From positions 3,158,808-3,222,807 of the forward strand of contig KK106983.1 of the NCBI GenBank assembly GCA_000611775.1: a stretch of 64,000 nt of DNA, in the 5' to 3' direction. The stretch comes from Umbilicaria muhlenbergii. Its lineage: Eukaryota; Ascomycota; Lecanoromycetes; Umbilicariales; Umbilicariaceae. The notes beneath the pieces are model-generated. The model did no database searches. It was not told the DNA's origin and saw nothing but the letters and a program-made list of their open reading frames with translations. This document shows, one piece after another, positions 1-64,000 of this stretch (positions within the stretch are counted from its first letter, which is position 1; each line of letters begins with the position of its first letter). Made by a program: the position numbers and the translations under genes.

Positions 1-2480
1 AAATACTTATTTAATGTGAAGCGTGTGCCCTTCTTGAGATATGTTATCACAGATACAGGGGTTGAAATGAAGATGAATCACATATTCATCATTGTCAACT
101 GATCAGAGTCAAAAAGTGTGCATGAAGTGTAAACATTTCTGAGCTTCATGAACTTTTATTAAAGGTTCATACAGAGCTTCTTGTGTATCACTGCACCTCT
201 CACAGAGATCATTAAAGAGTTTAATGCAAAATCAAACAAGAAGTTGATCTCATGAAGAGCAAACTTTCTGTCTTTGAAGGCACAGACTGCCTTTAAAGTT
301 CTTGTGCAAGCTTTCACTACTGCTCTGTTTCTGCAGCATTTCAACATCACATTATTAATACAGCTTGAAATGAATGCCTCAGGGTATGTGATTTTAAACA
401 TTCTCTCACAAAAACATCCTGATGAGTGAAGAGTTACAGTTTATTTCTCATGAAAGATGATACCTGCAGAATGAAAGTATGAAACTCATGATGAAGAACT
501 GCTCATGATAGTTGAGAGTTTTCATTATTGACAGCACTATTTAAAAGGATTCACTCATTCAGTTGAGGTGCTATCAGATCATTCAAGCTTGTGAAGTTTT
601 ATAACTACTCATAAGCTCTCATGAAGACAGGTTCAATGAGTGTTGACTTTATCAACTTATGATTTTGTTATCACTTATTGAAAGGGAAATTTAAATCTTG
701 TTAACAGCCCTTCATGAAGACCTGATCATCAACATAAAGTGAAATAAGAGGATTAAACTGAAGATGCTTTAATGTTGCAACAGGTGCTGTTTCTGACAGT
801 AACTTTAATTTCAGTTGAGCTTAAAAATGATCTATTGACTCAGGAGGTACATCTTCATGAGGTATTAATTGCAGGCACAATGAGTCTTTGACAGTGAAAT
901 CAACAGAAACAGGCCTCTGAGGCTGTTTTAAATGAAGGACCTTATGAGGAGGTTGACATCTCTCTCATTAAAATGTTATCTGAATTCTTGTGAATTGATC
1001 CCCTCATGAAGCATATGCTGAAACAGATCACTACTCATGAAGTTAATTTAAGAATGTCAGGTTCTCACTCACTTTAATCATGAAGAGATGACCTTTTATA
1101 CTTTAACTCAGTGCTTTATATACCTCATGCAGAGTCATTACAACTTGAGATTATTAAGAAGCATCATGATGAGTCACTTGCAAGTCATCTCATGACAGAG
1201 AAAATCTTTGCTCTGATATGTGCAAAGTACTACTGACTGAACATGTGAAAGCAAATTCAGAAATACTGCAATTCTTGTCTTGTCTGTCAGAGAGTCAGAG
1301 TCATTCATGAAAGATAATCTGAATTATTACAACTCATACTTATCTTGAAGGGACCCTGAGAGGTACTCACTTTAAACTTCATAATTAACCTTTCAGAGAG
1401 CCATGCTTATGAGGGTGTGTATGATGTCATATTGATGATGATGTGTAAATTCTCAAAGATGGCACATTATATTTCAATCAGAAAGGATTGAACTGCTGAT
1501 TAACTTATGAAGACCTTTGTGAGAGAGATTGTTAAACTGCATGAAGTCACTTAAGCTTTAATTTCAGATCATGAATCTGTTTTTACCTCATGACTCTGAG
1601 TCAACTTGATGTTCATGTTGAAGATTAATCATTAATTGAGCACTGCCTTTCATCTGCAAACTGATGAGCAGACTGAATGACAGAATAACATGCTGAAACA
1701 GTATTTATGAAGTTATGTCAATTATCAACAGGACAATTGAGCCTCACTTTTAGCATTAATTGAGTTTACATACAACATGAGCTTACACTCTTCTACTGAA
1801 AAGGCATCATTTGAGGTCATCTATGACTTCATACTTAAATCAGATATGCTCACTGCAGAGAAACTCATGAAGTACTTTGCAGTTAAAAGAATTATCACTG
1901 AAGCTGAGCAGCTTGTGAAGTGTCTTCATAAGACTTAAATAAAAGTCTGCAGAGCTCTTATGAAGTCTTAAGAGTATCAAGTTAAACATTATAATCAGTC
2001 TCACCTTGATGTGATTTATAAAGTCAGACAGTTAGTTTGATTAAAGGTCAAGAACATAACTCTGAAGTGACTTTCATGAAAACTGAATTGACAGTGTTAT
2101 GAACCCTTTCAAATTGTAAAGAAGATTGAAAATGTTACTTATCAGCTGAAACTACTGAAGGAACTTCATATTCATGATGTGTTTCATGTTAACCTGCTTC
2201 ATGATCATAAACTGCAGGCAGGTGAGAATACATCAGAGTTTAAATTACTTCACCTCATGAAGAACTCAGCTGAAAGGGAGTGAAAGATTAAAATTATAAC
2301 AACCTCATGAATTGTGATCAGCTCTGAGGATAAACCTGTTTTACAATATCACATTATGTGAAAGGAATTCTCAAAGATTACTTAAAAGTCTGCAGATAAT
2401 ACCTGCAACTTCAAGAAATTAATTAAGAAGTTTCATGAGGACTTCTCTGAAACTTCATGAGTCATAATCAATGCTGATAC
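1..2480 (+). pseudogene. pol remnant of Gypsy B copy 1 (RT end, RNase H, integrase, chromodomain)
   Basis: Translated segments match the pol polyprotein of fungal chromoviruses. The RT connection block is followed by RNase H with a D-E-E-L-L motif near 490-520. The integrase zinc-binding motif has paired His near 1150 and CxxC near 1270-1290. The core carries the T-A-F-H-x-Q-T-D-E-Q-T-E motif near 1640-1680. The chromodomain-like end near 2330-2460 is the region that binds histone marks in related elements and steers integration into heterochromatin (family knowledge). The region is heavily broken and no protein is expected. Confidence 0.8.
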
Positions 2481-2639
2481 ACATTCATGAGGAAATTAAA
2501 CAAAGGGCTAAGATCTCTTCTGCTCATCAGAGCATTAAGTTACTGAAGAACTGAAAGTGAAATCACTTCATGAAGCTTGAAGACTCATGAAGAGATGAGT
2601 CACACTAACTTCAGCCTGTTGAGGCTTATTAATTCTTAA

Positions 2640-3860
2640 CATCATGAAGAGATCTGACTCAGAGTTAAAGTCCTGTGAGAGATAATTCTCACAGGAGCTG
2701 ATATTTACCTCTGAAAGAGCTTAAACATCTCAATCATCATCAGTTTATCACAGCAGTATTTCCTTTCAGTGAAGCTCATGAGTTTTCATCTTCACAGAGG
2801 TGTTGAGTCTAGGCAGTGACTGCAACAGCTTTGTGAGTCTTATTCACTTAATGTTTCTTCTGCTTACACGCCTTGCGCGTCTCCTTGTGACCCTCAGGGT
2901 CAAGGTTGACTGAGGGTGAAGACAGAGGCAGAGGTGAACTCAGTTCTCATGAGAGAGATGATGAGGTTAAAGATGATGAAGATGAAGCTGTGAACAGTTA
3001 ACAAAAGCACTTCATGAAAACATATCATAAAGTCATACAGAGGAAGATGCAGGCCTTGTTGATGTGCTGATGACACTTCATGCACTTGACAGTGTGAGGG
3101 GAGAGGAAATAATTCTTAAAATAATTAAAACTGCAACCTACAGTGACAGCAACACATGACTCACAAGCCTGAGAAGAGATGTCCTCAGTCTTCATAATTA
3201 TTATCATGAAGGTCAGTCATGAAGCGTTCTCATGAAAAGGAATCACAAAAGTCACTTACAGATCATCTCATGATCTTACTTATAATCAGTGAGCTGAACA
3301 AGCTGCTGTAAAATGATGCAATCATGAAGCTGAGCCTCCCTGTGAAAGGCTACCTCATGAAAGGTTTAATTACAAGAGGCTGAGTTGAAGGCCTGCATGA
3401 ACAGAGGAAACAAACAAGAATCACAGATGATTTGCTTAAAAATGTTGATGATGTGACTGATGTGAAGCATGATGAGCTGTATCACTGTTAATGAAAAGGC
3501 ATCATGAAGGCAAGCATCATGAAGGCAAGCATCATGAAGACAAGCATTATGAGGGTAAAACATCACAAGAGACATTATAAGAATCATGATCATGAACTTA
3601 TCTGATGAGAGGTGAAAGGTTGAAGTTGTGAAAATTATTAACAGCAAAAACTCTGACCTTATGATCTGCATGAGTCATTCATGAGATTTAACAAAGTAAA
3701 TCTGAATGACCTCATGAACAGCTGAACAAGCTCACAAATGAGCAATAATCATCATGAACACTGAGTCAGTGTATAAATTAATCATAACTTTATAAACATC
3801 TTGTGAAGGGAGACTCTTTTTCTCACTGAGTTTTAATGAGCTTCACAACATATTTTTTTT
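2640..3860 (-). pseudogene. antisense accessory gene remnant of Gypsy B copy 1, Cys-rich
   Basis: Several open stretches lie on the strand opposite to pol, between the chromodomain and the 3' LTR. The stretch at 3025-3207 holds a cysteine-rich module: CxxC near its start, then V-K-C-x2-C-x6-K-A-C. The stretch at 2900-3085 overlaps it in another frame. The stretch at 3366-3671 holds three near-perfect repeats of a five-residue unit, A-C-L-H-D. No family is recognised. The Cys spacing suggests a zinc-binding fold, which is an inference. Comparable antisense remnants occur in families A and H of this window. The remnant is broken and treated as a fossil; I do not join the stretches. Confidence 0.6.
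3490..3552. repeat. short tandem repeat (15-16 bp unit, about 3-4 copies)
   Basis: The unit reads roughly ggcaagcatcatgaa and is repeated three to four times in a row. On the minus strand it encodes the A-C-L-H-D peptide repeat of the accessory stretch. Copy 2 of family B has a more diverged version near 56555-56630. Confidence 0.75.
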
Positions 3861-3981
3861 ATGATTTTAATTTTTTTTTTCTGATCTATGAGGTCATTTT
3901 TTTAACTGTTATCAGTGCATTGTGAAGCACTTCTCAGTGAAGGCTTGCAACTGTGAATGTCATCATACTCATGAGGACATG

Positions 3982-4004
3982 AGCCTTTGAAGGGGGGGGA
4001 GCAA
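3982..4004 (+). other. polypurine tract of Gypsy B copy 1
   Basis: The purine-rich stretch tttgaagggggggga-gcaa lies immediately before the LTR start. This is the usual place for the plus-strand primer of LTR retrotransposons. The matching tract in copy 2 is at 56121-56136 on the other strand. Confidence 0.7.
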
Positions 4005-4459
4005 TGTGAGCATTCAGTGTATGAAACTCATCAGGTGCTAATTCAGAATAGGAAAGATTATGCTTAATAACAGCACAGCCTTGTGAAGATAACTTTCACT
4101 AATGAATCAACCTCATGAGGGAGCTCAGTCAATAGACATCACTTTTAGCACTTCATGAAAGTGATTAAAGGAGTTGACATCATTGATGACATCTCATGAA
4201 GATGTGATTCAATAATGAACACCTCATGAAGGCAACTTCATCAAGATGACTGCTTCATGAGATCTTCCTCAGGCAGGTTAACTTCAGAAGGGATATATTA
4301 TGAGGTTAAAGCATGTCTCACTTTCTTTCTTAACAATAATTCTCTACCTACTAGCAATATCATACTATTGTGAATCATCAACTATAAGCTTAAGTCATTA
4401 TTGTCACATAGCTTCATAATTCCTTAGTTAAGATATTATCTCATGATAATACACTTACA
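4005..4459 (+). repeat. 3' LTR of Gypsy B copy 1
   Basis: The repeat starts TGTGAGCATT and ends GCTTACA-like (TG...CA). Its reverse complement aligns with 55667-56120, and the match ends at the same point on both sides, which fixes the boundary. Length is about 455 bp. The following five bases, aagtg, may be the target duplication, but the other end is outside the window. Confidence 0.75.
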
Positions 4460-4479
4460 AAGTGCCCTTTGTTCATACT

Positions 4480-6560
4480 AGATTCAGACAGCCTCAGATG
4501 ATGAAAGACATCCTTGAGTCTGTTTATCTGAAACAAAGCATGTTGCATGTATTGAAGGATGTCCTCATCATGTGAATGATACTGTGTCAAAGTAATAAAG
4601 TTCATCATTGCTCATGTGAAATGCACTGCTGCTGAAGCATGAGGAGTTAAAAGTGATGCAATTATAAAAATAATCTGACAGACAATTAATCTCTGATTTG
4701 CTTCAGTTCATTGTTTAACACTGCTGTACTTCATGAATCTTTTCAAGCCTGAGAATGCTGAAATCAGATGAAATCTCTGATCAAGCTGAGTTACCTTTAA
4801 GGTGAAGTTAATTAAACCTCACACCCTCTTTCTTCTTCTTGCAGTGAAAACACTCTCCTCAATAAGTTCACTCAGTCATTAAACTAGGTAAGTAATCATC
4901 CCTTTCAAGAGTTGATGAAGTACATCAATCATCATGAATTCATGTATGTTAACTTGATGATGAGCTCATGTGAAATTGATGATGAAATGAATTCAAGTGT
5001 TATCATTATTCAGTATCTCTTCTTCCTTCTGATGTTAAATTTAATTCATTGTTGTTTGATGAGTTCTTAAAGGCCAGTTGCCTTCAAGGTTTTCATGCTC
5101 ATTGAGAGGGACTTGACATATAATGCAGTGTTGATTCATTTTTATCTCTGTGATCAACACTTGTTCCTCATAGTTAATCATGAAGTCTGTAATAACAGAG
5201 TAGCAGCATCTGATCTTCTCATCTGCACACTTTATCAAGATATCCTCTTTAGCAGCTGTTTCAACAGTTAATACTCATCAGTCTTAATTGAATTGCTGTG
5301 AGCATGTGAAGTACATACACTTTAAAATTAATGACAGTGTCATATGTCAGACTCTTGCTTTAATGTTATCATCATCATTCCTCACAATCAGCAGGAAACT
5401 CAGAAGTATTAAATCAGATCATGTTTAAAAGCACCTTGACTGTCAGTTTAAATTCCTTATGATTAAGTATACTGATCAAGCTGATAAATCACCTTGATGC
5501 TGTGTCAGAACTATCTTGTCAGTGAAAATCAACAATGACATTATTGTTGCATCATTCAGAAGTTTCATCTGTGTCTTTCATCATCAGTCTTCAGTATGCA
5601 TCTCACTATAGACTCTCTTGTTTTCAGAGTTATATTGTTGAGTTAAGGCATATGTCAGATTACTGTTGAAGGCTTGATGACTTAATAAAAATCAGAGAGT
5701 GTTGATGATGTCTCTGTACTGTATGCAATATGCAATGTTCATTACCTCATCATAAGTAGATTTTACTGTAAAGGTTTAAGATGTTCACTCATCTTCACTT
5801 CTTACAGAGCTGATATCATATGAAATCTGATGTAACTTATCTAGCCATTCCTCTGCATTCTTGAAACTTAGAAGTGAATGAAAGTGATACAGATGAGGAT
5901 TTTTAAAAAATCTGTTCACACTTTCTTTCATTGCCTGAGTCTGATGCAGTCAGAAAGTGAAGGCATAGTCTGTCTTGCTACAAAACAGGTGATAATTTAT
6001 ATTAATAAATGCATTTGTGCTCTGCTTGTGATTGTAATTTATAAAAGCCTTTAAATAAGCTGTATTTAAAATGTCTTCAGCTCAGCAGCCTGTTGTCTCT
6101 TGAAATGATTCAACTCATAAGGATGTTAATGTTGACAAAAAATTAAGTTGAATTGATATGCCTTCTGCCTGCATTAATCCTTATTTCATAAATGACTGTG
6201 AATCAATTAATATTCTTCAGGGAATTGAATGTTCTTGATTGTCAGGAATATTCAGGAGGCTGTCATTCACATTAACATTGTAATTCATCTCAAAGTTCAT
6301 ATACTTATTATCTTATTCCTCTGATATCTCTTCTGTTTCCTCAGGTATTATCTTGATAATCTCTCAGTTTGTGTCATTTTGTTTATTTGTTGCTAAAGGC
6401 ATTGATGACAGTTTACACTGTAAGATTCTTTGCAGTTGATTATGAACATGAACTGAGCACCTTGTTATATGATGTTTTAATGCATTACTGTTATTCACAC
6501 TCTTTCTGCAATCATCACACACATGAAACATGCTTATCAACAAAGCACAAACTGTCTTTG
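4480..6560 (-). pseudogene. Plavaka-type (KDZ superfamily) DNA transposase remnant
   Basis: The minus strand encodes a decayed transposase of the Plavaka/KDZ group, large fungal DNA transposons distantly related to CACTA elements. Recognisable blocks in order are: a C2H2-like zinc finger (C-x2-C...H-x3-4-C) at about 6530-6430, a block with T-I-M-S-L-L-I-F-T-D-K then G-D-L-S-A and V-Y-L at about 5640-5400, and the open stretch 5238-5041. That stretch carries E-Q-V-L-I-T followed by C-x2-C and E-N-L-E-G-N-W-P-L-R-T-H. A block with V-L-H-Q-L-like residues lies at about 4960-4880. In-frame stops, almost all TGA, and frame shifts break it throughout, fitting the TGG-to-TGA decay of the window. Family proteins are about 900-1100 residues, so this span allows most of one. 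No terminal repeats were found. A hAT or MULE origin is less likely. Confidence 0.65.
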
Positions 6561-6599
6561 TTAATGTTTGATTGCCTGAGTGTTTAGATGCAGTGACCA

Positions 6600-7550
6600 G
6601 GATGATGTTTTAATATTAATATCATCAACTCATGATTAACATCAACATGAGTGTGAGCTGTATCTGTTTTTAATGAAGTCAGTGTAGACATTTCACTCCT
6701 CAAGGTGTGACAGACAACAAAACATGAATAAGCCTTTAAAAAACAGAGAAATCAGTGAGTAATTCACACAACTCCTCAGTGAAAACAATGTTGAGAAGTT
6801 TGATCTGATGCTTTCAGAGGTGTGTGAGTTAATTAAGACTCTGTTTAAATGCATTACACTCTTGACAACATCTTCTCACTCAGAACTTTTCTTGACACTG
6901 TTGTAATACTTTATGTTCCTGAATCTGATCAATCAAGGCAAAGTCAATGAGCCTGATTCATCAAACCCTTAATGAAAGATCATGACAGTGCATTTAAATT
7001 TAATGTTGAGACTGAGTCCTGCACAGCAGCAAGAATATAAGTAATCTTAAGACAGAGAACAGCACCCTGAGCTGAGGTGAATGATGCAGATGATGCAGAG
7101 AATGAGATGTAATAATGAAGGCAGGACTGATAAAAGACACAAGAGAGAATAAAAATGACACAGTGAAAACCTGTTCATTGTATCAATCATAGCTTGACAA
7201 TAGATGAAGGTTATATTAAGTTAAAGAGACAGACTGATTGCAAGATGATGAGGTGACAGCAGCAACAACACAGCTGCATAAAAATGACAGCAGTGTTCTC
7301 TTAACAGTGTGTAATATGTTATTTAGTTCTCATGACATGAAGAGTGTATGAGATAATGATGAAAGTGCTGTTTCAGTCTGTGATTCCTGAGGTTTTGTGG
7401 CGGTTTTGATCATTGATTTCAAAAGTGACTATTTTTCATGAAGGAATGAAGCGCTGAACTAAGTTAAATCAATCCTCAGCTTTGTATAATTAAGTTTAAT
7501 CCTCATATAACATCTTAATGACTTCAGTCCCGCCCTGTTGATGACTGATA
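6600..7550. other. unassigned stretch with a weak plus-strand coding-like frame
   Basis: From an ATG at about 6723 to about 7080 the plus strand keeps one frame with few interruptions: a start near M-N-K-P-L-K-N-R-E-I-S-E, then L-L-S-E-N, then S-E-V-C-E-L-I-K. The composition is rich in Ser, Pro and Gln later on, like a disordered N-terminal region. I do not recognise the product. The rest, to 7550, holds nothing I can support. Confidence 0.3.
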
Positions 7551-7554
7551 ATGA

Positions 7555-7965
7555 TAACAGTGTCATTGCACAATCTTTCATCAAGATCTCTCATCAGCAA
7601 TCTTGTATACTCAGTGTATGTTGTTGAGCACCTGTCATTAATCATCATTTTAAAGAATATTCTGAACAGACCTCCTGACCTGACTACATCACATCATTGC
7701 TACAGTTTGAACCCCCCTGTCTTCAAGACACAGTTAAAAATTCATCAGAGTGAAGCTGATGAGATGCAGGTGTTGCCTTCTATGTTTTATTATTCATGCT
7801 CAGGTCATCAGTCTTCACTTGAGATTATAAATTATCATGCACGTGAATGCATCTGAGAAACATTAAAGATTAAAATGATATGACTTTCACCTGAGTCATC
7901 AGTCTCTTCACTCAGCATGCAGGAGTATCAGGAATGTCATCAACAGCAAAGTTATAATGATTATA
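7555..7965 (+). repeat. repeat R, copy 1
   Basis: About 400 bp here match 15747-15929 and 15965-16370 in the same orientation, for example the block around 7569-7735 ending cttcaagacacag. The downstream part with gatgcaggtgttgcc and caggaatgtcatca is also shared. A 101-residue open frame covers 7551-7856, but I recognise no family. The match falls off on both sides, so R is an interspersed repeat or a piece of a larger one. It may belong to element X, because R precedes both X copies. Confidence 0.7.
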
Positions 7966-8199
7966 AAAAAGATAAGATGAGTGATCTCTGAGCATGAATT
8001 TACATTGTAACAAGCATGTTATGAAGATATCTGAGTGTAAAATCATCAGTGACTGTTCTCAAAGATGATGATACATCATGTGCCTCATGAAAGAAGCCTC
8101 ACATGCAGAATAAAGTTTTAAATCAGGATCAGTGATTCTGTGACATAAAGCATTTAAGTTTGCTTCATGCTTCATATTCATGTTACACTGCATTTACAT

Positions 8200-8700
8200 C
8201 TCATGTGCATATTTACATTCATTTATTTGCTTGACAGTCTTGTTGACACTGCTTATCTTCTTTTTTACTCATCACACATCTCCTTTCTTTCTCTCTTCAT
8301 TCATTAACTTATTTAATTGTTAAGTCAAGTAAGCTTGTTTTCTCTTTACTCATCAATCTTCTTTCTTTCTCTTTCTTAATTTTTTTTTATTCATCAGTCT
8401 TCTTTCTTCTTCTTTTTTAAGATAATAAGTTTATCTTCTTCTCTTTACTCATTAATCTTCTTCTCTTTTTCTCAACACAGTAAGCTTGTTTTCTTCTTTT
8501 TACTTATCAGTCTTCTTCTTTCTGCCTCAACACTTCTTTATAATTCACATGTTTATTTAATGCCTTCTTAATTACTCACTTGATATCATCTTTTTTCCTC
8601 AAGACTCTCTTCTTTCCTTCTTGAGATTCTCACTTATGCATTGAATGAAGCATAATTCATTAAATATAATATGATTCATTAAACTGTGCATCTTCTTCTT
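8200..8700 (+). repeat. pyrimidine-rich tract upstream of element X1
   Basis: This stretch is dominated by CTT/TCT runs with recurring phrases such as ctcatcagtcttcttctttct and taagcttgttttct. On the plus strand it is almost purine-free over long runs. A similar but not identical pyrimidine-rich stretch precedes X2 at 16965-17270. Confidence 0.6.
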
Positions 8701-8881
8701 TTTGTCTCAACACTGTAAGCTTGCTCTCTTTTTTATACTCATCAGTCTTCTTCTTTCTGCCTCAACATGTCTTCACAATTCATGTATTTGTTTGATGCTT
8801 TATATATTTACTCATCTGATATTCATCTTTCTTCCTCAAGACTCTTCTTTCCTTATTGAAACTCTCACTTATGCATTGAAC
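8471..8881 (+). repeat. imperfect tandem duplication, period about 235 bp
   Basis: Units 8471-8646 and 8706-8881 share the same order of blocks: ctcaacac-gtaagcttg, ctcatcagtcttcttctttctgcc, ttcctcaagactc, and tctcacttatgcattgaa. They are separated by an AT-rich piece. The unit ends where the TTCATTGAAC cluster begins. Confidence 0.7.
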
Positions 8882-8939
8882 GGATCATAGTTCATTGAAC
8901 ATCACAAGGTTTATTGAACATCACACAGTTCAATGAATT
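8873..8939. repeat. TTCATTGAAC motif cluster 1
   Basis: Four to five copies of (g)ttcattgaacatcac or close variants lie 15-22 bp apart. Similar clusters lie at 12958-13012 and 16862-16920, the middle one mostly in the reverse sense. This spacing resembles subterminal repeats of DNA transposons. Which ends belong together is not resolved. Confidence 0.6.
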
Positions 8940-8959
8940 AAACTTAATGAATGCATCAC

Positions 8960-11900
8960 CTCATCTCACCTCACCTCTTACCTCACCTTTAACCTTAATA
9001 TGTCAGCTGAGAATTCAAAGAGAGTCACAGCTCTATTACATAGTGAAGATTAAATTGATGAAGAGATTTCAAAGTACAAAAACCTGACAGAGGTCAGGAA
9101 GATGATCTCTTAACTCATGAATGATTATATGAAAGAGATCAACAGTGCAATTAAAAAGTACATGATTAAGAATCACCTGAAGCAGAAGAGATTGAAGAGT
9201 GCATTTAATCATTAAATGCTGAAATCAATGATTGTGATTCTGATTGAACTTCATCATGATATCTGAACCTAATACTCTGATAATTTCATCTTCATCATGC
9301 TCAAATTCATCATCAGATGAGCGCTGTACAATTAATGATGCAAGATGAAGTATTGAAAGAGGCAGGAGAGTGACAGAGCATCTGTTAACAAGATGCATCA
9401 ACTTACTTCATAATCTTCAATTAAATTTAAAATGCCTTTTAAGCTGTTGAGTGAATTCAATATATACTGATCTGAAACTCCTTTCTCCTCAACATCATCA
9501 GCAGTTTCAGTGAACATGAAAGATTTTGAGATCACAGCACAACTGTTAAATGAGGGAAAACTCTTCATTATTTTTCATGTTAATGTTAATGATATCATCT
9601 TGAATAATCTGACCTCTGGCTGAACACCTTTTTCACAGATTAATTTCAAGTTGTGATCAGTTATCTTGATGACTGATTTTAAGTACATTATTGCACACTG
9701 AATTGAGTACTCCTTCACTGATCATATTGTGAGTGTCAACAGCGTCAGACTTCTCAAAGCAGTCATCAGTGATGCATGAGTCAGAGGCTTATCAGCTGTC
9801 ATGTTTAGCATTTATTCATCATCAGTCTCTCATGATAAGCTTGATCCTCCTGAGGAGTGAATGATATGATTACTGACTCTGTTTATAAATCTTCTTCAGA
9901 CTTCTCAAGAGCCCTCTCCTCTTAAACTGTCATTGAAGTGATCACTGAGCAGACACAATATTAATCAAGGAAGTAATCAATAAGAAAGCAGATGAAGAAG
10001 GCTGCATTAAGTGAAAATTATTTCAACTGATGAAGAAAGTTTCAATGAGGATGTTGTAAATGTTAGTCAGAATGAAAGCACTGAGAAAGAGATAAAAGTC
10101 ACTGAGAACATGTGAGGAGTCAAAAGTCATGAGCTGAAGTTTATGATTAAGAGTATTGAGATCAACAATACAGAGAGGCAGGAAAATGTGAATGCAAATG
10201 ATGATTAAAACATCAATATGAGGGAGAATGAGAAACTTCTTAATGCTGAAGAGTAAATGTCAATTCATGTGATGAGTTAACTCACTAACTAATATAAACT
10301 CATAGAATGTATAAGAATATCAACTTTATCATGACTGAATATTTATCTTAAGAGCACTGAAAAGACTGTGCCTGCTTATTCTGTCACAACCCTCTCAAGG
10401 TGACTGACAATGACAAGATTAAAATCACTGAGTTGAAATCCTTCATGTACTCATATCAAGCATTTGAGGTATTCATCATGATGAAGATGAAATGTTGACA
10501 GAGGGGGGTTGAAACACAGATGACATAAAACTCAGCAAGATTTACAACAATTCAGTACACACTGCACTCATGTCACTAATTAAGTGATAAACTGTTGAGC
10601 AATTAACTTTAATCATGTTAATGCAGATTCTGAAGATTACTCATCACAGCATTAAGTCTGTCTGAAAGGAGAAATGAACTGATTTACACCTCACATGAAG
10701 CATGAAGAAAATGTCACAACAACTCAGATTTGTCTGTTCATCTGAGAATGCTTACAGGATTGAATGCTCTTGCATGAATGCAAGCTCAGTCAGTCAGATG
10801 ATTCTCATTAAAGGATTAAACCTCATTCTGATGCCTGCTGCCCTGATGCTGCAGTGAATGAATATGTGTATGATACATCTGAACCTACAAGATTCTCATT
10901 TTGAGTGACAGATTCAACATGCTTATGAGGATTTGAAACTCAACAAGATCACATCAGCTCTTTCAGAGATGAATCATCCTCTGATTACACCTCAACTCCT
11001 TGATGCAATAAAACTGAAGGACTCAAAACAAATTGTCTTTAAATAATTAAAATTGATTTGTGTCATCACCTCAAGGAGTTATCCTGAGCATGTCATGAAG
11101 AAACTTGAACATTAATTTACTCTCACAAGGTCAACACTCAGAAGCAAACAGCCTCTGCAATGATGAGTAAAATGACAGTTATGCTGAGGCTGAGTCATCA
11201 TTAATGAAGTGCATACTCAGTACTCAGTAAGTTCATTTGCTGTAAAACTCATCCTGACATTGAGACAGGATCTCATCTCATGTAAGTGATTTTTAACAGA
11301 GACACTGTTCAAGCAATTCTCTGCTCAGATGACACATTAAGCAGGAACATTACAGGATGAATCATGAATAATGAAAACCTTAATGTCTGTGTGAAAAGAA
11401 AAACAGGCTCACTGCATGAATCTTCATATATGTATGACTCAGGCACTTGTAGTGCTAGGAAAGAAGCATCAACACATCATTAAAGGCAGTGATAAGAGAG
11501 GTTGACTCACTGCATCAGAATACATAATCAATATTTAAAAGATGATTTCAACCTTATGATTAAAGAGATCAGTGAAGATGTTTAAATTTTTCAATAATTC
11601 ATTTATTGAACATATTTTAAACATGCATGTTGTTATCAGCTGCAGCCTATCAGAGCAGTTTCATGAAATGATTAATAAATTGATGATAACAACTTTCTTG
11701 AAGATGATGAAGGAGCACTGAGTTGCAGTGATGAAATAAAAGATGACTCAAGACTTCAAGAGGAACCCTCTGAAAATAAATGTGAAATAATGAATTAAGT
11801 GAGTACAGAAAGTGAGGATCTTAAGTTTCTGACTTTTATTAAAAATGCATCTCATCATGAAAGACTTGAATTGAACTACTGAGAAGATTCAAGACAACAG

Positions 11901-12940
11901 GTGAGCAAAAATGATATTAAATCAATTATATGAACTGCAGAGTTCAACAAACTCTCTTTATGAAGTGCTGATGATGACAATTAAGGACAAGGAAAACTTC
12001 TTAAAGACTGCAGTTGTACATCACCTCATCACAGAAGAATAAAATGCAGGTAAAAAAATAATATTCTGCTGCATGTCTCTCATCAGCACTTTAATTTTAT
12101 ACTGAGTAAGTTCATCTTTGTAAATCAGCTAACTCTTCTCTGCTGATAAAACAGCATTAATGATGAAGATCTTGATTATTATGTTGACAACTGATCATGA
12201 AGCAGTTCCTTCACAATGTTATTAAAGAATGATCAGCATTGATGCATGAAAGCCTCTTCAAGATTAAGGTAATGAAGATCATGAACCTCTTTCAGAAGGA
12301 GCTCATGATGTTGACAGCTCATTTAAAAGAAAGACTGCTGACTTACATTATGTCAATGATGAAACTTATTGATGTAGGTTATACACTGCACAAGACTCAA
12401 ATACAGGTTCAGTTTAAACCTGAATGAATGAAACATGATCAACAACAAGTGAAGAAACAGGTCAACTGAATTAAGCAGAAGTAATCAACACTGATATATG
12501 CAATTCAATGTTAAGTGTCAGATGTAGAGAGGGTCATATATGATCATCAGCATCATCAGATGTGATTAATGAACTTAATTAACTGAAGATGTGTTTCAAC
12601 AGGGCTTGCAGGACAATGTCAATGATGAATTATAAATCATTGCATCAGAAGATAAGTTATCAGAAGGACTGAGGCAAATGAATATCATATGAGAGTGTTA
12701 AAGCATTGTCTTGAGCAGTCAGATAACATATCATAATTCACAATGCAAGCATACACTTAAGATTAGGAATTGTTCTCTATAATTGCATCATGAAGTATCA
12801 GCACTTAATAACAAAGTCAGTGACATGCTCTTTCACATATGTGAAATATAACATCAGGTATACAGACTGAGCCCTCTTTAAATTACTGTAATTTAAAAGC
12901 ATTAGTTTTGAGATCCCTCACATATCATAACACATCAACA
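8960..12940 (+). pseudogene. element X1 coding remnant with SNF2-like helicase motifs
   Basis: The plus strand carries a long decayed coding region. At about 10447-10490 it reads Y-S-Y-Q-A-F-x-V-F-x-M-M-K, as in the Q-motif-like start of SNF2/RAD5-type ATPases. At about 10503-10545 a G-G-x-N-T-D-D-I-K-L-S-K block lies where the family has G-G-x-x-A-D-D-M-G-L-G-K-T; each codon difference is a C/T or G/A change. A W-K-E-K-W block near 10660-10680 fits motif Ia surroundings. The open stretch 12239-12427 belongs to the same strand. A possible start near 9519 (M-K-D-F-E-I) is shared with X2. TGA stops are scattered throughout. SNF2 ATPases remodel chromatin or move with some mobile DNA. Whether this is a host gene copy or a transposon gene is open. 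Confidence 0.45.
9361..9560 (+). repeat. leader shared by elements X1 and X2
   Basis: About 150-200 bp around aagctgttgagtgaatt and cagtgaacat match 17340-17502 plus 24334-24400, where the X2 copy was split by Gypsy A. The match covers the presumed leader and the first codons after the ATG near 9519. Downstream the two bodies no longer align by eye. Confidence 0.65.
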
Positions 12941-12942
12941 AA

Positions 12943-13012
12943 CAGGGGTGATACTCAGTTCATTGAATGTGAAATCATGATTCAATGAACGCAAAATGTG
13001 ATTCAATGAACA
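12943..13012 (+). repeat. hAT-like terminus with TTCATTGAA motif cluster 2
   Basis: The stretch opens CAGGGGTGATACTCAG, resembling the CAGGGGTG-type ends known from fungal hAT transposons. Two copies of gattcaatgaac follow, with a variant before them. The eight bases before it are tcaacaaa. I found no matching right end with CACCCCTG, so the element length and the target duplication cannot be confirmed. Confidence 0.4.
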
Positions 13013-13199
13013 TAGAACTTCAATTGCATGAATGCATGTGATTAAGATACTTGTCAGTAAAGCTTTATCTCACTTATTCATTGTCTGCTCACTCAATTGA
13101 ATTAGTAGTCTCATCACATTTATTAATCATTTATCATAATCACCTTACATATTACTACAGCTGCACTTTCACCTTGATATTATCAATGTGATTTGAAAT

Positions 13200-14160
13200 G
13201 AGGTCAGTTGATGTGTGATATGAAGTCACTACTCAAGCAAGATTCAGAAACATGAAGATGATTATAATATCTGAGTTGAAGAGAGGATCTTAAACAAGAA
13301 AGAAGAGTACAGAAGGAGAAACTGCATGATGATATAAATCATGTTTAAGCAGAGCAGGCAGTCACTATTGTAGACTTTGATAAGCTGAGTCACAATTTCT
13401 ATGTTGTTCAAGCTCAATTTCAAGAATTTATGACAAGACAAGAGTGAAGGCTGAATTACATGCAGTCAACTCACTCTGAATGAAATGAAACAGTTACCTT
13501 GAAGTCTTATGAGTTGAAATTCAGGTGTATGAAAGTCATGAGTGAAGATCACTTGTCATATTGTGAAGAGACAATTGCATGAGATCATCATGATTAAAAT
13601 CAACAAATTATCACTGGCATCATCAGCCTCACATTGAATATTGCTACGCTGAAGGTATCCTCTCACAGATACAGTAGTCAAGAAATGATGTCATCATGTA
13701 ATCAAGAAATGACGTCATCATGTTGCACTACTCAAGCTCAATGTGAGGCTGACTTTAATACTTGCAAGCAGTCAGTCAACATCATTCAAGTTGTGAATCA
13801 ACAGAGTTTGAAGCACTCATGATCAGCAACAGTAAAGTCATAAGCACTGTTTGCACAAGAAGATATGAGATTCATGAATCTTAATGACCTTGATTATGAG
13901 GCTTCAACATCAAGGAAAAAGTGACACCTCTGTAGCAGCAGTTATGTGAATTCAACAAGCAGAGATGATGAGATGAATGATGTCATTCAGATTACTACTT
14001 CAAGACTGAGGAGACAATATGACAAGCATTTATCATTATGACATCTGCTCAGGACTTTACTACAGTGAAGAAAACATATGCTTAAATGATCATAAGCTTT
14101 ACACTCATATCACACCTTCATCTTGCAGCAGCAAATGCTTCAAAGTTGATTAACCTCAAG
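13200..14160 (+). pseudogene. unrecognised coding-like remnant
   Basis: From about 13400 to 14160 the plus strand keeps one frame that is rich in Ser, Arg-derived Cys/His/Gln and Asp, with the open stretch 13634-13822. It contains a 24-bp tandem duplication (13678-13725) built around tcaagaaatgatgtcatcatg. The composition suggests a low-complexity, disordered region, such as a gag-like protein or a transposon accessory protein. I recognise no family. It ends in a different frame from the PRP28-like sequence that follows at 14169, so the two were probably brought together by rearrangement. Confidence 0.35.
13678..13725 (+). repeat. 24-bp direct tandem duplication
   Basis: Two adjacent units begin tcaagaaatgatgtcatcatg and tcaagaaatgacgtcatcatg. 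The single internal difference is a CpG/TpG change. The period of 24 keeps the reading frame. Confidence 0.8.
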
Positions 14161-14164
14161 AGCA

Positions 14165-15010
14165 GAACATGAAGAACCTCAGTTTTAAAAAACTGATTAA
14201 TAAGATTCTGAACACTCTGCCTGTTGCAAACATGAAGCTGAACTCAGAAGAGGCTGAGGATGTCATTGTGATGAGTCAGCACTTGAATGACAAAGATCAT
14301 TATAAACAATTAATGATGTACACAGTCACTATGCTCTCAGCTGTTGAGTGCATCATCAGAAAATATCTACATAAGCCTGCTATCATTACTATAAGTAACA
14401 TGAGTGAGGCTGTGAGGACAGTTGAACAGCATGTTGAATTCATTAATAAAGAAGATAAGAGGAAGAAACAGCTTTTGAAGATATTATCTTTAAAAGAATT
14501 TGCACCTTCAATCATCATCTTTGTTAATATCAAATGAAACTGTGATGCTGTTGTTAAAGATGTAAAGCATATGAGCTTTTCATCAGTCACTCTTCATGAT
14601 AATAAAACATAAGAGCAGAGAGAGGCTGTATTAATATTCATATACAATAGCACTACTGATGTTCTGATTATTATGAATCTCATCAGTAGAGGTATTAATG
14701 TGCAAGATGTTAATCTTGTGATTAACTTCAACATGACAACAAACATCAAGAGCTACATGCATTAAATTGATCATATAAGTCATGCTGACAAGAGCAGTGT
14801 TGCTATTATATTTCTTAACAATGAGGACGCTGATGTTATGTAAGATTTATTTATCAGTGATCAGTGACTTTTGAGCATTTTACTGACTTAATCTCTAGGT
14901 ATGATCTTAAGTAAATGTTGATAAAGTCATTAATCTCAAGGGTTCCTGAGGAGCTTCAGAAACATGAGGCAGTGCAATAAAAATCACAGAAAGACAGCAG
15001 GCAGAAGAAG
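14165..15010 (+). pseudogene. prp28: decayed duplicate of PRP28-type DEAD-box RNA helicase, C-terminal half
   Basis: The translation matches the C-terminal half of PRP28 (DDX23 in animals), the U5 snRNP DEAD-box helicase that swaps U1 for U6 at the 5' splice site. It starts just after the DEAD motif, at M-x-x-L-x-F. It then shows N-K-I-L-x-x-L-P-V, the T-M-L/P SAT-like motif III region (about 14325-14345), P-A-I-I-T-I, F-V-N-I-K (motif IV), T-D-V-L-I-x-x-x-L-x-x-R-G-I-x-V (motif V, about 14655-14705), H-x-I/R-x-x-x-A-x-K-S (motif VI, about 14755-14810), F-L-N-N-E-D-A-D-V-M, and R-V-P-E-E-L-x-K-H-E-A. TGA and TAA stops interrupt it, the first at 14535-14537. The N-terminal half, including the Walker and DEAD motifs, is absent. 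A duplicated host gene then mutated by genome defence fits best. Confidence 0.8.
14840..14898 (+). other. retained intron inside the PRP28-like pseudogene
   Basis: GTAAGA at 14840 and ctctAG at 14898 bound 59 bp, with a branch-point-like ctgac 13-18 bp before the AG. Removing it restores the order A-D-V-M then Y-D-L-K expected in PRP28. The intron interrupts the Met codon after its second base. Its presence argues for a DNA-level duplication and against a processed retrocopy. Confidence 0.7.
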
Positions 15011-15711
15011 ATTAAAGATAACAGTAACTTCACTGACAAGAGAGGCTGACAATGATCATAAGCACATGTAGTATTATCATCTAGAACATGACCTTCAGGA
15101 GGGCTTTAAGCAAGGTGATTAAAAATGATGCATTTGTCAAGTTAAAAGAACTGATAAGATCATGACACTCTCATCTCAGAACATATACTTTATACTCATG
15201 TGATTAAGATGCTGTAAGATTAAGTGTAAATAAATCAATTAATGATGTTCCTCATCTTACTTGCCTGCCTGAACTCATCACTTAAAATGTTGTAAATGAG
15301 CAAGATAAAAAATTTTTACATCTTCCTCAGTCTCATCCTGAGTCTAGAAAACTGAATTAACAACTCATGTTACAGCATCATAACTTCTCATCATTAAACA
15401 GACATTCTCACTACTCAGTAATTCACTTCTCACGCAGCACTGTGCTGATTTTTCATGTGATGAGTGATTACAGCTTTGATGGTACAGAGGAGGAGAACAT
15501 GAAACTTAAGAAGTTTAATATTGAAGTGATATGTTTAATAACATATATGCTGTTCACACTGATACAGCCTTGTTAACATGATGTTTAACTTGAGGATTCT
15601 GATAACTTTAAAAACTGAGAGAAGCTTGTCTGCACTGCAGAAGACTTGAAAGGAGGCTTTAATTAAAACTTTAATTCTCAGTTGATAATTGTTATATGAA
15701 AGATATATGAC
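15011..15711. other. unassigned stretch between the PRP28-like pseudogene and repeat R
   Basis: A 69-residue open frame at 15367-15576 (plus) has ordinary composition and continues weakly in frame on either side, with S-D-Y-S-F-D-G-T-E-E-E-N in its middle. I recognise no family. The rest holds nothing I can support. Confidence 0.25.
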
Positions 15712-16147
15712 TGATTCTTAACAAAGTTTTCATTGTTGTTCAGGTATTGAAAGAAATATGCATAATCTTTCATCAAGTTCTCTCATCAGCAAGCTTGTAT
15801 ACTCAGTGTATGTTGTTGAGCATCTGTCATTAATCATCATTTTAAGAAATATTCTGAACAGACTTCCTGACCTGACTACATCATGTCATTGCTACAGTTT
15901 GAACCCCTCTGTCTTCAAGACACAGTCACTGATTCTTAGCAAAGTTTTCATTGTTGTTCAGGTATTGAAAGAAATATGCACAGCTTTTCATCAAGTTCTC
16001 TCATCAGCAAGTTTGTATACTCAGTGTATGTTGTCAGGCACCTGTCATTAATCATCATTTTAAGAAATATTCTGAACAGACTTCCTGACCTGACTACATC
16101 ATGTCATTGCTACAGTTTGAACCCCTCTGTCTTCAAGACACAGTCAC
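15712..16147 (+). repeat. tandem duplication inside repeat R, copy 2 (218-bp unit, twice)
   Basis: Units 15712-15929 and 15930-16147 both run from tgattctta-caaagttttc to cttcaagacacagtcac. They differ mainly by C/T and G/A changes and have no visible length change. Only one unit is present in R copy 1. The open frames 15758-16051 and 15976-16206 are the same frame read through each unit. Confidence 0.85.
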
Positions 16148-16370
16148 AAATTCATCAGCATGAAGTTGATGAAATGCAGGTGTTGCCTTTTATGTCTTAT
16201 TATTAATACTCAGATCATCAGTCTTCACTTAAGATTACAGATTATCATGCATGTGAATGCAGCCTGACAATATTAAAAGTTGAAATGATATGAGCTCTGC
16301 CTGAGTCATCAGTCTCTTCTCAGCACACAAGAAGTATCAGGAATGTCATCAGTCATAAAGTTGCAATGAA
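15747..16370 (+). repeat. repeat R, copy 2
   Basis: This stretch matches 7555-7965 in the same orientation, with the additional internal 218-bp duplication. The shared tail runs through gatgcaggtgttgcc and aggaatgtcatca. It lies upstream of X2 as R copy 1 lies upstream of X1. Confidence 0.7.
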
Positions 16371-16861
16371 TACTTGCTAAAACTGATCACCTTCTCATGA
16401 AACATCTTGAGCTTAAGATTAACAAAAGAAGTCTTCATGATGTTTAAAAATTAACATCATCCTTCTGATCTCATTCACATTATACAGGTGTTTCACTGTC
16501 ATGATGTAAGTATCTTCAGAGTTGATAGTCAGGATTACATAAATGTATTTAAGTTGATGATACAGCTGTTCTGATACATTGAGCCTTCACTATATCACTA
16601 TAGGGTGAAATGCACAAAGAATAAAATAAAAACTCAGGATTTCTGCAGAATGATGATCAGTCTCTTTTTTCATTAATGTGTAATGTAAATATCTGTGAGT
16701 TAAGAGACACTTCAACTCTTTAAATCTTTTTCAATGACATTACAGCTTTCCTTGCCTGCATGATTTCAACAGATAGCATATACTAATGTAGCAGAACCTC
16801 AATCAAGATAACATGTCATAATTAAAATTATTAAGGAAGCACACACCCTTGATGTGTTCTT
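16371..16861. other. AT-rich unassigned stretch
   Basis: No coding frame, tandem repeat or terminal motif stands out. It lies between repeat R copy 2 and the third TTCATTGAAC cluster, as 7966-8200 lies between R copy 1 and the pyrimidine tract. Confidence 0.4.
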
Positions 16862-16920
16862 TTCATTCAATTTAATGAATGTGAGTTTGATTCAATGAAC
16901 ACATCTATCATTCATTGAAC
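16862..16920. repeat. TTCATTGAAC motif cluster 3
   Basis: This cluster holds ttcattcaa, ttaatgaatgtg, gattcaatgaac and cattcattgaac within 60 bp, in both senses. It precedes the pyrimidine-rich repeats of X2. The upstream cacacccttg is a poor match to a hAT end. Confidence 0.5.
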
Positions 16921-16964
16921 ATGCTTACAAGTGTTGCAGAACAGTGATTCAGATGTTTTTCATC

Positions 16965-17270
16965 ATTCATTAATTTGTTATCATCAGCAGCATCACATTT
17001 CTTCATGACTCACTGCATTAACACTCTTCTTGCCCCTCATTAACCTCTTCATTAAACACTTTTTTTAATCTTCATGACATTATCTTCTGCTTCTCTCATC
17101 AACATTTTCATCACAACTCATTCATTAATCTGCTATCATCAGCAGCATCACATTATTTCATAACTCACTTCATTAATGCTCTTCTTGCCTCTCATTATCC
17201 TTTTCATTGAACACTTTTTTTAATCTTCATGACATCATCTTCTGCTTCTCTCAGCAACACTCTCATCATG
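16965..17270 (+). repeat. tandem duplication upstream of X2, period about 155 bp
   Basis: Units 16965-17119 and 17120-17270 share attcattaat-tg-tatcatcagcagcatcac, cttcttgcc, cattaa/gaacacttttttt, and aatcttcatgaca. It holds the same relative place as the duplication at 8471-8881 but has a different unit sequence. Confidence 0.75.
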
Positions 17271-17339
17271 ATAATACACTGTAGCAATAGCTCATCATCT
17301 GACAGTCATTTTAAAATTTACAGTAAAAGATGAAGTCCT

Positions 17340-17502
17340 TAAATAAGCAGGAGTGAGACATAACATTTATTAATTAAACACATGAAACTCCTTCACAACC
17401 TCTCATTTAATCTCAGAAGCACTTAAAGCTGTTGAGTGAATTTAATAAATGAATCTGAGATCTCTTCTCCTCTACATCATTTATACTGTCAGTGAACATA
17501 AA
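17340..17502 (+). repeat. element X2 leader, left of Gypsy A copy 1
   Basis: The block aaagctgttgagtgaattt and cagtgaacataaa match X1 at 9430-9520. The X2 sequence resumes at 24334 after the inserted Gypsy A element, and the alignment to X1 continues across the junction. Confidence 0.7.
17498..17502 (+). repeat. target site duplication of Gypsy A copy 1, left
   Basis: The bases ataaa immediately left of the LTR are repeated at 24334-24338 immediately right of the other LTR. Confidence 0.9.
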
Positions 17503-17730
17503 TGTCAGACTATAGCGTCCCTTACTAGAAAGGGAAGTATAGTCAAGGTTCATGACAGCATGAGATATAAATGTATAAAGGTTATATGATTCTAATTATA
17601 TAAAACTAATAACTAAGGAATGAAGGTGAGATTAAGCAGTGCAGAGTTTTCATGTGACTCATTAACACTGTCAAGCCGCTTATAGGACGCATGCCCTACA
17701 TGAGTCTCAGATTGTCATTAACTCATGACA
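17503..17730 (-). repeat. 3' LTR of Gypsy A copy 1
   Basis: This is a 228-bp repeat with TG...CA ends, identical in length to the partner at 24106-24333 and to both LTRs of copy 2. Confidence 0.93.
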
Positions 17731-17979
17731 ATTACCTCCCCCCTATGCAGCAGCCCTTCAGCGCAGAAAGGTGAGTGACTGATAAAAGCCTCAGTTAACA
17801 GTTGAATTGATGACACAGCATCAACACTGATTAAGTGAGATGATAGCAAGATGAGCTTGTCACATGACAGTGAAAATCTTGAGGAGTGAAGAGGCAGCAG
17901 CAGAGTCATGACAGCATCAGCATGACAGCACTATGATAATATAATCAAGACCCTGAGTGATGATATCACAACAAGGGCT

Positions 17980-18860
17980 TCAGAATATAAATATTATCAA
18001 CTCCTCAGCCTTCTGTTGTCAACTTTTGTCAGAGCAGTGATTCATCATCACAACATCATCAATGCATTCTCAAGATGCATCATCTTCATCATTACAACAT
18101 CAGCCACTATGCCTGTAAGTCAGAGAAGCTGACTCTGCAGATGCGCTTTTAATGTGAGTTATCATATAACACTCATCAATTATCAAGCGCTCTGCTGAAT
18201 CTTATACACATCTTATTGAACCTTTCTGTCTCTGTTGTTCCCGTCGCTTCACGGATGATATGACTCAGGTATGTGATGTCAGGTTGAATGTTAAGTGCAC
18301 ATATTATGCAAATCTGCATAAAGCTTATCTTCTGATAAGTTTAACCTGCTCACCTGTTGCACTTCACTGATGATTTAAGGTTCCTGTGCAATTTATCTGC
18401 AAGGTAAACACCCTCATACATCTGATCAATAAGATTAACATCAACACTCCTCTGCCTGCTCTCCTGGCCGCCCTCAAGGCGCGTCAAAAGTGTTATAACA
18501 AGAAGATTACAGCGCATCTCTGTGTTGCTGACTGTCATCAGAAGCTGTTGAAATTGAAGTCTGCTGTCAAGGTCAGCCTCCTGCTCCTTAAGCAGATCAA
18601 ACACATCAACAACATCCTCAAAGGTATCTTGAATATCATGCAATATTCAGTTTAATCCCCTTCTCTTCACCTCTGACATGATGATTATGAATCACTAATG
18701 TGCATCTTATTCTAGAAGCGTTTGCCTGCCATTGTCAATGATGATGATGATGATGACAACAGAGATTTCTCTTCTTTCAAGTTAAAGAGGTCAGAGGAAA
18801 TGAAGGAGAGTGATGAAGATGAGAAGAAAGATGAGGATGACAATGATGAGTAAATTATTT
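17980..18860 (+). pseudogene. antisense accessory gene remnant of Gypsy A copy 1, Cys-rich
   Basis: This gene remnant is on the strand opposite to pol, between the chromodomain and the 3' LTR. A TATA-like tataaata lies at 17986-17993 and an ATG at 18109. A cysteine-rich stretch lies at about 18272-18345 (C-D-V...V-K-C...H-K-A). The 89-residue open stretch 18386-18655 is rich in Lys, Leu, Asn and Ile and looks helical, coiled-coil-like. A stretch at 18718-18855 encodes a run of seven Asp followed by a Lys/Glu/Asp-rich tail. No family is recognised. Family B and H elements have comparable antisense genes. It is broken and treated as a fossil; the stretches are described separately. Confidence 0.65.
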
Positions 18861-19139
18861 TTTACTGATGTTTTGCTGATTCTGTACAATAATTCCTTTT
18901 GCCTGCTTTGGTTCATCATGATGACAGTAATAATATTATGATTCTCATGTGCTTTTCTGATGATTCACCTTTCTTAATGAACTTGTCACTCTTGACCCTT
19001 GCTGTAAATCACTTATAAGGCCTCAATAAAACCTGTAAAACCTCTTGAGGAAAATCAGGAAAGAGTGTTCTTATGATGTCAGTTAAGTCTTTTTAAATCA
19101 CTTCTTCCTGTGCTCTTTTAATTTATTATTGAAGGCTGC

Positions 19140-22100
19140 ATGCATTTCCTGCACACCTTTTAAGTCCTTCTTTGACACTCATTGATCATATTCTTCTGGT
19201 CAACCCTTTCATCTCACTTTGTACAGGATTTCATTCCTGAATTTTCAGTGATTTAGTATCTCTTCAACTTCATATTCTTCTTCATCATCAATTAGCTCTG
19301 AAGGTGACAGTAATGATTTAAAGTGATCATCAACTCTGCACTGATATGACTTCAGGTAAGAGATGTGAAAGACATTATGAATTTGATAAATGAGCAGTAA
19401 AGTTAACTTGTAAGCCTGCTTCTCTATTAAGTCTTCAATCTGAAATGATTTAATGAATTTGTGAAACAGTTTCCTGCTTAAGCGCTTCTGTCATAAGTTC
19501 TTCATGAATAACATTATCAAGTCTCTCACATTATAGGTCTTGAGTTTATGTTTAACATCATAATATTTTGCCTGAGAATTAACTACATTTTCTCATCATT
19601 GTGACAGCACTTTTTATATGTCATGAAATCATTTCACTTGATCTTTGACTGTGAGTACCTTTTCTTTCCTGAAGTCATCCTTGACTTCAAATCTTACTTC
19701 TGAATGATAAGCATACATGACATAAAAAGAGCTGCACTCTATTGATGCCTGTGTTTCATTATTGTAAGTGAATTCTGTCAAGGGTAAAAGATTCATTCAG
19801 TTGTCTTGTTCATCTGAGCAATAATAATGAAGGTAATGTTTCAAGATTTGATTCTGCTGTTCTGTCTGTTCATTCATTTGCGGGTGAAAGGCAGTGCTTA
19901 GTCAGCACTTCATTCTTAAATAATAGCACATTTCTGATCAGAAAGCGCTTGTGAAAACTGATCTCTGATCAGAGACAGCCTCTTTCAGTACACTGAATCA
20001 GCATATTATTTCCTCATAGAACAAGTCAGTCAACTCTGTTGTCATAATCATTTTTGTGATTTGAATATACTGAGCCATTTTCATATATCAATCTACAATC
20101 ATTAAGATCACATCATACACGCAACCCCTGCATTTACTTGGCGGCAAGTCAGTGATAAAATTCATGATGACTTGCTGTCATGATCCTTCTGGCTGAGGCA
20201 GCGCCTGTAGCTCATCATAAAGATGATGTTTAAACACTTTTATCCTTTGACAGATGTCACATGATGCAACATAATCTTTAACATCTTGACTCATATCAAT
20301 TTAATAATATTTGCAGTCAATCAATTTAAGGGTTCTTTCTACTCTGAAATGCCCTGTCAAGGCATCATCATGATGATGTTTCAAGATCTCTGCCCTTACA
20401 GACTCTTCTTTCAAAATGTATATTTATTCCTCATGAAATAGAAGGTCTTCAGAGTCAACTCTTCAGAGACTTTCAGCTCTAGCCTTGCACTTCATTGATG
20501 TACAGTCAGCGTTGCGTGTCACTTCTACAAATGAATCATCATTTTGTAGAGTTTGAATCAAATCCCTTAAAGGTAGACTCAGGCTTTCATCAGCTGTTTC
20601 ATGAATGACAAGATCTCTTATCATCACATGTGAAATGAGTTGTTTGCAATCAACAGTTTCAGTGACAGGGTTAAGCTGTTTCACAGTTATGTCACAGTCA
20701 TCATGAGCAGATGTTTTGTCATCACTCCTTCAGCATTTTTTCTGAAGTTTAAGATCTTTAATTCTGATCATTCTCCTCACTCCTGCAAGCAACTGCCTCA
20801 CAATAAGGGCATATCTGGGTGAGAATATGTTCACAAGAGTGATTAACTTTCTCTGAAGCATTGAGAGTAATTTCTTTATAATTTCACTCACCTCTTTAAC
20901 ATCCCCGTAGTCTGATCACCTTGATGATGCATCAGCGGGGTTGATCTTTCCAGACTGATGCAAGATATTAAAATCAAAAGTAGTGAGCTTCATTGCTCAT
21001 CATGCCTGCTTATCATTTAATTCCTTCACGTTCATAAATCCTCATAAATTGTTATGGTCAGTCAATACCTCTATGATATGACAACTGCCTTCAAGATAGT
21101 GGCGTCAGTGTTTAAACATCATAATGATGACAAGGAGCTCTTGATCATGAGTTTCATATCAAGTCTCTGAAGGAGACAGCTTCCTTGATCAGAATGCAAC
21201 TGAATGTCACTCTTCACTATTCAACAGCTGAGACAGGATGCCACTGAGCTCAATGATTAACACATCAGTTTTCACCCGTATTCATAACTTTGAGTCAAAG
21301 TGAATCAGGATGAGCACTGTCATAAAGATTTCATGAAGGCAGTCAAACACCTCCTTTGCATCATTTGAGAATTCAAAAGGCTTAAACTTCTTTTCATCCT
21401 TGCTACCTTTCATAAGGTTTGTCAAGGGGGCTGCAACTTGTGAATAGCACTTAATAAAGCGTCTATAAAAGTTCACAAAGCTCAGGAAGACTTGTACTTC
21501 CTGAAAAGTCCTTAATACTGATCAGTCTTGTATGATGTTCACTCATCATGGATTCATCACTACACCTTCAGTTGTGATAATAAACCCTAGGAATTCCACC
21601 TTGATAATGAAGAATTCACACTTCTTAGGGTTCATGTAAAGTTGAAATCAATGAAGTCAGTTTAACATCTGCTTAACATGCTCTCAGTGTTCTGCCAGTG
21701 ATTCTGAATATATAAGAATGTCATCTAGATAAACAATGCAAAAGACATTCACAAGCCTCATTAACACTCAGTTGATGTAAGCCTGAAACATAGCCGGCGC
21801 ATTTGCCAATCTGAAAGACATGACCATATACTCAAAGTGATTGTAATGAGTGTGAAACACTGTTTTCCACTCATCACCCTTCTTGATGTGAATACAGTGA
21901 TAGACGTCCTTTAAATCTAGCTTCATAAATAGCTTGACTTCACTAAGCTGATTCAACATTTCACTTATAAGAAGTAACAGGTGCCTGTTCTTGATGATCA
22001 CCTTATTCAACCTCTGATAATCAACACATAACTGCAGCTCTTCATCTTTCTTTGAAACAAAAAGGATGAGTGCTCCTGCAGGGCTCATGAAATGATGAAT

Positions 22101-22800
22101 TCAACCTTTCATTAAAGTGTCATTCAAGTATTCTCATAGTACCTCTAATTCAGTATTGAAGAGATTATACAAAGGGTCATAAGATGAATCTGTGCTGTTC
22201 AGGTCAATTGCATGATCACTGATCTTATGAGGTGAAAGGAGGTCAGCATTCTCTGTTGAGAACACATTCACATAATCAGCATACTCCTCAGGTAAAGCTT
22301 GTGTTATTTCAGCACTTTGTATGCGCACCTTTGATGCAGCATCATCACTCAGACTGACTCATATCATGATGTAGACAGCAAAGTGGTCTTGAATCTCCCT
22401 TGTGAATTCATCAAATGACTGTAACTCAATAAGCTGCTTCTTAATGTTGAAGCGCCACGCCTTCATTCTGCAGTTGATTCACACATGTTCAGTCTTTAAT
22501 GCAGAGAGTTCAAGGATAAGGGGTGATCCTGACTTATTCAATGTGTAGAACACATGTTCACATTTGTGAGATTATCCTCAACTGTTGATAAGCTGATAAT
22601 GCACACAGTAAGCACTGAAGCAGTAAGCCTTCTGATCATTTAAGAATTAAAGTTGAGGCAACAAGCCCTTCATATGAGTTAATTGATGCTCAATAATGAA
22701 ATGTTGTGAAATCACATTGACTTCAGCTCCCGTGTTCAATAAGGCTTGCATGAGTATGACATCATCATTGTGAAGAACTTGTTCATCAACAATTAAATTA
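19140..22800 (-). pseudogene. pol remnant of Gypsy A copy 1
   Basis: On the minus strand the retropepsin block L-N-T-G-A-E-V-N-V-I-S lies at about 22690-22800. The pre-RT and RT blocks are in open stretches 22134-22328 and 21768-22088, the latter with [18 protein letters not shown] and the F-x-L-x-N-A-P-A-x-F-Q block. The RT end is in 21282-21476 and RNase H follows. The integrase zinc finger has C-D-I-C-Q-R (about 20260), its core T-A-F-H-x-Q-x-N-E-Q-T-E (about 19870). The chromodomain block E-E-Y-E-V-E-E-I-L lies at about 19280-19310. The order protease, RT, RNase H, integrase marks Ty3/Gypsy. It is broken many times. Confidence 0.88.
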
Positions 22801-22849
22801 AGCTCTGAGGCTACTTTTGTTCAGCACTTCAGTGATGTGAAGCCTTCAC

Positions 22850-24080
22850 TGAAGTGTTCTCATTTTTTGGTGCTGAAACAGCTGCAATCAGGGTCTTATT
22901 CAGGTCTGAGTTTTTCACAGGCTGTGAACAATCAGGGGAATAATGTCCCTTTTAATTACAATTTCAACAAGTCACGTGTGACAAGTCCTTTGTTTCAGGA
23001 GCCTTCACTGATTCACTTTCACATTTATTATCTCACTTGCTCTTCACCTTCCTCTCACTGAGCTTATGATCCTTATTCTCAGCAGGCTTTGATGATGACT
23101 CAGGTTTGCAGCTGAGGATAACTGTCATATTAAGATTTGCTTTCAATTTCATGACACCTCTCAAATGTAGGTTATTCTTCAAGTGTGCAGTCAAGGTGAT
23201 GATTTCCTTTTGAGTTGTGAGTAGGTCCTGATAATTCATCAAGGCTGCATGAACCTCAAGCTTCAATTTTGTGAAGAAGTGAGTCCTCATGTGCTCTTCA
23301 CTGTAGGGAGGTAACTGAGCTTTCAAGGTGCTTAAATAACTATTGAAAGCTTGAACTGATTGATGAGGTAATTGAACAACATCATTATACAGCTGAGTGA
23401 TGTGAAGCTGATGATTCACAGGGTCCTTGATAATGTTGAGCAGGAATTTCATAAAATCATCTCAGGTAACAGTGAAATAATCTTTAATCTCATCATCTCA
23501 CAGTCACGCCTCCTTGAGTTCACTCTTTAAGTATTGCATGATGTAAATCACCTTATCCTCCTCATGAGGGAAATTGACTGAGTTAAAATGAAAGGTATTT
23601 CTTGCATCTCACATTTAATTCAGGTGCTCTTTCATGTTCTTGTCATGATATAACAGCAACTCCTTTGCCTGAATCCTTGATTATACATTTCATATTGACA
23701 GCGTTTCATCAGCGTGGTGCTTACTCATTATGAACTCAGTGTTCATAAAGTCAAGGAATCTCTCAGCTGAGGTATCAACATGAGTAGCAGGATCTTTGAG
23801 TAGATTGACTTTCAGTGTCAAAACTTTCATTCAGAGCTGTTGCAGCTCTTGTTGCTTAAGAAGTTCATCTCACTGTCATCTCACTTGCATAATCTCATCA
23901 TTAATGTTGTGCATCATTTCACCTGAGGATCCTCCACTCATGAGGTTCACTTCACTGATGTCAGAGGAAATGAGTGATGTTTCATGATTATTTTGTTGAT
24001 TCTTCACCATCATGTCTCATTCTGCTTCAGAAGTTTGATGTAATTGGTTTTGAGTCTGCATCTTATCTCAGGCCATCACC
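22850..24080 (-). pseudogene. gag remnant of Gypsy A copy 1
   Basis: The longest open stretch, 23033-23452 (139 residues), matches the capsid region of fungal chromovirus gag. It contains Q-S-V-Q-A-F-N-S-Y-L and L-P-P-Y-S-E-E-H and ends in a Lys/Ser-rich tail. The stretch just downstream is where a zinc knuckle is usually found. It is broken outside that stretch. Confidence 0.8.
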
Positions 24081-24105
24081 CTTTAAAAGGTAAAGTTATT
24101 AGAAC

Positions 24106-24333
24106 TGTCAGATTATAGCGTCCCTTACTAGAAAGAGAAGTATAGTCAAGGTTCATGACAGCATGAGATATAAATGTATAAAGGTTATATGATCCTAATT
24201 ATATAAAACTAATAACTAAGGAATGAAGGTGAGATTGAGCAGTGCAGAGTTTTCATGTGGCTCACTAACACTGCCAAGCCGCTTATAGGGCGCATGCCCT
24301 ATGTGAGTCTCAGATTGTCATTAACTCATGACA
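24106..24333 (-). repeat. 5' LTR of Gypsy A copy 1
   Basis: This is the 228-bp partner of 17503-17730, with about ten differences, all transitions and no length change. Confidence 0.93.
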
Positions 24334-27300
24334 ATAAAGGACTCTGTGATCAGAGTGCAATTATTAAATGAGACAAAACCCCTCATTATCACTTTACATC
24401 AGTGTGAGTGATGTTATACTGATCAGTTTAACCTCATGTCACATAAGTTCATTAAATTCAACTTCCTGCCTGAGTGATGAAACCTCATTTCAAGCTTATT
24501 AGGTCACTTTATTTGCATGTGCATGAATATTATCATTAATTCACAATACTCAACACCTGTGAGAAGGATATGACATCAGAGTCATACAACATGAGCTTAA
24601 ACCTCAGAGAATTCTTCATGAAAAGTGAGATCTTAAATGATCTGCCTGATTTAAGTGCGCTTTATGACGCAGTGAGAGCTGAAAAGCTGAAGTATGCACA
24701 TGCAACTGAGTGTGAAATCCTTCAAATAATAAAGAACTACTGAGGCAACTGAATAATCTCTCTTATGTCATTATATCAATTGTTATTATATGACTTATAC
24801 CACTTCCTGAGTGATGCTGAGAAGGAGTGCATTCAGCATCAGATTTTATCAGATCTGAAAGTCAAGCTGTTTAAGATGCATGACTTAAATATTTACTGAG
24901 TGAGAAGTGATGACCTTTTCAGATCTTTCAAATCAGTCTCAGCAGTCACGTGAGGAGGCGTGACTGATTATGATTTTAAATTCAAGGCAGTTAAAACTTT
25001 ATATGATAAGTGAAAGAGAGAGCTGAACTCAGAACCTGATCTCATTGAACTCATTAAAACATTTAAGAACATGACAGTGAGCAAAGAGGTTAAAGAGCTG
25101 ACAGACAGAAGTGATGAAGAGGACAGTAATAAAAAATCAATTACTGAATCTTAAAGAGAGAATTCAGATGAGCTCAAGGATCAAGACATCACTGTGAAGA
25201 AAGTGAATACAATCAATCAAGATGAGACTACTTAAAGTCAGGTCAATTTTAATATCATACACACAATTACCTTATCAAGATCAACCTCAACAAATGACTC
25301 AACTTCATCTGCTGTTCAACCTCACCTATTAACCTCTGATTATCAGTTTTTGCAAATGATAGCTCATCAGAAAAGACAGTTCAAGCTCACATATTAAAAC
25401 TCACCTCATGACAGCTCACTCACTCAACACTCTCTGCTACATTTCAATTCACCTCACTCAGTGAGTGAGACATCAGATCATGCTGAGTTGATTATATCAT
25501 CTCTGTCATGAGATCACCTGCCTCACTCAGCTCAGTCAGTCAGATTTAATAATTTAGTTGATACACTTCATCTGATGAGTCATTTCACGTCAAAAGAATC
25601 ATGATCATTACTCATACTCAATCAGCCCTCATTAGTCAAGGAATACCTTGCATTGACTTCATCAACATTAAGAAAAGATGAGTTTAACTTCATCAAGCTC
25701 ATGTTATGCATGACCTCATTAAGAATGAAACTCAGTGCATCAAGCTTTATCATCAACAATCACTCACCTGCTCAGACATGTTTAAAGCCTGAAACTTGAT
25801 CAAGAATCCTCTCATCACAGCTCATAAGCTCTCATACATCTCACAACATAACATCAGACATCATTCATCTCATGACATCTCAGCTGATTGACATCATAAA
25901 GTGAATCTTTACCTCAGAGCCTACCTGCACCTTAAGAGAAACAAGGTTGAGGTCAGGTCTTCAGCCTAATTCAGTGAAACTTAAAATGTTGAAGAAGGAT
26001 GATCATCTCAACTCTGCATCAACTGAGGTTCCTGAACTGAAGAGAGTGAAAACAATCATTAAAGAAAGTAATTAAAAAGATGAGATTAAGATTCTGAGCT
26101 CACCTCACATTCTGAAGGTATACAAGAAGGGAGGATCAGTCAGAAGAAACATCATCATGAATTATAAAAAGACTCTGATCAACATGAACTTTGCAGACTG
26201 ATCAGTCTATTATCATAAGTTTGATTGAAGTTTGTATGATGTGAAAGACATAAACACAGCTTCATTAATGAATGTGAGGCTCATCAATCACCTGATGCAA
26301 CAAGTGATGAAACAGCTCATTATTAATAATCAGGTGACTTAATACAAGGCAGACTTTAATGTAAATGAAGCTTCTAAAATCATATGATACAGTCTGAGCT
26401 CAGTCATCAAGCTCAAAGTTCAGTCTGATGAAGAAAACTGAGGGGTCAGATGATATAATCAAGTCTGATGAAATCAATATGAGTTCATTGATGAGGCAGG
26501 GGCAAGGAAAGGGAATTCAGTGATATTAAAGAAAAGTGTGAAAAAGAAGGTAAAGAAGTGAAAAGCAAGTGAGTGAAGTTTAAGTGAAAGATCATTCATT
26601 CAAGGAGATTTTAAATTTGATTACATAATCACTGTCATGAGGTTTTTAAGGTCAGGTAAGCACTTAAAACCTGTACAGCTCATGAAGTTTTCACTGTTGA
26701 TTGAAAGACCTGCTCAACTGAAGACCTCATGATTAATCATGTGAGAATCAGCATTACTGAGCTTAATGAGAATAAATTAACCCTCAGAGATGAAGCTGAG
26801 GCTGTTGAGCATGAGCATCAAGTCAGAAGAACAATCTTTAAGTAATACACTTAAAAATCATGACATGACGGAGAAGAAGGCAATCAGGAAGGTAATAAAT
26901 GAAAAGATGACATGAATGAAAAACAAGTTGAAAAAGATCACACATCAGATGCTCATGATTAATGAAGCACTTCAACAAACTTATGATGATGACTGAAATC
27001 TCCTCAACATCATTATTTTTTTAAAGCAAATTCAGGCAGACCTGATCAACTTCATCAATGAGTTCATCATCAACCTCAGTGCTCATCTTGAGGATGAAAG
27101 CAAGTCTAGGTTCAACAAGATGTGATTTATGAACATGTGAAAGAAAGCTCTTGACAGGCATGATTACTCAAGTTTCATCATTAAAGATGACTGAGAAGAG
27201 GTTAAAAAACTGAATGTCTTGATAAAAGAGAATGAAGGGGATAATCCTTTATCAGAAGGATATGAGGAATAAAGAATAAAAGTAAATCATCTGAAAGCTG

Positions 27301-27420
27301 ACTTTATTAAGAAAAAGAGATGTTGATCAGAGCTTTTAAATGTAGAATAAGTAGCTTAACATAAATCAATGATAAGCAGGATGACTGACTGAGGGAAATA
27401 TTAATTATGTATATGTGATG
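24334..27420 (+). pseudogene. element X2 body, unrecognised coding-like remnant
   Basis: It continues the X2 leader across the Gypsy A insertion; the first codons (M-K-D-S...Q-L-L-N-E) parallel X1 (M-K-D-F...Q-L-L-N-E). The plus strand then stays coding-like for about 3 kb in shifting frames. It includes a Leu/Asp-rich helical part (about 24590-25130) with L-P-D-L-S-A-L-Y-D-A-V-R-A-E-K, a Ser/His/Thr-rich part (about 25220-25960) that looks disordered, and Lys/Glu-rich blocks to about 27340. Stops are mostly TGA. No enzyme motif is recognised. I could not align it to the SNF2-like part of X1. Confidence 0.4.
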
Positions 27421-27424
27421 AATG

Positions 27425-27527
27425 TGCGCTCATGGCAACAACAAGTTGCTAAATGAGTGCTCAGATTTAAAATATAAGCGCTAAAACTGTATCTCTCTAA
27501 GTGAAAATATCTGAGCGGGCTGCCACT
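27425..27527 (-). repeat. short D-like element or fragment
   Basis: The plus-strand end tgagcgggctgccactttgcggatg (27503-27527) is the reverse complement of the D-family end catccgcaa..tggcagcccgctca. The rest (about 80 bp) contains gagtgctcag and is not like the D interior. It lies exactly between the X2 remnant and the start of Gypsy E, so it may mark a deletion or insertion breakpoint. Confidence 0.55.
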
Positions 27528-28309
27528 TTGCGGATGAAAGCTGAGCAGGTCATGTAGATGAGAAATATTTTATAACATAAATTATATTAACTTCTCTGTT
27601 GAGGTTTCTTCATCTTTTGAATGACAAAGAACATAATGCTTTTTCTTAAATAATCTGTTAATGAGGATGCAGATGATGTTATAATCTTTTAATATTAATA
27701 ATTTAATTATAAAGTTTATGACAATGTTCTGTCAATGTTGTTGTGAGATAAGAAGTGAAATCAGGAGTTCATTAATGACATCATGAAATGACTTGCTTCA
27801 CTGACAGTGACAGCAGTTTTAAATATATTACTTCATGATGATCACATGTCCTGATCAGTAGTAGTGCTGATGAACAAGTTTCACTGTTCAGTTTATATCT
27901 GAATGTTCAGAAGATGACTGATCATGTATTTTCTGAAAAAGCTCAGTATGTAGAGATTCAGGTACTCATAAAAGGTTATTTTTAAATAAAGCATCATTCA
28001 CTACCTGACATTCATGAAGGTGAGTGTTATGTAGCTTAATGACATTCTTTGTTATGATTGAATGATATTCACTGCATCACTCATCTGTTTTATTAACTGC
28101 ATGCACATGTTTAAAAAAAATTTCTTTCACTTCTTCTACTTGAACTTTCACATGATTTAAGATAAAAATAATTTGATAAGTCAGGTTCTTGTCTTTTGAG
28201 CTATTAAGTATTTAAGTTAATGCATTCACTTTGTCATTAATCTTGCCTGTTCAGAAAATAACTTGAAAGTTGAACTTTGATAAAATATTTAAATATTTAA
28301 CTTGATGTC

Positions 28310-30230
28310 ATGTCAGTTTTTTATTCTTCATGAAGGTTTTCAGAGCCTGATGATCAGTGAAAACTTGTATGAGCAAGTCAGTGTGTTCAAGTTTAAAACA
28401 TCAGTATTTAAAACAGTGAATAATGATCAGAAGTTCCTTATCATAAATGTAATAATTACATTTCACTGATATCATGCTCTTGTTGTAAAACATCATCAGG
28501 TGAAGAACTTCTTCATTGTCATATTAAGAGAAGATTTCATCAGTGACTAAATTAAAGGCATCAGTTTTTAGAATAACTTGATGATTGAAGTTAAAGTGTT
28601 TTAATACTGAAGTCTTCATCATGACCTGTTTAAGGTTTTAAAACACTTTGAAGCAGTTTTCAGTTCATGCAAAGAGGACCTCTTTCCTAATAAGAGCAAT
28701 GAGAGGTTTAATAATTTTAAAGAAGTCTTATATGAACTGATGATAAAAGTTAATAAAGTTTATGAAGCCTTGAACCTCTTTGAGATTAATTGATTTAACT
28801 TAATCTATGACTGCTTTAATTTTTTAAGAATTCATATGCAGTTCTTCCTCTGATATGATGACTTCTAGAAAGATGATCTCAGAGACATTAAATTCACACT
28901 TTTTAATGTCAACTTGTAAGCCGGCCTCATGAAGATGTTGAAGTATTTATTTAACATGATGATTATGCTCCTTTCAGGTCTTGCTGTAGATGAGGATGTT
29001 ATTCAAATAAATTTAATAAAAGTCATTAAAAAAGTTTTATAAAATGTCATTAATATACTGTTGAAAGATGCTCAGTTCATTGATTAATTTAAACAGTAAA
29101 ACATGATATTTGTAGAGGCTCAAAACAGTGATGAAGGTCATAAGATTCTTATTATTCAAATGCATATGTAACTTATTGAAGATGATAATGTTAAACTTAA
29201 TAAAATGTTTACATTTTAAAATCTTTTCAATCACCTCTTCAATGAGCAGTAAGAGGTAACAATTTCACTTAATGAGAGTATTAAACTTCTGATAATTCAT
29301 GCAGAACCTGAGATCTTCATTCACTTTTAAAGTGAACAACATTGATGAGGAATATACTGCTTTGCTGAGAGTAATGAAATCTTTGAAGAGGTTCTCATTA
29401 AGATATTTCTTGACTTTCTGAAGCTTGTAGAGTGACATATGATAAGCTTAACTTTAAGATGAAGTGATGTCATTCATCAACTCAATCTTGTGATCATACA
29501 GTCAGTGAGGTGGCAGTCAGTTGACTTGAAAGTAATTAAAGATGTTTAAGTATTCATGATATTTTAAAGGTAACTTCTGATGTATCTTCTTAAGATGTTC
29601 AGAGGTGTTCACCTTGAGATTTATTTCCTTTGAATGACATTCTTAATTCAAGATCAATTGTCTGTTTATGTCTTTCATTAACATAACAAATATTTGTACC
29701 TTCTCTTGATGAGTCAGCATGATGTAAGATGCTGCTTCAACACTGCATATAAAAAATGTGTTATCATCAGCAGTTGAAGAAGGTTGAGGCAGGATTTTAA
29801 GAATTATCTGAATAATTCAAGAAGTCATTCAAGAAGCTGAGAGCAAAGTGAAAAACAAAGATGAAGAAGTAAAATATTCAGCAGAAGATGAATATTCTTC
29901 TTTTGTTTTTATCTTTTCTGTAGTTAAGAAAGAGAAATCTTCTTTAAAGATAATGAAGTCATTCTTTAAATTCAGAAGAAGCTGATTCTGATTCATTCAT
30001 GATTTTCTCAAGATGATGTCATGCTGCCTTAAGTTAATTATCAACATAAGAATGATAATCTCTTTATGCTTCTTTTTCATAAGCAGATTTAAGTAAATGA
30101 CGTGAGTGATTTGCCTCCTGACAACATTCTCATCAAACTCATGTATGTTTTTCAGTTTAAACAATAGAACTGACTTTAGCCTGAGCCTGTCATAAATCAT
30201 GAGAATCAATCAAGTGTGAATAAGAGAATA
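28310..30230 (-). pseudogene. RT, RNase H and protease region of Gypsy E
   Basis: The open stretch 29037-29234 contains the RT block with L-H-M-H, S-L-Y-K-Y, then F-Q-Q-Y-I-N-D-I-L, which precedes the Y-L-D-D-like active site at about 28990. The open stretch 29997-30209 (V-R-R-Q-I-T-H-V-I-Y-L...Q-H-D-I-I-L) matches the retropepsin-adjacent region of fungal Gypsy elements. RNase H shows D-K-E-L-L-I-I-I-H-C-F-K at about 28420. Confidence 0.75.
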
Positions 30231-30399
30231 TGCTGTACAATCAGTGTTTATCAATGCCTGAAAGGGTATGAGAAAGCCTTGAGAGTAAAGAAAGCAGATT
30301 GTAAGAAATAATTATAATGTAAAAAGCTTAAGATCATCATTTAAATCAATCAGGTTGTTCAGACTGTTCAGAATGTTTAAACTGTTCAAATAATGTTCA

Positions 30400-32160
30400 T
30401 TGAGGTTCAGCAAAGGGTTCATGCTGCACAAGGAAACTAATTCACCCTTAATCATGACTTTAATAAAAGTCATTCATTTTTTAACTCAGAATCTGAGTTA
30501 TTATAATTAACATGAATCTCACTGACAGACCTGTCATGTCTGAAGAAAGAAGACAGTTGTCAGACATGCTGAAAGCATTCATTAACAAAGTGCTCAAAGT
30601 GATGACAGATATAACAGTTTTCATTCTTCTCATTAATTAAATGTTGTGAATTGATTGAGGTTCTTTAAATATTTAAACTGTTTAAACTGTTCAAAGGTGT
30701 GACAGAACACATCATGAGCTGAGTAATAAATATTTTAAATATAATTTATTTATACATTTTTAATCTGTTCTTCTTGCTTAATGCTGAGATGATGTCCTTT
30801 CAGTCTTTGATCACTCAGGCGGCATGTTGTTCATTATTAAGATGTATGAAGTAATCTTTCATGATGAAAAAAGATGTTGACTGAATCATCTGAGAAGTTA
30901 AGATAAATTGAAGATGAAAAGTTATCTTGTTTTGAAGATCATTCATACACTGAGTTTCATCATAACTCAAGAAGGCTGAAAGGTGACAGAACTTAAAAAA
31001 GAAGTTAAAAAACTTAAATAATTCCTGAGTTAAATTAATATAAACTCAGCAGTAGTTTTTAAGCTTATTTAAATCCTCATAGATGTCTTTTAAGTCTTTC
31101 AGAATGTCATTAACTGTTCAGTATAATTCAGCTGAAGGCTCATATAAAGAGCAGGATTCAATATGTTGAGCAGTTTTTTCATTCAATTAAAACAACACAT
31201 ATCTCATGCAGTCAGTCTTCTCTGAGAAGTGATCATTATTAACTGACAGCTTGATGCAGATCTTGTTTATTTAATTATCTCAGATGAGTTCAGTATCATT
31301 ATTTAAAAAAGAAGAATCAGGAAGCTTCTGTAAACACTTATCATCATTTAAATCATTTAAAATGTTTGAAGAATAAGTGTTTTCTCAGTTCATTCATCAG
31401 CATTCCTTCAAAAGCTAATATTTAATGTTGAGGGCAGTGAAGTTGATTTTCAGAGAGATCACATGATCTTGCTGTTCAGTGATGACATTCATAAGATCAT
31501 TCTTTTCAATCAGTAGATTATAAACATTTTCATTAATTATCATGCTCAAGTCTCTCTGCTCTTGAAGAGTGTTGAGTATTTTTAAAAACTGCTTCAGTTT
31601 TACCTCTGCTCAACACTGAAGTTGTTTCATGTTGATGATATCATAAGAGGTTTTAGCATCATCTTCACTGATTCATTCATGATATCATGCAGTTAAAATA
31701 AAGTACTTTCATGTCTTTCTGCTCTTCTTGAGTTCTCTGAGAGCTGCATTTAATTTAAGGTAAATCATCTTCACATTAAGAAGAGCTTCTTTTACTTCAT
31801 TCTTCTGCTCATGTTAATGAGATGAACTTACCTCAGCAGCCTTTTCTTTCTGAGCTTAATTCAGTGAAATCATGCTCTCATGTGTCATGTTGATGATTCA
31901 GTGTTAAAGATGTCTGTCTTATAATGTTCTGCATTTAATGCTTTTCTTGACCTCTGTTTAATGTTCAGTTCAATGATTTCTTTTGATTCAGCTCTTTCAC
32001 AAGAGCAAGGTGAATGCAGGTTATTTAAATTCAACTTGACTGCTTTATAAGTATTCAGTGATGATAATGACTGCACACTTATCATAATAGGTTCTTTCAA
32101 CTCAACTGCTTCATGAACTTTCAGGTTTTTATATGACTTAAGTAAGCTGATACACATCTG
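30400..32160 (-). pseudogene. gag-like remnant of Gypsy E
   Basis: A C-x2-C-x-x-F-x-H-F-x-x-x-C knuckle-like block lies at about 30560-30630. Beyond it the minus strand carries helical, Lys/Glu/Leu-rich stretches, including the open stretch 31885-32157. Identification rests on position next to the protease and the Cys block. Confidence 0.45.
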
Positions 32161-32314
32161 TATGACTTAAAAAGTGTAGTTGCAAAGGGTTATGTTATCA
32201 GTGTTTTTCAGAGTTGTCAACACACACAACTCAATGCCTTTCTGAACAGGTTATTTCAGTTTAACTGTTTCATGAATGTTAAGAGAATGAGAATTAATTT
32301 AATATTAAAATCAT

Positions 32315-32478
32315 GCAGAGCTCATCATGCAGATATGATGATTAAGAGATTAATTCTAAGAAGTCATTAAGTGATGAGCAAAACTACATATGTGAGTATT
32401 ACAGAATTAACTGAATGTGCTAAGCTCAATTAAAAGTTAATGTAAGTTACTTAATCTTGTCATGTTTTTAACACTTTT
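32315..32478 (+). repeat. repeat G, copy 1
   Basis: About 165 bp match 54190-54356 in the same orientation, from atgcagagctcat to ttaatctt-tcatg-ttttaac. It has no coding capacity. Copy 2 abuts an LTR of the H/F family, so G may be the leader (primer-binding side) of such an element. Here no LTR follows. Confidence 0.7.
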
Positions 32479-34655
32479 CACTGAATCTCATCTTCATTGT
32501 GATGTATCATTAACTCTGAAAAGTGTATCTTTGCATAAGCTGCTTTGACTTGCTTGAGCTTATTATGATAAGGTGATTAAGTGAGCTCTTAATAAACTTA
32601 TGATTAATTATCAGTAAACAGCCTTTTCAGATATGCTTATGCAGTTTGTTATTTAACTGAAATTCCTCATGACAGTTTCAGCAGGAGAGAGAGAGTGTAT
32701 AATAATTTATATTTAAGTTTTCTGATTTCTCTTCTGATTTTTTCACGGCTTGATCATCTTGTTCATTATATTTATTGAAACTTGAGATGTAAGCATCCTC
32801 AGTGTCTTATTGATAAGTTTATTTATAAAAATCATCTTCTCACTTCTGATAAGTTGCCTGCTCATCTTTATCAGACTTCTTATGATAAGCTCAGAGATGA
32901 TTAAGCTGTCAGCATTAAAAGAAGTTCTTGTTTTCAGCATTTTAATTTAATAATTATTTAACATTAATGAATGATCTTCTGTTTCTGTTCATGATCATGA
33001 GCAGTTGTTGTATTTTTTTAAGTTGAAGTATAACTGTGATTTAATCTTGCACTTGTGTATTATTAGAACTTCTCTCATCTTGATATACTGAATAGCAGTC
33101 ATATCCTCTGTTGAATCACTCAGGATTATGAAATGAAGAGTTATTAATAAAATAATTAATATTGAAAAACAGAGAACAATTGTTCCCTTGAAATTGAAAC
33201 TGAGATAAATAATTAAAACATTACTTATCTTGTTGATTGCCTGATCAGTGTTCTCATTAATCATTGAAGGTATTATCATGACTAAACTTTTAATCTTTAA
33301 TATAAATGTCAAATTAAATATCCTTCTGATAGTTGATGTCTTTGATAAAGGTCACTATGATAGAGTTGAGTGTAAAGCATGATAAGTGTAAGCATAATTC
33401 AGTATTTAAATGCTCATAAGTGATTAGAATCTGAGCTGTCTTTATTGTAACAATTTCAGTGTTCTTCTCATACAGAATGATAAACTGTATATAAGAGGTT
33501 AAATCTTAATGATGTTTAATGTCTTAAATGATGTACTGTAGAGCCTTTAAAGCTGTCAGAGCTTTACTGAAGTTATTTTAAAGTCTGACTTTCAAGGCAT
33601 TACATCATTTAAATACCTCATTGTTATTATTCCTCAAGCTTATATGAGAAAGGTGAGTGAGTTCCTTTATGTATCAGATGTTCACCTTTTTTAGCAGGCA
33701 GATATTCAGGTTTTATTTAAATAAAGCTGTGTTTATGATGAGTGCTTTAACATGTAGATGATTGATGAAGTTGAACATATTATGATAAATTTAATGATTC
33801 TCCTTAACTTCAACTGATTTAACATCTGAATTAAAGTCAAAGTAATTGATATCTTAAGATTTAAATGCTAAGTTACCTCTGATTCTGTCATTTATTGAAT
33901 CAACAGAGTTAAGAGATTCAGCTTCATTTAATGATTCTGATGAGCCTTGTGAGCTTGCTTATATATTAATCATGACTGCTGTTACTGCTGCTTAAACATT
34001 AACTTAAATAAGCTGCTGCATCTCTTCTTAAGAGATTCTTTCACTGTTGTTTATCATGCTTGAATCATGAGATGATCTTCATTCATCATGTATTAACTTG
34101 ATTTCACTTGTGATCTGTTGAGTGATAAGCTCATTGAATGATCTTGATGTGAATGAATCATAAATAAAGGAGTCAGGATGATGTTCTGTTGAAGAGTGAT
34201 ATTCTCATTCTTATGAGCTCTGATGTTGTGTATGAGAGAATGCAGCAGCTGAAACAGCTTTTAAAAGCTTACAGATATCATGATTTAATCATGATTTATT
34301 TATGATTCACTCAAATGATTAAGTGAGAGATTCTTAAGATTCTGCTTTAATGAATTAATTAAATTCCTTTAATTGAGCATCTGCTGATCTGGCATTTTCT
34401 TAAACAACACAAGTGATGACTTGTTTCCTGATAATTAAAATGTCTTTAACTTAATAATGATCTGAGTTGATGAAGTTCTGAAGTTGATAATTGAGTGCTA
34501 TCATAACTTGATTTAAAGTCAGTTGATTGATGTCTGACATGAATATCAGATTGATGATTTACATGATGAAGTTAAAACTTTACTAAAATTGATGCTAAGT
34601 AAGAAGATTTAACTGTTAAAGCAGTTTATAATGTCTTAATAATCATTTATGATGA
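32479..34655 (-). other. AT-rich, weakly coding-like stretch between repeat G and the H-family LTR
   Basis: Open stretches on the minus strand at 32743-32940 and 32995-33312 and Ser/Asn-rich fragments around 33850-34200 suggest old coding DNA. No domain is recognised. It may be the far end of Gypsy E gag or an unrelated older insertion. No tandem repeats or terminal motifs were seen. Confidence 0.3.
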
Positions 34656-35048
34656 TGTTGCTATCATTTTTGTTGTGAGTGATCAAGATGTTGTATTTTA
34701 TTTATTAAGAAGTCAGCTTTTATGCTGACTTCATTAAGTTACACTTCATTAAGCTACATTAAGTTAAGATAAGAGGAGGTGAAGCTTTGATAAAGTTATA
34801 ATAAATAATATGTCATAAGTAATATAATTATAATAAAGTTAATGCAATGATTATATGTCTTTTATTCAGTGATAAAACTGATCATTAAGAAAACAGGTTT
34901 CTGAATCTTCTTGTGAAAAGTTTTCACTTAATGTCAAGGCGTTAAGTGCTAAGTCATCATATTTAAGTTATAATGTTGTACTATAGTGTCATACTATAGT
35001 GTCATATTATAATGTTATACTGTTATACTATATATGATGATTTTAACA
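34656..35048 (-). repeat. LTR of family H, left (3' LTR by position)
   Basis: The stretch from about 34795 to 35048 aligns with 51790-52009 and 54440-54679, sharing ttttattcagtga-aaaactgatcatt and the tandem tatagtgtcat runs. The first 130 bp are more diverged, so the left edge is uncertain by several bases. The end is gat-ttttaaca. Confidence 0.65.
34970..35035. repeat. tandem (ac)tatagtgtcat repeats in the H-family LTR
   Basis: Five to six units of about 10-15 bp of the form actatagtgtcat lie at the LTR end. The number and order differ in the copies at 51945-51990 and 54598-54665. Confidence 0.7.
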
Positions 35049-35469
35049 CAGTATTTTCCTTCTCATGATGTCATCCCTGAGGTCAACTGACCACTCATAA
35101 ACTTCATTACAATGTTGTAACAGCTAAGGTTGTAGGGTGAGTGCATGAGATTACATTAAAATAAGATTAATCACATGCTTTTACTTAATTGTGATGATAT
35201 TATACCTGGCAGTAAGCTTTCTTCATAACATAAACATTCAAAAAAAACATGTTCATTGTAAATTTAAAACATCTTTTTTAGCTTTATTCTTTGTCTTTTG
35301 TCATTTCATATGACATATTATTATATTCCTCATGACTCACAGCCTGCTGTGATGTTTTGACAGCTCACATGATGTTAACTTTATTATTAAGGTGTGTAAA
35401 GTTTATAACTCATGCTTAAACTTTTCTGCAGTGTCATACTTCCTGTTGTACAGTGTATGATTGTTGACA
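35049..35469. other. AT-rich stretch between H 3' LTR and the accessory gene
   Basis: A purine-rich run on the minus strand next to the LTR (about 35050-35070) could be the polypurine tract. The rest shows no frame or repeat I can support; by position it would be downstream of the antisense gene's promoter. Confidence 0.35.
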
Positions 35470-36520
35470 AAGTGTGTATAAGCTATCAACATCTGAACAT
35501 TTGAACTCATGACTGCAGACAACAGTGAAGACTTATCTCTGCTGAATAAACCTGTCAGCCTTCATACTCAGTGTGATGAGAAAAGCTCTGAGGTGTTGTT
35601 GTTAACAAGTGAGCTCATGATGATTAACACCTTCAGAAAAAGATGAAAAAGCAGAAAAGAAAAATAATCTGTTCAACATTTAAAGAAAACTCAACATTTA
35701 TCTTTAAATGATGCTTTTGATGAGAAGTTTTACTCTGTATGATGTCATGATGATACCTCACTGCCAGCTCATGTGCAGCAGGCTCATCATTATGAGTATG
35801 TGATTTAAAAGAACCTCAGTCACATGTTGTTAAATACTGCTCATTGTGACTCTTGCAGAAAAGCTGAGGTTGATTAATACTTCATATCATAAGTTAATTT
35901 AACCTGTGCTCATTACATGTCACTCTGCAACTTTTATGATCAATGTATAATGAAGTCTTTGATCATCATTATTTTGATTTTTAAAAAATCTGATGTTGTT
36001 GTCCTGCATGCACATGCTTATGATGACAGGAGGAGTGACAGTACACTGTAAATTTTTTTTTAATTCTCTTTCATTTTATTTTATTTAGTATGATTATATT
36101 GTATTGTTGTATTATTATACATAGAATATTTTATCATACTGTCATATTATTGTACTGTCATGTTATATATGTTAATTGTGTATAACATTTAACAGTTAAT
36201 TAATTAATTTTTACACTGTTATCTTTTATTAATCATTATTAACATTCTCTGCACTTCTCACAATTACTCCTCAACATGAGTCTCTTAATATTTTATGCTG
36301 ATATGATGAGTATTAATTCAGTAATCTTGAAAAGCTCATTTAAACTCTTGCTGTCTTGCTGAAAAACATTACTCATACTCTCTGTGTTCTTAACACTCAT
36401 CAATCTCACTGCTGTCAAGAGTATATTGAACTCTTTAAGCAGCATCATGTTAAGAAGATGAGGTTAAAGACTTCATTAAATAATGAAGAAAAGTATAAGA
36501 CAGCAGAATAATAATTAATA
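35470..36520 (+). pseudogene. antisense accessory gene remnant of Gypsy H, Cys-rich
   Basis: On the strand opposite to pol, a TATA-like tgtataag (about 35475) is followed by an ATG at 35509 and a coding-like stretch with S-E-D-L-S-L-L-N. A Cys cluster lies at about 35845-35950 (C-D-S-C, then L-T-C-x-H, then C). A Lys/Leu/Asn-rich helical stretch lies at about 36320-36500 with I-T-H-T-L-x-V-L-N-T-H. This order (N-terminal basic part, CxxC module, helical part) parallels family A. No database family is recognised. It is broken and treated as a fossil. Confidence 0.5.
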
Positions 36521-38356
36521 ATGAAATTATTTCCTCATTTTAATATTTATATCATGCACATGTAACCTGTAATGTTTCTCATAAGAAGTAACATAGCTGT
36601 CATAGCCTCTGTCATAATCTTATCATAAGGTACAGTTATATTTCTGTTATAAAAAATTAAATTGAACAAAGCTGATAAAGTTTTCATGTAAATAAGATGA
36701 TTTTTAGTTATATTCATGTTGTACAGCTCACTTGAATTTCAGCTTGTTAAAATTATCAGCATGAAATTTCTGCAGTTTTGTCTTTACATTGCAGATAAAG
36801 TGTATTAATTTTCATGTATCATCTCACACCTGATCTGTCAGCTTTCATTTAATGAGGTATTAAAGCCTGCTGTTATAAACACAGTTATTCATAATTGCTT
36901 CAACTTCTCACTCATCATCTTGATTAAGTAGTAGGTCTTTTCCTGTCAATGCAGGAAATACATGACATGTGTTTTAAAATGACTTTAATAAAACAATATT
37001 GAACATGTTATAAATATTTCAATCCTCTGAGAGGTTGAGTTTATATGATGATTGACTTATCACACATCATACTTTAAATGAGTTAAACTTTTTTCAATGC
37101 AGTTTCTTCATTTGCTTGTTCATTAATATATTTTTTTCATTAATCAGTATTAAATGATCTTCTTTGAATGTTATCTCTGTTCAGTGTTGATTATAATACT
37201 CAGCATATGTTTCATTAACTTGTCATAACTTTTTTTAAGTTGTAGCATTTTGGTCTTAAAGCCTCTGTGCATTCACATAAGATTTTATTTGTTTATGTGA
37301 GTATTGTATAAACAGCTTACTTAAGCTCATCTGAGGATTTCACTTTAAATTAAGCTGAAAGGGGCTCTTTTCTGTAGCAGCATGTATGAAGTTGTTGTAT
37401 GAGAACTTCATGCAGAGTAAAAGCTTGACTCAGTTCTCTTGCTACTCATTAATGAATATATGTAAATACATCTTCAGGAACTGATTCTGCCTCTCAGTTT
37501 AATTATTAATTTACAGGTGAAAAGCTGTTGACATGTTATAATTATATCACATGTAAAAGCAGAAGCTGATTTACTGCTTTAACATAAACAACTTATCTCT
37601 ATCTGTGATTAAAACTTTTAACATGTTATGATGCTTAATTATGTCTTAAATAAACACTTCAATGAAGTCAGCAACTATCATCATCTTTTGTATAAAAATA
37701 TAATGAGTCATCTTGATTAATTTATCAACTATGACAAGGATTGAATCTCATGTCATACTTTCATACATGTTGCTCAGTGACAGGTTCATAATGAAGTTCA
37801 TTGTCATTGTATGTCATGACACTTCTGAGATTGATAATGAGTTTAATAACTTATATGATTTGTGATGAGCTGACTTCACCTTTTGACATTCAATATAATC
37901 ATAACAGTAATGTCATACATCTCTGACAGTATCAAGTCAGTCATAAGATCATTATATTAATTTTGTAATTCTTGACTTCTCAAAATGACTTGCAAAGACA
38001 TCATCATGAAATTAACTGATCATCACATTGTGAAGAGCAGAGTTCTGCAGAATGTAAATTTTATCATTATAATATATGACATCCTCAATTTCCTGTCAAT
38101 ATTTTCATATATTTAATAATATAAATATCATATTTGACTGCATCTCTGATGTCATGATCATCTCATAATTTATGTTTATATTCATGTTTGTCATCTTAAA
38201 TTTAATCAAGTTATTTTTATCTTCAATAAGAGTAGTTAATTCCTGTTGTACTCATCATATCAAATCATCTTTCAACTGTTCAGTATGAATCACATGTTTA
38301 AGTTGTTTAATAAATATTTTTATATAAGCTGTTATCTCCTCACTTATTGATGAGTG

Positions 38357-39265
38357 CATCAGCAATTTAGCAAGTTAACTCTGAGTTAATTTTTAACACT
38401 TTGAGCGCTCTGAGCTTCTGATCTCATGTCTCAGTTAACAGCCGCTCTTAGCACCTTCTGAGTGCTTTGAGCTCAACCTTAAATCTTGAGCAGAACATCA
38501 AAATTTTGTGATAAAAAAACAATTATTAAAACAATTGTTTAAACAAGTACACACACAGTGTTATAATAACAGTAAAACTTATAATAAGTAAACTTTTGCT
38601 AAAATTCACTTTTCTGCAATAAAAAATCATGATTTGTTGAGTCTGAAAGCACTGTATAAGTGTTGAGTTCTGAATATTTAAAGAACTTCAAGATTTTCAT
38701 CACTTAAAAATTTACACACTTTAATAACTTTTGCACCTCAACAGATATGAAGAAACTTTCAATGCATAAATTATAAAAAACAGTATTCTCTATTAATGTT
38801 AAACTAAAAGTTTCTTCATAACTGCTGCTGTTGTTAAGTTATATTTAATTCAAGTCTTCAATAGTGAAAAATCTTTCAAAAAAAAGTCACATACTTTGAA
38901 TAACTATTGCGCTTTTATACTTATAATATAACTTTCAGGTTATAAGTTGTAGAGAATAAGCTGTTTAAGAGTTTTCTGATACAAAGTTTCTTTTTATGTG
39001 TTGTTGTTGTTGAGTTATTCAAAAAGGCATTAAAAGTCTGTTTATTAATGTTGTGATTTTCATAACTGAAAGTTTGAAATCAATGTAACTTTTTAACAAC
39101 AACAGTGATAAAAAAAACTTTAAGTTATAAAACTGTTAAATAGCTTCTTCTCTACAACTTATAAACTATTTGTATGAGCTCATTTACTGCTCAGAGAGTG
39201 CTCTGAGCGCATAAAGTACTATTAACTAAAACCTTATTTTTGAGCGGGCTGTCAAATTGCAGATG
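38357..39265 (-). mobile_element. D element, copy 1 (palindromic non-coding TIR element)
   Basis: This is 909 bp running from CATCAGCAATTT to AAATTGCAGATG, reverse to copies 2 and 3. It shares the ends and most of the interior but lacks about 210 bp present in the others. It has no coding capacity. It lies inside Gypsy H between the integrase and the peptide-repeat region. The flanks tgagtg and tgagta are similar but the target duplication is not certain. Confidence 0.75.
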
Positions 39266-39399
39266 TGAGTAAACATGAGTTAAAGTGCTTCAACAGTATC
39301 AGCAGAAGTGTTATTCTTAATTTAAAGATTAATAAGAACATGACTTATATCACTGTTTATAACTTCAATGTCTGCTGAGCTATTCTTGATTAAATGCTG

Positions 39400-40010
39400 C
39401 TGAGACTTTGTATATTTAAGTCCTCTGACTAAGTAACAGCTTGCTTCTTAAGTAGATAAGTGTTGCATGATGTGTGCTTTAATGATGTCATTAATTTCTT
39501 TTAACATGACATGATTTGCTTTTTGAGCAGGTAGGTTTCACACTGCTGATGTTTTAATGAAATCATCAGTTTTTTTCAATATGATATTTTCATCATTATG
39601 ATTTACTTCTTTTTGAGCAGATAAGTTCTGCATCATTGATGTTTTAATGAGATCATCATCTTCAGTAATCATCATACTGAGTAGGTGATGCACTGCTGAT
39701 GTTTTGATAACATCATTAACTTCATTTGACATGACATTTTTATCATTTTTATTACAGCTTGCTTCTTCTTAAGCAGGTAAGTTTCACACTGTTGATGTTT
39801 TAATGAGACTGTCATCTTCAGTAATCATTATACTGAGTAAGTGACACACTGTTGATGTTTTAATGATATCACTGACTTCATTTAACATGATACTTTCATC
39901 ATTTTCATTACAGCTTGCTTCTTTTTAAGCAGGTAAATTCTGCACTGTTGATGTTTTAATAAGATCATCATCTTCAGTGTTTATTATATTGATAATATTC
40001 ATTGTGATAA
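39400..40010 (-). repeat. tandem repeat array coding a D-D-x-I-K-T-S peptide repeat, in Gypsy H pol
   Basis: About seven degenerate units contain gatgttttaatga-atcat and alternate with gcttctttttgagcaggtaagtt-type blocks; the combined period is near 70-95 bp. On the minus strand the units encode D-D-x-I-K-T-S-x-x-x-x-L-x-x-x-K-E. The open stretch 39538-39732 covers three of them. The array lies between RNase H and integrase, where most Gypsy elements have only a short linker. Confidence 0.7.
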
Positions 40011-41981
40011 GTATAATATTCTCTTGTTGTAGCTTCTGTCATACTGCCTTTAATTATAATGTCATCACAGCAAGTGTGTATAATTTCTTTTATACTGACT
40101 TATAATCTTCACTTTTTAAGTGAAAGAACTGTCACATTATTTCAGCAGCAGTTGAGGTACTGACAGTTTTCAGTAATTCATAATCAGGTTGTCTTGATAA
40201 GTCATCAGCAGAGTTCTTTTTATCTTCTTAATATGTGATTTTAAAGTTGTATTTAATAAGCTTCTCAGCTCATTTGAGCTGCCTTCATGTGAAGTTTAAG
40301 GTAATCATGAATCAAACAAGGGTTGCATGATTAATTAATATGATAATTTGATGTCATGCACCCTGACAGTAGTGCTATTAATAATGCATGACTTTCATGA
40401 TGACAAGAAGCTCTTGCTCACTTGTATTATAATAAGTCTTAATATTTAACAGCTTCTTGCTGTAGTATGTGATTAATAATCAATGAAGTTGATCATCAAT
40501 CTTAAAGCATTATGTCAAAATTCTGTCAATTGTGAATTCAGAGGTGTCAGTTTCAACCTTCATCAGTTTATTTTCATTAAAATAATATAATAATGAAGCA
40601 CTTATGAAGATCTTCTTCAGAGCTTTAAATGCTTTCAATGCAGCTTCTGAAAGTGAAAAAAAAGCAGGTATAACATTTTTTTTTGTAACTTTTCTTTAAT
40701 CTGTGAACTGCATGCTGAATAACTCATGTTAAATTTTTACAATGAGATTAAGCTGCTCTGCTTTCCTTCAATGTCTTGATGAGGAGCAGTTTAATGAGTT
40801 GAAAGAAAATTTAATATAATTTTAATCTTCTTTTTATTCCTTTCTGTTTTTAAGAGATTTAACAGTAGTGCTGTAATTTGAGAATAATCTCTTATAAACC
40901 TTCAGAAGAAGTTAATAAAGCTTAAAAAAATCTGCAATTTATAAATGTTTTTCAGAAGCAGTTATTCTTTGACAGCTTGAATTTTTTTTAAATTCATATG
41001 TATACTTTTTGTGTTGATTTTAAATTCTAGGAAGTTCACTTCTGTTGTATTAAATAAACACTTACTGATCTTAAGGTGAAGATCATGATGTCATAATGCA
41101 GCTAGTACTTATTATACATGCTCACTGTGTTTAAACTTATCTTTGCTAAAGATCAAGATATCATTTAAGTAGATTACACATGTGATGTTCAGAAACTCAT
41201 TAAGCACCTTATTAATAAAGGCTTGAAACATAACAGGAGTATTCATGAGACTGAAAAATATAACAAGATATTTAAACAGGCTGAATTGTGTTTAAAATGC
41301 TGTTTTTCACTCATCTTCACCCTTGATTCATATTTGATTATATACATTCTTGCAGTTCAGCTTAATGAACTTCTTAACTTCTTAAAGATGATTCAACATG
41401 TCTGATATAAGTGATAATAAGTAGTGATTTTTAATGATAATATTATTCAAGTGTTTATAATCAATAATTAGTCATAAGCTGCTGTCTGATTTTAATATAA
41501 ACATAACAGGTGAAGCTGCAGGTGATATTAATTTATAAATTATGTTTATCTTCATAACATTATCTAGATATACCTTCAATATATTGAGTTTAACTGAAAA
41601 CATTAAATATAACTTTTTAAATGAAGGTTGCTGCTTCAATTTCAAGTTAATGACATAATCATATGAACTTCTTTCAAGCAGAGATTACTTCTCAGCTGTC
41701 TGAAATATGTCTGTGAAGTCATAATATTTAAGAGGTAAACTGTCATAAACATTGTCATATCCTTTGTCATATCACAATGAGTTCATTTGTAGAGTATTTT
41801 TTTATATTAATCACTAAGTCTGATGATCCTATGAAGTGATTCATGATAAAAAGATTATTCATATGTAAAATGCTCTTCAGCACCTTTCTCTCATTGACAG
41901 AGAATACTTAATGTGTTATGATATGTCTCACCTTTTTTCATAAGAATTTTCCCATGTCATATTCATGATTTAGATTTGCAT

Positions 41982-41986
41982 TGACT
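41982..41986 (+). repeat. target site duplication of Gypsy A copy 2, left
   Basis: tgact here pairs with tgatt at 48818-48822; the one difference is a C/T transition. Confidence 0.75.
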
Positions 41987-42214
41987 TGTCAGACTATAGC
42001 GTCCCTTACTAGAAAGGAAAGTATAGTCAAGGTTCATGACAGCATGAGATATAAATGTATAGAGGTTATATGATCCTAATTATATAAAACTAATAACTAA
42101 GGAATGAAGGTGAGATCAAGCAGTGCAGAGTTTTCATGTGACTCATTAACACTGTCAAGTCACTTATAGAGCGCATGCTCTACGTGAGTCTCAGATTGTC
42201 ATTAACTCATGACA
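41987..42214 (-). repeat. 3' LTR of Gypsy A copy 2
   Basis: This is a 228-bp repeat, TGTCAG...TGACA, partner of 48590-48817. Confidence 0.93.
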
Positions 42215-42463
42215 ATTGCCTCCCCTCTATGCAGCGGCCCTCTGATGCAGAAAGGTGAGTGACTGATAGAAGGCTCAGTTAACAGTTGAATCAATGATGC
42301 AGCATCAGCACTGACTAAGTGAGATGATAATGAAATGAGCTTGTCACATGACAGTGAAAACCCTGAGGAGCGGAGAGACAGCAGCAGAGTCATGACAGCA
42401 TCAGCATGACAGCATTATGATAACATAATCAAGGCCCCGGGTGATGATATCACAACAAGAGCT

Positions 42464-43344
42464 TCAGAATATAAATACTGTCAACTTCTCAGCCTTCTGT
42501 CATCAACTTTTGCCAGAGCAGTGATTCATCATCACAACATCATTAATGCATCCTCAAGACACATCATCTTCATCACTGCAACATCAGTCATTATGCCTGT
42601 AAGTCAGAGAAGCTGACTCCGCAGATGCACTTTTAATGTGAGTTATCATATAACACTCACTGATTATCAAGTGCTCTGCTGAACCTCATGCACATCTTAT
42701 TGAACCTTTCTGTCTCCGTTGTTCCCGTCACTTCATGGATGATATGACTCAGGTATGTGACGTCAGGTTGAATGTCAAGTGCGCATACTGTGCAAATCTG
42801 CACAAAGCTTATCTTTTAATAAGTTTAACCTGCTCACCTGTTGCACTTCACTGATGATTTAAGGTTCTCACATGATTTACCTGCAAGGTAAACACTCTCA
42901 TATGCTTGATTAATAAAGTCAACATCAACACTCCTTCACCTGCTCTCCTGACCGCCCTCAAGGTGCGTCAAAAGTGTTATAATAAGAAGATTACAGCACA
43001 TCTTCATGTTGTCAGCTGTCATCAGAAACTGTTGAAATTGAAGTTTGCTGTCAAGATCAGCCTCCTGCTCCTTAAGCAGATCAAATGCATCAACAACGCC
43101 CTTGAAAGTATTCTGAATATCATGTGATATTCAGTTTAATCCTCTTCTCTTCACCTCTGACATGACAGTTATGAATCATTAATGTGCATCTTATTTTAAA
43201 AGTGTTTGCCTGTCATTGTTGATGATGATGATGATGATGATGATGAAGATTTCTCTCCTTTTGAGTCAGAGGGGTCAGAGGAAATAAAGGAGGATGATGA
43301 AGATGAAAAGAAAGATGAGAATGATGATGATGAGTAAATTATTC
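42464..43344 (+). pseudogene. antisense accessory gene remnant of Gypsy A copy 2, Cys-rich
   Basis: Collinear with 17980-18860. TATA-like tataaata lies at about 42470 and the ATG at 42593. The Cys module here reads K-C-A-Y-C-A-N-L-H-K-A at about 42777-42809, a clearer CxxC than in copy 1. The helical open stretch is 42906-43127, and an acidic Asp/Glu/Lys-rich stretch ends at about 43337. It is preserved in the same place in both copies. Function unknown; treated as a fossil. Confidence 0.65.
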
Positions 43345-43623
43345 TTTGCTGATGTTTTGCTGATCTTATATAATAGTTCCTTTTGCCTGCTTTGATTCAC
43401 TGCAGCAGCAGTAATAATATTATGATTCTCATGTGCTTTCCTGATGATTCACCTTCTTTAGTGAACTTGTCACTCTTGACCCTTGTCATAAATCATCTAT
43501 AAGGCCTCAATAAAATCTGTAAAACCTCTTGAGGAAAATCAGGAAAGAGTGTTCTTATGATGTTAATTAAATCTTTTTAAATTACTTCTTCCTGCACTCT
43601 TCTAATTTGTTGTTAAAGGCTGC

Positions 43624-46600
43624 ATGCATTTCCTGCACACCTTTTAAGTCCTTCTTTGACACTCATTGATCATATTCTTCTGGTCAACCCTTTCATTTCA
43701 CTTTGTACAGGATTTCATTCCTGAATTTTCAGTGATTTAATATCTCTTCAACTTTGTATTCTTCTTCATCATCAATTAGCTCTGAAGGTGGCAGCAATGA
43801 TTTGAAGTGATCACTGACTCTGCACTGATATGACTTCAGGTAAGAGATGTGAAAGACATTATGAATTCAATAAATGAGTGATAAAGTTAACCTGTAAGCC
43901 TGCTTCCCTATTAAGTCTTCAACCTGAAATGATTTAATGAATTTGTGAGACAGTTTCCTGCTCAAGCGCTTCTGTCATAAGTTCTTCATGAATAACATTA
44001 TCAAGTCTCTCACATTATAAGTCTTGAGTTTATGTTTAACATTGTAGTATTTTGCCTGAGAATTAATTACATTTTCTCATCATTGTGACAGTGCTTCCTG
44101 TATGTCATGAAATTGTTTCACTCAGTTTTTAACTGCAGGTACCTCTTCTTTCCTGAAGTCATCCTCAACTTTAAATCTTACTTCTGAATGATAAGCATAC
44201 ATGACATAGAAAGAGCTGCACCTTATTGATGCTTGCATTTCATTATTGTAAGCAAATTCTGTCAGGAGTAAAAGGTTCATTCAGTTGTCTTGTTCATCTG
44301 AGCAATAACAGTGAAGGTAATGTTTCAAGGTTTGATTCTGTTATTCTGTCTGTTCATTCATTTGCAGGTGAAAGGCAGTGCTTAGCTGATGCTTCATTCT
44401 TAAATAGTAGCACATTTCTGATCAGAAAGCACTTGTGAAAACTGATCTCTGATCAGAGACAGCCCCTTTCAGTACACTGAATCAGCATATTATTTCCTCA
44501 TAGAATAAGTCAGTCAACTCTGTTGCTGTAATCATTTTCATGATTTGAATATACTGAGCCATTTTCATATACTGATCTACAATCATTAAGATCACATCAT
44601 ACACGCAACCCCTGCATTTACTTGGCAGCAAGTCAGTGATAAAATTCATGATGACTTGCTGTCATGATCCTTCTGACTGAGGCAGCGCCTGTAGCTCATC
44701 ATAAGGATGATGTTTAAGCACTTTCACCCTTTGACAGATGTCACATGACGCAACATAATCTTTGACATCTTGACTCATATCAATTCAATAGTATTTGTGA
44801 TTAATTAATTCAAGAGTTCTTTCTACCCTGAAATGCCCTGTCAAGGCATCATCATGATGATGTTTCAAGATCTCTGCCCTTACAGACTCTTCTTCTGAAA
44901 CATATATTTATTCCTCATGAAATAAAAGGCCTTCAGAGTCAACCCTTCAGGGACTTTCAGCTCTAGCCTTGTGCTTCACTGATGTATGATCAGCGTTGCG
45001 TGTCACTTCTACAAATGAATCATCATTTTGTAGAGTTTGAATCAAATCCCTTAAAGGTAAACTCAGGCTTTCATCAGCTGTTTCATGAATGACAAGATCT
45101 CTTACCATCACATGTGAAATGAGTTGTTTGCAATCAACAGTTTCAGTGACAGAGTTAAGCTGTTTTGCAGCTATGTCACAGTCATCATGAGCAGATGTTT
45201 TGTCATCACTTCTTCAGCATTCTTTCTGAAGTTTGAGGTCTTTAATCTCAGTCATTCTCCCCGCCTCTGTGAGCAACTGCCTCACAATAGAGGCATATCT
45301 GAGTGAGAATATGTTCACAAGAGTGACTAACTTTCTCTGAAGTGTTGAGAGTAATTTCTTCATAGTTTCACTCACCTCTTTGACATCCTCATAGTCTGGT
45401 CACCTCAACAGCGCATCAGTGGGGTTGGTCTTTTCAGACTGATGCAGGATATTGAAATCAAAAGCAGTGAGCTTCATTACTCATCATGCCTGCTTATCAT
45501 TCAATTCCTTCACGTTTATAAATCCTCATAGATTGTTATGATCAGTCAATACCTCTATGATATGACAACTGCCTTCAAGATAGTGGCGTCAGTGTTTAAA
45601 CATCATAATGATGACAAGGAGCTCCTGATCATGAGTTTCATATCAGATCTCTGAAGGAGACAGCTTTCTTGATCAGAACACAATTGAATGTCACTTTCTG
45701 TTATTCAACAGCTGAGACAGGATGCCACTAAGCTCAATGATTGACACATCAGTTTTCACTCATATCTGTAACTTTGAGTCAAAGTGAATCAGGATGAGCA
45801 TCATTGTAAAGGCTTCATGAAGGCGGTCAAACACCTCCTTTGCATTGTTTGAGAATTTAAAAGACTTAAACTTCTTTTCATCCTTGCTACCTTTCATAAG
45901 GTTTGTCAAGGGGGCTGCAACTTGTGAATAACACTTAATAAAGTGTCTATAAAAGTTCATAAAGCTCAGGAAAACTTGTACTTCCTGAAAAGTCCTTGAT
46001 ACTGATCAGTCTCATATGATGTTCACTCATCACAGATCCATCACTATGCCTTCAGTTGTGATAATAAACCCTAGGAATTTCACCTTGATAATGAAGAATT
46101 CACACTTCTTAAAGTTCATGTAAAGTTGAAATCAGTGAAGTCAGTTTAACATCTGCTTAATGTGCTCTCAGTGTTCTGCTGATGATTCTGAATATATAAG
46201 AATGTCATTTAGATAGACAACACAAAAGACATTCACAAGCCCTGCTAACGCCTGATTGATGTAAGCCTGAAACATAATCAGCGCATTTGCCAATCTGAAA
46301 GGCATGACCATATACTCAAAGTGGCTGTAACAAGTGTGAAACACTGTTTTTCACTCATCACCCTCCTTAATGCAGATACAGTGATAGACGTCCTTCAAAT
46401 CTAGCTTCATAAATAGCTTGACTTCACTAAGCTGATTCAACATTTCACTTATAAGAGGTAACAGGTGCCTGTTCTTGATGATCATCTTGTTCAACCCTCA
46501 GTAATCAACACATAACTGCAGCCCTTCATCTTTCTTTGAAACAAAAAGGATGAGTGCCCCTGCAGGGCTCATGAAATGATGAATTCAACCTTTCATTAAG

Positions 46601-47284
46601 GTGTCATTCAAGTATTCTCATAATACCCCTAATTCAGTATTGAAGAGATTATACAAAGGGTCATAAGATGAATCTGTGCTGTTCAGGTCAATTGCATGAT
46701 CACTGATCTTATGAGGTGAAAGGAGGTCAGCATTCTCTGTTGAGAACACATCTGCATAATCAACATACTCCTCAGGTAGAGCTTGTGTTATTTCAGTGCT
46801 TTATATGCACACCTCTGATGCAGCGTCATCACTCAGACTGACTCATATCATGATGTAAACAGCAGAGTGGTCTTGAATCTCTCTTGTGAATTCATCAGGT
46901 GACTGTAACTCAATAGGCTGCTCCTTAATGTTGAAGCGCCACGCCTTCATTCTGCAGTTGATTCACACATGTTCAGTTTTTAATGCAGGGAGTTCAAGGA
47001 TAAGGGGTGATCCTGGCTTATTCAATGCATAAAACACATGTTCACATTCATGAGATTGTCCTCAACTGTCAGTAAGCTGATAATGCACACAGTAAGCACT
47101 GAAGCAGTAAGCCTTCTGATCATTTAAGAATTAAGGTTGAGGCAACAAGCCCTTCATACAAGTTAATTGATGCTCAATAACAAAATGTTGCAAAATCACA
47201 TTGACTTCAGCTCCCGTGTTCAATAAAGCTTGCATGAGTATGACATCATCATTGTGAAGAACTTGTTCATCAACAATTAAATTA
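43624..47284 (-). pseudogene. pol remnant of Gypsy A copy 2
   Basis: Same order as in copy 1, from chromodomain (about 43624-43824) to protease (about 47174-47284). The open stretch 45760-45960 is the RT end with N-F-Y-R-H-F-I-K-C-Y-S. It is broken many times. Confidence 0.88.
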
Positions 47285-47333
47285 AGCTCTGAGGCTACTT
47301 TTGTTCAGCACTTCAGTGACATGAAGCCTTCAC

Positions 47334-48564
47334 TGAAGTGTTCTCATTTTTTGGTGCTGAAACAGCTGCAATCAGGGTCTTATTCAGGTCTGAGTTTTTC
47401 ACAGGCTGTGAACAATCAGAGGAATAATGTCTCTTCTGATTACAATTTCAACAAGTCACGTGTGACAAGTCCTTTGTTTCAGGAGCCTTCATTGATTCAC
47501 TTTCACATTTATTATCTTACTTGCTCTTCATCTTCCCCTCATCAGGCTTATGATCCTTATTCTCAGCAGGCTTCAACAGTGACTCAGGTTTGCAGCTGAG
47601 GGTAACTGTTGTATTAGGATTTGCTTTCAATTTCATGATGCCTCTCAAATGTAGATTATTCTTCAGGCGTGCAGTTAAGGTGATGATTCTCTTTCAAATT
47701 GTGAGTAAGTCCTGATAATTCATCAAGGCTGCATGAACCTCAGGCTTCAATTTTGTGAAGAAGTGAGTCCTCATGTGCTCTTCACTGTAAGGAGGTAACT
47801 GAGCTTTCAAGGTGCTCAAATAGTTATCAAAAGTTTGAACTGATTAATGAGGTAGTTGAACAGCATCATTATACAACTGAGTGATGTGAAGCTGATGATT
47901 CACAGGGTCCTCAATAATGTTGAGCAGGAATTTCATAAAATCATCTCAGGTAACAGTGAAATAATCTTTAATCTCATCATCTCACAGTCACGCCTCCTTG
48001 AGTTCACTCTTTAAATATTGCATGACATAAATCACCTTATTCTCCTCATGAGGGAAATCAGCTGAGTTAAAACAGAAGGTATTTCTTGCATCTCACATTC
48101 AATTCAGGTGCTCTTTCATGTTCTTGTCATGATATAACAGCAACTCCTTTGCCTGAATCCTTGATCATACATTTCATATTGACAGCGTTTCATCAGCGCA
48201 GTGCTTACTCATTATGAACTCAGTGTTCATAAAGTCAAGGAATCTCTCAGCTGAGGTATCAACATGAGTAGCAGAATCTTTGAGTAGGTTGACTTTCAGT
48301 GTCAAGACTTTCATTCAGAGCTGCTGCAGCTCTTGTTGCTTAAGAAGTTCATCTTGCTGTCATCTCACTTGCATAATCTTGTTATTGATGTTGTGCATCA
48401 TTTCACCTGAGGATCCTTCACTCATGAGGTTCACTTCACTGATGCCAGAGGAAATGAGTGATGTTTCATGATTATTTTGTTGATTCTTCATCATCATGTC
48501 TCATTCTGCTTCAGAAGTTTGATGTAGTTGGTTTCAAGTCTGCATCTTATCTCAGGCCATCACC
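47334..48564 (-). pseudogene. gag remnant of Gypsy A copy 2
   Basis: Collinear with 22850-24080 of copy 1. The capsid-like region keeps the same segments but in shorter open stretches than in copy 1. Confidence 0.75.
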
Positions 48565-48589
48565 CTTTGAAAGGTAAAGTTATTAAAAC

Positions 48590-48817
48590 TGTCAGACTAT
48601 AGCATCCCTTACTAGAAAGAGAAGTATAGTCAAGGTTCATGACAACATGAGATATAAATGTATAAAGGTTATATGATCCTAACTATATAAAACTAATAAC
48701 TAAGGAATGAAGGTGAGATCAAGCAGTGCAGAGTTTTCATGTGACTTGCTAACACTGTCAAGTCACTTATAGAGCGCATGCCCTATGTGAGTCTCAGATT
48801 GTCACTAACCTGTGACA
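48590..48817 (-). repeat. 5' LTR of Gypsy A copy 2
   Basis: This is the 228-bp partner of 41987-42214. Confidence 0.93.
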
Positions 48818-48822
48818 TGATT

Positions 48823-49604
48823 AAAAAGAGTAACCTGAGGATAAAAGATGCTGATGCATTATTTAAAGTGACAAAGAAGTGACTGTTATAATGATAAAGT
48901 TAATTATTGATGTCATACACTGTAATCATCAGTATGATGAACTCTGATAAGTCAATTACATTACCTCATGCATTGACTTGAGCTTCATAAGGTTCAGGTT
49001 GTAAAAACAGTTCATTGATAACATCTCATGTAATAATATCACCTTGACTGCTGTTGTCAATAATATATAAGTATTTTTTCTTTAAATCATTTCTTATTGT
49101 ATAAAAGTTTACCTCTAGCTGCTTTGATATCAGATGTGAGATATTATTAATGATAAATAAAAAAATGAGCTGAAGATTAATCATGAGTCATTTATTTACA
49201 TCAGCTGCAGTAATGACTGCTGTTGATCATCTCATTATACACTCATTTGTTTAATGATTAATGACTTCACACTTAATACAAATGCCTGCTGCTTTTCATG
49301 CATTTACTTCATTCTTTGAAACAAAGTCTCCTTGTCAACATGAGGAAGTTGTGAATATTTATGTCATCATCATAATTGTTTTTTCAGTGATTAATAAATG
49401 ATTAAGGTTTTAACTCTGATTGTGATTACTTCCTCAGTAAAAACCTCATGAGTTGTTTTCTCTTTCATGACTATTTTGAGTGAATTGAGTGTGAGTTATT
49501 TATTATTCAGTGAGGGATTCTTTTCTGTCATAGTATGACATTCATGTCATATTTTTGTTTATATCATTAATCTTGTTTTAATAATCCTTTTTCATGTTTG
49601 AGTG
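48823..49604 (-). pseudogene. Gypsy H protease/gag remnant between Gypsy A copy 2 and D copy 2
   Basis: By position this continues Gypsy H across the A insertion. Minus-strand fragments are compatible with a protease-to-gag junction (about 48900-49100), but I see no clear active-site or zinc-knuckle motif. The assignment rests on the nesting. Confidence 0.4.
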
Positions 49605-50724
49605 CATCCGCAACTTGGCAGCCCGCTCAAAAATAAGGTTTTAGTTAATAGTACTTTATGCGCTCAGAGCACTCTCTGAGCAGTAAATGAACTCATACAA
49701 ATCTTACACTTTAAATAACTATTATACCTTCATGAATAATAAGGAACTTTTTATTGAAAAGTTTTAAATCTCTTTATTCTGTACACTTTACAAACTAAAG
49801 ATTTCTTCATAAGTTTTAATTTGCAATAGTTATGAATTAAAAAACTTTTAACTAATTATAAATATATTAGCATATTAAATAACTATTGCGCTTTTATACT
49901 TATAATATAACTTTCAGTTTATAAGTTGTAGAGAAGAAGCTATTAAACAGTTCTATAACTTAAAGATTTTTTATAACTGTTGTTGTTAAAAAGTTACATT
50001 GATTTCAAACTTTCAGTAATGAAAATCACAATATTAATAAACAGACTTTTAATGACTTTTTGAATAACTCAACAACAACAACACATAAAAAAAAACTTTG
50101 TATAAGAAAACTCTTAAACAGCTTATTCTCTACAACTTATAAACTGAAAGTTATATCATAAGTATAAAAGCGCAACAGTTATTTAAAGTATGTGACTTTT
50201 TTTAAAAGATTTCTCGCTATTGAAAACTTGAATTAAATATAACTTAACAACAACAGCAGTTATGAAGAAACTTTTAGTTTAACATTAATAAAAAATACTG
50301 TTTTTTATAACTTATGCATTAAAAGTTTCTTCATATCTGTTGAGGTGCAAAAGTTATTAAAGTGTGTAAATTTTTAAGTGATGAAAATCTTGAAGTTCTT
50401 TAAATATTCAGAACTCAACACTTATACAGTGCTTTCAGACTCAACAAATCATGATTTTTTATTGCAGAAAAGTGAATTTTAGCAAAAGTTTACTTATTAT
50501 AAGTTTTACTGTTATTATAACACTGTGTGTGTACTTGTTTAAACAATTGTTTTAATAATTGTTTTTTTATCACAAAATTTTGATGTTCTGCTCAAGATTT
50601 AAGGTTGAGCTCAAAGCACTCAGAAGGTGCTAAGAGCGGCTGTTAACTGAAACATGAGATCAGAAGCTCAGAGCGCTCAAAGTGTTAAAAATTAACTCAG
50701 AGCTAACTTACTAAATTGCTGATG
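49605..50724 (+). mobile_element. D element, copy 2 (palindromic non-coding TIR element)
   Basis: This is 1120 bp from CATCCGCAACTTGGCAG to CTAAATTGCTGATG. The ends form an imperfect inverted repeat of about 24 bp (CATC-GCAA-TT-GCA...GCTC). The interior is a chain of palindromes: 49718-49845; a large one with about 65-bp arms at 49877-49944 and 50120-50184 enclosing a second pair (about 49976-50002 and 50062-50087); and 50248-50346. gcgctcagagc-type blocks sit near both ends. No coding frame exceeds noise. A non-autonomous foldback- or MITE-like DNA element is the best guess; the autonomous partner is not in the window. Confidence 0.75.
49877..50184. repeat. large internal palindrome of D copy 2
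   Basis: The left arm begins aaataactattgcgcttttat; the right arm ends ataaaagcgcaacagttattt. Arms of about 65 bp pair with few mismatches. Inside, cagtttataagttgtagaga faces tctctacaacttataaactg. The same structure is present in D3 (63122-63430) and, reversed, in D1. Confidence 0.85.
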
Positions 50725-51650
50725 TGACTTTGAAATGATTCATGATTAATAATAATATCAAGATGTGTTGAGATTTCCTGCATTGACTGTCTTGCAACCT
50801 GCGTTGAATCTCAACATCATAGTTCAATTAAGACATGATGTGAAAGTCTTAATCATTAATGATCTCAAATGAGCATCTCACTGATTTCCTTATGTGAAGT
50901 TGAAAGGAAGCAGTAAAGTTCTGATAATTTATCATATTAAAAGATAATTATATCATGACTGTGAAATTTCACTGCATTAAAGATGATAATATTTCATTCA
51001 TTCATGTTTTCATCAGAGGATAAGTTCTTCTTTAACATCTTTAAGTAGTTGTTATAAATAATTTAAATGTGATCATGCTGCTTCTTCTGTTTTCATCAGT
51101 CACTCATGACTGTTTTCTTTAAGTAAGTGCCTGCTCAAATGATGAAATCTCATTTAATAAAAAATTATTCTGACATCAGCTCCTGATTCTGATTAATTTT
51201 GTTTAAATATTTTTAAAGTTTTCATCTCATGACTTTGATGCCTTCTGCATAGAGATGAGGTTCTCATGACTTTACAAGGTGTTGAAAAGAGGGGGGTATG
51301 ATGTTTATCATAATTCAACATCATAATTTATGTGATGAACCTGCATTGTTCTCTGAGTTTATTGTAATTGAAGAATTTTCTTATAAATGTTAATTGAGCT
51401 CTTGAAGCTTTCTTTTATTATCCTCAAACTCAATATCTTGTTGTATGTGTCATAATTATAATCACTGATGCTTGATGACCTCCTGATTGTGAGCAGTGAT
51501 TGCCTTAAAATTTTTAATGATGTCATTAAAATTATCTGCAGTGATGTGTTCACATCTGTTATCTTTGATGTCAGAAATAAAGATATTAATGACTGATAAT
51601 GTAAATCTGCTAATTAAAGAGCCTGCTTCAACTTAATTATTAACTGTTTC
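50725..51650 (-). pseudogene. gag-like remnant of Gypsy H, right of D copy 2
   Basis: The minus strand carries coding-like stretches up to the 5' LTR, including the open stretch 51359-51553 and, nearby, helical Asn/Lys-rich sequence. Position next to the 5' LTR suggests the gag N-terminal part. No capsid signature is clear. Confidence 0.45.
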
Positions 51651-51703
51651 ACTGATCTAATGAGATTGAAGTGTTGATGTCATCATGTTTTATGCTTTTA
51701 ACA

Positions 51704-52009
51704 TGACTGTTTACCTGAAGGTGCTGAGTGATCAGTATATAAGAGGCTGAGTGTATGATGAATCATCATATCTAGTGTTAAACAGGGTGTCATAGGCAGT
51801 AAAATCACAATAAAGTCAATGCAGTAATTATACATCTTTTATTCAGTGACAAAACTGATCATTGAGGAAGCAGGTTTTCAAATCTTCTTGTAAAGAGTTT
51901 TCACTTAATGTTAAAGCGCTAAGTGCTGAGTCATTATGTTTATATAATGTCATATTATAGTATTGTACTATAGTGTCATACTGTTGTATTATATATAATG
52001 ACTTTGATA
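51704..52009 (-). repeat. LTR of family H/F, middle copy (306 bp)
   Basis: TGACTGTTTACCTGAAGG to gactttgata, aligned with 54359-54679. The left neighbour (cttttaaca) equals the neighbour of the right copy, as expected for a 5' LTR of an element to its left. The right neighbour is purine-rich on the minus strand (ctgaagaagaa), as expected for a 3' LTR of an element to its right. It may serve both. Confidence 0.75.
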
Positions 52010-52010
52010 T

Positions 52011-52072
52011 TCTTCTTCAGTTGAATGAAGTCTCTCAACTTCTTCTTCAGTTGAATGAAGTCTCTCAACTTC
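52011..52072 (+). repeat. 30-bp tandem duplication
   Basis: Two units of ttcttcagttgaatgaag-tctctcaact are followed by a partial third. On the plus strand they encode L-L-Q-L-N-E-V-S-Q-L twice, inside the open frame 51973-52221. Confidence 0.85.
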
Positions 52073-52824
52073 TTATTCAAGGTGACTGCATGAATCTCAT
52101 CAAGAATTGCAAGTCATGCTTTAAAATTCACTTCTTCTCTCATCATGTCAGGATCATCAATAATATTTGTAACATTCATAGTCACAATATGTCCTCAGAT
52201 TTTATCTTCAAGGTCAGATAACTCACTCTTGTATTAAGATTAAAATCTGAACATCAGCTGAGCTGAGTTATACTCATGAGTTTAAACAACTCATGAATTC
52301 ATGTCCTGCACAGCACCCTTGATGCATTTATCTCATTTGAAGATCATTTTTAACCTCTTTTATATGATTATTTAAATTCTTTTTATCATCTCCTGAATGT
52401 ATCACTCTGTCAAACTGACAGATTAAGAATGAGTAGTGAGCACTTATATCTGTTTAACTCTGTTCTCTTTCAGAGCTTGTTTAAAGAACTATTAAAAATG
52501 ACTACTGTTGTTATTGTACACAACTCATGATCATTCATACATCTTGACAACATCTCAGTCAAAAAACTTCACTGTATTAATTGAGTTGACTTCAATAACA
52601 GCCTTCACTGACATTATTTTTATAACATAATTAATCATAATGCAAATGAATCTCACTCCTGATTTGACTATTGAGGATATAGGTTCAATATAGTCAATAT
52701 TTATTATATTCATTGATTGAATTAAGATGACTGATAGAAGTCTCTTGCTTGACTGTAATGATCTTAAGACTTGATATGATAAGTATGATTTACAGAATTC
52801 TGTTATATTCTTGTGTCTGATGAG

Positions 52825-53757
52825 TCAGTAGAATCTCTCAATGCATTGTTGAAATGTAATGTCTTCAGTGAAGTGATCATGTGCATCATGAAGGAGCTGC
52901 AACACATGTGTGATTTTCTTTAAATGTAAATATTTACTCAATCTTCCTTGATGCTCTTTATAATTAAGCTTATTAAGCTTTAAAGAGTTTAAATTACTGC
53001 TGTTAATGAGAATGCATCTGTTTACTTTAACCTGTGTCACCTCATGCTCTGATTTGCATAATGATTCCGTGAATGAGATATCTTGTGTCAGTTTGTACTT
53101 AATTATTACAGTGTATCAAGGGTTTTTAATTTACTTCTGTCAGTCATCTTCCTCCTTCTCAGTCAAGAGTTTCACTTTCACAGTCTTCAGTTTTTCATCT
53201 GAAGGTGAATGACTTCCTGCTGTTGCATCATACTTCACAGTAAACATCATGAGCTTCACATCTTTAAACTCAGTGAATGAGGAGTATGAGGAGTGTTTAA
53301 TGAGTTAAGACAGTTTATCTGCAACTGTTAACTCCTTGCTTAAGACATGATGTATGTTTAAATTGTATTCTGAGAGTTTCAATTATCATTAAGTGATTCT
53401 CCCTGTTGAGTCCTTTGATTTCAATGTCTTCAAGAGCGCTTGATGATCAGTGTACAACTTCATTAAATGAATAAACTCTTTAATAAGTCATCTGAACTTT
53501 TTTAACACTTTGAGCGCTGTTAGAGCCTCTCATTCAGTAGTGTGATATCAAGTTTGCAGCTTTATAAATTAATATAACATAAACATCATGATCTGTAACT
53601 TGTTGAAGTGTTCTTCTGTCATAACAGTGTCTGTTGAGACATTCTTTAATTGAAATAACACTTTTTTAACATCAGTCTTGAATGCATCTGTGATGAGATG
53701 ATACTGTTTATTAAGGTCTTTTTTAATATAAAAGTTCTCACACATTGTTCTCTTCAT
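52825..53757 (-). pseudogene. RNase H to integrase region of Gypsy F
   Basis: Open stretch 53569-53757: D-A-F-K-T-D, V-L-F-Q-L-K-N-V and T-E-E-H-F-N-K-L-Q, an RNase H catalytic-start region. Open stretch 52825-53040: L-L-H-D-A-H-D-H-F-T-E-D-I-T-F, the HH part of the integrase zinc finger. The order matches Ty3/Gypsy on the minus strand. Confidence 0.7.
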
Positions 53758-54189
53758 CAGATTGAATGCTTCTTGCTGTTCATCTCTTCAACAGTAGTTT
53801 ACAACTGTTTGAATTCATTATTTCTTACTCAGGACCTCAAATTTCATTAACTCTTTAATTAATATCTTTTTAAGAATTGTGATAATATCTGCTCAGCCTG
53901 AAATGAACCATGAGAGTCATGAAAGTTGATTTGTAAAGCATAATAATGACTTCTTATCAGTAGGTACAGAGTACTCTCTGAACATATTTACTTTATCCTT
54001 AAACAACTTGATGCTGACTGCATTCTGAACATGACTCAGAATCTTGAACTGTTTCATAAAGAATTAACATTTCTTTAAGTTGAGGAATAGCTTGCTTCAA
54101 GTAATTCATGAGAAATAATAATAATGTAGAAACTTAATCAGATTATTAAAGATTATTACTCCTCTCACATCATCATTCACAAAGTGTAT

Positions 54190-54356
54190 CAGGATTATGC
54201 AGAGCTCATTATATAAATATAATGATCAAGAGATTAATTCTAAGAAGTCATTAAATGATGAGCAAAACTACATATGTGAGTGTTGCAGAATTAGCTGAAC
54301 GCACTAAACTCAATCAGAAGTTAATATAAATTATTTAATCTTATCATGCTTTTAAC
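54190..54356 (+). repeat. repeat G, copy 2
   Basis: Matches 32315-32478 in the same orientation and directly abuts the LTR at 54359. Differences are mostly C/T and G/A. Confidence 0.75.
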
Positions 54357-54358
54357 AA

Positions 54359-54679
54359 TGACTGTTCACCTGAAGGTACTGAGTGATCAGTATGTAAAAA
54401 GCTGAGTGTACAACAAATCATCATATAAGTGTTGAACAAAATATTGTAAGCAATATAATCATGATAAAGTTAATACAATGATTATATGTTTTTTATTCAG
54501 TGATAAAACTGATCATTAAGAAAGCAGGTTTCTGAACCTCCTTGTGAAGAGTTTTCACTTAATGTCAAGGTGTTAAGCGCTGAGTCATCATATTTAAGCT
54601 ATAGTGTCATATTATAGTGTTGTATTATAATGTCATATTATAATATTGTACTGTCATACTATATATGATGACCTTGACA
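54359..54679 (-). repeat. LTR of family H/F, right copy (321 bp)
   Basis: TGACTGTTCACCTGAAGG to gaccttgaca, aligned with 51704-52009 and, in its second half, with 34795-35048. It contains a longer tatagtgtcatattat-type repeat run than the middle copy. Confidence 0.75.
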
Positions 54680-54681
54680 TC

Positions 54682-55195
54682 ATACATAATAAGCTTTTAA
54701 AGTCAACATTTAAGATAATTATGCATAATGAGCTTCTGAAGTCACATGTTTGAGGTTAATATTTATGAAGGCTGATCATGCATAATGAGCTTTCAAAGTC
54801 AGTGTTTGAGGTAATGTATATGAAGATTAATCATGCATAATAATCTTCTGAAGTCACGTGTTTAAGGTTAATATTTATAAAAACTGATCATGTATAATGA
54901 GCTTCTGAAGTCACATGTTTAAAATTAATGTTTATGAAGGCTGACTATATATAATAAGCTTCTGAAGTTAACATTTAAGGTAATGTTTATAAAGATTAAT
55001 CATGTATAATGAGCTTCTGAAGTCACATCTTTAAGGTTAATATTTATAAAGACTGATCATGCATAATAAACTTTTAAAGTCAACATTTAAGGCAATATTT
55101 ATAAAAGCTAGTCATGCATAATAAAATTTCAAAGTCATGTGTTTAAGGTAATGTTTTGAAGGCTGATTATGTGTAATGAGCTTTTAAAGTTACAT
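54682..55195 (+). repeat. minisatellite, unit about 57-60 bp, about 9 copies
   Basis: The recurring unit is gatcatgcataatgagctt, ctgaagtcacatgtttaagg, ttaatatttatgaagact. Units alternate between -gtcacatgtttaaggttaat- and -gtcaacatttaaggtaat- types, hinting at a dimeric higher-order unit. The array abuts the right LTR of the H/F family. Confidence 0.85.
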
Positions 55196-55666
55196 TTGTA
55201 GACTTAATGAGTTTAATTAATATTTTTAAACTTATTTTAACTTTTCTACCAGGTGCACAATATCTGATAAGTATTAATAAAAAATATTATGTAAAAGTAT
55301 AAATTCTTTGTCTCCCTCTGCATTATTATTTCCTCAATTAAATTGATATCAAGGGGTAAATTAATTTAAAGATGAGTATAAAAAACATTTATATTATCAC
55401 ATACTTATAATATTTATTATTAAGTAAACATGTGAATAATTATTAATAGGTAAAGTATGATTAAAGATTTAATTAAGATTATAATTAAAAACTCAACTAA
55501 GAGTGCTGAATTTTAATTAATAAAGTATGATTACATAAACTCATTAAGAGTTTCACAAAGAAAAAAAAGCAAAAGAATTAACAATGAGTAAATTATAAAT
55601 TAAAGTGAATTTAAACTCATTTTAAACAACCTGAGTTATATTAATAAATATATAAAAGTTAATTTA
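55196..55666. other. very AT-rich unassigned stretch
   Basis: No frame, tandem repeat or terminal motif was seen. The sequence is nearly all A and T, with homopolymer runs. It separates the minisatellite from the LTR of Gypsy B copy 2. Confidence 0.5.
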
Positions 55667-56120
55667 TGTAAGCATACTACCGTGAGGTAATATCTTAACT
55701 AAGGAATTATAAAGTTATGTGACAATAATGACTTAAGCTTATAGTTGATGATTTACAATAGTATGATATTGCTAATAAGTAGAGAATTATTGTTAAAAAA
55801 GAAAGTGAAACACACTTTGACCTCATAATATATCTCTTCTGAAGTTAACCTGTCTGAGGAAGATCTCATGAAGCAATCATCTTAATGAAGTTATTTTTAT
55901 AAGATATTCATTGCTGAATCACACCTCTGTGAGGTGTCATCAATGATGTTAACTTTTTTAATCATTTTTAAAAGTGTCAGGAGTGATGTTTACTGACTGA
56001 GCTTTTTCACAAGATTAATTTATTAATGAAAGTTATCTTCACAAGATTATGTTATTATTAAATATAATTTTTTCTATTCTGAACTAGCACCTGATGAGTT
56101 TCATATATTAAATGCTCACA
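55667..56120 (-). repeat. 3' LTR of Gypsy B copy 2
   Basis: About 454 bp, TGTAAGCATAC... to AATGCTCACA, the reverse complement of 4005-4459. The five bases to the left are attta. Confidence 0.75.
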
Positions 56121-56269
56121 TTACTCCTCCTCTTTAAGAGCTCATGTCCTCATGAGTATGATGACATTCACAGTTGCAAGCCTTCACTGAGAAGCACTTC
56201 ACAATGCATTGATAACAGTAAAAAAAATGACCCTGTAGATCAGAAAAAAAATTAAAATCATAAAAAAAA

Positions 56270-57480
56270 AATGTTGTGAAGCTTATTAAAACTCAGTGAG
56301 AAAAAAAGTCTCCCTTTTTAAGATGTTTATGAAGTTATAATTAATTTATACACTGACTCAGTGTTCATGATGATTATTGCTCATTTGTGAGCCTGTTCAG
56401 CTGTTCATGAGGTCATTCAGATTCACTTTGTTAAGCATCATGAATAACTTCATGTGAATCATAAAGTTAAAGTTTTTGCTGTCAGTAATCTTTACAACTT
56501 CAATTCTCTCATCTCTCATCAGATAAGTTCATGATAATGATTTTTATAATGCACTCTTATAATATTTGCTTTTATGATGCTTACTTTCATGATGCTTACC
56601 TTTGCAGTGCTTGCCTTCATGATGCTTTTTCATTAACAGTGATACAGCTCATCATGTTTCACATTAATCATATAATTAATGCTCTTAAGCAAATCATCTG
56701 TGATTTTCATTTGTTTTCTTCATTCATGCAGGCTGATGATAAAGCTTCATGCAATTATACCTTTCATGAGGTTATCATTCACAGAGAGACTCAGCTTTAT
56801 GATTATATTATTTTACAACAGCTCATTCAACTTATTAATCATGAGTAAAAGTATAAAGTGATCTGTAAGTGATCTTCATGATCACTTTTCATAAAAACGC
56901 TTCATGACTGACCTTCATGATAATAATCATAAAGACTGAGGACATTTTTTCTTAAACTTGTAAATCATATGTTGCTGTTATCATGAGCTGCAGTTTTAAT
57001 CATTTTAAGAGTTGTTTCCTCTTCCCTCACATTATAAAGTATGTAAAGTGTCATTAATATATCAGCAAGACTTGCATCTTCCTGTGTATGATTTTATGAT
57101 ATGTTTTCATGAAGCACTTTAATTAATCATGTTGTAACCTCATTTTTATCATCTCTGATCTCATCATCTTTCTCATGAGAACTGAGTAAATAAAGCTCAC
57201 AAAGCTGTTGCAGCAGCTGCTTAAGCTCAACACCTCTGTAAAGATGAAGACTCATGAGCTTTACTGAAGAGAAATACTGCTGTGATAAACTGATGATGAT
57301 TGAGATGTTTAAGCTTTTTCAGAGGTAAATATTAACTCCTGTGAGGATTATTCCTTACAAAACTTTAACTCTGAGTCAGATCTCTTCATGATGTTAAAGA
57401 TTAATAAGTCTTAACAGGTTGAAGTCAGCATGATTCATTTCTTCATGAGTTTTCAAGCTCTGTGAAGTGATTTTACTTTT
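56270..57480 (+). pseudogene. antisense accessory gene remnant of Gypsy B copy 2, Cys-rich
   Basis: Open stretches 56531-56848 and 56679-56861 correspond to 3366-3671 of copy 1. The Cys-rich part at about 56950-57090 keeps the same spacing (K-Y-V-K-C-H...S-K-T-C). A helical Leu/Gln-rich stretch (T-K-L-L-Q-Q-L-L-K-L-N-T) lies at about 57195-57235. It lies opposite to pol, as in copy 1. Fossil; not joined. Confidence 0.6.
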
Positions 57481-58204
57481 AATCCTCTGATAATTTAATG
57501 CTTTGATGAGCAGAAGAGACCTTAACTCTTTGTTTAATTCTCTCATGAACATGTATCAGCATTGATTATGACTCATGAAGTCTCAAAGAAGTTCTCATAA
57601 AACTTCTTAATTAATTTCTTAAAGTTGCAGATGTTATTCACAGATTCTTAAGTGATCTTTGAGGATTTCTTTCACATAATGCAGTATTATAAGACAGGTT
57701 TATCCTCAGAGTTGATCACAATTCATGAGATGATTATAATTTTAATCTTTCACTTCCTTTCAGCTGAGTTCTTTATAAAGTAAAGTAATTTAAACTCTGA
57801 TGTATTCTCACCTGCTCATGATTTATGATCATGAAGCAGGTTAACATGAAACACATCATGAATATAAAGTTTCTTCAATAGTTTCAGCTGATAAGTAACA
57901 TTCTCAATCTTTTTTACAATTTAAAAAAGTTTATAATGCTGTTAATTCAGCTTCTGTGAAAATCACTTTAAGGTTATATTCTTAATCTTTAATTAAACTA
58001 ATTGTCTGACTTTATAAATCACATCAAGATGAGATTGATTGTAATGCTTAACTTAATACTCTTAAAACTTCACAAGAGCTCTGCAGACTTTTTATTTAAA
58101 TTTTATGAAGATGCTTCACAAGCTGCTCAGCTTCAGTGATAATTTCTTTAATTGTAAAGTACTTCATGAGTTTCTCTGCAGTGAGTATATTCAATCTAGA
58201 TATG

Positions 58205-58549
58205 TGTAACAGGTGATGTTATAATGACTGAAGTAATATTATCATTTATCAAACTATTAATATCATGATTGAATAGAACTTAGAAGATAGAATTAACAGA
58301 TTGCTTTTAATACATGAGTTGAGCATGAGCTTCTAACTATGAATCTACCTGTGATTATATAAACTTTAGGAGACTCATGTGATCAAGGTGATCATAATGA
58401 TTAAATTCTTAATCACTCTGAACAGCTCAATCACCTTGATTGAGATGATTAAAGTATTCAAGCTCTCACTCATCTTAATCACTTCAATCAGTATCAGCTG
58501 TTCACTGCAAGCACATACTTTTAAGTACTGTTTTAATTAAGTCATAACA
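58205..58549 (-). repeat. 3' LTR of Gypsy C
   Basis: 345 bp, TGTAACAGGTGATG... to ...GTCATAACA on the plus strand (TG...CA). A purine-rich tract on the minus strand (gaggagagctaa) follows immediately at 58550-58562. The partner LTR is not in the window, so the left edge is supported mainly by the end of homology to Gypsy B copy 1. Confidence 0.65.
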
Positions 58550-58629
58550 TTAGCTCTCCTCACAAGGTTTTCATCCTCAGAAATCAAAAGCCCCTCATGC
58601 CTTACTTCAGTGACAGAAAGATTATTTAA

Positions 58630-59110
58630 TTCTTAATTCATCATTTTCATCTGATTGATTATATCATCAATTACAAAAATCTTATCCTGTGATCTTGCTG
58701 TCACTGTGTCTTCAGTGACTGTGAGTGTTTTGTGTCTTCAGAATCTGACTGTTGCAGTTCTTATGTTCAATCAGGTGTTGCTTGTGACCTTGTGATTTCT
58801 TCAGTTGAGTTGAATCATGTCAGAGAGGAACTCCTTCATTTTATAAAAGAAAAAAACAGACATTTCTGCTAAAAAGTGAAAGTTGAAGATGAAGAAAGAG
58901 AGACTTCACAAACAGATTATTCTCCTTAAGAAGTGACAGATGAATTTAATTCATACTGAGCTTTAAAACATTAAAGAGTTGAAGCAGGAGGAGTTGACTC
59001 AAGGTTAAATTATTAATTCTCTTTTTGACTTCTTTAAACCCTTCATCATTTCTGATGACTGACTGGCAGCAGGTTCCTCTGATGAAATTAATGTAACTTC
59101 ACTGAATAAT
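58630..59110 (+). pseudogene. possible antisense accessory gene remnant of Gypsy C
   Basis: Opposite to pol and between the chromodomain and the 3' LTR, as in families A, B and H. The plus strand holds a Lys/Glu/Leu-rich helical stretch at about 58820-59000 (M-S-E-R-N-S-F, then K-M-K-K-E-R-L-H-K-Q-I-I-L-L-K-K) and an acidic Asp/Glu/Ser stretch near 59050-59110. I do not see a clear CxxC module here. Confidence 0.35.
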
Positions 59111-59129
59111 GAGTAAAATTCTTCTTCAG

Positions 59130-61800
59130 TTCTCATGTGTTCCTTGCTGTGTCATAGCCTTTTCATTTAATCAGATAATGAGGCTCATCATTTATCTCTT
59201 ATTGATTTAAAATTTCCTCTACTTCAAACTCAGCATCTTGACTTTCAGGGTTAATCTCTGATGAATTATCTTGCAATGATGTTTTCAGATCTGCTGATTC
59301 AAGTAAAGATATGTGAAATACTGAGTGTATTCACATGACTGATGAAAGTTTAAATTCATAGTTAACACTTTCTTTCTTTTTTAAAATGCAAAAAGGTTTC
59401 AGCTTCTTGTGATTTAAATTATTACTTGATCACTTTGTTTTGATGTTGTGATGCAGAAGGTATATTTTATTCTTCTCTTTAAAAGTAAATCCTTTATCTC
59501 TTTTCTTATTATGATATACTGCTGACCTTTTTAAGATAAACTTTATGTCTCACTGAAGTTCCTGGTGAAGGTCTTTTAATCAGTTCACTTGTACTTTCAC
59601 TTTTTGTGTTATCATCATCAGCCCCCTTGCTTCATTTGTAGATGAGTTGAACTTGTAATTAATGTAAAATAATAACACTCCTGTTGACTTCATTATTGTC
59701 ATGTTGTAAATTAATTAAGTTATCAGTAAGAGTTCTACTCAGTTAGTTTGCTGATAATTGACATAACAGTGCAAGTATTGTTTTAACATTTGATTTAAGT
59801 GTTCAGTTTGTCTATTCATCTGAGGATGATATGCAGTGAACAGTTTATGATGAATTTCTAACTGATTCACTAGTGATTTTCAAAACTTGAAAGTGAAGAG
59901 TTTATCTCTGTCAGAGATTATTTCTTCTGATAGCTCATGATTGACAGTTATAATTTTTAAAAATGTATATGTTAGTTTTTCTGCTGATGATGATTCTTTA
60001 TATGATAAGAAGTATTCATACTTTGTGAGTCAGTTCATTATAATAAGTATTATGTTATATAATACTTTCATCAGGGGTTCCTTTAACTTTGATAATTTTA
60101 TCATGAAGTTTAATGTGATGCTTGATCATGACTGTGATGATGTTGATGATGATTTTAATAACTCATATAATTTATGACATTCTGCTTTATTCTTTCAGCA
60201 GGTGTCACACTTTTAAATGATTTCTTCAATCTTCTTTTTTAATCATGAGAAGTAGTATGTTCATGTGAATCACTTTATCATTTTTTTAACTTCTTGATGC
60301 TCATTCATTTTGCTGAAATGACATTCTTCTATCAGCGTCTCTCATAAGCTGACTGATACATAAATTAAGTCTTAAAAAAGTAAAAGGCCTTCTTGCTTTT
60401 CAAAGCTTTCATGATCATTGATATTCTGAAGGACTTGCTGCGTTAACTTGTTATTCTTCAACACTTTTTGAACTTAACTTTTGAAGGTGTTATTCTCAAC
60501 TTTTATCATAAAGTTGACTTCTTTATTGTATGTTATGCTCCCTTGCTCATCCTTTCAGAGGATAACTTAATTTATGATTGACTTCTCTTGCAGATAGTCA
60601 ACTCACCTGTTGAGAGCATTCACTTTAACATTTTTTGATTCTTTTTGATAATGAATCTTGAAATTATACTGTGACAATTCTTCTGATCAATGAACTTGTC
60701 TCTGATTCAGTACTTTTATTATCATAAAGTATAACAGATTCTTATGATCTGAATACATCTGAACTTCATGCTTTGATTCCTCAAGATATACACGTCATTG
60801 CTTGAATGCATCAATAATAATTAACAACTCTTTGTCATGTATCTCATAACTTTGTTCAGCGCTCAAAAGCTTTCATGAGTAATAAATTACTGATTTCAGA
60901 TGTCTCTTATCATTTAATTAATTGATGCATGCTTTTATAACTCTGTCTGATGTGTTCATCTTGAGCATAATAAGTTTCTCAGGGTTGAAACTCATGAGAA
61001 TTAATTATGATGTGAAGTGCTTCTTCAGCTCTCTGAAGGATTCTTGTGCTTCAGTAAATTAAACAAATTTTTAATCTTTCTTCATCAACTCTGTTAAAGG
61101 TACTGTGATTTTGAAATACTTCTCAATAAACTTTTTATAGAAGTTTGCAAAGCTTAAGAAGGATTGCACTTCCTTGATGTTTATCAGAACTGATCATTCA
61201 ATCATAGATTTAATTTTCTTTGAGTTCATCTGTAAACCTTCTGATGTGATGATAAATTCAAGAAACTGAACTTCTTTGATGTGAAAGAGACTTTTCTCAG
61301 GCTTGATGCATAAGTCAGCATTCTTTAACACTTGTAGAACCTTTTGAACATGTTTAACATGTTGTTCTTTCATCTTTGAGTATATCAGTATGTCATTAAG
61401 GTAGATGACTATGAACTGATTCAAGTATTATCACAAGATGTTGTTGATAAAAGCTTAAAAAATCACTGAGGCATTAATTAATCTGAATGATATTACCAAG
61501 TACTCATATAACTCTGAACATGTTTGAAACACTGTTTTTTATTCATTACCTTCTTTTATCTGTATTTGATTGAATGCTCTCAGGATATTAAACTTCATGA
61601 ATCATTATGCTTCTTAAAATCTGTTCTGCAGTTTTAACATGAGCAGCAATGAGTAACTGTTCTTTATTATTATATTGTTTAATGCTTTATAATCAACACA
61701 CAATCTCAATGATCTGTCTGATTTCAGTATAAACAATATCAGATAATCAGCTGAAGACTGAGATTTATGAATGAATTCTTTTCATAAGTTCTTCTCTAAG
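59130..61800 (-). pseudogene. pol remnant of Gypsy C
   Basis: The chromodomain is clear: A-E-F-E-V-E-E-I-L-N then L-I-K at about 59250-59180. The open stretch 61194-61424 carries the RT active-site block (V-I-Y-L-N-D-I-L-I-Y-S-K) followed by the usual K-C/S-x-F-x-x-x-E-V-x-F-L-E/G block. RNase H and integrase fragments lie between in the expected order. Confidence 0.8.
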
Positions 61801-61899
61801 TATTCTCACAAAGCATTTAACTTTTGAGGTGACAATGAGTATATGAGTTGCTTAATCAGTTTGCAACTTTTCATGATCTTGATCTCATGATTTTATTTT

Positions 61900-62849
61900 T
61901 AATGTTTCAGTAAAACATCCTGTTTCTTTACTGCTGTAAACAATTCTTTGAAGTCTTTATATTCTTTAAAGATAAATAACTTGATAATAAGATCTCAGTC
62001 ATCATTGACTCACCTAGTTCACAGTATCTTTACATCAGGATTATTTAATTCCTCATGTGTCTCTTTCACTGTCATAGTGAAGACTTTTACTCCTTCAGGT
62101 GAGTTTAAAATTGAATATAACTTCATAAAAGTACTTCCTTTCATAAAGTATATCTCATTCTCAGCTCAATCAATCATGAGATTGACTGTTCAGAGTTAAA
62201 ATATATTTAAGACTATGTCACTTCCTGACTGCTTCATAATGTTGAAATTAATTTTCTCTCAGTGTTGACTGATCTGAATGAGTATCAGAACTGTTTCTTT
62301 GTTCATTTATTCATTGTTGTGTTTCATAAGAGTTTCATTAAACTCTTGAAGCAAATAAGAATTTCACTTCTCTTGAATTTCTATTTCATTTATTTTTGTA
62401 AATCATGAATTCAAGAAATTCCTTATGCAGTCACTGTTGATTAACAGTCTGATTGAGTGACCCTTTACTTTGATTTAAACATGAAAATTGCTCATATTTT
62501 CTGTGACAGTGATTTCTTTAGCAACTGCTTCTTCTAAAGACTTTAAATTAAGCATCTCTGAGAATCTCTGACCTGAAGAGCTCTTTAGTTTTTTGAATTA
62601 AATGAGAGAAATCTCAGATTCTCTTTCACATACTTAAAGTTCTTTGAGTTGACTCTCTTGTCTGAATATCATATTGATTTCAACTTTGAGTATTCACTCT
62701 GAAGTTTTCAAACTTTCATTTGTAATTTTCTTGAGATATGTGCTTCATTAAGAGTAATGTACTCTCCTTTGATGATGAATTTTGAACCCTTTGATGATGT
62801 TTCTCTGAGTATGTCTTGATAATTCATGTTTTTAACTTCACTCTTCTGA
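61900..62849 (-). pseudogene. protease/gag-side remnant of Gypsy C
   Basis: Minus-strand coding-like sequence continues past RT. A plus-strand open frame (61948-62199) is its shadow. No clear D-S/T-G or zinc-knuckle motif was identified, so protease and gag limits are by position only. Confidence 0.45.
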
Positions 62850-63968
62850 CATCCGCAATTTGGCAGCCCGCTCAAAAATAAGATTTTAGTTAATAATACT
62901 TTATGCGCTCAGAGCACTCTCTGAGCAGTAAATGAGTTCATACAAATTTTACACTTTAAATAACTATTATACCTTCATGAATAATAAGAAACTTTTTATT
63001 GAAAAGTTTTAAATCTCTTTATTTTGTACACTTTACAAACTAAAGATTTCTTCATAAGTTTTAATTTACAATAGTTATGAATTAAAAAACTTTTAACTAA
63101 TTATAAATATATTAGCATATTGAATAACTATTGCGCTTTTATACTGATGATATAACTTTCAGTTTATAAGTTGTAGAGAAGAAGCTATTAAACAGTTCTA
63201 TAACTTAAAGTTTTTTTATAACTGTTGTTGTTAAAAAGTTACATTGATTTCAAACTTCCAGTGATGAAAATCACAACATTAATAAACAGACTTTTAATGA
63301 CTTTTTGAATAACTCAACAACAACAACACATAAAAAGAAAGTTTGTATAAGAAAACTCTTAAACAGCTTATTCTCTACAACTTATAAACTAAAAGTTATA
63401 TCATAAGTATAAAAGCGCAACAGTTATTTAAAGTATGTGACTTTTTTTAAAAGATTTCTCGCTATTGAAAACTTGAATTAAATATAACTTAACAACAACA
63501 GCAGTTATAAAGAAACTTTTAATTTAACATTAATAAAAAATACTATTCTTTATAACTTATGCATTGAAAGCTTCTTCATATCTGTTGAGGTGCAAAAGCT
63601 ATTAAAGTGTGTAAATTTTTAAGTGATGAAAATCTTGAAGTTCTTTAAATATTCAGAACTCAACACTTATACAGTGCTTTCAGACTCAACAAATCATGAT
63701 TTTTATTTGCAGAAAAGTGAATTTTAGCAAAAGTTTACTTATTATAAATTTTACTGTTATTATAACACTGCGTGTGTACTTGTTTAAACAATTGTTTTAA
63801 TAATTATTTTTTTATCACAAAATATTGATGTTCTGCTCAAGATTTAAGATTGAGCTCAAAGCGCTCAGAGGGTGCTAAGAGCGGCTGTTAGCTGAAACAT
63901 GAGATCAGAAGCTCAGAGCGCTCAAAGCGTTAAAAATTAACTCAGAGCTAACTTGCTAAATTGCTGAT
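62850..63968 (+). mobile_element. D element, copy 3 (palindromic non-coding TIR element)
   Basis: 1119 bp from CATCCGCAATTTGGCAG to CTAAATTGCTGAT, closely matching copy 2 in the same orientation over its whole length, including the large internal palindrome (63122-63430). It lies inside Gypsy C. Flanks (ttctga left, aaacaa right) show no obvious target duplication. Confidence 0.8.
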
Positions 63969-64000
63969 AAACAACAGATAAAGGAAGAATGTTGTTTTAA

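What the first reader, a model, noticed from the sequence alone, without database searches (positions are those of the whole stretch)
17980..18860. An antisense cysteine-rich accessory gene recurs in unrelated Gypsy families of this genome
Seen: in family A (17980-18860, 42464-43344), B (2640-3860, 56270-57480) and H (35470-36520), the space between pol and the 3' LTR holds coding-like sequence on the strand opposite to pol. Each has a CxxC module (A2: K-C-x2-C-x4-H-K-A; B1: V-K-C-x2-C-x6-K-A-C; H: C-D-S-C then L-T-C) followed by a helical Lys/Leu-rich part. A and H have a TATA-like box upstream. Established: a few plant Gypsy groups carry antisense genes in this position. Inference: one ancestral zinc-binding accessory gene was kept by several fungal chromovirus lineages, perhaps acting on expression, silencing or host chromatin. 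This is the best candidate in the window for an undescribed system.
Basis: partly seen in the sequence, partly recalled or inferred. Interest (0 to 1): 0.78.

Follow-up and report, generated by a model that had tools for sequence, protein, structure and literature searches.

The report
Antisense six-cysteine genes in fungal retrotransposons

Summary
In families A, B and H one frame opposite to pol, beside the 3' end, has the fewest TAA/TAG of six frames and carries six cysteines, C-x2-C-x(7-14)-C-x(7-8)-C-x2-C-x(6-9)-C: one hit per family, 3 in 24,294 codon columns over 18 frames; 0 of 2000 shuffles reach 3. Transversions, which CpG decay cannot make, favour third codon positions of this frame in A (20/15/42, p 3e-4), not in its flank (14/9/10). 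B and H lean likewise, not significantly alone. In H the gene has the lowest transversion distance of 105 windows. Three GC-normal loci carry the module. Corrections: only A has a Lys/Leu-rich tail; B and H end at fixed TAA after 69-75 codons from the ATG column; a fourth family's spacer lacks the gene. Common descent: supported A-H, weak A-B, not shown B-H. Antisense accessory genes are known in plant Gypsy elements and Botrytis Boty (brtn): a new variant of a known kind. Metal binding and regulation are inferred; structure models failed.

The parts
18119..18652 (+). Family A copy 1: antisense open frame (178 codons between TAA at 18116 and stop at 18653), ATG column at 18152
   Evidence: ATG 8 of 8 copies; 8 of 8 fetched copies keep 534 nt; 7 TAA/TAG cells of 1424, lowest of six frames
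18227..18328 (+). Six-Cys module of A copy 1, C-x2-C-x11-C-x7-C-x2-C-x6-C (fifth and sixth positions C in 4 and Y in 4 of 8 copies)
17986..17992 (+). TATA-like box upstream of the A antisense gene
   Evidence: 8 of 8 copies; chance level not tested
19119..22298 (-). pol of A copy 1 (RT, RNase H, integrase, SH3_Tf2-1), the opposite strand
17500..17735 (-). 3' LTR of A copy 1 (partner 24103-24335, 95% identical)
42603..43136 (+). Family A copy 2: antisense open frame; module 42711-42812; pol 43603-46782 on -
3001..3255 (-). Family B copy 1: antisense open frame of 85 codons between fixed TAA columns; ATG column at 3207
   Evidence: bounding TAA 30 of 30 on both sides; ATG 28 of 30; 6 TAA/TAG cells of 2550, lowest of six frames
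3049..3165 (-). Six-Cys module of B copy 1, C-x2-C-x14-C-x8-C-x2-C-x7-C
10..2229 (+). pol of B copy 1 (RNase H, integrase, SH3_Tf2-1)
56869..57123 (+). Family B copy 2 (inverted), same antisense frame, more decayed
35809..36048 (+). Family H: antisense open frame of 80 codons ending at TAA 36049; ATG column at 35824
   Evidence: ATG 24 of 30, stop TAA 29 of 30, 33 TAA/TAG and 0 TGA cells of 2399, lowest of six frames
35845..35946 (+). Six-Cys module of H, C-x2-C-x7-C-x8-C-x2-C-x9-C
36842..41741 (-). pol of H (RT, RNase H, integrase parts, with gaps)

Best explanation
Each of these Ty3/Gypsy families carried a small protein-coding gene on the strand opposite to gag-pol, between pol and the 3' LTR, starting at its own ATG on the LTR side and read towards pol. 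The product is a small protein (167 codons in A, 69 in B, 75 in H, counted from the ATG columns) with a six-cysteine module of two CxxC pairs near its N-terminus, most likely binding zinc. Shown: place, strand, fixed starts and stops, six-Cys layout, preserved frame and protein-level constraint (strong in A; H and B agree without reaching significance alone). Inferred: that it is transcribed from an antisense promoter at the 3' end, that it binds metal, and that it works as a nucleic-acid-binding regulator of the element's own expression or copy number, as is proposed for plant antisense accessory proteins.
For: Frame statistics against the five other frames; six-Cys pattern unique to these frames; third-position transversions 20/15/42 in A against 14/9/10 in its flank, B 8/4/12 (89), H 4/2/7 (25), pooled p 7e-6; H pol blocks are periodic or lean so (p 0.12, 0.02, 0.036) and H spacers are not (p 0.68, 0.94, 0.40); lowest transversion window of 105 in H; frame length kept in 8 of 8, 29 of 30 and 29 of 30 copies; genome-wide H matches in the right frame mostly have 0-2 stops against mostly 4-8 TGA with a wrong-frame query; GC-normal relatives with the same module; pol on the other strand.
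Against: B and H periodicity is not significant alone (p 0.14 and 0.23). One majority TAA/TAG column stands in the A frame and one in the H frame, and B matches mostly carry 1-4 stops. No Pfam, NCBIfam or PHROG model reaches a cut-off and no PDB match is below E 0.5. AlphaFold2 gave no usable fold (mean pLDDT 42.7 and 39.6). No RNA data. Some Cys positions are Y in many copies (A fifth and sixth 4 of 8, B third 13 of 30, H fifth 17 of 30). Pol of H further in (3401-4000) has fewer transversion columns per 100 than the gene, 3.7 against 5.4, in fewer copies, so the gene is not the best conserved part of the whole element. The spacer of family K lacks the gene.
Confidence: 0.6

Rival explanations
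1. The product acts after translation as a nucleocapsid-like or capsid-interacting restriction factor that limits retrotransposition, not as a transcription regulator.
For: Small size and CxxC-rich module; the best PDB profile match of the B type is a viral nucleocapsid zinc knuckle, but only at E 2.3.
Against: No CCHC model match in the antisense frames tested; the layout is six Cys and not CCHC.
Confidence: 0.2
2. The constraint is on antisense RNA or on DNA (promoter, small-RNA source) and the open frame is incidental.
For: In H the gene stretch differs by fewer transversions per copy than the neighbouring end of pol; antisense transcripts of retroelements can be regulatory (passages of PMC7264820).
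Against: Codon periodicity in A, position 2 below position 1 below position 3, and the highest synonymous count of the six frames (21 against 3-13); Cys layout kept across families.
Confidence: 0.12
3. The modules were captured independently from a host family of six-Cys proteins by separate retrotransposon lineages, so the shared place is convergence.
For: A-type and B-type each have their own GC-normal relatives (L073 against L077/L078); B-H profile similarity is not above the null.
Against: Same strand, same slot and N-terminal module in three families; A-H profile similarity above all 68 nulls. Whether the GC-normal loci are host genes or old element remnants is not settled (only 0.3-2.8 kb of each was seen).
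Confidence: 0.3
4. Chance open frames in CpG-depleted DNA, with spurious cysteines from decayed arginine codons.
For: CpG observed/expected is 0.01-0.18 in the window and several other cysteines in these frames are of C/H/R type.
Against: The six module columns are invariant or C/Y except one R in A; stop, periodicity and conservation tests above.
Confidence: 0.03

Closest known systems
brtn of Boty (BcGypsy1) elements, Botrytis cinerea (Zhao et al. 2011, Virology 417:248, not held; known here only through passages of PMC7264820, PMC8365987, PMC4227169, PMC5987419)
   Same: Additional antisense gene between pol and 3' LTR of a fungal Ty3/Gypsy element with a chromodomain
   Different: Its protein sequence could not be seen, so shared descent is untested; the passages read do not mention a six-Cys module
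Plant antisense aORF-3R genes (maize Grande gene23, rice RIRE2, Silene Retand ORF4, PvRetro13)
   Same: Same strand and slot; present in most copies of a family; function unknown, nuclear role proposed (PMC7264820, passages and section 7)
   Different: Retand carries the TRP28 domain (PF04195; PMC11963269, abstract and passages); hmmscan listed no such match here
Fungal Zn(II)2Cys6 cluster (Gal4 type, PF00172)
   Same: Six cysteines with two CxxC pairs (layout recalled)
   Different: First loop 7-14 instead of 6 residues; no PF00172 row for the modules, and none of the 75 Zn_clus matches listed in the genome lies at L073, L077 or L078

Membership tests
Antisense additional ORF between pol and 3' LTR (aORF-3R) | Open frame opposite to gag-pol, between pol and 3' LTR | tested here: met
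   (A, B, H); the 3' LTR itself was delimited only for A
Antisense additional ORF between pol and 3' LTR (aORF-3R) | Conserved like other element proteins | tested here: met
   periodicity significant in A only
Antisense additional ORF between pol and 3' LTR (aORF-3R) | Present in most copies of the family | tested here: inconclusive
   the 8 A, 30 B and 30 H copies were fetched by similarity to this very region, so presence is biased
Antisense additional ORF between pol and 3' LTR (aORF-3R) | Transcribed antisense from its own promoter | not testable with these tools
   only a TATA-like box in A (8 of 8) and in part of H (13 of 28)
brtn (Boty) | Homologous protein | not testable with these tools
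   paper and sequence not held
Zn(II)2Cys6 cluster, PF00172 | Match to the Pfam model | tested here: not met
   (no PF00172 row up to E 10, HMMER filters on)
Zn(II)2Cys6 cluster, PF00172 | C-x2-C-x6-C-x5..12-C-x2-C-x6..8-C (recalled) | tested here: not met
   first loop 11 (A), 14 (B), 7 (H); the rest fits A and B, H has x9 in the last loop
CCHC zinc knuckle, PF00098 | C-x2-C-x4-H-x4-C (recalled) and Pfam match | tested here: not met
   one weak match (E 0.91) lies on the gag strand of A
TRP28, PF04195 (Retand antisense ORF) | Match to the Pfam model | tested here: not met
   no PF04195 row
One homologous gene in A, B and H | Profile similarity above null | tested here: inconclusive
   null comparisons reaching the observed score, A-H 0 of 68, A-B 4 of 74, B-H 12 of 72

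The most novel reading that the evidence does not exclude
A family of small six-cysteine proteins circulates in this fungal lineage as an antisense regulatory gene of several divergent chromovirus families and also as GC-normal single-copy loci, meaning that retrotransposons and host exchanged a zinc-binding regulator, possibly one that the host re-used against the elements.
Probability: 0.25. Interest if true: 0.75.

Novelty: new variant of a known kind. Interest (0 to 1): 0.52.

Why it matters
Antisense accessory genes of LTR retrotransposons have long been described without a known function (PMC7264820). Here one recognisable module recurs in three families (the A pol is only about 30-41% identical to those of B and H in local alignments), is well conserved in H, and has stop-free relatives in GC-normal DNA that can be made and tested. 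That makes the question of what these genes do directly testable, and warns that spacers passed over as non-coding in decayed elements can hold genes.

Tried and rejected
Rejected: sense-strand coding of the spacer (more TAA/TAG in all three sense frames than in the antisense frame; fewer synonymous columns). Rejected: module cysteines as decayed arginines, although this is true of other cysteines in the frames. Rejected: family K as a further carrier: a Cys-rich stretch at 58696 met the single-sequence pattern but not the test on three copies, two of which read alike there.

Led nowhere: IMG/VR scans with five alignments (matches above E 1e-3 are not shown by that tool); Pfam, NCBIfam, PHROGs, PDB; AlphaFold2 models with mean pLDDT 42.7 and 39.6, so no fold search was run. 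Ten literature searches ran. PMC8365987 stood in the listing, but brtn came to light only through the plant review PMC7264820.

Errors of mine: one search showed A in a wrong frame; one search searched with a wrongly framed query, kept as a negative control. Within-family transversion counts, before diverged A copies were added, were too few to decide.

Full report
Setting. The window is C3:3158808-3222807 of an unnamed 34.8-Mb assembly in 7 contigs. Of 75 matches to the Zn2Cys6 transcription-factor model (PF00172), 64 are marked over its cut-off, 4 of them with their neighbours, which fits a filamentous fungus. CpG observed/expected is 0.01-0.18 per 4 kb and TpA/ApT is 0.52-0.81, so decay is mainly CpG to TpG/CpA; C/Y and Q/stop changes among copies suggest some CpA decay too. 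TGA is therefore a weak sign against coding and TAA/TAG a stronger one. No frame of 150 codons is listed.

Anatomy. tblastn with the A pol and Pfam place pol on - for A (22298-19119 and 46782-43603), on + for B copy 1 (10-2229) and on - for H (41741-36842). The A pol is about 31% identical to B and 30-41% to H in these local alignments. The A LTR pair is 17500-17735 and 24103-24335, 95% identical. LTRs of B and H were not delimited.

Copies. I fetched 8 of 40 scored A matches, 30 of 40 for B and 30 of 40 for H. Each was turned so that the strand opposite to pol reads forward. One antisense frame per family is open but for scattered stops: A 178 codons (TAA before it 8 of 8, ATG column 8 of 8, stop 8 of 8), B 85 codons (TAA 30 of 30 on both sides, ATG 28 of 30), H 80 codons (stop before it 30 of 30, TAA after it 29 of 30, ATG 24 of 30). 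TAA/TAG cells: A 7 of 1424 against 19-70 in the other five frames; B 6 of 2550 against 30-82; H 33 of 2399 against 53-100, with 0 TGA against 73-231. The A and H frames each have one column with majority TAA/TAG. Length stays a multiple of three in 8 of 8 A copies, 29 of 30 B copies (over 2106-2480) and 29 of 30 H copies.

Six cysteines. CpG decay turns Arg codons into Cys or His, so a cysteine-rich frame can be an artefact. I counted only columns with C at 30% or more, C+Y at 85% or more and H+R at 13% or less. The pattern C-x2-C-x5..16-C-x5..12-C-x2-C-x5..10-C then occurs three times in 24,294 codon columns of 18 frames: once in A, once in B, once in H, each in the open antisense frame. Shuffling the columns within frames gave 0.003 hits on average and never three in 2000. 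The pattern was chosen after seeing the modules. A scan of the raw window, with Y allowed, finds the five module copies plus 58696, which fails when three copies are compared.

Selection. Transversions cannot come from CpG decay. Within A, B and H alone they are few: 2/2/4, 2/1/4 and 4/2/7 by codon position. Adding four distant A copies (L074 twice, L075, L076; 12 rows) gives 20/15/42 over 1640-2036 (p 3e-4) and 8/4/24 over the module (p 9e-5), while the 136 bases upstream give 14/9/10 (p 0.53). The antisense frame has the most synonymous columns of six (21 against 3-13). The distant B copy L079 gives 8/4/12 (p 0.14); H alone p 0.23; A, B and H pooled, third-position excess p 7e-6. As controls, H pol blocks give p 0.12, 0.02 and 0.036, and H spacers p 0.68, 0.94 and 0.40. 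Transversion columns per 100 bases in H are 13-15 in spacers, 5.4 in the gene, and 9.8, 3.7 and 3.7 in three pol blocks, the last two in fewer copies (21 and 12 against 29). Mean transversion distance to the window copy, over 105 windows of 240 bases from 1081 to 3400, is lowest over the gene, 0.42-0.57%; the lowest pol window has 0.63%, and printed spacer windows clear of the gene have 1.9-7.0% (copies over 15% left out per window). In A the lowest windows lie in pol (0.00%); the gene has 0.1-0.9% and the stretch after it up to 2.1%.

Relatives in the genome. In the right frame the H module finds 150 places (150 of 164 candidates scored), mostly with 0-2 stops, including a size class of 78 codons at 57-72% identity. 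A finds 96 of 96 candidates, B 75 places, these mostly with 1-4 stops. Three GC-normal loci carry the module free of stops: L073 (A type; GC 0.42-0.50), L077 and L078 (B type; GC 0.50, 15 and 13 CpG in about 300 bases); one of the six Cys is Y in L073 and in L078. L077 finds itself, L078 (49%) and 14 places that are all in the B list, E 1.9e-5 to 0.16, two of them below 1e-3. L073 finds itself, 7 places with a 45-codon frame that look like a further family, and 61 others, all in the A list by coordinates. No Pfam domain at E 0.1 and no A pol remnant was found in the 2.8 kb around L073.

One gene or several. Pairwise hhalign aligns the cysteines of A with H (P 0.015, and 0.0095 with L073 added) and the KCxxC part of A with B (P 0.089); B-H misaligns (P 0.24, and 0.067 with L077-L079 added, then in register for the first cysteines), and A-B with L073 and L077 added misaligns (P 0.23). 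HH probabilities are 0.3-4.3% throughout. Against random windows the A-H score is reached by 0 of 68, A-B by 4 of 74, B-H by 12 of 72. Common descent of all three is plausible and not proven.

What it does. No family model reaches a cut-off, no solved structure is below E 0.5, and no viral contig matches; AlphaFold2 gave no confident model. By place and strand it works like the antisense accessory genes of plant Gypsy elements, for which PMC7264820 (passages and section 7) reports nuclear localisation (Grande) and proposes regulation, and PMC11963269 (abstract and passages) possible DNA binding (Retand TRP28). In fungi, PMC7264820, PMC8365987, PMC4227169 and PMC5987419 (passages) cite the antisense gene brtn of Boty elements from Zhao et al. 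2011, which is not held. I take a metal-binding, nucleic-acid-binding regulator as the likeliest function, at about 0.4; that the gene is real, at about 0.9.

Novelty. The kind is known. The six-Cys module, its recurrence in three divergent families, its constraint and its GC-normal relatives did not appear in the listings of the ten searches made; most subscription papers are missing from that library, and brtn may prove to be the same gene.

Noticed in passing
58150-59157: Spacer of a further Gypsy family (pol 61967-59157, -) has no six-Cys antisense gene by the same column rule; a Cys-rich stretch at 58696 is not kept in the 2 other copies compared.
   Followed up: yes
L073:1251-1466, L077:38-301, L078:39-257: Stop-free six-Cys modules in GC-normal DNA of the same genome without a near-identical second copy in the listings; host genes or element remnants.
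   Followed up: partly
G000 C4:2658296, C2:3286409, C4:2689160, C2:6728476, C7:1670163, C6:1469985, C1:7598557: Seven places matching L073 with a 45-codon frame: probably a fourth repeated family with the module.
   Followed up: no
24450-26100: Long gag-like frames on + between A copy 1 and the - strand pol at 29573-27630, by eye from the translation: perhaps another element in the opposite orientation.
   Followed up: no
window 1140-1960 (pol side of B copy 1) compared with L021, L027, L036: Three of 30 B copies keep the spacer but are only 50-54% identical over the last 0.8 kb on the pol side (L014 80%), so they are truncated or have exchanged parts.
   Followed up: no
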